From: a virus
DNA length: 43,373 bases
Virus record (IMG/VR): IMGVR_UViG_3300008459_000104
Coordinates: 1 to 43,373 of that record
Direction: 5' to 3' (one strand)
Shown here: in pieces, positions 1-43,373 of the stretch
How positions within the stretch are numbered: position 1 is the stretch's first letter
How the letters are laid out: each line of letters begins with the position of its first letter
Made by a program: the position numbers and the translations under genes
The notes under the pieces: model-generated
The model's input: the letters and a program-made list of their open reading frames with translations, nothing else
What the model was told of the DNA's origin: nothing
Database searches by the model: none

Positions 1-17
1 GGGGAAGATGTGAGAGA

Positions 18-39
18 GGGGAAGGGTAAGGGGGTGGGG
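18..39 (+). other. putative G-quadruplex motif
   Basis: Four G-runs occur in 22 bases: GGGG (18-21), GGG (24-26), GGGGG (30-34) and GGGG (36-39). The loops are AA, TAA and T. This fits the canonical G3+N1-7 pattern exactly. It lies in an otherwise A/T-rich genome, at the window edge and upstream of the plus-strand module. A role in replication, packaging or transcription is inference only. Confidence 0.6.
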
Positions 40-111
40 TAGGTATGTATTGTGTTTGTGGGATCATTAGAAGGGGAAGAAGGGAAGATATGGACATATT
101 AATAAAATACA

Positions 112-157
112 AAATAATAAGTATAAACACGTAGGAAATAATAAGTATAAACACGTA
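112..157 (+). repeat. 24-nt-period tandem direct repeat, two copies
   Basis: The 22-nt unit beginning AAATAATAAGTATAAACACG is perfectly repeated at 112-133 and 136-157, separated by GG. It sits between the G-rich left end and the first promoter-like box. Two identical A/T-rich copies next to a control region could be operator or iteron-like binding sites. Two copies without spacer diversity are not a CRISPR array. Confidence 0.75.
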
Positions 158-207
158 ATTTTGAAAAGTTTTTTATCTTTTATTAGGTTAATAATGTTTT
201 ACTGCGT

Positions 208-215
208 TATATTTG
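208..215 (+). promoter_or_regulatory. Bacteroidota-type -7 box (TATATTTG)
   Basis: TATATTTG matches the Bacteroidota -7 consensus TAnnTTTG and lies 33 nt upstream of the first plus-strand start at 249. I do not see a well-spaced TTTG -33 element, so only half of the promoter is supported. It would drive the first plus-strand genes. Confidence 0.45.
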
Positions 216-248
216 CACTCACAAAACAAAATAAATAAACCTTAAAAA

Positions 249-461
249 ATGTATAAAAACAAAAAATTAAAAGACGCAAAAAGTCAATTTATTCAGGTTT
301 CCTTAGATACTTGGAAGCATCCCAACGGATATACTATTAAACTAATTAGCGAATGTTTTTATGATTTAGTTGATAGCGAAGGGTTTTCCGTTTGGGATTT
401 TGAAACATTTGAGCATTGCATTATAGCTATGTTCGACCACATTAAAGACACAAAACAATAA
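249..461 (+). CDS. hypothetical early protein (70 aa)
   Basis: This is a small soluble protein that I do not recognise. It has a lysine-rich start (MYKNKKLK) and an acidic, aromatic middle (YDLVDSEGFSVWDFETFEHC). It is the first gene of the plus-strand module and follows the -7 box at 208-215. The start is preceded by the leader CCTTAAAAA that recurs before many plus-strand genes, which supports both the ORF and the start codon. No signal peptide or membrane segment is evident. Confidence 0.6.
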   Translation: MYKNKKLKDAKSQFIQVSLDTWKHPNGYTIKLISECFYDLVDSEGFSVWDFETFEHCIIAMFDHIKDTKQ

Positions 462-494
462 AATAAACTTTTTTAACCTTAAAAAATCAACACC

Positions 495-863
495 ATGAGC
501 AAAAAATTAATTTCTGACTACAAACACGTATCAAAAGTAACGGCAAAAGCACTAATTTATGAAGGCAAACCCGCGGGGCGAATTATTGCTAATTGGTCGG
601 ATAATCCGTCTGGTTCAGTATGTTCCGCCTCTGTTATTGTCTGGGGTGGTTCTTTAGGTCACCTAAAGAATGAAAAAACGGGAGTTACTTTTAATTATGC
701 AAATGTAGGCAAAGCGGGGGGATACGGATACGACAAATTAAGTCAAGCCGTGTGGCAATGTTTTGAAAACGTAGGTATTGAAACACTAAAGGTAAAACCA
801 GCCAACGGACTAACAAATGAAGAATTTGAAGCGTGGGGTTACGTTGTGGCGGATGTTTGTTAA
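495..863 (+). CDS. hypothetical early protein (122 aa)
   Basis: I do not recognise this family. The protein is soluble, begins MSKKLISDYKHVSKVTAKAL and has a Gly/Ala/Ser-rich middle (SGSVCSASVIVWGGSLGHL) and a short Gly-Tyr run (GKAGGYGYDKLSQAVWQ) that suggests a compact fold. The ATG follows the recurring leader CCTTAAAAAATCAAC plus ACCATG, the clearest example of the plus-module leader. The gene ends ahead of a G9 tract and T-run that may terminate transcription. Confidence 0.65.
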   Translation: MSKKLISDYKHVSKVTAKALIYEGKPAGRIIANWSDNPSGSVCSASVIVWGGSLGHLKNEKTGVTFNYANVGKAGGYGYDKLSQAVWQCFENVGIETLKVKPANGLTNEEFEAWGYVVADVC

Positions 864-871
864 TTATTCAC

Positions 872-911
872 GGGGGGGGGTATATACTACTTCTTCCCCT
901 TCTTTTTTTTA
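872..911 (+). terminator. possible intrinsic terminator with G9 tract
   Basis: A run of nine G (872-880) is followed about 15 nt later by TTCCCC and then TTCTTTTTTTT (to 910). The G-run can pair with TTCCCC using two G-U pairs, followed by a strong T-tract. The position directly after the gene ending at 863 fits a terminator. The stem is imperfect, and G9 is a typical place for sequencing or replication slippage, so confidence is modest. Confidence 0.4.
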
Positions 912-935
912 TTTAATCATCTAAAATCATAAAAC

Positions 936-1154
936 ATGAAAAAGTACAATTATTTTAAGGTAATTCAACAAAACTACGGGCAAGGGTGGGAAGATGTATC
1001 GTTTTACGATGCTAATAGTAACGGGACTACAAAAGATTATGCACTATTAAAGCATGATGTAAGGGAATACAGGACAATGAACTACCCTACCCGAATAATT
1101 TTCAGAAAAGAGAAAAACGGGGAAACAATACCCGCAAATTGCGAAACAATTTAA
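936..1154 (+). CDS. hypothetical early protein (72 aa)
   Basis: This is a small, Tyr- and Asn-rich soluble protein (MKKYNYFKVIQQNYGQGWED) with a basic middle (HDVREYRTMNYPTRIIFRKEK). I recognise no domain. It lies after the putative terminator at 872-911 and ahead of the lipoprotein gene at 1177, with 22 nt between them. The pattern YF-K-V-IQQNYGQGWEDVSFYD resembles small phage or plasmid proteins of unknown function, but this is only an impression. Confidence 0.6.
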   Translation: MKKYNYFKVIQQNYGQGWEDVSFYDANSNGTTKDYALLKHDVREYRTMNYPTRIIFRKEKNGETIPANCETI

Positions 1155-1176
1155 TAAACATTAAAAAATTAAAACC

Positions 1177-1380
1177 ATGTTAACACAAAAACAAATTGAA
1201 GAAAGGCAAAAAATCTATTTATCTGGTGGCTATTCATTCAAAAAATCTTTGTTGATTTTTACCCTCATTTCATTAGTTATTATGTTTTCTTCATGTAGTA
1301 GATATGTAAGGCAAAGTAATAACGGAGAGTGCGGGGCGTGGTATCCGAAAAAATGTAAAATAGGTACTAAAAATTGGTAA
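1177..1380 (+). CDS. small predicted lipoprotein (67 aa)
   Basis: A short charged N-terminus (to about residue 20) is followed by a hydrophobic helix (SLLIFTLISLVIMF) and the lipobox-like end FSSC at about residue 40. The mature peptide would be about 28 residues with two more Cys (GECGAWYPKKCK). The signal is longer than usual before the helix, so a later start is possible, although no ATG leader favours it. The ATG used follows ATTAAAAAATTAAAA plus CCATG, the plus-module leader. Phage lipoproteins often block receptors or lysis; that role is inferred here. A hairpin follows directly. Confidence 0.6.
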   Translation: MLTQKQIEERQKIYLSGGYSFKKSLLIFTLISLVIMFSSCSRYVRQSNNGECGAWYPKKCKIGTKNW

Positions 1381-1387
1381 TTAAGCG

Positions 1388-1414
1388 GGGAAGATATAAT
1401 ACTGATATCTTCCC
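1388..1414 (+). terminator. terminator-like hairpin built from two GGGAAG motifs
   Basis: There is a perfect 10-bp inverted repeat, GGGAAGATAT (1388-1397) and ATATCTTCCC (1405-1414), with the 7-nt loop AATACTG, followed by TATTTT. It begins 8 nt after the stop of the lipoprotein gene. Both arms contain the dispersed motif GGGAAG. An intrinsic terminator or processing hairpin is the natural reading. Confidence 0.65.
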
Positions 1415-1442
1415 TATTTTCAAACCTTAAAAAATCAAAGCC

Positions 1443-1679
1443 ATGAAAAAAAATAGCGAAATACAGATAATGCAAGAAAATAGCAGTATTAAAGTTAATT
1501 ATTTAGTAGATGATATTGAAATTGAAGGGAAAATAATAAAATACTCCTTTGATTATGAATTTCAGCCTTCTTGGTTTGCTGACAAAGAATCTGAAAATTA
1601 TTATAGCGAAAATTGGGAAGATATAGAAGAAGAAGTGATGAATCATTTTTACGATAATCAAGCGTTTAATCATCTTTAA
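1443..1679 (+). CDS. hypothetical acidic early protein (78 aa)
   Basis: This is a small acidic protein, rich in Glu, Asp and aromatic residues (EFQPSWFADKESENYYSENW), ending in an acidic helix (EDIEEEVMNHFYDNQ). I do not recognise it. The start follows the leader CCTTAAAAAATCAAA plus GCCATG, and the terminator-like hairpin lies just upstream. The charge could suit binding to a basic or nucleic-acid-binding partner, but nothing shows this directly. Confidence 0.6.
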   Translation: MKKNSEIQIMQENSSIKVNYLVDDIEIEGKIIKYSFDYEFQPSWFADKESENYYSENWEDIEEEVMNHFYDNQAFNHL

Positions 1680-1705
1680 TTTTACGCCACACTAAAAAAT
1701 CAACC

Positions 1706-1918
1706 ATGACAACACAACAAAAACAAATTGCCTTTATTAGATTAGTTCAGTCAATAGGGGAAGTATTAAGGGAAAACAAAGAAACGCAACGGGGAACGCT
1801 TTACTCCGCTTTATTAGGGCAAGGATGCAGTTTAGAGCAGTATGAGAAAATAGAAAATATCTTTATTGAATCCGGAAGAGTAAAGAAGGTAAATCATTTA
1901 CTTGTATGGCAAGATTGA
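1706..1918 (+). CDS. hypothetical early protein, possibly helical DNA-binding (70 aa)
   Basis: The sequence looks mostly helical (MTTQQKQIAFIRLVQSIGEV, then SALLGQGCSLEQYEKIENIF). The layout helix - LGQGCSLEQYEKIENIFIESGRV is reminiscent of small winged-helix-like phage proteins, but no defining motif is present. The ATG follows ACACTAAAAAATCAA plus CCATG, a version of the plus-module leader. Function is unknown. Confidence 0.6.
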   Translation: MTTQQKQIAFIRLVQSIGEVLRENKETQRGTLYSALLGQGCSLEQYEKIENIFIESGRVKKVNHLLVWQD

Positions 1919-1951
1919 AAAAATAATTAATAACCACTAAAATATAAAATT

Positions 1952-2671
1952 ATGCCTAATTGGTGCGACAACTTTGTAGAAATTACGGGGAATATCTCCA
2001 AACTGAAAAAAGATATATCAGCCATTGAAGGAGAGAGTAACTTTTTTTCCTCATTGGTAGGTAATGGCTATGTAATATTTGAAGGACACGATCATGTAAA
2101 GAACATTCCCTTGTATCAAGTAATTGGGAAAGTAAACGGATATGCAGGAGAATGGACAGAAAACAGGGAAGATGCAGAAAGGGAAATGAAGGAACTATAC
2201 GATAAGCATTGGTACGAAACGAATTGCGAATATTGGGGGACAAAGTGGGACATATCGGTAGAAGAGGCAGTAAATGATATACGGGATAATGAAGTTAATT
2301 TATCATTCTCATCAGCATGGAGTCCACCCATTAACTTTTGTATTTTATTATCGGGAAAATACGGGGTAGATATATGTATAACATATAGCGAAGGCGGATG
2401 CAATTTTGCGGGTAAAATAACAATAATAAACGGGGAAATAGTGGATGAAGAAGATTATACCTACATAGAAGGATTATATCATTTAAGTAATGAGCAATTT
2501 TGGTACGAAATGGAATATAGAATAGAACAGGCGATTGATGAAGAACAAACGGCTGATGAATTTATAGCAGATTTTCCATTCCTTGAAGAAACTTGTAAGG
2601 GTATAGCAATAAAAATGTATCAAGAAGAACAAGAAACAAGAAACAAAATAATAACTAATCTTAAAAACTAA
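1952..2671 (+). CDS. Api92-like ferredoxin-fold protein
   Basis: The N-terminus MPNWCDNFVEITGN is the signature of the phage/plasmid Api92-like family (YubB-type ferredoxin-like fold). The second hallmark, SAWSPPINFCILLS followed by SEGGCNFAGKI, lies at about residues 110-155 and matches the W-SPP ... E-G-x-FAG pattern of that family. The C-terminal 80 residues are acidic and helical (DEEQTADEFIADFPFLEETC). Members are common on phages and plasmids; their biochemical role is not established. The RadC-like gene follows 4 nt after its stop, so the two are probably co-transcribed. Confidence 0.7.
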   Translation: MPNWCDNFVEITGNISKLKKDISAIEGESNFFSSLVGNGYVIFEGHDHVKNIPLYQVIGKVNGYAGEWTENREDAEREMKELYDKHWYETNCEYWGTKWDISVEEAVNDIRDNEVNLSFSSAWSPPINFCILLSGKYGVDICITYSEGGCNFAGKITIINGEIVDEEDYTYIEGLYHLSNEQFWYEMEYRIEQAIDEEQTADEFIADFPFLEETCKGIAIKMYQEEQETRNKIITNLKN

Positions 2672-2675
2672 AAAC

Positions 2676-3122
2676 ATGAAACTTCCAGAAATAGAAATCT
2701 CCATAAAATACAAGGGGACAAAGAAAACCGAACTCAAAAAAGTAACTTCCAGCCGTGATGCCTACGAAGTATGCAAATTACTCTACAACGAAAATACGAT
2801 TGATTGGGTAGAGGAAATGTTACTAATATGCCTTAATAGAGCAAATAAAGTTATTGGATATTACAGGATAAGTAAAGGGGGGATATCCGGCACAATAGCA
2901 GACCCGAAGGTAATTTTTACAATAGCGTTAAATTGTGCGGGTACAACTTCCCTAATATTATCACATAACCACCCATCAGGAAATGAAAAACCTTCGGATG
3001 CAGATAGGGAGATAACTAATAAAATAAAGGATGCGGGGAAGTTATTAGATATTACTTTATTAGACCACATAATAGTAACAGAAGATAGTTATTATTCCTT
3101 CGCTGATGAAGGTAAATTGTAA
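2676..3122 (+). CDS. RadC-like JAMM/MPN-domain protein
   Basis: The JAMM metal site is intact: SHNHPSG (H97, H99), then PSDAD with D110, in the HxHPSGxxxPSxxD spacing of RadC. A candidate catalytic Glu is at 46-47. At 148 aa it lacks the helix-hairpin-helix half of full-length RadC (about 225 aa), as in many mobile-element copies. The fold is that of Zn-dependent isopeptidases/deamidases. The biochemical role of RadC is unsettled, and a DNA-repair label is not warranted. It follows the Api92-like gene by 4 nt. Confidence 0.85.
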   Translation: MKLPEIEISIKYKGTKKTELKKVTSSRDAYEVCKLLYNENTIDWVEEMLLICLNRANKVIGYYRISKGGISGTIADPKVIFTIALNCAGTTSLILSHNHPSGNEKPSDADREITNKIKDAGKLLDITLLDHIIVTEDSYYSFADEGKL

Positions 3123-3156
3123 ACCATTAAATTAAAAATCATAAAAAATAAAAAAA

Positions 3157-3432
3157 ATGACAAACTACTATTTTTATGTATCAAGAAAAGCGACTATATG
3201 GATAAAAGAAATCCATTCAATAAAAGCGGAAAATGAAGAACAAGCTATTGAAATGATGAAAAATGAATTTGAAAACGATAATGAAAGCACTTTTATTGAG
3301 CAAGAATTTGAATTTGACACAATAGAATATATGTACCCAGAAAGCAATCATTTGTACGCAACAAAAGAGCTTTATACAGATAATGGAGATGCAGAACTAA
3401 TTGCACACAATGGAACAAAAGAATATCAATAA
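3157..3432 (+). CDS. hypothetical acidic early protein (91 aa)
   Basis: This small, very acidic protein contains IKAENEEQAIEMMKNEFEND at about residues 22-41. A beta strand followed by 'A-x-N-E-E-x-A-I-x-x-(M/V)' is seen in DpnD/PcfM-like and related phage/plasmid peptides. That similarity is suggestive only. No membrane segment or catalytic motif is visible. The start follows an A-rich stretch without a Shine-Dalgarno sequence. Confidence 0.6.
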   Translation: MTNYYFYVSRKATIWIKEIHSIKAENEEQAIEMMKNEFENDNESTFIEQEFEFDTIEYMYPESNHLYATKELYTDNGDAELIAHNGTKEYQ

Positions 3433-3506
3433 TCTGAAGAAGAATTTGATTTAATCCCATTAAACTTATTTACTCCATAAATTAATAACCCATAAAATTT
3501 CAAGCC

Positions 3507-3650
3507 ATGAAAATTACAAGAAGATTATTAGTAGAAAAATTAAAAGAATTACTCGCAGATGAATTTGATAGTTCGCAATTAGTTTATGAAACTGACAAAG
3601 AATTATTCAATAGAATTTTTAATTTAATCCATAAAATCAAAAAATCCTAA
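3507..3650 (+). CDS. short hypothetical protein (47 aa)
   Basis: An ORF of 48 codons runs from the ATG at 3507 to TAA at 3648-3650. It reads MKITRRLLVEKLKELLADEF and continues through an acidic stretch to a basic end (IHKIKKS). It would form an amphipathic helical peptide. The ATG is preceded by ACCCATAAAATTTCA plus AGCCATG, resembling the recurrent plus-module leader, and the ORF fills an otherwise empty gap between its neighbours. Function is unknown. Confidence 0.5.
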   Translation: MKITRRLLVEKLKELLADEFDSSQLVYETDKELFNRIFNLIHKIKKS

Positions 3651-3691
3651 CCTCTGAAAAAAAATAGTTAAACTCATTAAAAACCCCAACC

Positions 3692-3922
3692 ATGAAAGTA
3701 AAATTTATGTACAACAGGCAAGAAAAAGACCTTTTTGCCTATTTTCCAGAATCAATACGTACCGGAGTGTTCGGTACTATGTTTGAATGTTATGGACAAG
3801 GCACTCATTCGGTATGCGATAAAGGATATATAGAAGAAAGCGGGGAAGTGGATGCAGAAAAATACAGACCTCTATTAAGCGAATTGATGCAGTTATATAA
3901 CAACGATATTCAAGTAATTTGA
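3692..3922 (+). CDS. hypothetical protein (76 aa)
   Basis: The opening MKVKFMYNRQEKDLFAYFPE, with the 'lysine-valine-lysine-phenylalanine ... FAYFPE' layout, resembles small proteins often found on Bacteroidota phages and plasmids, whose function is unknown. Cys residues occur in FECYGQGTHSVC. The start follows the leader CATTAAAAACCCCAA plus CCATG. A promoter begins about 8 nt after its stop, so it probably ends a transcription unit. Confidence 0.6.
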   Translation: MKVKFMYNRQEKDLFAYFPESIRTGVFGTMFECYGQGTHSVCDKGYIEESGEVDAEKYRPLLSELMQLYNNDIQVI

Positions 3923-3929
3923 AAAAAAT

Positions 3930-3959
3930 TTTGTAATTAGTTATAGATTATTATCTTTG
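3930..3959 (+). promoter_or_regulatory. Bacteroidota-type promoter
   Basis: TTTG (3930-3933) is separated by 18 nt from TATCTTTG (3952-3959). Both elements and their spacing fit the Bacteroidota primary sigma consensus TTTG / TAnnTTTG. The next start codon is at 3992, 33 nt downstream, so this promoter should drive the 192-aa protein and the ligase. Confidence 0.75.
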
Positions 3960-3991
3960 TAAAAATATTTTTCACACTAAATCAAAAAACC

Positions 3992-4570
3992 ATGCAAACA
4001 ACAACAAACCTTTTCACGTCAAAGGTAAAAGAATCAGCAACATCAAAGAAAACAGACAAGAAAATTTTTAAGTCAGAAACATTGGGTGATAAGATTTCCC
4101 GCCTAAATGAATTAAAAGCAAAAATAGACGCATTAACGGGAGAATTAAAGATGATTGAAGGAGATGTTAAGCAAACAGGGAAAACCCTATTTTTAAGCGA
4201 ATACAAGGCAAATAAGCGTACCCCAGAATCTTTTAAGATAGCGGATGAAGTAGGAAGTTCGGCATTATTTATTGTCGCTGATAAATATACTTCGGTAGAT
4301 GAAAATAAAGCTGAAATTTTAAGACAATACGACCTACTTAATGAGAATGTTACCTACAAATTTAACGGGGAATTAGTGGAGAAGTACGGGCAAGTATTAT
4401 CCGAAATGATATGCGGATGCGGATTAATTAGCGAAGAAGATAAAGGGAATTTAATTAGTGGGGAAAAGACGTATTCAGTACAAAAAGGAGCAATAGACCG
4501 CCTTATTCAGTATGATAATATGGAAGAAGTATTTGAACTAATTAACCCTATTTGTTCCCTTAAAAAATAA
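3992..4570 (+). CDS. hypothetical early protein with its own promoter (192 aa)
   Basis: I do not recognise this family. The N-terminal 40 residues are lysine-rich and polar (SKVKESATSKKTDKKIFKSE) and probably disordered. A helical, coiled-coil-like segment follows (DKISRLNELKAKIDALTGEL), then a mixed domain with a small Cys cluster (MICGCGLI, about residue 140). A good promoter lies at 3930-3959, and the ligase starts 7 nt after its stop, so the two genes form a unit. A nucleic-acid-related job is plausible from this company but is not shown by any motif. Confidence 0.7.
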   Translation: MQTTTNLFTSKVKESATSKKTDKKIFKSETLGDKISRLNELKAKIDALTGELKMIEGDVKQTGKTLFLSEYKANKRTPESFKIADEVGSSALFIVADKYTSVDENKAEILRQYDLLNENVTYKFNGELVEKYGQVLSEMICGCGLISEEDKGNLISGEKTYSVQKGAIDRLIQYDNMEEVFELINPICSLKK

Positions 4571-4576
4571 TCATCC

Positions 4577-5236
4577 ATGATAAAATATGAAAGTTACAAG
4601 TATTTATTCCCACCAAGACCAGAGGTAAAGATACCATCAACAGACCTTGATAAATTTGATAATGGGGAATATATTGCACAACCCAAGTACAATGGCTCAT
4701 GTTACCTTGTATTCACAAATGGGAAGGAAACCCGTGTATGCAATAGGCACAAGGAAGAAACGACATATAAAAACCCGTACATAGATTGGGATAAACTTGC
4801 CTTAACTAATGATTGGTACGTATACGCTGGGGAATATCTCAACAAGGGGAAGGCAGGGGAAAACGGGAGCAAGGAAACGGATAAATTTATTATCTGGGAT
4901 GTACTTGTATGGAAGGGAGATTATCTGACCGGAACGACTACCATTGACAGAATTTCCCTACTTGAAAACCATTTTCCATGCCATAGAGGAATGGTAAGGG
5001 GGGATAAGCTGGAGATGTATAAACACCTTTGTCAAACTGATATAAAGGGAATATACAAAGCCCCAACATACATGAATAACTTTCTCCCATTATACAGGGA
5101 ATTAGTGAAAACTGACTTGTATGAGGGATTGGTACTCAAAAAAGCAAATAGCAAACTTGCCTTCGGTTTTCAGCAAAAGAACAATACTGATTGGCAAATA
5201 AAATGTAGAAAAGAAACTAAAATTTATAACTTCTAA
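4577..5236 (+). CDS. RNA/DNA ligase-fold nucleotidyltransferase
   Basis: The covalent nucleotidyltransferase motifs appear in order: motif I KYNG at 37-40 (K37 the expected adenylated lysine; KxDG has become KYNG), a GEY at 85-87 (motif III), KFIIWDVL at about 103-110 (IIIa), YEGLVLK at 182-188 (IV) and WQIKCRK at 206-212 (V). At 219 aa it is essentially a bare adenylation domain, with no obvious OB or other appended domain. It could seal RNA or nicked DNA; the Asn in motif I and small size leave the substrate open. It is co-transcribed with the preceding gene. Confidence 0.75.
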   Translation: MIKYESYKYLFPPRPEVKIPSTDLDKFDNGEYIAQPKYNGSCYLVFTNGKETRVCNRHKEETTYKNPYIDWDKLALTNDWYVYAGEYLNKGKAGENGSKETDKFIIWDVLVWKGDYLTGTTTIDRISLLENHFPCHRGMVRGDKLEMYKHLCQTDIKGIYKAPTYMNNFLPLYRELVKTDLYEGLVLKKANSKLAFGFQQKNNTDWQIKCRKETKIYNF

Positions 5237-5254
5237 AAAACAAAAAATTAATTT

Positions 5255-5530
5255 ATGACATACAAAATTAAAATAGAACAAGGGGGTAATACCATTGAGG
5301 TAATTCTTGATGCTTATATTGAAAAAGATATGGGAATAGGGGCATACGAATATTGGGGATTTAGGGAATACGATAGTGGGTCTGGGGAATTATATGTATC
5401 ATCTATTGATTGGGATGCAACAATGTATAAAGAAGATGAGAATGTTTTGATAGAAAAGTACATTGATGATAATTGGGATGAGTTGAATAATAGAATCACA
5501 AAAGAAGTTAAATTATGCAAAGATTATTAA
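5255..5530 (+). CDS. hypothetical acidic protein (91 aa)
   Basis: This small acidic protein is rich in aromatic residues (YEYWGFREYDSGSGELYVSS) and predicted to be beta-rich followed by a helix. I do not recognise it. It follows the ligase by 18 nt, and its last 16 bases overlap the start of the next short ORF at 5515, which suggests translational coupling in one operon. Confidence 0.55.
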   Translation: MTYKIKIEQGGNTIEVILDAYIEKDMGIGAYEYWGFREYDSGSGELYVSSIDWDATMYKEDENVLIEKYIDDNWDELNNRITKEVKLCKDY

Positions 5531-5673
5531 GCCAAATAAAAGCATTGGAGATAGTTCTTCAATCGGGAAAATGTAAAAACCCATACGCATTGAAAAATAA
5601 GATAGCCAAACTTAAATCTTCCCTAATTATAGAGCAAAACAAAAAAATGTGGGAAGATTATTTATCAAAGTAA
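5515..5673 (+). CDS. short basic hypothetical protein (52 aa)
   Basis: This ORF of 53 codons starts at an ATG overlapping the end of the preceding gene. It reads MQRLLSQIKALEIVLQSGKC and continues KNPYALKNKIAKLKSS. It is lysine-rich and helical, with a C-terminal QNKKMWEDYLSK. The overlap with the previous gene and the next ORF 11 nt downstream fit a compact operon. Function is unknown. Confidence 0.5.
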   Translation: MQRLLSQIKALEIVLQSGKCKNPYALKNKIAKLKSSLIIEQNKKMWEDYLSK

Positions 5674-5683
5674 AATCAATAAC

Positions 5684-5827
5684 ATGGAAATTTTATTAAC
5701 GATTATTGCCATTTTAGGAATTACCGCCATAGCTGGTATGTTCTACTTCGTTCTACTCATAAGATATGAAGATAAAATTAATTACAAACACAAAAAATCT
5801 AAACGTCATGCTTTGCGAAAACTATAA
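5684..5827 (+). CDS. single-pass membrane peptide (47 aa)
   Basis: The product is MEILLTIIAILGITAIAGMF followed by YFVLLI, one clear transmembrane helix, then a basic cytoplasmic-type tail (YKHKKSKRHALRK). Its 3' end overlaps the next gene in another frame. A hydrophobic helix plus positive tail indicates inner-membrane insertion. Host takeover, exclusion or a lysis accessory role are all possible, and none is shown. Confidence 0.5.
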   Translation: MEILLTIIAILGITAIAGMFYFVLLIRYEDKINYKHKKSKRHALRKL

Positions 5828-6026
5828 TAACTTATCCCATTACGACAAAATGAAGTACATAGGGGAACTTCTCCATGCCTGTCAGTCCGATAACTATTTT
5901 TTTTCAATAGGGGAAAATATCATTCAGTCAGCCAAAGATAGCGGGCTATTTGAAGGAGTGATAATACTTCCCGAACAAACCAAAAGTTACAATGAAGCCA
6001 TTAAAGAAAATGGAGAAATACATTGA
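5766..6026 (+). CDS. hypothetical protein (86 aa, or 72 aa from 5808)
   Basis: I do not recognise this protein. The core is helical (NLSHYDKMKYIGELLHACQS) and ends in an amphipathic segment (QTKSYNEAIKENGEIH). The ATG at 5766 overlaps the membrane-peptide gene by 62 nt. The internal ATG at 5808 would reduce that to 20 nt and may be the real start. No leader of the type seen elsewhere decides between them. Confidence 0.5.
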   Translation: MKIKLITNTKNLNVMLCENYNNLSHYDKMKYIGELLHACQSDNYFFSIGENIIQSAKDSGLFEGVIILPEQTKSYNEAIKENGEIH

Positions 6027-6051
6027 GTTAATCATTTTTACCTTATCTTTG
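6023..6051 (+). promoter_or_regulatory. Bacteroidota-type promoter
   Basis: TTG (6023-6025) and TATCTTTG (6044-6051) are separated by 18 nt. The -7 box is identical to that of the promoter at 3952. The next start codons are at 6085 and 6279, so this promoter should drive the second part of the plus module (58-aa protein, lipoprotein and following genes). Confidence 0.65.
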
Positions 6052-6084
6052 TTAATCATTTTATTCACACTAAAAAACTAAAAA

Positions 6085-6261
6085 ATGGAATTTCAATTAG
6101 TATTATCAAACGAAAGAGCAGAGCCATTACTGATATCTGGCATAGCCGAAGTTGTTGAAAATCATTTATACTTCGTTATTGTCAAGGTAACTTTGGAAAC
6201 AGATGAAGATGCCATGAAATTATTTAATGCCGGAGCAGAGTTCGGATATAGCTTTTATTAA
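6085..6261 (+). CDS. short hypothetical protein (58 aa)
   Basis: An ORF of 59 codons runs from ATG 6085 to TAA 6259-6261, beginning MEFQLVLSNERAEPLLISGI. It is acidic and beta-rich, with a C-terminal EDAMKLFNAGAEFGYSFY. The start follows ACACTAAAAAACTAA, a form of the plus-module leader, and lies 34 nt after the promoter at 6023-6051, so it is very probably the first gene of that transcript. Function is unknown. Confidence 0.55.
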   Translation: MEFQLVLSNERAEPLLISGIAEVVENHLYFVIVKVTLETDEDAMKLFNAGAEFGYSFY

Positions 6262-6278
6262 ACCTTAAAAACAAAAAA

Positions 6279-6506
6279 ATGAAAAAGACAATTTTGGTAC
6301 TTGGGGTAGCCATCGCCTTCGCATCATGCAAAAAAGATGAGCCATGTAATTGCGGATTAGTAGTTAGCGACAATGCTAGTGACTATTCAGTAGTAATTAG
6401 AAACAAATGTTCGGGCAACGAAAAGAAGTTTATACTTCAAGCTGGGGATTGGATGAACGCCCATGTAGGCAGTGATTATTGCATAACAAACGAAACAAGT
6501 TGGTAA
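6279..6506 (+). CDS. predicted small lipoprotein with surface-export-like signal (75 aa)
   Basis: A short signal peptide MKKTILVLGVAIAFASC ends at a lipobox (FASC, Cys17). The residues after the lipid-carrying Cys are KKDE, resembling the Lys-plus-acidic lipoprotein export signal described for surface lipoproteins in Capnocytophaga and relatives. The mature part is about 58 residues with three further Cys (CNCG, KCSGN) and one near the C-terminus (DYCITN), so disulfides are possible. Phages such as T5 and N15 use small lipoproteins or outer-membrane proteins to block superinfection, and that is the leading hypothesis. The leader before the ATG is CCTTAAAAACAAAAA. Confidence 0.8.
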   Translation: MKKTILVLGVAIAFASCKKDEPCNCGLVVSDNASDYSVVIRNKCSGNEKKFILQAGDWMNAHVGSDYCITNETSW

Positions 6507-6525
6507 ACCTAAAAAAACAAAAACA

Positions 6526-6807
6526 ATGGAAAGACAATTTCAAATCAAAATTTACAAAGACAACATTCTTTTATCAGAAATTACAACAATAATTGCCAAG
6601 TACAATGACCGGGGTATTGTGGATGATTGGGATTTAACCCTTGATGATATACACGGGTACATTAAATGTCACAAATTCAGATATCATAGCTTGGAAGAGC
6701 TGACAACAGAGGTAATTGGGGATGAATTAGTGGTATGTAGTGGGAAAGATTTATTATTTATTGTAGAGGAAAAAATAATGGTAGAACTTAAAAAAGAAAA
6801 TGATTAA
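6526..6807 (+). CDS. hypothetical protein (93 aa)
   Basis: This soluble acidic protein has many beta-strand-like stretches (ERQFQIKIYKDNILLSEITT) and an acidic, hydrophobic end (FIVEEKIMVELKKEND). I do not recognise it. It lies 19 nt after the lipoprotein, and its TAA is immediately followed by the ATG of the next gene (6808), an indication of operon structure. Confidence 0.6.
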   Translation: MERQFQIKIYKDNILLSEITTIIAKYNDRGIVDDWDLTLDDIHGYIKCHKFRYHSLEELTTEVIGDELVVCSGKDLLFIVEEKIMVELKKEND

Positions 6808-6981
6808 ATGAAAGGAGAGAGAATAAAATACCCATCAGTCCAGCGACTTCCCGATAATGCTATGTCAGTAAGCAATTATGCTAAGAAAAGAAACGTATCA
6901 GTAGCTTATGTTTATAAACTATACAAGAAAGGGGAAGTTGTGATAATAGAATATCAAGGATATAATTTTATAATCCCATGA
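6808..6981 (+). CDS. short HTH-like DNA-binding protein (57 aa)
   Basis: An ORF of 58 codons starts immediately after the preceding stop. Residues 19-41, MSVSNYAKKRNVSVAYVYKL followed by YKKG, look like the helix-turn-helix of MerR/excisionase-type proteins (a 'SVSxYAKxxNVSxxYVYKLxKxG' layout), and IIEYQGYNFIIP after it resembles the wing. It could be an Xis-like or regulatory protein. It overlaps the next gene by ATGA. It also carries two copies of the GGGAAG motif (6847 and 6932). Confidence 0.6.
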   Translation: MKGERIKYPSVQRLPDNAMSVSNYAKKRNVSVAYVYKLYKKGEVVIIEYQGYNFIIP

Positions 6982-7193
6982 TGAAAAGTAAGTACAAGGT
7001 ATATGTAATGTATCGGCTGTGCAATATATATGTAACTACAACGAGAAACGCAGAAGATATGATAAACGAAATACTAAAAATGTACGATACGGAATATATA
7101 AAGATAGTAAGATGCGCTGATGGGGAAGAAGAAACAATATACAAGAAAACACCGAAAATTAAAACTAAAGTTAAATTGAAAAACAAAAGTTGA
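6978..7193 (+). CDS. small basic hypothetical protein (71 aa)
   Basis: The start overlaps the previous stop (ATGA at 6978-6981), indicating translational coupling. The protein is basic, with a C-terminus rich in Lys (KKTPKIKTKVKLKNKS), and a Tyr- and Met-rich first half. The overlapping minus-strand ORFs in this stretch are shadows. Nucleic-acid binding is plausible from the charge alone. Confidence 0.55.
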   Translation: MMKSKYKVYVMYRLCNIYVTTTRNAEDMINEILKMYDTEYIKIVRCADGEEETIYKKTPKIKTKVKLKNKS

Positions 7194-7197
7194 AATT

Positions 7198-7317
7198 ATG
7201 GAACAAAGTTTATTTGAAAACGAAAACGGCAATTTTGCCAAACCCTTGTTAGGCGTAGTGCCTTCCACAAAAGCTCTATCAATAGTTGGTTCAAGCAGAA
7301 AGGGTACTTCAAATTAA
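7198..7317 (+). pseudogene. 39-codon ORF, probable gene remnant
   Basis: A short ORF starting MEQSLFENENGNFAKPLLGV runs through the first copy of the imperfect repeat (7228-7259) and stops at 7317. The region up to 7352 is poorly coding. I read it as the N-terminus of a gene interrupted when the methyltransferase segment entered, or as a tiny non-functional ORF. The evidence is weak. Confidence 0.3.
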
Positions 7318-7364
7318 GCACAAATGTTGATGGGCAATTTTGCAAATACCTTGTTATGTGTAGT
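7228..7364 (+). repeat. imperfect direct repeat before the methyltransferase
   Basis: Two 32-nt copies (7228-7259 and 7333-7364) agree at 27 of 32 positions. Both begin GGCAATTTTGC and contain CCTTGTTA followed by GTAGT. They lie 105 nt apart just upstream of the methyltransferase. The 3' portion of the second copy is again present, inverted, after the gene (8231-8245). The pattern suggests recombination or insertion boundaries. Confidence 0.6.
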
Positions 7365-7367
7365 TGC
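7353..7367 (+). repeat. left arm of inverted repeat flanking the methyltransferase
   Basis: GTTATGTGTAGTTGC (7353-7367) is the reverse complement, with one mismatch in 15, of GCAATTACACATAAC at 8231-8245. The pair brackets the methyltransferase gene. Such short flanking repeats could be cassette or insertion ends. The integron core rule GTTRRRY is not strictly met, so I do not call attC. Confidence 0.5.
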
Positions 7368-7418
7368 GGTTTAATAGCAGAAAGCGATGGCAAAAATAAA
7401 TTTGAAAAATTTAAAAAT

Positions 7419-8231
7419 ATGATTGAGATAAATAAAAATTACAACGAAAGCAATTTAGAAACAATGGCGAAGATGCCTGATTGTTTTGTGGATTTAACGG
7501 TAACTTCTCCGCCTTACGATGGATTAAGAACCTATAACGGATATTCCTTTCCATTTGAAGAAATTGCAAAGGAGCTTTTTAGAATTACCAAAGATGGTGG
7601 TGTATTAGTTTGGGTTATTTCGGATGCTACTGTTCAAGGGAATGAAAGCGGAACATCATTTAAACAAGCATTATACTTCAAAGAGATTGGTTTTAATTTG
7701 CACGACACAATGATTTGGGTTAAAGATGGTGGTGGTGCAGTAGGTAGCAATAAGTGTTACACCCAAAACTTTGAATATATGTTTGTATTTTCAAAAGGGA
7801 AAATAAACACTACAAATTTAATTTATGATAAACCAAACGCTTCTTTTGGAAAAGATAAAAGCGGAGTGGGTAGGAGATTGGTAAGTGGTGAACACAAAAT
7901 AGAAAAGCGTAAGCCAAGTGCTGAATTTAGTAGGAGAAATAACTATTGGTATATCGCACCACAAAAGGGTGAACACCCTGCTGTATTTCCAGAAGCACTT
8001 GCCAATGACCATATTTTAAGTTGGAGTAATGAAGGCGATTTAGTTTACGATTGCTTTATGGGAAGTGGAACGACAGCTAAAATGAGTATTTTAAGTAACA
8101 GAAATTTTATTGGTAGTGAATTATCAAATGAATACTGTAACATCATTGAAGAACGAATTAAAAAAGCGTGGGAAGAAAAAAGAAAAGAAAAAGATTTACA
8201 AGCACAATCTCTATTCGGAACGGAATGGTAG
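7419..8231 (+). CDS. site-specific DNA methyltransferase (SPPY/beta-type)
   Basis: From M at 7419 the protein is 270 aa. It has SPPY at residues 30-33 (motif IV, catalytic) and FMGSGTT at 213-219 (motif I, AdoMet binding), so the order IV-before-I marks a beta-type N4-cytosine or N6-adenine methyltransferase. HPAVFPEAL (186-194) is also typical. The upstream ATG at 7356 gives a 21-residue extension lying in the flanking repeat, and MIEINKNYNESN is a natural start for this family. No restriction endonuclease is next to it, so it is an orphan, probably protecting phage DNA. It has few GGGAAG motifs (8060 and 8170) compared with its surroundings, and the inverted repeat surrounds it. Confidence 0.85.
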   Translation: MIEINKNYNESNLETMAKMPDCFVDLTVTSPPYDGLRTYNGYSFPFEEIAKELFRITKDGGVLVWVISDATVQGNESGTSFKQALYFKEIGFNLHDTMIWVKDGGGAVGSNKCYTQNFEYMFVFSKGKINTTNLIYDKPNASFGKDKSGVGRRLVSGEHKIEKRKPSAEFSRRNNYWYIAPQKGEHPAVFPEALANDHILSWSNEGDLVYDCFMGSGTTAKMSILSNRNFIGSELSNEYCNIIEERIKKAWEEKRKEKDLQAQSLFGTEW

Positions 8232-8245
8232 CAATTACACATAAC
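8231..8245 (-). repeat. right arm of inverted repeat flanking the methyltransferase
   Basis: GCAATTACACATAAC overlaps the final G of the methyltransferase stop codon and is the inverted partner (14 of 15 identities) of 7353-7367. Together they delimit an approximately 0.9-kb unit containing only the methyltransferase. Confidence 0.5.
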
Positions 8246-8292
8246 TCTCGGCTTACCGCAATGCACAATAAGACCTTGTCTATCTAACCATT

Positions 8293-8373
8293 CTACTGCT
8301 GTTCGTGTGTAGCTTCAGGATTTTGAACAAGGTTCTTGATCAATCTGTTCAAGTTCACTTCCCTTACTTCCAT
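8293..8373 (-). pseudogene. possible broken minus-strand gene
   Basis: Reading leftwards from an ATG at 8373, the ORF gives MEVREVNLNRLIKNLVQNPE then ATHEQQ and stops at 8293. In the -1 frame the same DNA reads on as RTAVEWLDRQGLIVHCGK into the inverted repeat. The two pieces look like one small helical protein split by a frameshift, perhaps when the methyltransferase unit was inserted. This is speculative: no homologue is recognised. Confidence 0.3.
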
Positions 8374-8390
8374 AAGTTAATAAAAGATAC

Positions 8391-8409
8391 AGGGAGCAAT
8401 AAGCTCCCT
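8391..8409. terminator. bidirectional terminator between converging modules
   Basis: A perfect 7-bp hairpin, AGGGAGC (8391-8397) and GCTCCCT (8403-8409) with loop AATAA, is followed on the plus strand by TTCTTTATTC. It lies between the last plus gene (stop at 8231) and the last minus gene (stop at 8414), 5 nt from the latter. The rest of 8246-8390 holds only the possible broken ORF. Confidence 0.7.
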
Positions 8410-8413
8410 TTCT

Positions 8414-8773
8414 TTATTCTACAATTACCTTTAACGACTTCCCTGCTATAAATTTATAGATCTCATTGGCTATATGCCCAGATATCCAAGCTTGCGATTC
8501 TTCATCAAATATATCTCTAGCTTCAGTCATTTTGATAACTACATGAAATATCTCATGAGTTATTGTGTTATGGCTAAGAAAATCTTTATCTACAATAAGA
8601 TAATAGGTACTTATATCCCCTGTAACTACTATTCCTTCCGCATCTGCATCTATTTCTTCATCAATATTATGTAATTTATAGATATGCTTTAACGTGCGGG
8701 AAATGGAATCTGTCACTATAAAAGTGACTAAGCAATTATAGGTATTTAATTTTATCTTTTTGGATAACTTCAC
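8414..8773 (-). CDS. putative metallopeptidase (HEIFH, 119 aa)
   Basis: H73-E-I-F-H77 is an HExxH zinc site. The acidic segment DEESQAW (about 90-96) sits about 15 residues later, where a third Glu ligand is expected in gluzincin-like enzymes. The protein is short and has no signal peptide, so it would act in the cytoplasm or virion. It is the last gene of the minus module, next to the hairpin at 8391-8409. Similar short HExxH proteins are common in phages; a substrate cannot be inferred. Confidence 0.65.
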   Translation of the reverse strand: MKLSKKIKLNTYNCLVTFIVTDSISRTLKHIYKLHNIDEEIDADAEGIVVTGDISTYYLIVDKDFLSHNTITHEIFHVVIKMTEARDIFDEESQAWISGHIANEIYKFIAGKSLKVIVE

Positions 8774-8776
8774 AAG

Positions 8777-8923
8777 TTATTTTTTATTAGGTACGCAATT
8801 AGGAACACTTCTTCCCCCCTTATCTTTCATGCCTACCATTTTATACCCTTTCCAACAAGGATTTTTACTTTTATCTGATGGAGATTTTTTCTTAAAATGC
8901 TCCATTACTGACTTATTTTTCAT
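8777..8923 (-). CDS. short basic Cys-containing protein (48 aa)
   Basis: This ORF of 49 codons lies just downstream of the metallophosphoesterase stop. The C-terminal part, NPCWKGYKMVGMKDKGG then RSVPNCVPNKK, has the 'CWKGYxMVGMKxKGGxxVPNCVP' layout seen as a stand-alone peptide or protein tail in many phages, including marine ones. Its role is unknown. The conserved Cys pair, glycines and Pro-Asn-Cys-Val-Pro end suggest a real peptide. Confidence 0.65.
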   Translation of the reverse strand: MKNKSVMEHFKKKSPSDKSKNPCWKGYKMVGMKDKGGRSVPNCVPNKK

Positions 8924-8924
8924 A

Positions 8925-9929
8925 CTACAATATTTTCCCGTTAATAATCTGATAATTCTTTACCGTGTAATCACCGTTACTTTCAACTAATATATGAGCA
9001 AACCCATGTTGAGAATTACTAACTAAAGGCGAGTAGTCAGGTTTAAGCTCACAAAGACACCCTGTACTCCAACACCCGATTACCTTACCATCTAAATCAA
9101 CTTCGGGATGGTAAGATGCCCTATGTAAATGTCCTACAATAACCGACTGCTTTGCTCTTAGAAAAGCACCCCTTGCAGGATTGACTGGACTGAATACACC
9201 CTTAAATACGTGATGACCATGTGTGATTGATAACTTCCCTGCCTTAACTAAGGTCTTGTCATCTATCATAATAACCCTTTCTTCATTCAATCTTAATCTT
9301 TCCTCCAGGGTGAAGTATGGATCATCCCATATCTCCCTAACCTTCATAAGTAAAAACTTCTCCCAACGGATGCAGTGGTTTCCTTTTAACCAATAGATAT
9401 GAGCATCAGGAAAAGCTGACCTTAAAGAAACAATAAATGATTTTGTAGCGTCAAATTCTTGTTTAACTGACCGCTTCTTAGGATCATGCTCGAACTTACT
9501 TACTTGATGGTTGTCTATCAAATCGCCATTGATAAAGATGGTATTCACTTTCTCTTTCTGACCATACTGCAAAGCCAAAGTAATAGCATCAACATCATGG
9601 TAGGGAATATGTAGGTCGGATATTAGTAGAATATTATCGCATCCTTTCGGTAAAATAAATGGCTCTCTTTTCTCCTGATGGCTTTCGGGTAGGTTGTAGG
9701 GATTGCGAGGTCGTTCTTTTTTCATAACAAAGTTTAAATGATTTTTATCTATTTGAGCCAATCTTGATTTACCTTGCTTACCCTCAATATGCCTTAGTGA
9801 ATTTCTCGCCCTTTCAACATCAGCAAATAATAAGTTATTCTCTTTGTACATTATCCTTGCCAATTTTAGAGTAGGCATATCAGGATATTTCTTTCGGTAC
9901 TCCCTTGCTATGTCTGATAGTTTTATCAT
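8925..9929 (-). CDS. calcineurin-like metallophosphoesterase
   Basis: The metal-binding motifs are all present: SDLH at 104-107, GDLIDN at 135-140, GNHC at 183-186, then THGHH and VGHLH towards the C-terminus. The N-terminal 95 residues are basic and helical (IAREYRKKYPDMPTLKLARI), an extra domain perhaps contacting nucleic acid. Family members hydrolyse phosphodiesters or nucleotides (including 2',3'-cyclic ends and DNA 5' triphosphates); this sequence does not tell which. The start overlaps the upstream peptide's stop (ATGA at 9926-9929), indicating coupled translation. Confidence 0.85.
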   Translation of the reverse strand: MIKLSDIAREYRKKYPDMPTLKLARIMYKENNLLFADVERARNSLRHIEGKQGKSRLAQIDKNHLNFVMKKERPRNPYNLPESHQEKREPFILPKGCDNILLISDLHIPYHDVDAITLALQYGQKEKVNTIFINGDLIDNHQVSKFEHDPKKRSVKQEFDATKSFIVSLRSAFPDAHIYWLKGNHCIRWEKFLLMKVREIWDDPYFTLEERLRLNEERVIMIDDKTLVKAGKLSITHGHHVFKGVFSPVNPARGAFLRAKQSVIVGHLHRASYHPEVDLDGKVIGCWSTGCLCELKPDYSPLVSNSQHGFAHILVESNGDYTVKNYQIINGKIL

Positions 9930-10045
9930 CCCTGCCCTCTGTATTTAGATGTACGTTTATCTTTTGGGCCACGACCTTTTCTTGCCTTACCGCCTTTTCT
10001 TTTACCGAATGTTGTCTTTATTGAAGCTGAAAAAGATTTTGCCAT
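9926..10045 (-). CDS. small highly basic peptide (39 aa)
   Basis: This ORF of 40 codons begins in the TAATG overlap with the preceding gene's stop and ends in the ATGA overlap with the metallophosphoesterase. The product MAKSFSASIKTTFGKRKGGK then ARKGRGPKDKRTSKYRGQG is strongly basic and glycine-rich, like small DNA- or RNA-binding or condensing peptides. The overlaps at both ends argue that it is a real gene. Its function is unknown. Confidence 0.6.
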   Translation of the reverse strand: MAKSFSASIKTTFGKRKGGKARKGRGPKDKRTSKYRGQG

Positions 10046-10650
10046 TATTTTAATTTAATCTTTGTGTAATACCTTACTCCGTAAATTATTCCGTTGCTAC
10101 ATATCCCAGCAGATAATCCAAACATATTATCTTTTTTATTCTTAAATAATAATTCTCCATTAAGAGAAGTCACGGCATTACCCGTTACTGAAAACCCTAA
10201 ATACAGCTGGTTTTTTTTCTTTTCGTAAACTGTCAAGGTTTCCTTGACAATTGGATATTTTAGGGAAGTAGCAACAGATCTTCCCGTAATTAAATTATTA
10301 TTGATAGTATCAGTAATAAAAACATTTCCAATGCTATCTATTTTTATGCTATCCTTAACTATATTAGATGATAATAATCTATCTACGACTTCCCTGTATT
10401 GTAGTAGTAATTTTGAATAATTTGTGTCGGGAAGATATTCCTTAGTATGATACTCTTTTGATTGAGTAGCTGGGATTACTTTTACAACTTGTGGCTTGGA
10501 ATAAACTACTGAATCTTTTATAATCCATGTAGTATCTCTGATAATTTGTGTTGGGGAAGTAGTAGGGTACGAATTTTTGCAAGTTCTAAACATAAGAACT
10601 AGCAGTAGAAATACAATAATAATATTAGTCAAATTATTTTGGCTAATCAT
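10045..10650 (-). CDS. membrane-anchored periplasmic protein, spanin-like candidate (201 aa)
   Basis: An N-terminal membrane helix (about residues 9-22, NIIIVFLLLVLMF) is followed by a short Ser/Thr/Pro-rich linker and a polar periplasmic region. The C-terminal 60 residues (LYLGFSVTGNAVTSLNGELL) contain alternating strands ending GIIYGVRYYTKI. The layout, together with the two small membrane genes upstream, fits a lysis cassette member, perhaps inner-membrane spanin-like, though no classical Rz sequence is seen. The lone Cys at residue 24 follows FRT rather than a lipobox, so it is not a clear lipoprotein. Confidence 0.5.
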   Translation of the reverse strand: MISQNNLTNIIIVFLLLVLMFRTCKNSYPTTSPTQIIRDTTWIIKDSVVYSKPQVVKVIPATQSKEYHTKEYLPDTNYSKLLLQYREVVDRLLSSNIVKDSIKIDSIGNVFITDTINNNLITGRSVATSLKYPIVKETLTVYEKKKNQLYLGFSVTGNAVTSLNGELLFKNKKDNMFGLSAGICSNGIIYGVRYYTKIKLK

Positions 10651-10834
10651 CGGTAAAGAAATTAGATAGAAATTTGGCTACGGCAGATATTATCATTACA
10701 GATAAAGCAAATTTTTCATTATTGCTAAAAAAACTATAAGTAGATATCAATGTAGCAGATGCTAAAACAGAATCTGCAATCTTTCTAATTTCAACAGGAG
10801 TGGGTTTCCAATACCCGAACCATGAAAATTTCAT
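10643..10834 (-). CDS. small membrane protein, holin candidate (63 aa)
   Basis: Two short hydrophobic segments (SVLASATLISTYSFF and FALSVMIISAVAKFL) flank a polar turn (SNNEK). The N-terminus is KFSWFGYWKPTPVEIRKIAD. The size, two helices and location beside a coiled-coil membrane protein and spanin-like gene fit a holin. It overlaps its neighbours by 8 nt (downstream) and 1 nt (upstream), typical of a lysis operon. Confidence 0.5.
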   Translation of the reverse strand: MKFSWFGYWKPTPVEIRKIADSVLASATLISTYSFFSNNEKFALSVMIISAVAKFLSNFFTDD

Positions 10835-11133
10835 TACTTAATGTTTTTGTAAATGGATGTCATGTACTGAAAGAAAAGGATAATTCCTACAGCAATACCG
10901 GCTGTCCAATAAAATCTTTTCTTAAAATCTTCTAGCTTCGCTTGGCTTCTTTCTAGTTTCTGTATTCTGTTATTTATAACCTCTATGTCGTGAACAAACC
11001 CGCCTTGTTTAGTTAATGGGTTTCCTAGGATGGCATCCACGACTTGAGTTAATTTCTTATCTATTTTGTCTATTTTTTCTTCCATATCGGTCAATCGGGA
11101 ATCCATATTTTGTATTTCTATTGACATTTCCAT
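10834..11133 (-). CDS. coiled-coil plus C-terminal membrane anchor protein (XhlA-like, 99 aa)
   Basis: Residues 1-75 form a heptad-rich coiled coil (DSRLTDMEEKIDKIDKKLTQ) with a GNPLTKQGG break, and residues 76-92 are a membrane helix (TAGIAVGIILFFQYM). The architecture matches XhlA/hemolysin-type holin partners, small single-anchor lysis proteins. It lies directly upstream of the holin candidate. The link to lysis is inference from architecture and context. Confidence 0.5.
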   Translation of the reverse strand: MEMSIEIQNMDSRLTDMEEKIDKIDKKLTQVVDAILGNPLTKQGGFVHDIEVINNRIQKLERSQAKLEDFKKRFYWTAGIAVGIILFFQYMTSIYKNIK

Positions 11134-11172
11134 CGTTTAGTACATTTACTTACGTAAATTTAGTATTGAAAT

Positions 11173-11637
11173 TTATATTCCTGTACCAGATAGGTAAATT
11201 ATTTTATTCAAGGAACCATTATTAATTATTAAATCTCCTTTAATAAGGCCATAAGTTTGTGGGGAAAATCTAACATAAACGGTGCTAAAGAAAACCCCAC
11301 TATCTATTGAAACATCGTGACTACTTCCCCAAGATATACCATCTCTTGATATTTGAAAATCAGATTGGAGTGAACTGAATGTTAGAAAAGCTCCACCATT
11401 TAGATTGGAGCATACAATTCTAAAAATTTTTGTAGGGGAAAAGGTATTATAATAAACATTACCAAAATTGTAATTGCTAGGGTCTTTAACTAAAGATATT
11501 TTTGGTTTAAGAATATCCTCGGCTGACCTACCATATTTACCACACAAAGCATAAAGGTATTTAGAAATACCGTTTATAGCTTCTGAATCTACATAATTCG
11601 TTTTACCTCCAGAAAATTGCGTTACAGTTACTTGCAT
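11173..11637 (-). CDS. virion protein with Ig-like (choice-of-anchor-D type) C-terminus
   Basis: The last 60 residues (VYVRFSPQTYGLIKGDLIIN then NGSLNKIIYLSGTG) have the 'V-x-FxP...G...GxLxIxN......LxGxG' pattern of immunoglobulin-like ASH/choice-of-anchor-D repeats. The N-terminal 45 residues look helical. It lies at the distal end of the fibre gene cluster, so a host-binding or decoration role is likely. The fold match is fairly clear; the role is inferred. Confidence 0.55.
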   Translation of the reverse strand: MQVTVTQFSGGKTNYVDSEAINGISKYLYALCGKYGRSAEDILKPKISLVKDPSNYNFGNVYYNTFSPTKIFRIVCSNLNGGAFLTFSSLQSDFQISRDGISWGSSHDVSIDSGVFFSTVYVRFSPQTYGLIKGDLIINNGSLNKIIYLSGTGI

Positions 11638-11647
11638 TGTTTATATT

Positions 11648-12916
11648 TTATAAAGATACCCAAGAAGTACCATTGTAATAATTAAGCGTATTTGTAGTTG
11701 TGTTGTATATTATCTCCCCTTCCTTGGGAGTAGGGATATTTGTAGCTCTTTCTGATGTAGTCATGGTAGCAAAAACAGTTCCTCTTGTAGAATAGCTCTG
11801 ATCAAGCATACCATAGATATCGAAAGAATTTGTATAGGCACTTAATACACCCTTACCGGAGAAAGTTCCTGAACTTGCTAATTCTGCTCTTAAACTAGAT
11901 GCTTTTTGATCTTCTGGTATGTAGGGAAAATCTCCCTCTACAATAGAGCCATTTGTCCATGTAGGCTGAGTTCCGTTACTTGTAAAAGTCCAAGGCGGGG
12001 AAGTCGGGCTTCCTGTTGTTCCTGGATATGTAGTCCCAATGCCTATATTGAAATTATCTCCCCCGGCTAGCGATGTTAGGGTGTAAACTTGCCCATTCAC
12101 AAGAGTAGTAGAGCCAGAGTATCGGTTATTGCTTGAATCTAAAATTATTGAACCATTAGTCCATGTAGTAGGCGTACCGCTTGTATAAGTAAACTTCCAC
12201 CCAGATGTATTTATTGTGCCGCTTATAGTTGTAACGGTCATGCCATTAAAATCATCCCCAGCAACATAATATGCAAGAGTATAGGTAGAACCTCCAGTCA
12301 AAGTAGATTCGTTGTTGTAGGTTTCTTGCCAATTTTCATTATTTACCCTTTGGTCAAAATATTTAGCCACAAAAGTACCATCAGCATTGGTAAAAGCAAT
12401 ACTATCAAATATTTGAAATGAGTGAGTTGAGTCCATGGTAACCCAAGGATGGGAAGTAAGGAATTTAGATTGGGCTTCATAGGCATCGCTTAAATAATCA
12501 TTTGTCCACATTGAAGCCGACTTATTGAACGCCAGTATTCTCGACATAACACCAGAACTTCCTATGCTATTTGGTAAAGTACCCGCTTGCATCAAATTAT
12601 TAGTACCATCTAAATACGACTGAGAATATGATGAAGATGAATTTGATATGTAGGTATTAATAGATGTTCCCGAAGTAACAACATTGTAATATTTTGGTAC
12701 AAGGTCAGCATCAGCTATACCATTTCTATACCAATATTCAACGGGCGGTGTTCCGATTACTACTGTTAACCCAATATATCTTCTACTAGCTGTAGCTGTA
12801 TTCGCTGCTGTAGTGCTTGCGTATGCAGTAAAAGGTAGGGAAGATCCGTTACCATATCTATTGTCTATTGGTAACGGAGCTGATACATTGATATTATCGT
12901 TTAAATTTATTGACAT
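11648..12916 (-). CDS. tail fibre / receptor-binding candidate (422 aa)
   Basis: The protein is rich in Ser, Thr, Asn, Gly and Tyr, with few charges, as typical for fibre shafts. It contains paired repeats SGWKFTYTSGTPTTWTNGS and SPPWTFTSNGTQPTWTNGS around the middle. The C-terminus RATNIPTPKEGEIIYNTTTN followed by LNYYNGTSW is a short head or assembly motif found at the ends of many Bacteroidota tail proteins. It lacks the KIS..L..GTE..PIVQ anchor of its three upstream neighbours. It ends the fibre cluster with the Ig-like protein. Confidence 0.6.
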   Translation of the reverse strand: MSINLNDNINVSAPLPIDNRYGNGSSLPFTAYASTTAANTATASRRYIGLTVVIGTPPVEYWYRNGIADADLVPKYYNVVTSGTSINTYISNSSSSYSQSYLDGTNNLMQAGTLPNSIGSSGVMSRILAFNKSASMWTNDYLSDAYEAQSKFLTSHPWVTMDSTHSFQIFDSIAFTNADGTFVAKYFDQRVNNENWQETYNNESTLTGGSTYTLAYYVAGDDFNGMTVTTISGTINTSGWKFTYTSGTPTTWTNGSIILDSSNNRYSGSTTLVNGQVYTLTSLAGGDNFNIGIGTTYPGTTGSPTSPPWTFTSNGTQPTWTNGSIVEGDFPYIPEDQKASSLRAELASSGTFSGKGVLSAYTNSFDIYGMLDQSYSTRGTVFATMTTSERATNIPTPKEGEIIYNTTTNTLNYYNGTSWVSL

Positions 12917-12917
12917 A

Positions 12918-14108
12918 TTAGTTTGACATTATATAGTTACCAAATTGTTCTGACTTATATGAAGTTATGTAAATTTTATAATTCTTGCCTGACCAATATC
13001 CTTGCTGGGAAGTTACGGCTTGAGTAATTGGCAAATCAAATAAACTTGACCCTATAGTACCTTGATTTAGTTGGCTATTGAACCATTGAGTTTTTGCAGT
13101 ATTAAATTCATATACTGCAAACCACATCCATTTAGGAGTAGAACTTGTTCCAAAAGGTATAGTAATACTTCCCATTGAAGATGCAATAGGAGTTAATTTG
13201 GTAGCACCTGCCCCGCTCAAAATAGCACTTGCTACATCTGCTCCCGTTGGCTTTGTAGAGGCTGTAGACGTGCCGTAATAAACAGGGTAATACCCTGTAA
13301 AAGTTATTGTATTCCCTGGGGCAAAAGCAGAATCGGCATCTTGCGGTGCATCTACTGAACGAATAGCGGGGGTTCTAGTATCAAGAACTCCATTACTTTT
13401 GTAGTTAGGATTTCCGGCAGAATAATCTCCGGTCATAGAGTAAACTACACCTATTGATGTGTTACTTCCAGAAGGTAAAGGGAATCCTGTGCTATAGGTT
13501 GTATCTAATTTAGTTCCGCTATATGTGAAGTTTGGATTATTTTGATTGGGAAGTGGAGGGAATTGGTCGGGAATTGCTGTCGCTGATGAAGAACTTGGAG
13601 AAATTACTGGGGACATAAATGTAGCACCACCTCCATTTACATTCTTGTAAAATGAAAAACTATTGTAAGCCCCTGCATCCTTCTTAGTACCACTTCCCGT
13701 TAAAGATATAGAAGCTATAGGAGATCCTACTTCTACATTAAGCGGGGAAGTTGATGTACTGAAAGAGATTGTAGGTATTTCGTAAGTTGGGTTTTGCGTA
13801 GGGAATAATATCTCATCAAGAACTTCTACAATGGTTTTATTCTGCCAATAACTTGCGCTTTGGGAAGGTAATGCACCTATTATTTGAGATGTTCCCGAAG
13901 TTATAGTAGAATTATATGTCGTAGTTAGCTCATTGGATATATTAAAATCTACACCACCATTCGCAGCAAACTGCAAATTACTTGTAGCAATATCAGCTAC
14001 ATCTTGTACTGTAGTTTTCTTTGTAACTCCACCTTGAACAATAGGCAAAGGTTCCGTTCCTGATAATGCTCCCGCAGAGGGAAGTTGCGATATTTTTACT
14101 TTAGCCAT
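12918..14108 (-). CDS. tail fibre with shared N-terminal anchor (396 aa)
   Basis: Residues 1-42 (KISQLPSAGALSGTEPLPIV then QGGVTKKTTVQDVAD) are homologous to the N-termini of the fibre proteins at 14126 and 15986. The rest is a divergent Ser/Thr/Gly-rich beta-type protein with the segment TISFSTSTSPLNVEVGSPIA near residue 120. A conserved anchor with a variable tip indicates alternative receptor-binding fibres on one baseplate or hub. It is separated from the next fibre gene by 1 nt. Confidence 0.7.
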   Translation of the reverse strand: MAKVKISQLPSAGALSGTEPLPIVQGGVTKKTTVQDVADIATSNLQFAANGGVDFNISNELTTTYNSTITSGTSQIIGALPSQSASYWQNKTIVEVLDEILFPTQNPTYEIPTISFSTSTSPLNVEVGSPIASISLTGSGTKKDAGAYNSFSFYKNVNGGGATFMSPVISPSSSSATAIPDQFPPLPNQNNPNFTYSGTKLDTTYSTGFPLPSGSNTSIGVVYSMTGDYSAGNPNYKSNGVLDTRTPAIRSVDAPQDADSAFAPGNTITFTGYYPVYYGTSTASTKPTGADVASAILSGAGATKLTPIASSMGSITIPFGTSSTPKWMWFAVYEFNTAKTQWFNSQLNQGTIGSSLFDLPITQAVTSQQGYWSGKNYKIYITSYKSEQFGNYIMSN

Positions 14109-14125
14109 TTTATTATTTTATTTTT

Positions 14126-15772
14126 CTATGGAATATACCATGACAATTTAAACCAACTATCACTTCTTTTTACATAAACCCCTTCTCCATCGCCACCACT
14201 ATCTGTTTGATAAACCATTAATCCTGTTGCTGGGGAAGTTATTGCTACCCTTTGAGCTTGCGTCATTCTTGGTGGCAAAAATCCTTGTGTTGTACTATCT
14301 ACTTGCAATTTCGCAGTAGCACTAGGTGTAGATGTGCCTACGCTAACAACGCTATTGAATGCCTTAGATCCTGCAAAAGTTTGAGATCCCGTATTAACCA
14401 ACCCAACAACAGAAGCCGAAGCATCAGGTATTGTAACCGATCCAGAAGTAGTCGTAGTGAGAGAGCCTGACGATGTGGCTACATTTATTAATAAAGTGCC
14501 ATTGGTATCTGGGAATATCAACGTACTAATAGCGCCAGTTTGTATTTCTAAAAGTGCTTTGTCACCTGAAACAGTGGAAAATTGAAAAGTTTGACTATTC
14601 CATTCATCGATGGCAAGACTTGAAAAACCTAGACCATAACTGCCTAGTGTCAAGCTGCCAGTTAAAGTTCCTCCAGATAATGGCAAATAGTTACTTAATG
14701 ATGCCGTGGTGGCATACGTATTAGTATCAAGAGTAAAGGTATTTACTCCTGTCATTCTCACAAATGATGTGGAGCTATACGTAAGACCACTTAATGATGT
14801 AAGATTAGCTGTTACATTTTGCTTGCCATTAAATGCAGTCCAATCTGTAGATGATAAGAATCCACTTACAGATGATGTGGCTTGTGGTAGAGATATTACT
14901 CCTGTTGAGCTACTATATGAAAGCGGGGAAGTCGCACTTATGGAAGATAACAAAGCCACCGTACCATTTGCATTTGGCAAGGTGTATGTCCTATTCCCTG
15001 TAATTAATGAAGAATCAAAGACAAGTGTATTTGTTGAGCTACCAATTGTAGGTCGTAGTTCTATGTCCTTTGCTATTAATCTACCAGATGATTGAACCGA
15101 TGCACCTGAAGATGTACTTACTTGATTTACTACTATATTTGAAGTAGTAGTAGCTCCAGCTGTAGTTACTGCTTGAAGAGTAGGAGCTGAAACGCTAGAC
15201 AACGCATTAGTTACATAAGTTTTAACTGCGTTTTGAGTTGGATAAAGAGTATCTGAAGTTCCTAAAGATGTATTTGCGGATTTATTGGCTACATTTTCTG
15301 GAGTGAAGCCATACCCTACATTAATTATACCCCAATTAGTTGCGTTTTGTGCGGGATTGTTTACTAATGCTCTAATTGAATATCCGGGAAGAACTGAATT
15401 GCCGCCAAGAGTTCCCGCTACTGAAATATACCACAAATCTCCTTTTTGAATAGGTTGATTTTGTGCGTTCACGTTAGGGAAGAAGCCACTTGACGCATCC
15501 CAATTCCCGTTATCCGTAATTGCAGAAACTACTGTACTATCTACGTATGTTTTAATAGCTCTTTGAGAAGGGTATAGTGTATCTGAATTTTGAGATAACG
15601 CTGTATCGGTTGACTTATTAGCTACGTTTTCGGGAGTGTAGTTTATCCCAAGCAAGTTAGCTATATTTTGAGTGGTAGTTTTTACGGTAGCATTTCCCTG
15701 TACGATAGGTAATACTTCCGTACCATTTAAGGCGCCCGCATTTGATAATTCTGATATTTTTGTATTAGCCAC
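14126..15772 (-). CDS. tail fibre with repeats and GFLPPRMT tip (548 aa)
   Basis: It has the shared anchor (KISELSNAGALNGTEVLPIV, residues 5-24). It then carries two copies of a shaft module at about 46-79 and 156-189 (YTPENVANKSTDTAL ... LYPSQRAIKTYVD, and FTPENVANKSANTSL ... LYPTQNAVKTYV). The C-terminus has GFLPPRMTQAQRVAITSPAT, then GLMVYQTDSGG, a motif frequent at the ends of Bacteroidota phage and cell-surface fibre proteins. The repeat content suggests the shaft length evolves by duplication. Confidence 0.75.
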   Translation of the reverse strand: MANTKISELSNAGALNGTEVLPIVQGNATVKTTTQNIANLLGINYTPENVANKSTDTALSQNSDTLYPSQRAIKTYVDSTVVSAITDNGNWDASSGFFPNVNAQNQPIQKGDLWYISVAGTLGGNSVLPGYSIRALVNNPAQNATNWGIINVGYGFTPENVANKSANTSLGTSDTLYPTQNAVKTYVTNALSSVSAPTLQAVTTAGATTTSNIVVNQVSTSSGASVQSSGRLIAKDIELRPTIGSSTNTLVFDSSLITGNRTYTLPNANGTVALLSSISATSPLSYSSSTGVISLPQATSSVSGFLSSTDWTAFNGKQNVTANLTSLSGLTYSSTSFVRMTGVNTFTLDTNTYATTASLSNYLPLSGGTLTGSLTLGSYGLGFSSLAIDEWNSQTFQFSTVSGDKALLEIQTGAISTLIFPDTNGTLLINVATSSGSLTTTTSGSVTIPDASASVVGLVNTGSQTFAGSKAFNSVVSVGTSTPSATAKLQVDSTTQGFLPPRMTQAQRVAITSPATGLMVYQTDSGGDGEGVYVKRSDSWFKLSWYIP

Positions 15773-15783
15773 TTTGGGAAGTT

Positions 15784-15975
15784 TTAAGGTTCAATTATTA
15801 AACTATTGTTATTCTCTGTATCTATGATACTATCATTTTCTGTTATCAAAAAATCTCCAGCAGTATCTAACTGCACAAATAAATTATTGCCCCCATTGAT
15901 ATCTTCCCCGATACCATCTCTAGCAATTATTGTAATTACATTACATTGTGATATAACCGTATATCCGTATGGCAT
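15784..15975 (-). CDS. small virion-associated protein (63 aa)
   Basis: A short acidic, beta-rich protein (MPYGYTVISQCNVITIIARD, then NNLFVQLDTAGDFLITENDS) lies between two fibre genes, 10-11 nt from each. Size and position suggest a fibre accessory or decoration subunit, but no domain is recognisable. The tight spacing within the operon supports it being real. Confidence 0.5.
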   Translation of the reverse strand: MPYGYTVISQCNVITIIARDGIGEDINGGNNLFVQLDTAGDFLITENDSIIDTENNNSLIIEP

Positions 15976-15985
15976 GATTTATTTT

Positions 15986-17380
15986 TTATGGATAAACTCT
16001 TATTTCTATAGGATAATTTGTAAAACCTGGAGTAGTCGAAAGTGTCCCATCATGCAAGAAAAATCTAAAGTTAACAATAATGTTTCCTGACAAATCTCCA
16101 GTAACAAGATATGGGGCGAGGCCAATATTAGCAGACCCATTTGATATCCAAGTTTTTCCTGTTGTAAATGGAGTTCCTGATGCTGCTGTTATTCGAGCCA
16201 AACCATTGCTTGGATTTGTCCACGTAAATGAAACACCTATTGTATTTTTTAATACAATCGCATTCACTACATTTGCACCGGCGTAAGTTATCAAGGCGGT
16301 GTATACTAAATAATCTGCGCCTGTAGATATTGTAACATTACCCGCTGAATCAGGAGCTGTGCCATTTACAGTAGCTACTAGAGTTCCTGTCGTGTCGGGA
16401 AGTTGTAATGTTCTATCTGCTGTAATATTTTCGGATAAAATATTGCACATCTTACCTATGCCATTTTGCATTTGAAACACAGGCGAAGTTGCGGAGATAA
16501 AAGCATCAATTCCTATTGCTCCAAGTATATTTGTATTTGATGTTGATTGGGCAAATACATAATTATCAAATGACGCAAACGATTTAGTAGATGAAATTGT
16601 TGCCCCAATTCTAAGTGCTTCTGAATTATCTCTTTTAAAGACAACATCTTGATTATCTGTAGTACCTATAAAATTAGTCCCTGCTGTTGTTCCACTATTT
16701 CCTGATAAAGACCATCCCGAAGATACAGTAACATTACCCGATGAATCAGGGGCTGTACCATTTACGGTGGCCACTAAAGTACCATTAGTATTAGGTAGTG
16801 TCAATATTTTATTTGTAGATAATATAGGAGCTTTTAATGTCAGGGAATTAGTTGCATTGCCAGGGAATATTTGAACTTCCCCGCCAGTTGCGTAATTATT
16901 TAAAATTACGCCTTTTGTTATTCCGCCACTATTTTGATAGGCTCCTATTTGAGTATTATTAGTTCCATTTATTGCAAATAAATTACCTTTAAAATAACCA
17001 TACGCAGATGCGCCATCTACACGAAGTCGCTCTACGCCACTTGTTTTTAAAACTAAATCTTGGCTATCTGTCGTTCCAATAAAATTTGCGGAAGTTGTTC
17101 CCGAATTACCACTCAATCCCCATCCAGAATTACCAAGAGTATTATCTACATAAGTTTTTACTGCAAGTTGGCTTGGGTATTTCAAATCAGTAGCTCCTGC
17201 AAAAGAAGTATCTGTTGATTTATTTGCAACATCTTCTGCTGTATAACCTAAAGAGTATAAGCTTGCTATGTCTTGCGTAGAAGCCTTTACTGTATTTCCG
17301 CTTTGTACAATGGGAAGTGTTTCTGTACCATCAAGCGGGGTTGATGCTGGTAATAAGTCCGAAATTTTAATATCTGCCAT
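15986..17380 (-). CDS. tail fibre with shared N-terminal anchor (464 aa)
   Basis: The anchor KISDLLPASTPLDGTETLPI then VQSGNTVKASTQDIA (residues 5-39) matches the two other anchored fibres, and the shaft module AEDVANKSTDTSF ... LKYPSQLAVKTYVD follows (48-79). A second internal duplication occurs at about 87-123 and 223-259 (GWGLSGNSGTTSANFIGTTD and GWSLSGNSGTTAGTNFIGTTD). The linker TLVATVNGTAPDSSGNVT recurs as TLVATVNGTAPDSAGNVT later. It is the first fibre in the transcript, so it may be the trunk. Confidence 0.7.
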   Translation of the reverse strand: MADIKISDLLPASTPLDGTETLPIVQSGNTVKASTQDIASLYSLGYTAEDVANKSTDTSFAGATDLKYPSQLAVKTYVDNTLGNSGWGLSGNSGTTSANFIGTTDSQDLVLKTSGVERLRVDGASAYGYFKGNLFAINGTNNTQIGAYQNSGGITKGVILNNYATGGEVQIFPGNATNSLTLKAPILSTNKILTLPNTNGTLVATVNGTAPDSSGNVTVSSGWSLSGNSGTTAGTNFIGTTDNQDVVFKRDNSEALRIGATISSTKSFASFDNYVFAQSTSNTNILGAIGIDAFISATSPVFQMQNGIGKMCNILSENITADRTLQLPDTTGTLVATVNGTAPDSAGNVTISTGADYLVYTALITYAGANVVNAIVLKNTIGVSFTWTNPSNGLARITAASGTPFTTGKTWISNGSANIGLAPYLVTGDLSGNIIVNFRFFLHDGTLSTTPGFTNYPIEIRVYP

Positions 17381-17386
17381 TTTATT

Positions 17387-17830
17387 TTAATTTTCTGTTG
17401 TTAATCTAATTGATGTTTCGGTTGTTATTCTATCGTTTGATTCTGTGTTTATGTATTTTACATTACAAGGAAGATGTATTACACTTCCAATTGCATTTGC
17501 TATATTCTCTGCAAGGGTATTTACGTTTGTATCTAGTGCTGTTACCTCGTAACTTCCCAAAAGCAAAATACCCAATTCAGGATCATTTACATATACACTT
17601 ATTGTGTCCCCTATTTGCCCTATATCATTTATAGTTATATACCCTACTGCATTTACAAAAGTTGTATCTGGATCTGATGTGGCTTTTTCTAAGTTCTTCC
17701 TTACACAATATATCTTTTCGGGAAGAAGTACATCAATACCTTTAGCATACAAACCACCATTAGCAATATCGTTATCGACAAGATACTGACTTACTTTGGC
17801 TAATTTTATCGTATTCCTTATAGTAGGCAT
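17387..17830 (-). CDS. virion protein, unrecognised (147 aa)
   Basis: The protein is acidic to neutral, with alternating strands (GDTISVYVNDPELGILLLGS) and a helical N-terminus (NTIKLAKVSQYLVDNDIANG). Its start shares one base with the preceding gene's stop (TAATG at 17830), so it is coupled to it. In this position, between the 176-aa protein and the fibres, it could be a tail/neck adaptor or fibre-attachment protein. No family is recognised. Confidence 0.55.
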   Translation of the reverse strand: MPTIRNTIKLAKVSQYLVDNDIANGGLYAKGIDVLLPEKIYCVRKNLEKATSDPDTTFVNAVGYITINDIGQIGDTISVYVNDPELGILLLGSYEVTALDTNVNTLAENIANAIGSVIHLPCNVKYINTESNDRITTETSIRLTTEN

Positions 17831-18360
17831 TAGCTATTTATATTAAAGAAGTATTGAGAATTTTCACGGAGATTAGTCCCTCTGTCATAACATTGTTGAG
17901 CAGCGAACAAATCCCCGGCCATATCAAAAGCTTGATTGCCAGAATCGATACTTATTCTCAAATTTTCCTTATTCTTAAAAAAGTCGTTATCGTTAATGAG
18001 CATCGGGTTAGCGGTCAACATTTGCGTCAAACCATAGTCAAATTTCTCATTAAAATTTGTAAACGCAAAAACATCTGAATAGGTATAAAGAACATTATTA
18101 TTTTGATCTACCCAATCAACAGTTATTGTTACAGCATAATCCTTGTCTAGTATATCAAATGTAGCTGTTACGTCTTGAATGTACCAAGTGGTATAATCAT
18201 TCGTGTTCCCGGATATAATTATATAATCTCCATTTGCTTGCTCTATATAAATATTACGGGAAGCAACATTAATGTCACTTCCCGTAGATGTGTCTGTAAA
18301 TGTGAGATTACTCGGAGAGTTAAATGATTGAACTACAGTAAAACTCGGAGTTAAAGGCAT
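17830..18360 (-). CDS. virion protein, unrecognised (176 aa)
   Basis: The N-terminal half is beta-rich (FTVVQSFNSPSNLTFTDTST), with a PKD/Ig-like flavour. The C-terminal third is helical (GNQAFDMAGDLFAAQQCYDR) and ends in an Asn/Phe-rich tail. It is coupled to the next gene by a one-base overlap. Its location after the MCP region suggests a head-tail or fibre connector. The coding region contains a symmetric DNA element at 18257-18283 formed by two inverted GGGAAG motifs. Confidence 0.55.
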   Translation of the reverse strand: MPLTPSFTVVQSFNSPSNLTFTDTSTGSDINVASRNIYIEQANGDYIIISGNTNDYTTWYIQDVTATFDILDKDYAVTITVDWVDQNNNVLYTYSDVFAFTNFNEKFDYGLTQMLTANPMLINDNDFFKNKENLRISIDSGNQAFDMAGDLFAAQQCYDRGTNLRENSQYFFNINS

Positions 18361-18444
18361 CTTGTTTATTTTTTAAAACCTTGACTTCAAAAAGGGGCGA
18401 TAATGCAAAGGCACCCAATCACCGTACCAATTTTCAAATCAAAG

Positions 18445-19326
18445 CTATTTTAATAATTCTTTTATTTTCTTGTATATTATTTCGGTCTTATCTCCTCCTG
18501 TTTGCAAGAATTCTGCAAATTTATCTACCTCATTTTTACTTCCAGAGGGAGAAAGTACCGTAATTGTCTGTTTGTTACCGCTCCAAATGAACTTATACTC
18601 GGCTGGATCAAACTCAATTATGCTTCTATCTTTTGCTTGCTTGATAGTAGCCTTATACTCCAATGACTTCCCTGCCACCAAATCATTAAAGAACTCTGGA
18701 TTGGTATCTGCCAATTCTTCTACTTTGTTACGCAAGATAATAATATCTTCTGTACTATCCCAAAGCATTGCATCGGCAAAGTTAATTACTTGCTTATTGG
18801 TCATATCTTGAGCTGCACTCAAAGCCTTTAATCTAGCAGACCTTTCTTTCTTGGCATCATTAGCACTCTTAACCTCATCAATTCTGCTAAATATTGATAT
18901 TCTGTTTTTGTCTTGAAACTTACCTCCATCTAATTTTGGATGCAACTCCAAGTACATGGCCTTATACCAATCTTCGCTACCTTCTGTCAAGTCAAGGTCT
19001 AATACACCCCTATGAAGTGAAAGAACTTTTACCTTTTTAAACTTATTAGGCACACCTTTATCATCAACGCCATCTATTAATGCTATCTTCTTTGATCTTG
19101 GCTTGCCTTTTTCTTCGTATTCATCTAATATATCAAAAACACATGGGTCAAGAGTATATGAATTAGGGAAAACGGTGTCCCCATTATACTTCATCGGGTC
19201 TGGGTTAGGTCTTCCCAAGGAAAACTTATACCTAACTCTTTTCCCATAACTTTTTAACTTTTCTGTTACCTCATCTCTTAACTTAGGAGATAAGGAATTG
19301 TAATGAGCTACTTGTTCTAATGACAT
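18445..19326 (-). CDS. structural protein, unrecognised (293 aa)
   Basis: I recognise no family. The N-terminus is helical (SLEQVAHYNSLSPKLRDEVT), the middle is basic (GKRVRYKFSLGRPNPDPMKY), and the C-terminal half has helices rich in Ala, Lys and Asp (DEVKSANDAKKERSARLKAL). The start follows AAAAATCAAATCAA, a leader shared exactly with the scaffold candidate and the 54-aa protein. It lies in the MCP-to-fibre interval, where head-completion or neck proteins are expected. Nothing gene-like fills 18361-18444. Confidence 0.6.
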   Translation of the reverse strand: MSLEQVAHYNSLSPKLRDEVTEKLKSYGKRVRYKFSLGRPNPDPMKYNGDTVFPNSYTLDPCVFDILDEYEEKGKPRSKKIALIDGVDDKGVPNKFKKVKVLSLHRGVLDLDLTEGSEDWYKAMYLELHPKLDGGKFQDKNRISIFSRIDEVKSANDAKKERSARLKALSAAQDMTNKQVINFADAMLWDSTEDIIILRNKVEELADTNPEFFNDLVAGKSLEYKATIKQAKDRSIIEFDPAEYKFIWSGNKQTITVLSPSGSKNEVDKFAEFLQTGGDKTEIIYKKIKELLK

Positions 19327-19363
19327 TTGATTTGATTTTTGATTTAATTGGTATATATAAATT

Positions 19364-19389
19364 AGTGGGGAAGATACGACTTCCCCACT
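19364..19389. terminator. hairpin of inverted GGGAAG motifs
   Basis: AGTGGGGAAG (19364-19373) and CTTCCCCACT (19380-19389) form a perfect 10-bp stem with loop ATACGA. It lies 3 nt past the stop of the minus gene at 19393. There is no clear T-run after it on the minus strand, so it may be an RNA-processing or attenuating hairpin rather than a full terminator. Confidence 0.6.
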
Positions 19390-19392
19390 TTA

Positions 19393-20073
19393 TTAAGCTG
19401 TCAATGCTGCTAATGTAGCTAATGTGTCCGCTGTGAAATATACTGTATTACTTGATAATTCTGTAATCTTAGTTACGCAAGCAGTTGATCCAGATAACTC
19501 CAATGCAACACTAAATGTTCCAGAGATAGTAGGAGCTAAAGCTTGAGTAGGGTAAGTTACAACATAACTAGTTGTACTTGTATATGAAGATATGTAAGAG
19601 CCAACAGGAAAGCCTGCGCCAGTTACAAAAGAACCTACAGCTACCGCACCGCTAAGGGTATTACCACTAGCTACAGTATAAGTAGATGTTGTAGCAGTAC
19701 CACCAGCTCCTGCTGTTGCAGTTGCAGATCCATCAATACCTTCAAGCAAAACTCCCTTGGAAGGGAAGCCCATAACTTGAGTACTTGGTAAGCTATTGTC
19801 ATTTACGCCTGCAATTGTAGATGTGAATGAGAATTTAGCACTACCAGTATATGCACTAGATGAATAAATACTTGCTACGGTTGTAGATGTATAATAAATA
19901 TCTCCTGTAGAAAGAACTTTAATTGAAGTTACACACGCAGTACTTCCGATAGTTCTTGATTCAATTGTCACTACTACAATACCATCGCAAGGAAATCCTA
20001 TGGTTTTTGCTGAAGTAAAAACAATGTCATTCTTACCGGCTACGTTAGCAACGGATATGATATTTGCTGCCAT
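19393..20073 (-). CDS. MCP-adjacent virion protein, decoration candidate (226 aa)
   Basis: The protein is very rich in Ser, Thr, Ala and Gly and beta-type, with almost no long charged stretches. An internal duplication is visible: TIGSTACVTSIKVLSTGDIY (residues 41-60) resembles SGSTACVTKITELSSNTVYF (about 194-213). The gene is directly downstream of the MCP and is flanked by two motif hairpins (20103-20130 and 19364-19389), which suggests separately controlled, high-level expression. A capsid decoration or stabilising role is plausible but unproved. Confidence 0.55.
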   Translation of the reverse strand: MAANIISVANVAGKNDIVFTSAKTIGFPCDGIVVVTIESRTIGSTACVTSIKVLSTGDIYYTSTTVASIYSSSAYTGSAKFSFTSTIAGVNDNSLPSTQVMGFPSKGVLLEGIDGSATATAGAGGTATTSTYTVASGNTLSGAVAVGSFVTGAGFPVGSYISSYTSTTSYVVTYPTQALAPTISGTFSVALELSGSTACVTKITELSSNTVYFTADTLATLAALTA

Positions 20074-20102
20074 TTTTTATTTGAATTTTATTTTTTTTAA
20101 AT

Positions 20103-20130
20103 AGGGGAAGTGAACTTAATCACTTCCCCT
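20103..20130. terminator. hairpin of inverted GGGAAG motifs after the MCP gene
   Basis: AGGGGAAGTGA (20103-20113) and TCACTTCCCCT (20120-20130) form a perfect 11-bp stem with the 6-nt loop ACTTAA. It lies 11 nt past the MCP stop. The following minus-strand sequence is A-rich, not T-rich, so it may act as a transcript-end or stabilising hairpin. Confidence 0.65.
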
Positions 20131-20141
20131 TTATACCGTTA

Positions 20142-21512
20142 TTAAACGATACGATATTTCTGGAAGTGTTTAACAGCAAGACACTCCAAACCTTGTCCTG
20201 TTTCCCAGTCAGTATGCAATTGCATAGTTGAGCTTGTAGGGATTTCAGCCAAAGCACCTGTTCTCCACTCGGTGATAATACCGTTAGCTGATTTGTTAGC
20301 AGCGTTACCCATGAAAGGAGTAGGTGTGTGACGTATTTGCATACGAGGTTGACGGCCATTGTCAACAGTATCTACTTGGTCTTTTGGTACGAAGTACAAA
20401 GAACCATTTACGTCAGGGCGCAAAGTAGCAGAAAACAGTTGTGGATGATCGAAGATAGGAACATGGATGAAATCGAACTCATACCCGCCATAAGACAGAT
20501 GCTCTACATTCCAATCCAATGTCTTCCCATCAACCATAAGACGACGCGAGTCAACACTCGCAGAACCCAATTGCTTCAAGAACTTACTAAGAATACGATA
20601 AGCTTTAGAACCCATGAATACCATGTGGTCAGTAGGTGCTTTGTTAGCGATAAAGTTATCGATAATCTCATCTAGTTCTACAAAACCGAATGTTCCAAGT
20701 ACTGAAGCTTGATCAGCGATACCGTAAGTAGTTACATACCAGTCAAGACCACCAGTTGTTTGGATAGGCAAACCTGAGCTTGGATCAGCAAGGGCAGGAG
20801 AAGCATCGTTAAACAATGTGGTTGATTGAGTACCAGAAAGCATTTGCACGGAGATATCACCTTGCAATTTGATATACTTCTGTACTACTTGATAAGGGAG
20901 GATGTGATAGTCACCGCCTACATTAACCTCGATTTTCGCTACCTTCTGAATATCGGAAATCTCATCAACCTCACGGAAGATTTGAATCAAGTTGTAGTAC
21001 TTGGTCAAACCATAACGGCGGTTAGTAGGAGCATCTGATTTTTCAGCGAACACGTTAGATGAAGCAGAAACTTTATCACTCGTTGCGATAGTCAAAGATG
21101 TGCCATCAACAGATTTAGCTGTAATTAAAGCACTAGTAGTTGTAGGATAAGTGATTGTCTGGATGCGAGCTTGCTTACCAGGATTACCGCCTGTTGGCAA
21201 CCATGCAGAGTTTGAACAAGTCAACAAATCGCCTACACGGAAAAATCCGTAAGCAGAGTTAACTGTGAAAACAATTGTAACCGCACCGGTAGTAGTAACA
21301 GCAGAAACGTTACCAACCTCATAAACATCGTTATTAACGAAGTTATGGTAGTTAAACATTGTTGCTGGCTTGTAGCGATTTACCATTTTCATAATGTCGG
21401 TAAACGCTTTATCACGACTTTGGTCGTAGATGTTAGGGTCAATATCCCTTTGGTCGAGGAAGTCGATTGCTGATACAAACGACTTAATCATTGTACCTTG
21501 TGTAACTGGCAT
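20142..21512 (-). CDS. major capsid protein (candidate)
   Basis: 456 aa, a usual size for a phage MCP. It lies right after the scaffold candidate and before the decoration-like protein, the standard position. The sequence has an N-terminal helical arm (MPVTQGTMIKSFVSAIDFLD), many beta-type segments, and a conserved-looking C-terminal segment (GYEFDFIHVPIFDHPQLF ... RPDVNGSLYFVPKD). GC at third positions appears higher than in its neighbours, and I found no GGGAAG motif from 20529 to 22032, as expected for a strongly constrained, highly expressed gene. The assignment rests on position, length and composition, not on a motif. Confidence 0.75.
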   Translation of the reverse strand: MPVTQGTMIKSFVSAIDFLDQRDIDPNIYDQSRDKAFTDIMKMVNRYKPATMFNYHNFVNNDVYEVGNVSAVTTTGAVTIVFTVNSAYGFFRVGDLLTCSNSAWLPTGGNPGKQARIQTITYPTTTSALITAKSVDGTSLTIATSDKVSASSNVFAEKSDAPTNRRYGLTKYYNLIQIFREVDEISDIQKVAKIEVNVGGDYHILPYQVVQKYIKLQGDISVQMLSGTQSTTLFNDASPALADPSSGLPIQTTGGLDWYVTTYGIADQASVLGTFGFVELDEIIDNFIANKAPTDHMVFMGSKAYRILSKFLKQLGSASVDSRRLMVDGKTLDWNVEHLSYGGYEFDFIHVPIFDHPQLFSATLRPDVNGSLYFVPKDQVDTVDNGRQPRMQIRHTPTPFMGNAANKSANGIITEWRTGALAEIPTSSTMQLHTDWETGQGLECLAVKHFQKYRIV

Positions 21513-21555
21513 TTTTTTAGAATTTAATTAGTTAGTTAAAATTTGTTTTTTTGTT

Positions 21556-22683
21556 CTATCCAACCAATCTACCGGACTTCGCCATCCATTCAGCAGGAGA
21601 TTTTGGATCTGAACCTGATTTAGATGGAGAGTAATTTCCTGATGGGCTTGGGTTGTCTAATGAGTCAACCAATGCTTTACCGCCAAGAGATTTATAATGC
21701 TTTGCCATTTCTTTCATGAAGCCTTTATGGTCTTCAAGTATAGCAGATATGAGTAATTGTTTTTCCACGTTGGGAACATATTGCTCATTACCACTAGGAT
21801 CGGAAACGACATCAAACATCTTGTTTGCCCATGAGTTACTGTCGAATAAGTTATTTACTACGGCTTCTGGGTTTGATAATGAGTAGTTAAACTTATCATC
21901 TCCATCCCCTATTGACAGCATTTTGTTTGTTAACAAATCTTTTGTCAATTGATTGCCAAGTAAATTACTTTTGTAATCATCGAACTCCTTTTGAGCTAAA
22001 TTCTCTTGTTCTTGTTGCTCTTGAACATGCTTGGGAAGAAGTATGTCTTTTTGCTTTTCGACTAACTTTTCCCTGTATTTCTCCGCAACTGCGTCAAGTA
22101 ACAGCTTCCCCTCTTCAACAAGTTCATCATCGGCAGAGTCCAAATTGTATCTGTCAATGACTTCTTTTTTAAATATTGCCTCTAATTGCTTTTCCGAAGC
22201 TTTCGGATATTCTTCTTTTAGCTGACGTCGCATCACTTCTTCCGAAGAAATCGCTGAATAATCGGCAGTCATTTCGGCAATATAATCCTTGAAGGCTCCC
22301 TCATCGCTTTTCCAGACATTTAAAAAATGCAGAATTTTAGGGTCTGCGTCTTTTACTTTATCCATCAAACGAATTGATTCGTTGCTGTACCCAAGCTCCT
22401 TGAGAATTTCTTCCCGGTTTTGATTTTTAAGAACTTCTTGCCATTTTACTGGCGATTTATTATCATCTTTCGTTTCGGGAACTTGTGACTGTGACTCCGA
22501 CTTGACCTCCATTGTTGGCTCAACACTTTTCGGTTCTTGCGATTCCACACCCTTAGATGCCGAAACATTAGGGATAATTACTTTTTCGTTTTCTGTCATT
22601 CTGCCCTCTTTGGCCATCAAGGAAGCAATGCTTGGTTGTCCTCCTGATGGATCTTGGGCATCCGAATTAAACATTTTTTTCAT
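21556..22683 (-). CDS. scaffold protein (candidate)
   Basis: The protein is strongly acidic and helical (EVMRRQLKEEYPKASEKQLE, then AIFKKEVIDRYNLDSADDEL), with low-complexity N- and C-terminal ends (SGNYSPSKSGSDPKSPAEWM). These features and the position immediately before the MCP are typical of scaffolding proteins. No protease triad is seen, so a separate prohead protease is not evident. The start at 22683 precedes an alternative ATG three codons on; it follows the leader AAAAATCAAATCAA that is shared with two other minus-strand genes. Confidence 0.7.
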   Translation of the reverse strand: MKKMFNSDAQDPSGGQPSIASLMAKEGRMTENEKVIIPNVSASKGVESQEPKSVEPTMEVKSESQSQVPETKDDNKSPVKWQEVLKNQNREEILKELGYSNESIRLMDKVKDADPKILHFLNVWKSDEGAFKDYIAEMTADYSAISSEEVMRRQLKEEYPKASEKQLEAIFKKEVIDRYNLDSADDELVEEGKLLLDAVAEKYREKLVEKQKDILLPKHVQEQQEQENLAQKEFDDYKSNLLGNQLTKDLLTNKMLSIGDGDDKFNYSLSNPEAVVNNLFDSNSWANKMFDVVSDPSGNEQYVPNVEKQLLISAILEDHKGFMKEMAKHYKSLGGKALVDSLDNPSPSGNYSPSKSGSDPKSPAEWMAKSGRLVG

Positions 22684-22736
22684 ACTTTGATTTGATTTTT
22701 GGCTTGGTAAAATTATGTTTTTTTATTTATTAGCAC

Positions 22737-23126
22737 TTATTTTTTTGCTAATATTTTTATATCAGAAAGCAAGTATTTTTTTGACTTACCATCTTCATTG
22801 TGATATTGCTTCCCAAGGTCATTCCAGTTAGTATTGCTCATTTTAATTTTACCCTCATACGATAGCTTAACCAATAATTGATATACCATCTTAGCTACTA
22901 AGGGAGCTTCTGGGATGCTGTAGGATTTCTCAAAAAAATCATTGAGTTCTACTTCTTCTTCTTTCTGTTTGTCAATATATGCAAGCAATAATTCTTCCAT
23001 ATTTTTTTCTTCTACGGGAAGTTCTGGGGTTGGGATTGGTTCTACATCAAGTACTTCTACCAATGCTTCTTCTTGCAATTCAACTTGGGTATCAAGTACC
23101 TCTGCTTTTTTCTTTGATTTTGCCAT
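22737..23126 (-). CDS. acidic head-module protein (129 aa)
   Basis: The N-terminal half is a charged, probably disordered stretch (AEVLDTQVELQEEALVEVLD then VEPIPTPELPVEEKN). The C-terminal half is a compact basic domain (LVAKMVYQLLVKLSYEGKIK). It lies 2 nt after the portal stop in the same operon. Position between portal and scaffold suggests a head-assembly helper or capsid accessory; I recognise no family. Confidence 0.5.
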   Translation of the reverse strand: MAKSKKKAEVLDTQVELQEEALVEVLDVEPIPTPELPVEEKNMEELLLAYIDKQKEEEVELNDFFEKSYSIPEAPLVAKMVYQLLVKLSYEGKIKMSNTNWNDLGKQYHNEDGKSKKYLLSDIKILAKK

Positions 23127-23128
23127 CT

Positions 23129-25474
23129 TTATCTTGTTTTTTGGTTAGCGATTTTTTGTTTTTCAATCATAGCATTACTTTGAAGTACATGAGAGTTAAC
23201 TTTTGAGCTTCCTGTTTCTTCTGCTACGGCTAATTTTGTTTGGCTATTCATCATCGCAATTCTCTCCATTGACTCTATTTTCATTCTCTCTTTCTCTAAT
23301 TCAGCTTCTAATTTCATTTGCTCTTTTCTCAACTCAAAGTCCATTTCCATTTGCCTTTGTTGAGTAGCCATCTGTTGAGTCATCATAGCTGATTGCTGTT
23401 GACCCTCATTGTTGGCTTGTATTTTAGCAAGTTCTTGTTGCTGTTGCTTTTCTTTAGCTTTCTTTACTCTATGCGCCCATATCATTTGAGCTTGCTTTAC
23501 GTTCTTGGTATTTACCAATAGAACGGCATCCGAAGTATCAAGCCATCCATTTTGGATATCCATTTGCATTTGTTGTAACAACCAAGCTTTTTGGTCATTG
23601 GTAGTACGCCTTTCAATCTCAATGCCATAATCCCTAAGAGCTATTTCCGGAGCTATCTCTATAAATCTTAACGTATTTGAATTTAAGGCAGGAGCATATC
23701 CCGATACGTTTGCGCCTTTCTTGATTCCTTGTTGCATCCTGCAAAGGCTATTCTCGGCTAACTGCAATGTAATTTGCTCTTCGGCATAAGACATTGGGTA
23801 TAGTGCATCTGCTGTTGATTGCTCTGCCATTTGATAGCCGGGAACAAGTGTCTTTGGGTTTGGATTTCCCGAAGTTACCTCATTATACCCCGTGATTCTT
23901 TCAATCATAGATATTGAATTAATCAAGTCATTGAAGAACATAGATAATTCGCCAGCTGCTGTATTCTCAATAGGTATTACGGGTTTCCAATTCGGGGATT
24001 GTGGCTCTCCGTTTTCTGTGGTACTTCTTCCCACCAGTACGCCTGTTTCAAAGAACATCTGCAAGAGTTCTTTTGGTTGCATATTTGAGCCACCTTTATT
24101 CAAGGCTACTTTCTCTAATGAGTCAAGGTCAATCCACCATCCAGAAGGTACTGCTCTATTTTTGAAGTTCTGTATCTTAAGTATTGTTAATTGATAATCA
24201 TCTATGTAGGGAATAAGTTTCTCCATAAATGACTGCGCTTTCATCTCGTAAAAATTATATGCGCAGAAAGAGTACGATAATCTTGTCTTTGCTTTTTTCT
24301 TAGGGTCGTTACTTCTCTTTTGATCATAAGACATACCCCAGTCGTAGCACTTATCTGTACCTACTATCCATTTGCACTTATACACATATTGTATTCTTTT
24401 ACGCTTGTACTTGTCTGACTTCTTCCCTCTATTATAATCTGCTTTTCTAAAATCAACATTTCCTTTTTCATCTGTTGATTCTCTATACACATTATCGTTA
24501 TAGGTAAAGAACTCAATATCTAAAACCTTACACTTAAATCTATCGTATGTTTTAAACCATCCCGTACCCTTACCTAGTTGAGCTGGATTGCCAAACTTAC
24601 CAGCTACGCTTCCTGCGAATTCTTGCATTTCTTCTTCGGTAAATAAAGCGTTACCATCTTGGTCTTTTATTGTAGCAAGTTCAACAAGGCTAACATCAAT
24701 GACTTCCCCGGCATGAATAATATCACTAAATGTTCCATTTTTGCAATAACTTGTAATAATGCACTCTGGATTTACCCTCCTAAAATAAACCTTATTATCA
24801 TCTCCAAGCCAATCCTTACATCCTGCAACGCCGTAATCGAATAAATCCTCAAATACAGACCTCCTATATGCTTTGTAATTATTCTCATAAAAAACTAAAT
24901 CTATTGCCATTTCAGCATCCTTGCTTCTTACAAATTGCTCATCCATTTCAAGTCGCATAGATAGTTCTTCTAAATCTGCTGGATCATTTGGGTTAAGCGA
25001 AAGAGCTGGGTGAGATGCTAATTCGGGATTCATTTTTTCTAATTGTTCCCTCATAATTAGCTTTACCTTCAAATCATTATAATAATCTTGCATCTCTGTG
25101 GTTGCAAGCATATCCACCGGGGTACACACGAACCCAAAATCATCTTTCATTAATCGACTAATAGCTTTATCTCTATATAGGGAAACTACTGCTCTATTAG
25201 TCCAGTCAACTGAAAGCCAAGTATGATTAGTTTGGGCATCTACGCCTAATAATTTTTTATACGGGGAAATCGGCTGTTTACCTAGGGCATACATTCTGAA
25301 CTTCTCATAATCGCCATTATTATTGGCGAAAACTCCTTTTGGATATGCGAAGGTAAAATCATAATAGGCAGCTTTTGCGTAAGCCATGCACCACTCTCTG
25401 CCTTTTTCCTTTGGATCGATATCGTGGGGAGGATATGGGTAAGATGAACCTAAGCCTATTTGTGTGTACCTCAT
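23129..25474 (-). CDS. portal protein (candidate)
   Basis: 781 aa, directly downstream of the large terminase gene in transcript order, the usual place for a portal. The body is mixed alpha/beta with many Tyr and Trp. The C-terminal 140 residues form a long glutamine-rich coiled coil (KEKQQQQELAKIQANNEGQQ, then ELRKEQMKLEAELEKERMKI) as in P22-like portal barrels. No single diagnostic motif is visible, so the call depends on synteny and architecture. It is separated from the terminase by 12 nt. Confidence 0.7.
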   Translation of the reverse strand: MRYTQIGLGSSYPYPPHDIDPKEKGREWCMAYAKAAYYDFTFAYPKGVFANNNGDYEKFRMYALGKQPISPYKKLLGVDAQTNHTWLSVDWTNRAVVSLYRDKAISRLMKDDFGFVCTPVDMLATTEMQDYYNDLKVKLIMREQLEKMNPELASHPALSLNPNDPADLEELSMRLEMDEQFVRSKDAEMAIDLVFYENNYKAYRRSVFEDLFDYGVAGCKDWLGDDNKVYFRRVNPECIITSYCKNGTFSDIIHAGEVIDVSLVELATIKDQDGNALFTEEEMQEFAGSVAGKFGNPAQLGKGTGWFKTYDRFKCKVLDIEFFTYNDNVYRESTDEKGNVDFRKADYNRGKKSDKYKRKRIQYVYKCKWIVGTDKCYDWGMSYDQKRSNDPKKKAKTRLSYSFCAYNFYEMKAQSFMEKLIPYIDDYQLTILKIQNFKNRAVPSGWWIDLDSLEKVALNKGGSNMQPKELLQMFFETGVLVGRSTTENGEPQSPNWKPVIPIENTAAGELSMFFNDLINSISMIERITGYNEVTSGNPNPKTLVPGYQMAEQSTADALYPMSYAEEQITLQLAENSLCRMQQGIKKGANVSGYAPALNSNTLRFIEIAPEIALRDYGIEIERRTTNDQKAWLLQQMQMDIQNGWLDTSDAVLLVNTKNVKQAQMIWAHRVKKAKEKQQQQELAKIQANNEGQQQSAMMTQQMATQQRQMEMDFELRKEQMKLEAELEKERMKIESMERIAMMNSQTKLAVAEETGSSKVNSHVLQSNAMIEKQKIANQKTR

Positions 25475-25486
25475 TTATTTAAAATT

Positions 25487-27562
25487 TTATACAGCTATTA
25501 AATATGGTAGAATATGTTCTACGTTTTTATTTGTTTCTTGTTTTATTAATCTTTTTTGCTTTGCTGCTATCAGGGAAAATCCGCTTGCCATAGATTCATC
25601 ATACTTCTGCGTATTCCCTACATCAAAGCCAAGCCATCCACTTTCGCTTTCAAGCAATGATTTGAAATATACCTTTTGGATATTCTTTTCTATATATGCT
25701 TCCGTGAAGTCGCATATTTGCTGTAGCGTTTTGCCTTGGCCATCCGTGTATATTCCTGGCTCTACTTCCCCAGATAGCCATATTAAAAAGCCACCACATT
25801 TTTTGCTGTTAAAATACTTTTTCCACCCATCTACGTTTCTTTCAAATAGAACTTGGCAACCGCAATACCACGCCATTTTTAATACTGCATCGTATTGCAA
25901 ATCAGTCGTTAACGGGCGGTCAACGTATTTTAACACAAACATATCATTAAATTCCGAATTTTCATCAGCTGGATCTTCTAATTGATAGGCAAAAGCTGCA
26001 CAATTTGACCTTCTACTGTCTTTTGTCTTATCGTATTTAAAAGGGTCGCATCCTATTCTTATGGCATATTTGGAATTAGGGAAGAAGTACCCATTTCTTT
26101 CGTAAGCATTATTAGGCTCTTTAGGCTCCCATCCCTTAACTTTTTCGAACTTTCCATTAGGGTGAGGAACCCAGATAACCTTACTAAGATTAATACCAAC
26201 CATTTCCCCATTTACCCCTAATTTATCACTATACAATTCATCTCCATTTTCCCAGATTAAATTACCTTTTTCTGTAAGTTCATTATATGATAAAAAGTCA
26301 AGTTGTTGATTTATCTTTACACTATTATACAGGGAAGATGTAGTGGCGGATTGGAACATTTCCTTCTCATCGAAAGGGTTCATACGAATTTCCTCCTCAA
26401 GCAAAGACCCATCCAGTCCAACTCTTTTAGCCAAGAGATAATTTTTAGCCCCCATCCGCACATCTTCCTCTGTTATATCACCCATACCTACGAAATTCTC
26501 TACAAGGTAATTATACTGATCTTCTGTTGGCTCATCAATAACAGACATTCCGTACTTATCTATAAAACCAAGAAACCCGTCATAAGCTGGAGTAAAATAC
26601 CTAACAAGTCTATTAGGTGTTCTGCCTTTTGTTGGATCAGCCAAATCCCATAACTTCTTAAATTCAGATCCTCCCCCTTTTGTTAATTCATTTACTGTTG
26701 AAGGAGCCTCAAGAAATCCAACCCTTTTAGTACCCTTTACCAATGTTTTAGATACAATAGATATAAATTCAGAAAAGGGAACTTCTGGGGGGAATTTACC
26801 TCCCTCATCAAACAAACCTCTTGTTAATCTACCCGAATCGTACGCATTTTTTGTTGGGGCGCGATAGTCCACTTTGCTTCTGTGTCCGGTGTCACTATCT
26901 ATTGCCTTGCCTACTGAATTTTTAACATCAACAGATTTATGAGCAAATACAAGTTCAGATACGGAATCTTTATTGTTAAGTTGCTTTGGCTTCATAAATA
27001 CGGGAAGTTGTCGGTACCCAAATGCAACCATATTAGTGAACGCTGCTTTTGCATCCGTTTGCGTTTTACTCGTTAAACCGCAAATACTATTTTTGTAGAA
27101 TATGCACTCATACACAAGGTTAGATGTGCCTATTGACGTTTGACCTTGTCTACGCTTTTTGCCTATCATTACGCCCAAGCACCAAGGAATATTTTCCCAA
27201 TAGTTAAGATAAAGAAAATACCTCCTATCTAAATCCCTATAATCTGGATAAATATCATCTTCTAATTTCCACCATTGTAGATAGAAGTAGTTCTTGCCTG
27301 TTATATAAGTGGGTATTCCGTTATTCAAAAACCAAAAACCTTCCTTGCATCTTTTCACTTCTTCCCTTGCATAATCCCTTTGCTTACTATCTAACAAGGC
27401 ATCTCCTTCTTTATTGTACTCTACTTGCTCAAAGTAATTAGGCAAATCCCTTCTTCTCCAATATTGTTCTATTGGGTTGCCAGTTCCCCAATTTTCTATT
27501 TCCTCAATATGAGGTTGTTCGGGAAGTTCTATATCTACACCATATATGAGCAATTTACTCAT
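25487..27562 (-). CDS. terL: terminase large subunit
   Basis: The ATPase half has a Walker A-like GKKRRQGQTSIG at 134-145, consistent with the diverged P-loops of terminases, and a Walker B-like LFDEGG at 250-255, with a candidate coupling motif further on. The nuclease half starts about residue 500 (IRIGCDPFKYD, with D506 a candidate metal ligand). The length of 691 aa is at the upper end of the family. It shares one base with the stop of the ferritin gene upstream (27562) and precedes the portal, so it packages DNA into the head with it. No small terminase is recognised. Confidence 0.8.
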   Translation of the reverse strand: MSKLLIYGVDIELPEQPHIEEIENWGTGNPIEQYWRRRDLPNYFEQVEYNKEGDALLDSKQRDYAREEVKRCKEGFWFLNNGIPTYITGKNYFYLQWWKLEDDIYPDYRDLDRRYFLYLNYWENIPWCLGVMIGKKRRQGQTSIGTSNLVYECIFYKNSICGLTSKTQTDAKAAFTNMVAFGYRQLPVFMKPKQLNNKDSVSELVFAHKSVDVKNSVGKAIDSDTGHRSKVDYRAPTKNAYDSGRLTRGLFDEGGKFPPEVPFSEFISIVSKTLVKGTKRVGFLEAPSTVNELTKGGGSEFKKLWDLADPTKGRTPNRLVRYFTPAYDGFLGFIDKYGMSVIDEPTEDQYNYLVENFVGMGDITEEDVRMGAKNYLLAKRVGLDGSLLEEEIRMNPFDEKEMFQSATTSSLYNSVKINQQLDFLSYNELTEKGNLIWENGDELYSDKLGVNGEMVGINLSKVIWVPHPNGKFEKVKGWEPKEPNNAYERNGYFFPNSKYAIRIGCDPFKYDKTKDSRRSNCAAFAYQLEDPADENSEFNDMFVLKYVDRPLTTDLQYDAVLKMAWYCGCQVLFERNVDGWKKYFNSKKCGGFLIWLSGEVEPGIYTDGQGKTLQQICDFTEAYIEKNIQKVYFKSLLESESGWLGFDVGNTQKYDESMASGFSLIAAKQKRLIKQETNKNVEHILPYLIAV

Positions 27563-28062
27563 TAAGCTAATTTATTTAATTTATGGTCAATCACCATACA
27601 GATATTTGTATTGTCTTTCTCGCTTTCAAACATGGAAATAATATCTCCATAAAATCCAACAGCTTCCCTTTGAGTATCAAGAAAGAAGTTTAAGTGAGTA
27701 GCTACTTCTGGATATTCCATAACTTCTTCTTTGTACATTTCTCTATAGTATTCTAATAATTCAAGTTCATTATCATAAGCCATTTCAATAGCTTTGTATA
27801 GGGAAGATATAACGCTATCTTTTTGCGGAGCAAGAATAGGTAGCTTAGCTAACACACCTTCATCATTTAAGAAATCTACATGCTTCTGATAGTGTGTTTC
27901 TTCTTCCCCGCTTTCAGCCAGAAAGTACGCTTGCGCACCAAAATATCCTAACATCTGACATTTGTTTGCCAAAAGTTTATACATATAAAAATGAGTAAGT
28001 TCCCATTCTAATGCTTTTTCAAATGACTTAATGCAATCTGCATTTAATAGTGGTTTTTTCAT
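27562..28062 (-). CDS. ferritin with intact ferroxidase centre
   Basis: 166 aa, the length of bacterial ferritins, and a four-helix layout. The ferroxidase ligands align by spacing with human H-ferritin E27, Y34, E62, H65, E107 and Q141: E21, Y28 (7 apart), E54-x-x-H57, E93 and Q131 in LDTQREAVGFYGD. The core motif GYFGAQAYFLAESGEEETHY matches the family. The protein should oxidise Fe2+ and may assemble a 24-mer iron store. It is translationally coupled to the terminase and sits amid virion genes, which is odd for a metabolic gene; iron storage, oxidative protection or virion incorporation are all possible. Confidence 0.85.
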   Translation of the reverse strand: MKKPLLNADCIKSFEKALEWELTHFYMYKLLANKCQMLGYFGAQAYFLAESGEEETHYQKHVDFLNDEGVLAKLPILAPQKDSVISSLYKAIEMAYDNELELLEYYREMYKEEVMEYPEVATHLNFFLDTQREAVGFYGDIISMFESEKDNTNICMVIDHKLNKLA

Positions 28063-28084
28063 TTTGTTTCGTTTATTTCGTTTA

Positions 28085-28399
28085 TTATTTCCTTGATTCT
28101 GCTATTGTTTCTACAAAAGGCTTTTTCTCTACATCTTTCTTTTCATCTCCAGTCACTCCCGCGTATTCCCCTAATGACTTTAACGCAAGTGCTATGTTCC
28201 CAGCATCCGACCAAATAACTTTCAATCTTTCGAATGTTTTATCCTTCGGATCATCAATAGATAAGGAAGCCAAATCTACCCTATTCATTAGGTCGGCCAT
28301 TTCATTCATCTTTTTATTTAATGAATAATATAGTTTAGCCGACCCATTTTGTTCGTACTTTTTTAATCTATCCTCTAATTCTTGTATTTTTTTGTCCAT
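28085..28399 (-). CDS. coiled-coil protein (104 aa), head-module accessory
   Basis: The M at 28399 is preferred over the upstream ATG at 28441, because the latter lies inside the preceding giant gene, while 28399 is 2 nt from its stop. The protein starts MDKKIQELEDRLKKYEQNGS and is helical and charged throughout, ending KKDVEKKPFVETIAESRK. No family is recognised. It sits between the giant virion protein and the ferritin. Confidence 0.6.
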   Translation of the reverse strand: MDKKIQELEDRLKKYEQNGSAKLYYSLNKKMNEMADLMNRVDLASLSIDDPKDKTFERLKVIWSDAGNIALALKSLGEYAGVTGDEKKDVEKKPFVETIAESRK

Positions 28400-28400
28400 T

Positions 28401-31400
28401 TTATTTATATTCCTTAACAATAATCTTTTCTTCTTCTTCAAAACCCATATCTAATTTTGCTTTTTTCATTGACTCTTCTTTTAAATCATTTATTTTATTT
28501 GAAAGTTTTTCCTTATCCAAGTCTTTACCTTTTACGGCACTTTCACCTACGATATATCCATTTTCCATTTTTTGAACTGCATAATCAGTACCCAAGATAT
28601 CTTTTATAGATTTATGTTGAATCAAATTACCCCTTTTGCTATACGTATAAAATCCCTCTTTCATGTATTTTTTGGTAAGCTCAACAAAGATATCAAATTC
28701 TTCATCAGTCATTAAGCCATCTGGGTGCTTTATATCTACTTGTACTTTATATTGTTCTTTCTTTCTAATAGCTGGAACGATATCTTTTTCAAGCAAAATT
28801 TTCATTTCTGGAGAATTAAATTCGGATTCCTCAAAAAGAGCTTTTGGCTTAGAATAATCTCTACTATCTTTTACAGTTATACCCATGAATGTGGGTATCG
28901 CATCTCCATACAAAACAGAATATCCATCTTTATCTATTTGCTTAGATATTTGGGAAATCGCCATTGGCATTTTAAATCTTTCAGCTTCGGATGATAAGCT
29001 TGTTTCTTTCCCCGTATAATCTTTTCCTACAGCTAAATTGACTACAGCTCCACTTACAGGTGGCATTTTCCCTCTCATAAAATGAAGAGCTTCAGCTCCT
29101 CTATCTTTAAAACCGCTATACTTTTGATACTTACCGGTCAATTTGCTTACTTCCCCGCCAGATATTAATTGAAATAATGTAGCTACATATTTTGAAAATC
29201 CCCCTGTAAAATTATAGCTCTTACCATTGGGAAGTTCTATGTCCATAAAATCATCATCATAAGGATTTGTATTTAACTTACCGCCTCTTGCGGATGCGAA
29301 AAGATAACTACCCGCAACAATACTTGTAGCAAATTTAGCCAAATCAGCCGCAGCGTATAGTTGTTGCCTTGACAATACTTTACCTTTCTCCCCGAGGCTT
29401 CTATAATACCCTTTTTCTACCAATGGAGTAAATGATGCAAGATCAGATATGAAAAGTATATTTAGCTTTGAAGCCATAAGACGTGGAGACCAAACTGCAA
29501 GATTAACTATATCAGATTTAAACGCTTTGCTTGGATCTGAAGCCGATGTCATTGCGTTTATTCTTGTAGCTAATGCCTTGAATTGTTCTGGATTTTTTTC
29601 AAATGTCAATCCTTTTTCGTACATCTTTTCAGTTTCTGTTCTGAATTTTATTACACGAAGAGAATTACCTAAGCTTGTAAATGCTCTTTCAAAAGGCTTT
29701 AGTACATCAAATAGCTCATACTTTTTCCCACCCATGTTCAACCACCCATATTCTTTCCCATTAAGTTTTATTATTGCTTTAAATCTTGTAGGGAAGAACT
29801 CATCTTTAGCTTTCTCAAGCAATGATTCTGGTTCGTAAATACTAAGACCGCTATCTCTCATTATGTAATAATCTGGCGATTCATGCAATTCGGCTAATCT
29901 TCTTTCAAATGCCTTTTCTGACCAAAAATCAATTATATGATTTTTCATTGCCTTTGCTCCTATAACTGGATTTCTAACTGATTGCATCCAATTCTGAACC
30001 CCTACAGCAGAATCGTCTATCCCTGCAAAAAACGCTTTTAATGTACCTCTTGCTTTTAATAATACTTGCTTGAACTTATCAACTTTACTCATAGATTTCA
30101 TTTCTTCTTCTATAAGCTTTCTATTAAATTCAAGTTCCGCTTTTTCTTTAGCTATTCTGCTATCTAATAACTCCTTGTATAATTGCGGATATTTTCTTTT
30201 GAATTCGGGAGATTCATAAACCGATTGCCTTTTTTCTTGTGGCTCAAAATCTCCTTTATCTAATCTTTCTTTTAATTCTTGTTCTTTTCTTTTGTTCGCT
30301 TCAATAGCTTTTTTAATTCTTGCCTCTTCAGAATATTTGCCAAGTCCAGCTTCTTTTCTTTTCGCTTCTAATTCATTCCTTAATTGTTTTTGTTTTTCTC
30401 TTAATGAATCTAATTCTGGGCTTTTTAATTTTTCAGCCTTTTGTACATCTAATTCATTTTTTGATAATTTTTCTTCTAAATCCTTTATATTTTCTTCGGC
30501 AGCTTTTGTTGCTCTTTCTATTCTTGCCTCTTCAGAATATTCATCAAGCCCACCCTTTTTTTTGACTTCATTTATTTGTCTGCGTAGCGATGCTAATTCT
30601 TGATTTTTTTCTATTCTTTGTTGTTCTGTTTTAGGTTCTCTAGCTAATACTCTATCTAATTCATTAAGTAATTTAGCTTCAGATCTAATTTGATTTATAT
30701 TGGCCTGTAATTCAGATTTAGTTTCTTTTCTTTCCGAATACTTCCCAGCAATTACATCTCTAATATCTTTTTCCGTTATACCATCAAAGATATCTTTTAC
30801 ATCATCAAGTGTTCTTTTTGTTACTTCAACTAATTTTGCTCCAACTTCTTCTACATGGCTTTTAGCTATACCAGAAATTATCTTTGCCATATCAACAGAA
30901 ATTGCAAAATTTTCGGCTCCACCATCAGAAGATAACCCTAGCTTATTAGCGTTATTTTTGTATTTCTGTACAGCATCTCTTAATTTTTGTTTAAGGTTTT
31001 CCCTTTCGGCTTTAAAATCCCTTTTGCCTTCTGTGGTGTATACCTTGCCCTGTATTTTCTCTTTCTTTTGTCTTAATAGTTCATTTTGAGCTTTTATTTC
31101 TGCGAGCTTAGTTTCAGCTTCTTCGTATTTCTTTCTGTATTCTTCTTTTGCTGTTTGTATATTTTCAAAATCTTTTTTTGTTTCAGCTATCTGAGATTCT
31201 GTTAATTCATCAACTTTTAATGATTCCATTTTAGCCACAAAGAAATCAGATATATTTTCAAGTGGGTTAGATACGCCTTGAAGCGATCTTAAAGATTGAC
31301 CTATTTTGGCGCTTGCCTTTTCCCTAGCTTGAATAAATCTCTTATAGGCATTTATATTTTCGTTTGATGGATTACGTTTAACTTCACTATCAAGTGTTGC

Positions 31401-34400
31401 TGCAAATATTCTTGATATTTCATTTTCTACTGGACTTAACATATCGCCCTTATCCATTTTATCAATAAGCTTATTTACATTGTAGCCTTTTGATATTTCC
31501 TCTTGAGCCTTTGCCCTCCATTGTTCTACTGATTCTGGATTAGCTTGTCTTTCTGGCATACCTATTTCTGCTCTTCTTTCTGCATTATCTTCCATTCTTA
31601 TGCCTCTCAATTCGCCTTCTCCTATTTTCATTTCGGGAAGTCGTTCTGTTGGCGGTTTCTCTCCTACATTTTCCCTATAATATTCCGAGAATCCTTTTTC
31701 AATAGCATCTCTATTTTCTTCTCCTTGAGCTTTAATTAGCTGTTTAACTGCTACTTTTACTGCTTGGGAAAACTCGACACCCTTATCCATTAACTTACCC
31801 ATTGTAACAACAGCATCAGCTAGCATATCTCTTAATTGTTCTGGAGATAATCCACCACCTCTTTTGGTTATATCTTTGTCAAGTGTTTGTAGCCATTTGG
31901 GAAGTTCTGTGGCTTTAATCTTGTCGGCTATTTTTGTGGCTTCTTGCTCAAATTTTCCTGGCTCTTTTTTTGCTCTTGGTTTTTTGGGTTGCTCGGCGGG
32001 AAGTTCTCGCTCTGCGGGTTCAGCAAGCTTAATGGGTTCTGCTGGCTTTGGCTCAACTCTTGAAGGCTTTTCAGATATTGGCTCTGGCTTTGGTTCTTCT
32101 TTTGCAAGTGCCTCTTCAGTGCTTCTTGGACTAACTTCGGGTTTTTTACTTTCATCATATTCGGTTTTAAATACTTCTTTGATTCCTTCTTTTTTACTAC
32201 CGCCTTTTACTGCTTCTTCAAACATTGTAGCGGGTCTGTCATTTACATTTTCTGCATATTTCCCAAATTGGGAAGATATTTCTTTCTGCGACTTAGATGT
32301 TTCTAGTATCTCGGCTATTTTTATGGCAGTAGGGGAATACTTTTCTCTCGGTGTCAATCCGTTATTAAACATATCGGATTGAGATAACCAACCCTCAAAA
32401 GAACCAGCCTTGCTTGCGCCAAAATCATTCAATGCAAGTATAGCTTCTTGTATTTCGGGAGTAATGCTTTTTTCTGCTGAAGTAGAGAATATGTATGGTA
32501 ATGCTTTCCTTAATCCTTCCTTTTGTGTATGAGATAAATTTTCATATAGTTCGGGAAGTGCTACATCACCGCCATCAAATAAGAATTGCTGAACTACCAA
32601 TTCAAGGTCTTTAATGCCGGCATCAGTAAGTTCGTTATTCTTAAATATTGTATTTCGTTGAGATTGATTAAGATAAGGGTCTAAATACTCCATCAGCCTT
32701 TTAATATTTGACCTTATGGCTTGATTGAGTGTTTCTTCCCCTTTAAACAATATATCAGCTATTCTGCCTTTTGTATTGAATGGCATTCTTCTTGTGATAG
32801 CTACAGGATCTAATCTACGTTTACCACCCGTTTCTAAATCCTTAACATCATAGTTGCCAAGTTCGATAGCTCCTTGATCGCTTGTTTTGACTTCCCTAAC
32901 AAGAACAGGCTCTTTCATGCCATCTACTTGTTCTTTGCTAAATCCAAATTGTTCAGCATTTTCAGAAAGAGATTGCTTGTATGACTTATTCCCTCTTTGA
33001 TATCCTTTTCTTAATCCCGCTGATCTGTTATTCCCTTGTATGACTTCCCCTCTTTCATTTACTACTGGCGCACCACCATAAGCTCCTGTATTTTCTCCTA
33101 ATTCATTGAAACGAGGGTTATTGGCAAAGCTTTCTTCTGCTTGTAAAGTACCTATATCGTTTCTATTTTTGGGCTGTGCTTCGGGAATAAAATGCAGAGG
33201 GTTTCTTATCCCATCTTGATGGGATGGCTGTAGGGTTTCCGCTTCTACTAATTTATATTTGAAGGGAACAACTACTCCCCCACCGCCCGGCTCACTTGTA
33301 AATCTAACTTCTCCACCTTTTTCAGATGCAACACCACCTCCTTTTTCATTTCTTTTGAACTCTATACCATCCTTAACAAACTTGCCTTCTTTTCTTCTTT
33401 TCTCTGCTTCCCCACTTAATAATAGGTCAGTTTCTCTTGTTTGTTCTTGTTCTAAAACGGAAGCGGTTGTTTCTGCTTTTCCATCGCTAACTCGTTCAGC
33501 ACTTGGTTGTACTCTTGTTTCAGCTTTTTGTTCTTTGGGAACTTCTGGAGTAGGTTGTACAGCTCCACTAACTTCTTCTCTAATTGGTTTTGTTGGTTCA
33601 TTTGCCCACTTATTTATTTGATCATATTTTCCCGCTTGAGAATCTGGCTTTAAGCCGATATAATCCTCAACAACTTGCATTAACCTATTTACACCTGCAT
33701 TACTTTTAGATGTTTTCTCTCCTGTTAATGTTTCTATTATGAATCTTCTTGTTTCTGCATTTGCATCTCCAGATAAAATACCTACTCTACCTTTTACTTG
33801 CTTTATTATGTCTTTTACTTTTTTAATTTCGGGAAGTTCTACAAATTGATTTTTTGTTTCTGCGGTTGTTTCTTTGAGGGATTGTTCTACTGCTTTTACA
33901 AGTTCGGGATTTGAACCATCTGCTTTTGCTTTGTGGTATGCTTCGGCAATATTTTTTGAATATTGATTTTTATATGCCTCATAAGTTGATTGCTTGTCAT
34001 ATTCAATAACAACAATATCTGTGTTTTTTGGTATGTAGCCTTCTTTTGTTATATATCCGTTGCGACCTTCTATTATCCCTTCTTCTGGCAGAATGTAAAT
34101 AATATCGCCTTTTTTATTGCCATACTTTCTATCAATTACATTTCTCGGTTCCCCTCCTTCACTAATTGGCAACGCATTTACATTAACCCCTTTTCTTAAC
34201 CCATTTTGTAGTATGGAATTTTTATTAGCTTCCCATTTAGATTCTCTTTTGCCTATTAAATCCTTATGTTGTGCAACATATTTTTTATCAAATTGACTTT
34301 TACTTAATGGAGTATTTAATTCGTTTTTTGTTTTGTTTTCTCCCAACGCCTTAGCCGTAGCTTCCACATCTCCCCCTACACCAACACTTGGCTTTTCTTC

Positions 34401-36869
34401 TGCTTGGGGAAGTTCTGATGGTTTCACTTCTTCAGCCACTACTTCTTCTATTTTTCTTGATTCAGCCAAAGCCTTTTCTCTAGCAGATGAATCAAATTCT
34501 CCTAATCTACGAGTAGCATTTTCATAATCGGTTGCTAATTGTATTAAATTATCGGGAACATCTTCCACATCTACAATTTCCCCTCTTTTATTTGTTATAA
34601 TAATTTCATTATCATAATCTGTATCTATACTTAAATCATTATTTTCAAATTCCCTTTCTACTTCTGCCATCTTATCTGTAATAGGCTTCATCTGCCTAAT
34701 TACCTCTGTTTGCTCTATAGCTTCTACTTGCCCTTCTAATTTAGATGATCCATCGTATTTTTCGTAATAAGCATTTGTATCTCTTGGTGCGTTCCATTCG
34801 TTTTTTGGGTCTGTTATAAAATCTTGGAACTTTTTCCCTTCTTCTGCATTAGCAAATAGCTTAGATGTTTTTTGTCCTGTTTGTGGGTCTGTGTATTCTA
34901 CTCTGTAAACTTTTTCTCCTTCTTTAACTTGGGGAAGTTGTGGCTCTGTTTCTTTTTCTACTTCTGATAGTTTTTCCCCTACAACATTAACTTCATGCGC
35001 AAATGGATCATTACTTTCTGTAATCTTTTTTATTTGCTCATCTAACGCATCTATTTGTTGTTTATACGCTTCTACTTGTGTAGGATCTTTAGATGCCATT
35101 TCGTTCATTAACCTATCTCTCTTTTGGATAAGTCCGGCTACAGATACTTGAGTATCGGGGGTTAGCCCCTCTGACGTTTTCCCTAAAGCATCATTGAATT
35201 CAAGTATATCAGCCATTACCCTTTCGGTTGATCCTTGAGGGATATTGCCTATTACTTCATTATTCCTTAATGTTTGAGCTAATTCTGCTGGATTTTCTTT
35301 AGATAAAGCACCCTTAAATGTAGATTTTATTATTCCGGGAAGTCGTGGGGAAGTAGAAAGTGCGTGTAAAATAGTACCGACTTTCGCATTTTCTACAAAT
35401 GAATTTGCAAGATTATCTATAATCTGCTCTCTTGATAATTTCAATTTACTATCCCCAAGACCAGCCCCTATTTCTTTTCCAGCTTCCGTTGTTGATATAA
35501 TCGCACCCATTTTAACGCCACTCTTTACAGCTTCCCCAACATACGTTTTTGGTAATTTTGATGCACTTTTTAAAGTGCTTTTCATGTATTTACCGATTAC
35601 ATTCTTTGACTCATTTGAAAGCATCTTCTTCCCTATACCCTCTGTTAATGCTCCGCCTGCTCCCATGAAAGCCATATTGGTTATACCTCCAGCTATTTCC
35701 CCGGCCAATAATCCCTTTTCCGCTTCTTTCATAGCCTCTATGTCGGGAAGTTGTGGGTTGCGTTCTTTTAGCAATTGATATCTCCTAATTACCTCATCTC
35801 TTCCCCCTTGATTAACCATATCTCCTACCGTAGCTGCAAAACCACCAGTAGCAGTAGCTGTAGCAGCTAATAAGGCGGGAATACCAGCCAAAGATGCTCC
35901 CCCTGTTACGGGAGCTGCTGCAACAAGAGCTGCACCAGTCAAGCCACCAAGAGTAGCTTTAGCCATAAACGGCGCAACCCCGCCCACTAATTGTCCTGTT
36001 GCTCCAGCAAATTCTGTTGGGACTTCCCCTACATATCCTTCTGGGCTAATCCTTGCTTCTGCTTTTCTATTTGCATATTCTACCCTTTGTTCGGTAGTCA
36101 TTTTATTTACAAACTCATCTGCTTCTTCTTCGTTTCTTACTGCTTCTTTACCGCTATTCCATAATGATTCCCAAAATCCAGTAGTTTGAGCTAATACAGG
36201 CTCTCCTGTAATTGGATTTTTAGAAACTATAGCATCTCCATCATCAATAGCTTGTTGTACTTTTTTCTTTTCTGATTGATATAGCGGAGAATTCTTTGCT
36301 GCCTTTACCCCTTTATTTTTTAATCTCCTATCAACAGTATTGTCTATCGCAACATCTTTCGTTGCTCTAGATTGCTCTACTTGCTTTATAGCTTGTTCTG
36401 TTATTGGCTTTACTACTCTTGTAGCATCTGACTTTGTATTGAATAAGCCAGAATTTATAGTTTTCTCAAAATCAAACTCTTTTTTTTGAGGAATTGGTTT
36501 TATTGGTTGTTGGGGAAGTTCTGGCTTGTAAAATGAAACGAAGCTTTCCTTGCTACCTCGTAAATTTTGGGGAGTGTACCCATCTGCTATAAGTGCATCA
36601 TATATCTTCCCCGCTTTCACAGGATCGGATATTCTTTTATTAAATTCTTCTTCTAAACCTAAGTTTTTTACTGTATATCCTTCATTAAGAAGTGAATTGT
36701 ATAGCTTACTGCTTTTAGATGGCTTTGGTTTGCCATCTGTTGGCTCTTGCTCTGGTTGTTCCATTTCTGTTTCAGTTACCTGCTCAATAACTTGTTCGGG
36801 AACATCTTGCTCTGCTTGAGCTTGTGGCTCAACGACAGATTCTTCTTGCGATACTATTTCTTCTGCCAT
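28401..36869 (-). CDS. giant polyvalent virion protein with DdrB/ParB-like domain
   Basis: 2822 aa in one uninterrupted frame. In order: an N-terminal pair of about 30-residue repeats (LYNSLLNEGYTVKNLGLEEE / IYDALIADGYTPQNLRGSKE, residues 50-115); a long Gly/Ala-rich, membrane-like segment (280-410); a region at about 850-975 of unknown fold; a DdrB/ParB-like domain at about 1200-1485 (KYKLVEAETLQPSH ... GNNRSAGLRKGY); Pro/Glu-rich linkers; coiled coils with two copies of a 68-aa repeat (2100-2200); and a C-terminal domain with a hydrophobic stretch. This is the architecture of phage polyvalent proteins (Iyer and Aravind), thought to be packaged and injected with the DNA. I see no polymerase motif. 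Confidence 0.75.
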   Translation of the reverse strand: MAEEIVSQEESVVEPQAQAEQDVPEQVIEQVTETEMEQPEQEPTDGKPKPSKSSKLYNSLLNEGYTVKNLGLEEEFNKRISDPVKAGKIYDALIADGYTPQNLRGSKESFVSFYKPELPQQPIKPIPQKKEFDFEKTINSGLFNTKSDATRVVKPITEQAIKQVEQSRATKDVAIDNTVDRRLKNKGVKAAKNSPLYQSEKKKVQQAIDDGDAIVSKNPITGEPVLAQTTGFWESLWNSGKEAVRNEEEADEFVNKMTTEQRVEYANRKAEARISPEGYVGEVPTEFAGATGQLVGGVAPFMAKATLGGLTGAALVAAAPVTGGASLAGIPALLAATATATGGFAATVGDMVNQGGRDEVIRRYQLLKERNPQLPDIEAMKEAEKGLLAGEIAGGITNMAFMGAGGALTEGIGKKMLSNESKNVIGKYMKSTLKSASKLPKTYVGEAVKSGVKMGAIISTTEAGKEIGAGLGDSKLKLSREQIIDNLANSFVENAKVGTILHALSTSPRLPGIIKSTFKGALSKENPAELAQTLRNNEVIGNIPQGSTERVMADILEFNDALGKTSEGLTPDTQVSVAGLIQKRDRLMNEMASKDPTQVEAYKQQIDALDEQIKKITESNDPFAHEVNVVGEKLSEVEKETEPQLPQVKEGEKVYRVEYTDPQTGQKTSKLFANAEEGKKFQDFITDPKNEWNAPRDTNAYYEKYDGSSKLEGQVEAIEQTEVIRQMKPITDKMAEVEREFENNDLSIDTDYDNEIIITNKRGEIVDVEDVPDNLIQLATDYENATRRLGEFDSSAREKALAESRKIEEVVAEEVKPSELPQAEEKPSVGVGGDVEATAKALGENKTKNELNTPLSKSQFDKKYVAQHKDLIGKRESKWEANKNSILQNGLRKGVNVNALPISEGGEPRNVIDRKYGNKKGDIIYILPEEGIIEGRNGYITKEGYIPKNTDIVVIEYDKQSTYEAYKNQYSKNIAEAYHKAKADGSNPELVKAVEQSLKETTAETKNQFVELPEIKKVKDIIKQVKGRVGILSGDANAETRRFIIETLTGEKTSKSNAGVNRLMQVVEDYIGLKPDSQAGKYDQINKWANEPTKPIREEVSGAVQPTPEVPKEQKAETRVQPSAERVSDGKAETTASVLEQEQTRETDLLLSGEAEKRRKEGKFVKDGIEFKRNEKGGGVASEKGGEVRFTSEPGGGGVVVPFKYKLVEAETLQPSHQDGIRNPLHFIPEAQPKNRNDIGTLQAEESFANNPRFNELGENTGAYGGAPVVNERGEVIQGNNRSAGLRKGYQRGNKSYKQSLSENAEQFGFSKEQVDGMKEPVLVREVKTSDQGAIELGNYDVKDLETGGKRRLDPVAITRRMPFNTKGRIADILFKGEETLNQAIRSNIKRLMEYLDPYLNQSQRNTIFKNNELTDAGIKDLELVVQQFLFDGGDVALPELYENLSHTQKEGLRKALPYIFSTSAEKSITPEIQEAILALNDFGASKAGSFEGWLSQSDMFNNGLTPREKYSPTAIKIAEILETSKSQKEISSQFGKYAENVNDRPATMFEEAVKGGSKKEGIKEVFKTEYDESKKPEVSPRSTEEALAKEEPKPEPISEKPSRVEPKPAEPIKLAEPAERELPAEQPKKPRAKKEPGKFEQEATKIADKIKATELPKWLQTLDKDITKRGGGLSPEQLRDMLADAVVTMGKLMDKGVEFSQAVKVAVKQLIKAQGEENRDAIEKGFSEYYRENVGEKPPTERLPEMKIGEGELRGIRMEDNAERRAEIGMPERQANPESVEQWRAKAQEEISKGYNVNKLIDKMDKGDMLSPVENEISRIFAATLDSEVKRNPSNENINAYKRFIQAREKASAKIGQSLRSLQGVSNPLENISDFFVAKMESLKVDELTESQIAETKKDFENIQTAKEEYRKKYEEAETKLAEIKAQNELLRQKKEKIQGKVYTTEGKRDFKAERENLKQKLRDAVQKYKNNANKLGLSSDGGAENFAISVDMAKIISGIAKSHVEEVGAKLVEVTKRTLDDVKDIFDGITEKDIRDVIAGKYSERKETKSELQANINQIRSEAKLLNELDRVLAREPKTEQQRIEKNQELASLRRQINEVKKKGGLDEYSEEARIERATKAAEENIKDLEEKLSKNELDVQKAEKLKSPELDSLREKQKQLRNELEAKRKEAGLGKYSEEARIKKAIEANKRKEQELKERLDKGDFEPQEKRQSVYESPEFKRKYPQLYKELLDSRIAKEKAELEFNRKLIEEEMKSMSKVDKFKQVLLKARGTLKAFFAGIDDSAVGVQNWMQSVRNPVIGAKAMKNHIIDFWSEKAFERRLAELHESPDYYIMRDSGLSIYEPESLLEKAKDEFFPTRFKAIIKLNGKEYGWLNMGGKKYELFDVLKPFERAFTSLGNSLRVIKFRTETEKMYEKGLTFEKNPEQFKALATRINAMTSASDPSKAFKSDIVNLAVWSPRLMASKLNILFISDLASFTPLVEKGYYRSLGEKGKVLSRQQLYAAADLAKFATSIVAGSYLFASARGGKLNTNPYDDDFMDIELPNGKSYNFTGGFSKYVATLFQLISGGEVSKLTGKYQKYSGFKDRGAEALHFMRGKMPPVSGAVVNLAVGKDYTGKETSLSSEAERFKMPMAISQISKQIDKDGYSVLYGDAIPTFMGITVKDSRDYSKPKALFEESEFNSPEMKILLEKDIVPAIRKKEQYKVQVDIKHPDGLMTDEEFDIFVELTKKYMKEGFYTYSKRGNLIQHKSIKDILGTDYAVQKMENGYIVGESAVKGKDLDKEKLSNKINDLKEESMKKAKLDMGFEEEEKIIVKEYK
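30316..30541 (-). repeat. 22-nt exact repeats inside the giant protein gene
   Basis: The 22-nt sequences at 30316-30337 and 30520-30541 are identical and 204 nt apart (68 codons, in frame). Together with the flanking similarity they mark a tandem duplication of a coiled-coil module (EYSEEARIERATKAAEENIK and KYSEEARIKKAIEANKRKEQ). Confidence 0.7.
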
Positions 36870-36880
36870 TAAATGTTTTT

Positions 36881-38410
36881 TTAATCTTCTCCTAATACTT
36901 TAGTAGATCCCTTTACTTTATTCGTTGTCCCTGTTACTTTTTTTACGGCAGCTTTTACGCCATTTTTAACCACATTAACAGCTTTTATTATTTTACCTTG
37001 TCTAACATTTTGGAATTTTTCCTTTTCCGTTTCAATTACAGCCTTTTCTTTTCCAAATTTTCCTGGTTGCTCTCCTCCTATATTTAAAGCAGTGGATATT
37101 GGCATGAGTAATTTATTATCCCTGCTTGCCCTTGCTTCTAAATTACCTGCATTATTTCTTACAATATAAACCTGATCGGCATTGTATTTTGTATCGGGGA
37201 ATCTTTTGTTTATCAATTCAACTATATGCGCTCCCGTATCGGGTTCTAAATTATTTACAGAATAATGGAATAATCTTCCTTCATTATCCTCCATTGAGCC
37301 AAAGCCATATTCTCCCACTTTAAATACCCTAGATATTTCATCAAAATAATTTCTATAAGCTCCGCCTGCTCCATCCCCTCCACTACCTTCTCTTGGCTCT
37401 CTTGTCTTTGTTACTCTCGACTCTTCCGATGTAAAACTACCCGGATTTCTTCTTTTCATTTCTTCCCAAACTATATTCCTTGCTACAAGTCCAGCTTGTG
37501 GGCTATTAATGTCAATTTCGGCTTCATCTTTTCCCTTATACTCTTTCAATCTTAATTTAACTTGGCCTTTAACCCATCCGGCTCTTGCAGGGTCGCTTAC
37601 TATATTTCTAAAATCTTCTTCTGTCGCAAGCCGAACCTCTTCCCCTTCGTGAGTTATTGCATTTTCTCCATCCATAGCTACATCGTATCTTGGTATCATT
37701 TTCCCCATGCCCGTCTTTTTATCTACAATAGGCTTGCCATCTTTATCTAATTCAGGAACAGCCCATGAAGGAGCTTGTATTTTTAATTTATATTGGGAAA
37801 CAGTTCCAGGATAAGAACCAAATTCTTTTGATATTTCGCTGTCTTTTTTCTCTTGATTTTTAAACCAATCATCAAAGGTTTCATTTGTAAAAACTTCTTC
37901 TGGCTTATTTTCCATAGCCCAAGCAACGGGGTCTGTAGTCAAATTTGGGGATTGCAAATTACCTGCCTCATCCTTGTGTACAAAATCAGTAGATGCCTTA
38001 TACAAGGCATTCTTGTCAATTCCCTTCATCCCAGATACAGATTCCAACCCTTTATTAATAACTTCTTTTGATGTTTTCGCTTTTATTGAATAATCAGATA
38101 AATCCCTTAAATAAGGTGACATATACGTATTTAACTGAACATCTGTTGCATTTGGGTTTGTAGATATAAATTCAAGAGCCTTGTCATAAGTGTCCATGTA
38201 TTTTTGATTAATAACAGGATCATATACTGTACCCGAATAGAAGTCTTTCGGATCCATCATGTACTTTAGACTATCTTTTAGATTTTTTTTATTAGCATTT
38301 GCGGCCTCTTGAGCTTTTGTTTTTTGCTCTTTAGCGGCTTCCCCTATTTTATATAAACCCTCAAACTTCTGTTCGGGGGCTACAAATCCTGCTATATCTA
38401 ATGGTGGCAT
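36881..38410 (-). CDS. virion internal/ejection protein candidate (509 aa)
   Basis: This hydrophilic protein has a mixed-charge first half (EQKTKAQEAANANKKNLKDS), Gly/Asp linkers (EGSGGDGAGGAYRN) and a strongly basic C-terminus (KAVNVVKNGVKAAVKKVTGT). It lies between the 219-aa ejection protein candidate and the giant polyvalent protein, so it is probably part of the ejected cargo. I recognise no catalytic motif. The adjacent giant gene starts 12 nt downstream. Confidence 0.55.
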   Translation of the reverse strand: MPPLDIAGFVAPEQKFEGLYKIGEAAKEQKTKAQEAANANKKNLKDSLKYMMDPKDFYSGTVYDPVINQKYMDTYDKALEFISTNPNATDVQLNTYMSPYLRDLSDYSIKAKTSKEVINKGLESVSGMKGIDKNALYKASTDFVHKDEAGNLQSPNLTTDPVAWAMENKPEEVFTNETFDDWFKNQEKKDSEISKEFGSYPGTVSQYKLKIQAPSWAVPELDKDGKPIVDKKTGMGKMIPRYDVAMDGENAITHEGEEVRLATEEDFRNIVSDPARAGWVKGQVKLRLKEYKGKDEAEIDINSPQAGLVARNIVWEEMKRRNPGSFTSEESRVTKTREPREGSGGDGAGGAYRNYFDEISRVFKVGEYGFGSMEDNEGRLFHYSVNNLEPDTGAHIVELINKRFPDTKYNADQVYIVRNNAGNLEARASRDNKLLMPISTALNIGGEQPGKFGKEKAVIETEKEKFQNVRQGKIIKAVNVVKNGVKAAVKKVTGTTNKVKGSTKVLGED

Positions 38411-38427
38411 CTTGTTATTATTTTTTA

Positions 38428-39087
38428 TTATCTTCTACCCATACTCATCCAATTAGATGGCACCCAAGAATATGGATTTTGAGCGGCACCCGGAGTGGTA
38501 GTCATTCCAGTACGTCTTCCCAGTGGGTTAGTACCAAAAAATCCTTGTTGACCTAAATAAGCTCCCGCAAACCCAAGATTAGAAATATCGCCCATTAAAT
38601 TTTGTCTATTTTCTTGTTGAGCAGCTTCTATTTGAGCTTGATTTTGATATCTTCTTACTTGATCTTCATATTCCCTTTGTTGTTCAGCAATTTGAGCTTC
38701 TTGAGCGGCACCAAGATTACTGTATCTGCGCTGATAATCTTGAGCTTCCATTTGACCTAATCTTTGGAATTGCTCTCCAGCTTGTCCGGCAGCGGAAGCC
38801 CCTGCAAGAAGGAGTTGATTAGGGTCGGTAGATGCTCTTTCAACGCCCGCCATTTGGTTCGCTTGGGTTTGATATATATTTTGTTCGGCAGCAGTAGCTC
38901 CGGGCATTCTTGCATTGAGTAATGCTTGAGCCATTCCTAATCTTTGTGCAGCTAGGGGATTTGCTTGATATTTTGGCATTCGGGAAGCTAAATCACCCAA
39001 TCTTCTATTGGCTGCTCCCCTGCCGAACATCTTCCCTATACTACCTACAAGCCCAACTCCTAAAGAACCTAATGTTATTGGATCCAT
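38428..39087 (-). CDS. ejection/pilot-type virion protein (219 aa)
   Basis: A Gly-rich hydrophobic N-terminus (GSLGVGLVGSIGKMFGRGAA) is followed by an Ala/Gln-rich helical region (QAGEQFQRLGQMEAQDYQRR, then EQQREYEDQVRRYQNQAQIE) and a flexible Gly/Pro/Thr tail. The composition and layout match small podovirus internal proteins and microvirus pilot proteins that cross the membrane during DNA entry. Homology cannot be shown by eye; this is a class-level call from architecture and neighbours. Confidence 0.6.
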   Translation of the reverse strand: MDPITLGSLGVGLVGSIGKMFGRGAANRRLGDLASRMPKYQANPLAAQRLGMAQALLNARMPGATAAEQNIYQTQANQMAGVERASTDPNQLLLAGASAAGQAGEQFQRLGQMEAQDYQRRYSNLGAAQEAQIAEQQREYEDQVRRYQNQAQIEAAQQENRQNLMGDISNLGFAGAYLGQQGFFGTNPLGRRTGMTTTPGAAQNPYSWVPSNWMSMGRR

Positions 39088-39122
39088 AACTTAAATTTTG
39101 TGTAAATATACTTTTTTTCTAC

Positions 39123-42100
39123 TTATGTAGTGTGTCCATTTGAAATATCATATCCGATATCTACAAATTTTAATTCTGTTGGAGTGCCTAGATTTTTAGC
39201 TGGATCAAACTCTAGCATTATCTTCATGGCCGTGTTTCTCATTTTCTCAAATGTAAGAAGGCCATCTGTAGTATATCCTGTATTTGTTGGTACTATTTTG
39301 TTTCTATATAGGGGAGCATAATACACTCCTTCAAATTCTCTATAATCTGTATCTACTAGATCTGATGTTTGTAAATAAGGGAAGTCGTTATAGAAATAAG
39401 TAAATGTTGGCTTTACGTTTGCTTGAACAGTTATATTGTTATATACCTTCTGTCTTGTTGGATTTTCGTTAGAAACAAACATTATTTTTGAAGGGAAAAC
39501 GTCATAGTAAAACCTATTGTATTCATAAGTTTGGTTATGTTGCCACAAATTCCCTGACTTATTTGCGTAAAGATTATTGCCTATTGTTGTAAATAATTCC
39601 GGATTAAAAGAGTACGACCCTTGCCAATGTGGTTGTGGCTGAATACCCTCCAAGCAGTACACTATTGTTTTCCCTTGGCCATCCCACATATCAAATGGGT
39701 AGGGGAAGTCGTAATCGGGAACTGCCTTTATCGGTACATCGGTCAATTTAGGTATGGATATCAATAGTTCAAGATGATTGTTATCTACAGCCGTAAAAAT
39801 ATAAGGTCTTCCCCCTAAAGCTTCAATTTCAGCCTTAGTCATACTTAAATACTGCTTAAAGAAAGATTTCCAAAACCTTGTTGTTTTATAATTGGATATA
39901 GGGAACAAGCCATTTGAAGAATACTGAACCCAAACGCCTTTATTTGCGTCTGGATAAAATACTTGCCCTCTAAATTCCACAACCGCTTCTGGATTTGATG
40001 TACCAAAACTTCCCTTCAATGTATTTATCGTACCAATTACATTTGTAGAGCCACTAAAAAATTGGGTAGCCCCTGTGCTATCGGCAATTTGAGTTTCTCC
40101 CAAGTATAAAGAATTAGTTTCATTAGCGCATATAGCTAACATTACCATACCCTGACCAGCATCTTGAACCTTAGAAGTAAATATCAATTTATTAATTGAC
40201 CCACTCTCATCAGCAACAAAAGCTCTACTGCCTATTCTAAATGTACTTGTTCCATTAATTTGAGTACCAGTAGTTATTACATCACTCCAAGATATAGCTG
40301 TCGTGTTTTCTACTTGGCCTATGTTTGTTATAAAATTTAATTTACCAGCATCGCTATCCCACCTTTTGTAAAACGCATCATTTGGACACATGGTGTTACC
40401 CAAGTAAGATGTATTTGTTCCTCCCACTATATCCCTTTGTATTAAATATGTATCTGGGATAAGCACACCCGATGTGATTGAATATTGCCTATTTGGCTGA
40501 CCCGAATTAGTTACGTTGTAAATTTCGCCAACCTCATAATATGGCTCTTGGTCTGAAACTTTATATGGCGTATATAATTCGTAAATAAAAGCATATTCAG
40601 ACGATATACCTATATTTTGTGATTGCAGTATTACGTATTCGCCTTGTTGGCCAATTATGGGCAATACCCAAAATTGACTTTGATACCCGCCTATACCATT
40701 AGGAATTTTTCTTGTCAATATGCAATAATCGCCTTCTGAATAAACATATCCTAAGCTTGATTGAAAAAGAAATTTTGTTGATATAGCTATTCCTACTGTG
40801 CTTGCAGAAAATACGGTATTTGTAAAAACAAACTCTCCATTCGGGTTTCTTTCGGCATATTTAGTTTGACCTACATCAGATATTCCCTGCACAAAAAATC
40901 TTGTTCTCAAATTCAATGTCCTAACAACAGAGTAATAAGAAGCCCATTCTGGTATTTCATCTACAGCATTAGTATTACTCAAAGACCAAGATATCCCATT
41001 AGATGGATCGAAAGATGTTGGATTAAGGCCAACAACAGATGGGCTATAGTCAAATGTCCTATATTTAGTAGATAAAACAGAGCTTGATCTAAGTACCCCT
41101 GATTTCCTCATAGCATAATCATAAAAAACTATGCCTATATTGTATTGTGATATTTGAGGGAAAATATTAATCCCAGAAAGTGTAACGCCACTAATTTGAA
41201 CAGTATTTGGATTCCATAAAACTAAGCTACTAGTATCGGCATTACCAGCATTGCCATATTGAGCATAAAGAACCTCATTTGCCCTAGTCAACAATTGGGA
41301 AGTCAAATTGCCTATATAAATTAGGCTGCTAAATGGAACAGATGTTGGCGCTGCTGGTATTGGATTTGGAACTCCATTTGGAGTTGTATATTCCGCTGTT
41401 GTAATCAAAAAATACCCTGTTTGATTATTTATGCTCATATACGCATAATAAGCAAAATATCCAGGGAGTGGCAATCCAATTGAATTAAAAGCACTAAACC
41501 CGTATAAGGGTACAGTTTGCGGTGATGAATTTACTTGAATAGTTGAAAATTGACCAGTTAACGATGTTTGCAGGGGTGTATCATATCCTTCCGTATTATT
41601 CCCAAGAAACTGCCTATACTTTGCAATTTCCATTGCTTGGGAATATATAGGCACATTGTCAAATGGTCTTAATACATCATCTGGAGATATTTTAGATCCA
41701 AGATTATTATTATAAAAATAATAAGTCAAAGGAGTTCTATTACCCAAAACATCAACAACATTGTGATTTTGTATAGCTGCTAAGTCAGATGGGTTTTCTT
41801 TATTCCATTTTCTTATAACAAAAGCATCATTACCTCCAGTATTTGTACCATCGCTTATTCTACAAACAAGATTTACGACCTTTACTGTGTTAGGTATAAT
41901 TTCAGCCAAGTCCATTTGAGTATCAATATAATTGAACTCTTCTGTTGCGAAATTCAATCTACTACCTTGACTATACAATCCTATAACCGAAACTTCCCCA
42001 TCATAATACACATATTGATATGCAAATTGGAATGATTGATTGGCTATAAAATTTCCAATAAATTGACTATCTGTTTTTTTTGTGAAATTTGGGGAAAATA

Positions 42101-42644
42101 TAGATGGCCTTTTTATTAAAGTTATTTCGCTAAAATTTAAAGGCAATGAATAAGGTTGCGCATCGGTATCAAAAAATGACTGATATGACTTTATGCCGGA
42201 ATCTATATTTATCTTTCTTGGCTCATTATTATAGCCATCTACCCAAGAGAGTAGATTAGATACTATAGCAGAGCTATGTATGGGTTCTTTTGTGAAATTT
42301 AATCCTCCAATTACATCATTGGACTCTAATACCGTATAAACTACATTGTTCCCGACGTAACAACACTCTATCTTGTGATTCCCTGTTGGGGAATAGTAAA
42401 ATGTTATAAATCTTTGATTTTCTTCATCAGCACATGAACCTATGGCTATAAATTCCTCGTTGTGCTGTTTTACTAGGGAAGTCGCACCTATGCTTTCTAC
42501 TGTACCAATAACGCCCCCTATGTCGGTAGTGCCTGTTCTGAAATTCTCCATATTAACCCAAGCGTTCTTGGGAACAGCGAAATCCGCACTATCCGAATCA
42601 AGATAGCTATCTTGAGATACAAAATATTTTTTTTCCGATTGCAT
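39123..42644 (-). CDS. tail hub/nozzle candidate (1173 aa)
   Basis: This long beta-rich protein starts with a compact motif (VPKNAWVNMENFRTGTTDIG then GVIGTVESIGATS) as in T7 gp12 / P22 gp10-type tail tube and nozzle proteins. Tyr, Asn, Gly and Ser dominate throughout, with no coiled coil. It lies between the ejection-type proteins and the GroES-like gene. The large size suggests an extended beta-propeller or appended domains. The start overlaps the GroES-like stop (TAATG at 42644), so it is coupled to it. Confidence rests on N-terminal pattern and context. Confidence 0.5.
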   Translation of the reverse strand: MQSEKKYFVSQDSYLDSDSADFAVPKNAWVNMENFRTGTTDIGGVIGTVESIGATSLVKQHNEEFIAIGSCADEENQRFITFYYSPTGNHKIECCYVGNNVVYTVLESNDVIGGLNFTKEPIHSSAIVSNLLSWVDGYNNEPRKINIDSGIKSYQSFFDTDAQPYSLPLNFSEITLIKRPSIFSPNFTKKTDSQFIGNFIANQSFQFAYQYVYYDGEVSVIGLYSQGSRLNFATEEFNYIDTQMDLAEIIPNTVKVVNLVCRISDGTNTGGNDAFVIRKWNKENPSDLAAIQNHNVVDVLGNRTPLTYYFYNNNLGSKISPDDVLRPFDNVPIYSQAMEIAKYRQFLGNNTEGYDTPLQTSLTGQFSTIQVNSSPQTVPLYGFSAFNSIGLPLPGYFAYYAYMSINNQTGYFLITTAEYTTPNGVPNPIPAAPTSVPFSSLIYIGNLTSQLLTRANEVLYAQYGNAGNADTSSLVLWNPNTVQISGVTLSGINIFPQISQYNIGIVFYDYAMRKSGVLRSSSVLSTKYRTFDYSPSVVGLNPTSFDPSNGISWSLSNTNAVDEIPEWASYYSVVRTLNLRTRFFVQGISDVGQTKYAERNPNGEFVFTNTVFSASTVGIAISTKFLFQSSLGYVYSEGDYCILTRKIPNGIGGYQSQFWVLPIIGQQGEYVILQSQNIGISSEYAFIYELYTPYKVSDQEPYYEVGEIYNVTNSGQPNRQYSITSGVLIPDTYLIQRDIVGGTNTSYLGNTMCPNDAFYKRWDSDAGKLNFITNIGQVENTTAISWSDVITTGTQINGTSTFRIGSRAFVADESGSINKLIFTSKVQDAGQGMVMLAICANETNSLYLGETQIADSTGATQFFSGSTNVIGTINTLKGSFGTSNPEAVVEFRGQVFYPDANKGVWVQYSSNGLFPISNYKTTRFWKSFFKQYLSMTKAEIEALGGRPYIFTAVDNNHLELLISIPKLTDVPIKAVPDYDFPYPFDMWDGQGKTIVYCLEGIQPQPHWQGSYSFNPELFTTIGNNLYANKSGNLWQHNQTYEYNRFYYDVFPSKIMFVSNENPTRQKVYNNITVQANVKPTFTYFYNDFPYLQTSDLVDTDYREFEGVYYAPLYRNKIVPTNTGYTTDGLLTFEKMRNTAMKIMLEFDPAKNLGTPTELKFVDIGYDISNGHTT

Positions 42645-42892
42645 TATATCTCTTTAAATATCAAATTATCAATATCGGTAACATAGTAGTCAACACCACC
42701 TTGTATTACTATTATGGACTGCTTTGGATTAAATAACACAATATCGCCTATGTCGGTATTAACTACTAAATCATTCTTGGCAACGACTTCCCCGAATATA
42801 CAATATATAGTATCTACGGAATTACCTTGCTTGCTAAATGTTTGAGTTAGCAATACTTGTCTTTTGAACAATACTATATTAGGTACAGCCAT
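42644..42892 (-). CDS. GroES-like co-chaperonin
   Basis: 82 aa (GroES about 97, T4 gp31 about 111). Residues 34-55 carry GEVVAKNDL and IGDIVLFN, matching GroES GEVLAVG and VGDIVIFN, and the end DYYVTDIDNLIFKEI aligns with EEVLIMSESDILAIVE. The stretch between residues 11 and 28 would be the mobile loop that contacts GroEL; its sequence (VLLTQTFSKQGNSVDT) is divergent. It probably works with the host GroEL to fold a virion protein, as gp31 does for the T4 capsid. No GroEL gene is in the window. Confidence 0.75.
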   Translation of the reverse strand: MAVPNIVLFKRQVLLTQTFSKQGNSVDTIYCIFGEVVAKNDLVVNTDIGDIVLFNPKQSIIVIQGGVDYYVTDIDNLIFKEI

Positions 42893-42904
42893 CGGATAAA
42901 ATTA

Positions 42905-43069
42905 CTATTTTTCTTTCTCTTCTTCCACGGGAAGTTCTTGCGCTTGAGCAGGAGCTTGTTGCTGAATCTTCATATTCAAATAATTTAGTAAAGGAACGCC
43001 GTATTTAGTCGGTAAGTCATTTACATAATCTTGAATTTCTTTGACTTCTTGCTGGTTTAATGTTAGCAT
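42905..43069 (-). CDS. short protein with glutamine/glutamate-rich tail (54 aa)
   Basis: An ORF of 55 codons reads MLTLNQQEVKEIQDYVNDLP then TKYGVPLLNYLNMKIQQQAP and ends AQELPVEEEKEK. It is helical and charged at the end. The ATG follows the exact leader AAAAATCAAATCAA shared with the 293-aa and scaffold genes, strong support for a real gene. Its position upstream of the GroES-like gene suggests a head or assembly accessory; function is unknown. Confidence 0.6.
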   Translation of the reverse strand: MLTLNQQEVKEIQDYVNDLPTKYGVPLLNYLNMKIQQQAPAQAQELPVEEEKEK

Positions 43070-43087
43070 TTGATTTGATTTTTATGA

Positions 43088-43366
43088 TTAAATAATAATT
43101 GACAAATTTAAGGCATTTGCTACAAATTCAAATATAATTGTATCATCAGCTCCCCATTGTTGCATAATTGAGGCTGGTACTTCTAATTTATTTGTAAAAT
43201 ACTCTGTAGCTCCAAGTTCAAGATCAGCCCCTATAAGCTTATACTCAACCTTTCCCGACCCATCATCAAAATGATAATCTGAAAAATTAGATAAGGCTAA
43301 TAAATTAATTATTTTCTCCCCTTCTGGAGTCCATGTGGTTATTGGTTGTATGTGTCGTGTGTTCAT
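43088..43366 (-). CDS. virion-module protein (92 aa)
   Basis: This is the rightmost gene in the window and first in transcript order. It is a small beta-rich acidic protein (YHFDDGSGKVEYKLIGADLE then LGATEYFTNKLEVPASIM) of unknown family. It lies 18 nt from the next ORF. Its promoter would be beyond the window edge or, if the molecule is circular, in the left-end non-coding region. Confidence 0.55.
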   Translation of the reverse strand: MNTRHIQPITTWTPEGEKIINLLALSNFSDYHFDDGSGKVEYKLIGADLELGATEYFTNKLEVPASIMQQWGADDTIIFEFVANALNLSIII

Positions 43367-43373
43367 ATTAATA

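Follow-up and report, generated by a model that had tools for sequence, protein, structure and literature searches.

A viral ferritin gene that runs directly into the gene for the large terminase subunit (TerL) raises the question of where its product acts: in the virus particle, in the infected cell, or nowhere in particular, as a host gene captured by chance. The initial annotation of this locus had proposed iron homeostasis or oxidative protection during infection, or a part of the virion, and had pointed to the Ferrojan Horse hypothesis. The window, that is, the whole stretch of 43,373 nucleotides analysed here, encodes the following features.

27562..28062, minus strand: ferritin gene, 166 aa, ATG start, H-type ferroxidase centre E21/E54/H57 and E99/Q131, with Y28
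25487..27562, minus strand: TerL, PHROG 6681 (E=9e-91), its ATG overlapping the ferritin stop by one base
28085..28441, minus strand: 118-aa conserved protein, called from a TTG at 28441, an internal ATG being the likelier start
28401..36869, minus strand: 2822-aa polyvalent protein with a DdrB-like ParB domain at residues 1200-1328 (Pfam PF18763, E=8.4e-27)
23129..25474, minus strand: portal protein, PHROG 6547 (E=1e-60)
20142..21512, minus strand: major capsid protein (MCP), SU10-like, Pfam PF17236 (E=5.5e-15)
39123..42644, minus strand: muzzle-like virion protein, Pfam PF25729 crAss_MUZ_C (E=3e-7)
2676-3122: RadC-like protein
4577-5236: DNA-ligase-like fragment
7356-8231: N6/N4 DNA methylase
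8925-9929: calcineurin-like phosphoesterase

The ferritin gene and its junction with the terminase gene

The open reading frame that had been reported at 27562-28062 exists, with the correction that it is read on the minus strand (28062→27562); a plus-strand reading of the same interval was rejected because stops occur throughout. The reported one-base overlap with the terminase gene was seen in the junction sequence, GCTTAATGAGT, where the TAA of the ferritin gene and the ATG of TerL have a single A in common at position 27562 (TAATG). In the direction of transcription, the gene order is muzzle-like protein, 219 aa, 509 aa, 2822-aa polyvalent protein, 118 aa, ferritin, TerL, portal, 129 aa, 375 aa and MCP. 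The 118-aa protein has no Pfam match, and almost every relative encodes it ahead of TerL; by position, it is probably the small terminase subunit (TerS).

The window gene is a bona fide ferritin. Its product matches the Pfam model PF00210 (Ferritin) with E=1.2e-8 and 35.4 bits against a cut-off of 24.5, as do all 35 members of sequence set A2 at E <= 0.01, and a phmmer comparison with E. coli FtnA (EcFtnA) gave E=1.6e-6. It also matches PHROG 16594 (E=1e-4), an entry that carries no annotation. With 28.6 bits against a cut-off of 178 for the FtnA equivalog model NCBIfam NF007638, the protein is a ferritin, yet no FtnA equivalog. The rubrerythrin model PF02915 is likewise missed (17.2 against 22.8 bits). 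From Dps it departs in having a fifth helix, which Dps lacks, and ferroxidase ligands within the subunit, where Dps places them at the interface between subunits. Homology together with ligand invariance excludes a chance resemblance.

Fold and ferroxidase centre

The initial annotation had made its reading depend on a four-helix bundle with clustered metal ligands. An AlphaFold2 model built from a 35-row alignment gave such a bundle with high confidence (pLDDT 93.7), composed of four long helices (H8-38, H41-67, H88-113, H118-147) and a short fifth, the E-helix (H154-165), an architecture that, like the chain length, is that of classical ferritins (about 165-175 aa). In a Foldseek search, the best PDB match was E. 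coli FtnA, with TM values of 0.90/0.91 at 23% identity. The model describes the monomer only, and the clustering of ligands was judged by alignment.

By scanning IMG/VR with protein and alignment queries, 143 ferritin-bearing loci were collected, corresponding to 84 distinct sequences with the window counted. In the alignment, EcFtnA residues E17, Y24, E50, H53 and Q127 correspond to E21, Y28, E54, H57 and Q131 of the window protein, so that most of the ferroxidase centre described in the initial annotation stands. The exception is E93: the equivalent of EcFtnA E94 is E99, and E93 was rejected as a ligand, position 93 being Q, Y, A, D, K or L in 14 of the 84 sequences. Residues E21, E54, H57 and E99 are invariant in 84/84, and Q131 in every sequence that reaches it (one is truncated earlier), which leaves the five metal ligands unchanged across a family spanning down to 30% identity. 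Position 28 is Y in 77 sequences and W in 7. In one family member, L064, helix B carries a deletion, which may mark a broken gene copy or a mistake in assembly.

The acidic residues E126, E129 and E130 of EcFtnA have no consistent acidic counterpart in the viral family, where positions 130, 133 and 134 are mostly I or T, T or K, and S or A, respectively; S or A at position 134 is also found in the one eukaryotic ferritin that was aligned to the family. With E130 replaced by S/A and the site-C acids lost, the centre is of the H-type, or H-type-like, without the bacterial site C. In the overall explanation that we consider somewhat the better bet, the gene would encode a catalytically competent, H-type-like enzyme from a virus-specific subfamily, which would assemble into a 24-mer.

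A virus-specific ferritin branch under purifying selection

When 84,980 bacterial and archaeal species were scanned with family motifs as seeds, two contigs only were returned, both from Burkholderiales-type metagenome-assembled genomes (MAGs). In one of these (G041), the sole Pfam ferritin match is the viral-type gene, located on a 6.4-kb contig. When the family profile was run against 399 Pseudomonadota genomes, cellular ferritins scored at most 81 bits, in comparison with about 175-280 bits (maximum 281) for the main viral clade and about 90 bits for the divergent ferritins of loci L072-L077. A maximum-likelihood tree of 64 rows, built without Bacteroidota, archaeal or eukaryotic ferritins, separates viral from cellular sequences with support of 100/99 and places the window ferritin in a separate virus-specific branch. 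The only row labelled cellular on the viral side is L218, the other of the two MAG contigs, which had been found with a viral query.

The gene is under purifying selection. Between the window and locus L009, dN was 0.156 and dS 1.9, giving a dN/dS of about 0.08, a rough value as dS is close to saturation; the dN of the ferritin equals that of TerL (0.158) in the same comparison.

Among the INPHARED phages, no convincing homologue from a cultured phage was found. The record MT838721.1 (L067), labelled Bacteriophage sp., was rejected as a phage member, since it is a bacterial-chromosome-like fragment with a cellular ferritin; its reading frames include what we take to be Hsp20-like, aldolase-like and phosphoglycerate-mutase-like proteins. 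Matches in Staphylococcus phages, with 33% identity to a cellular-type ferritin, are suspected to be host-DNA contamination. Elemovirus and Cellulophaga relatives identified through TerL gave no protein match to the ferritin; in the elemovirus L008, a gene annotated GroES lies directly upstream of TerL. Scattered viral ferritin annotations are present in BFVD. Three BFVD entries from uncultured phages (A0A6J7WIS1, A0A6J7WVS4 and A0A6J5N5R9) gave weak structural matches to Dps-like parts of longer proteins named prohead protease or Dps, and possibly represent ferritin-superfamily domains fused into head proteins.

Conservation among close relatives

According to the initial annotation, absence of the gene from close relatives would mark it as a chance capture. 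The relatives were ordered by TerL identity. The arrangement of the window, with ferritin adjoining TerL, is kept in L070, L071 and L002 (TerL 78-81%). The ferritin of the six relatives at 69-72%, L072-L077, is of a divergent type, although its ligands are intact. Its gene precedes TerL by one or two genes and is found beyond the TerS-like 118-aa homologue, upstream of that gene (e.g., L072:7977-8477); it may represent a second acquisition, possibly a non-orthologous replacement of one ferritin by another, or fast divergence. No ferritin is present in the 69-kb record of L079 (TerL 67%). In L081, L101 and L103 (TerL 50-52%) the ferritin follows the portal gene, and the records of most other TerL relatives, including L078, L082 and all those below 50% identity, hold no ferritin, many of them being fragments. 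Where a giant gene precedes TerL, 11 of 16 TerL relatives have a ferritin, and where none does, 0 of 14 (p = 9e-5, phylogeny ignored).

That a host ferritin was captured recently and by chance, or that the gene is a contaminant, is therefore a most improbable explanation. Its one point in favour is the absence from some relatives, and the deep viral clade, the conserved synteny and the dN/dS of about 0.08 speak against it, as do the relatives that keep the gene.

Placement among head and polyvalent genes

In every fully flanked locus (n=59), the ferritin gene lies inside the morphogenesis block, in slots that vary: between the TerS-like gene and TerL, between portal and scaffold-MCP, between a MuF-like gene and a protease (in a myovirus) and, most commonly, beside polyvalent-type proteins of 900 aa or more. 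Such a giant gene directly adjoins the ferritin in 53 of the 59 loci, and in 44 the ferritin lies between two of them. As background, 66 of 338 other small genes of the same loci (20%) adjoin a gene of this size, which corresponds to a Fisher p of about 1e-25, a value that ignores the kinship of the loci and thus overstates their independence. The gap to the neighbouring gene is within 30 bp upstream of the ferritin in 59/59 loci and downstream in 56/59. Domains detected in the giant neighbours comprise DdrB-ParB in the window and ART-PolyVal, Zeta toxin, LPD39 and a weak RelA/SpoT match in other loci; some giants have no Pfam match, and for these the term polyvalent reflects size and synteny.

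Among the six loci that have no directly adjacent giant gene, the window, L070 and L071 have one a single gene away. The order portal-ferritin-scaffold-MCP is found in L063/L178, L101 and L103, and in L028 a GroES-like protein precedes the ferritin and a virion structural protein follows it. L215, a myovirus that encodes a tail sheath, has a MuF-like minor head protein immediately before the ferritin, and further on a head protease, an MCP-like protein and the sheath. The ferritin thus recurs in morphogenesis modules of dozens of unrelated uncultured phages, podoviruses as well as a myovirus. The ferritin-terminase synteny for which a search had been proposed holds in the nearest relatives of the window, where it is local; the partner conserved family-wide is the giant polyvalent-type gene, in place of the terminase.

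Two further observations concern genes around these blocks. A conserved gene at L055:12330-12971, with counterparts in cluster c5 (13 loci), matches PHROG 3704 (named ferredoxin, E=4e-86), is convergent with the polyvalent-ferritin-polyvalent block and has no Pfam domain. At L028:7117-7980, the gene for the protein with the GroES-like C-terminus overlaps the start of the ferritin gene.

Proposed role of the ferritin

For phage-type polyvalent proteins, packaging in the head has been inferred, and the processed DdrB of phage P1, the prototype of the domain, is packaged there (Iyer et al. 2017, PMC5512222). Synteny beside giants of this head-packed type suggests that the ferritin serves the virus particle and does not represent a stray host gene. 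From the genes and their order, the explanation that we hold to be somewhat more likely than not is a late-expressed, head-associated H-type ferritin, probably packaged. The protein would be expressed late, within the head and packaging operon, and would enter the phage head, or assemble with it, alongside internal proteins of the polyvalent and MuF type. At the di-iron centre, Fe(II) would be oxidised with O2 or H2O2, and the protein would store the Fe(III). Fenton chemistry could in this way be kept off the packaged genome and the injected proteins, or be held down in the newly infected cell; the antioxidant or iron-sequestering purpose is inferred. A more specific version, in which several tailed-phage lineages carry the ferritin inside an HK97-type head and deliver it together with polyvalent effectors, is put forward more tentatively. 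An assembled ferritin 24-mer, 12 nm across, is too wide for the tail channel, so ejection would require its disassembly.

Late-operon position indicates co-expression and does not prove packaging. The main rival explanation is a late-expressed ferritin outside the virion, an auxiliary metabolic gene that would sequester Fe(II) and remove peroxide in the infected cell while virions are assembled. Such a protein would differ from the head-associated one just in its location, the operon position reflecting timing and dosage only. We regard it as possible, with less conviction: the same gene evidence fits it, tight co-transcription with TerL does not require packaging, and the Dps and Mn-catalase genes of gut Bacteroides phages have been interpreted likewise (PMC8008677). 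A generic metabolic gene would, however, be expected sometimes in variable or early regions, and this one recurs instead in podovirus and myovirus head modules, beside proteins of the internal or injected type. Head packaging has its own difficulties, in that a search of these loci for fusions between ferritin and a virion protein found none and that the polyvalent-bearing L078, L079, L082 and L084 have no ferritin in their fragmentary records. Of the two roles first proposed, the data are compatible with iron homeostasis or oxidative protection, and a place in the virion is favoured, with head modules and polyvalent neighbours in its support and nothing pointing to the tail.

An unlikely alternative would make the ferritin fold a scaffold, adaptor or cage of the virion, with iron chemistry secondary. 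The slots between TerS-like gene and TerL, portal and MCP, and MuF and protease would suit an assembly factor, and conserved non-ligand residues, among them N33, Q36, G39, Y58, Q59, N66, D67 and D140, suggest an interface that may be conserved. A structural role would not, however, demand that all five metal ligands stay invariant throughout the family, and many relatives with the same type of TerL do without the gene, which is thus inessential for assembly. Less likely still is the Ferrojan Horse, in which an iron-loaded tail ferritin aids adsorption via iron receptors. The hypothesis exists in the literature, and in the Vi01-like phage Sajous1 a protein called ferritin by Phyre2 (gp217) was detected by mass spectrometry; in an experiment on Vi01-like phages, however, infection did not require TonB or FeoB (PMC10892097). 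The link drawn in the initial annotation finds no support here, as the gene is placed with head and packaging genes and has no consistently linked tail or receptor-binding neighbour.

Comparison with known systems

Phage Dps and Mn-catalase and the Phyre2-predicted ferritin of Vi01-like phages were known already; judged against the open-access literature, the novelty lies in a clade of classical ferritins tied to head and polyvalent genes. In that literature, we found no report of such a virus-specific clade, nor of a ferritin located in phage heads. Discussion of particle-borne iron and of the control of oxidative damage by phages has so far mostly lacked a dedicated protein, and the family supplies a concrete, testable candidate. 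If packaged, it would suggest that phages carry protection of their own genome against Fenton chemistry.

The closest cellular structure, E. coli FtnA (PDB 9bye/1eum), shares its five-helix fold with the window protein from end to end (TM 0.90), and its A-site E/E/H, B-site E, Y24 and Q127 all have equivalents. At about 23% identity, the two differ in FtnA E130, which is S/A in the phage protein, in the unconserved site-C residues E126/E129, and in the phage-specific invariant residues and head-module context of the viral family. The best PDB profile matches, at 64-67 bits, were eukaryotic H-type ferritins (e.g., 6lbd) and the archaeal AfFtn (3kx9/1s3q). The aligned eukaryotic ferritin and the phage ferritins have the Q131...S/A134 and GD139-140 pattern in common, and the phage protein nests with none of the cellular groups in the tree, which was built without eukaryotic and archaeal sequences.

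Ferritin-superfamily enzymes also occur in the genomes of Gratiaviridae and Lactobacillus phages, where Dps and Mn-catalase have been read as conferring tolerance to oxidative stress; they belong to the Dps and catalase families, with no classical ferritin among them and no link to polyvalent or head genes reported in the portion of the source considered (PMC8008677). The polyvalent proteins themselves (P1 DdrB, ART-PolyVal) are direct neighbours in most loci and carry domains of the injected-effector type, whereas the ferritin is small and encoded on its own; the paper describing the polyvalent proteins never uses the word ferritin (PMC5512222).

The closest functional parallel is offered by encapsulins, HK97-fold shells inferred to derive from HK97-type phages and loaded with ferritin-like (Flp) cargo (PMC8346489), in which an enzyme of the ferritin superfamily is likewise paired with an HK97-fold shell. 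Encapsulin Flp forms decamers and needs the shell for iron storage, whereas the phage protein is a full-length five-helix ferritin encoded beside a phage head operon and presumably packaged. If it is indeed packaged, phage heads would be linked to encapsulins as HK97-type shells with ferritin-like enzymes, and the phage ferritin would be a counterpart of the ferritin-loaded encapsulins and possibly a model for the origin of such shells.
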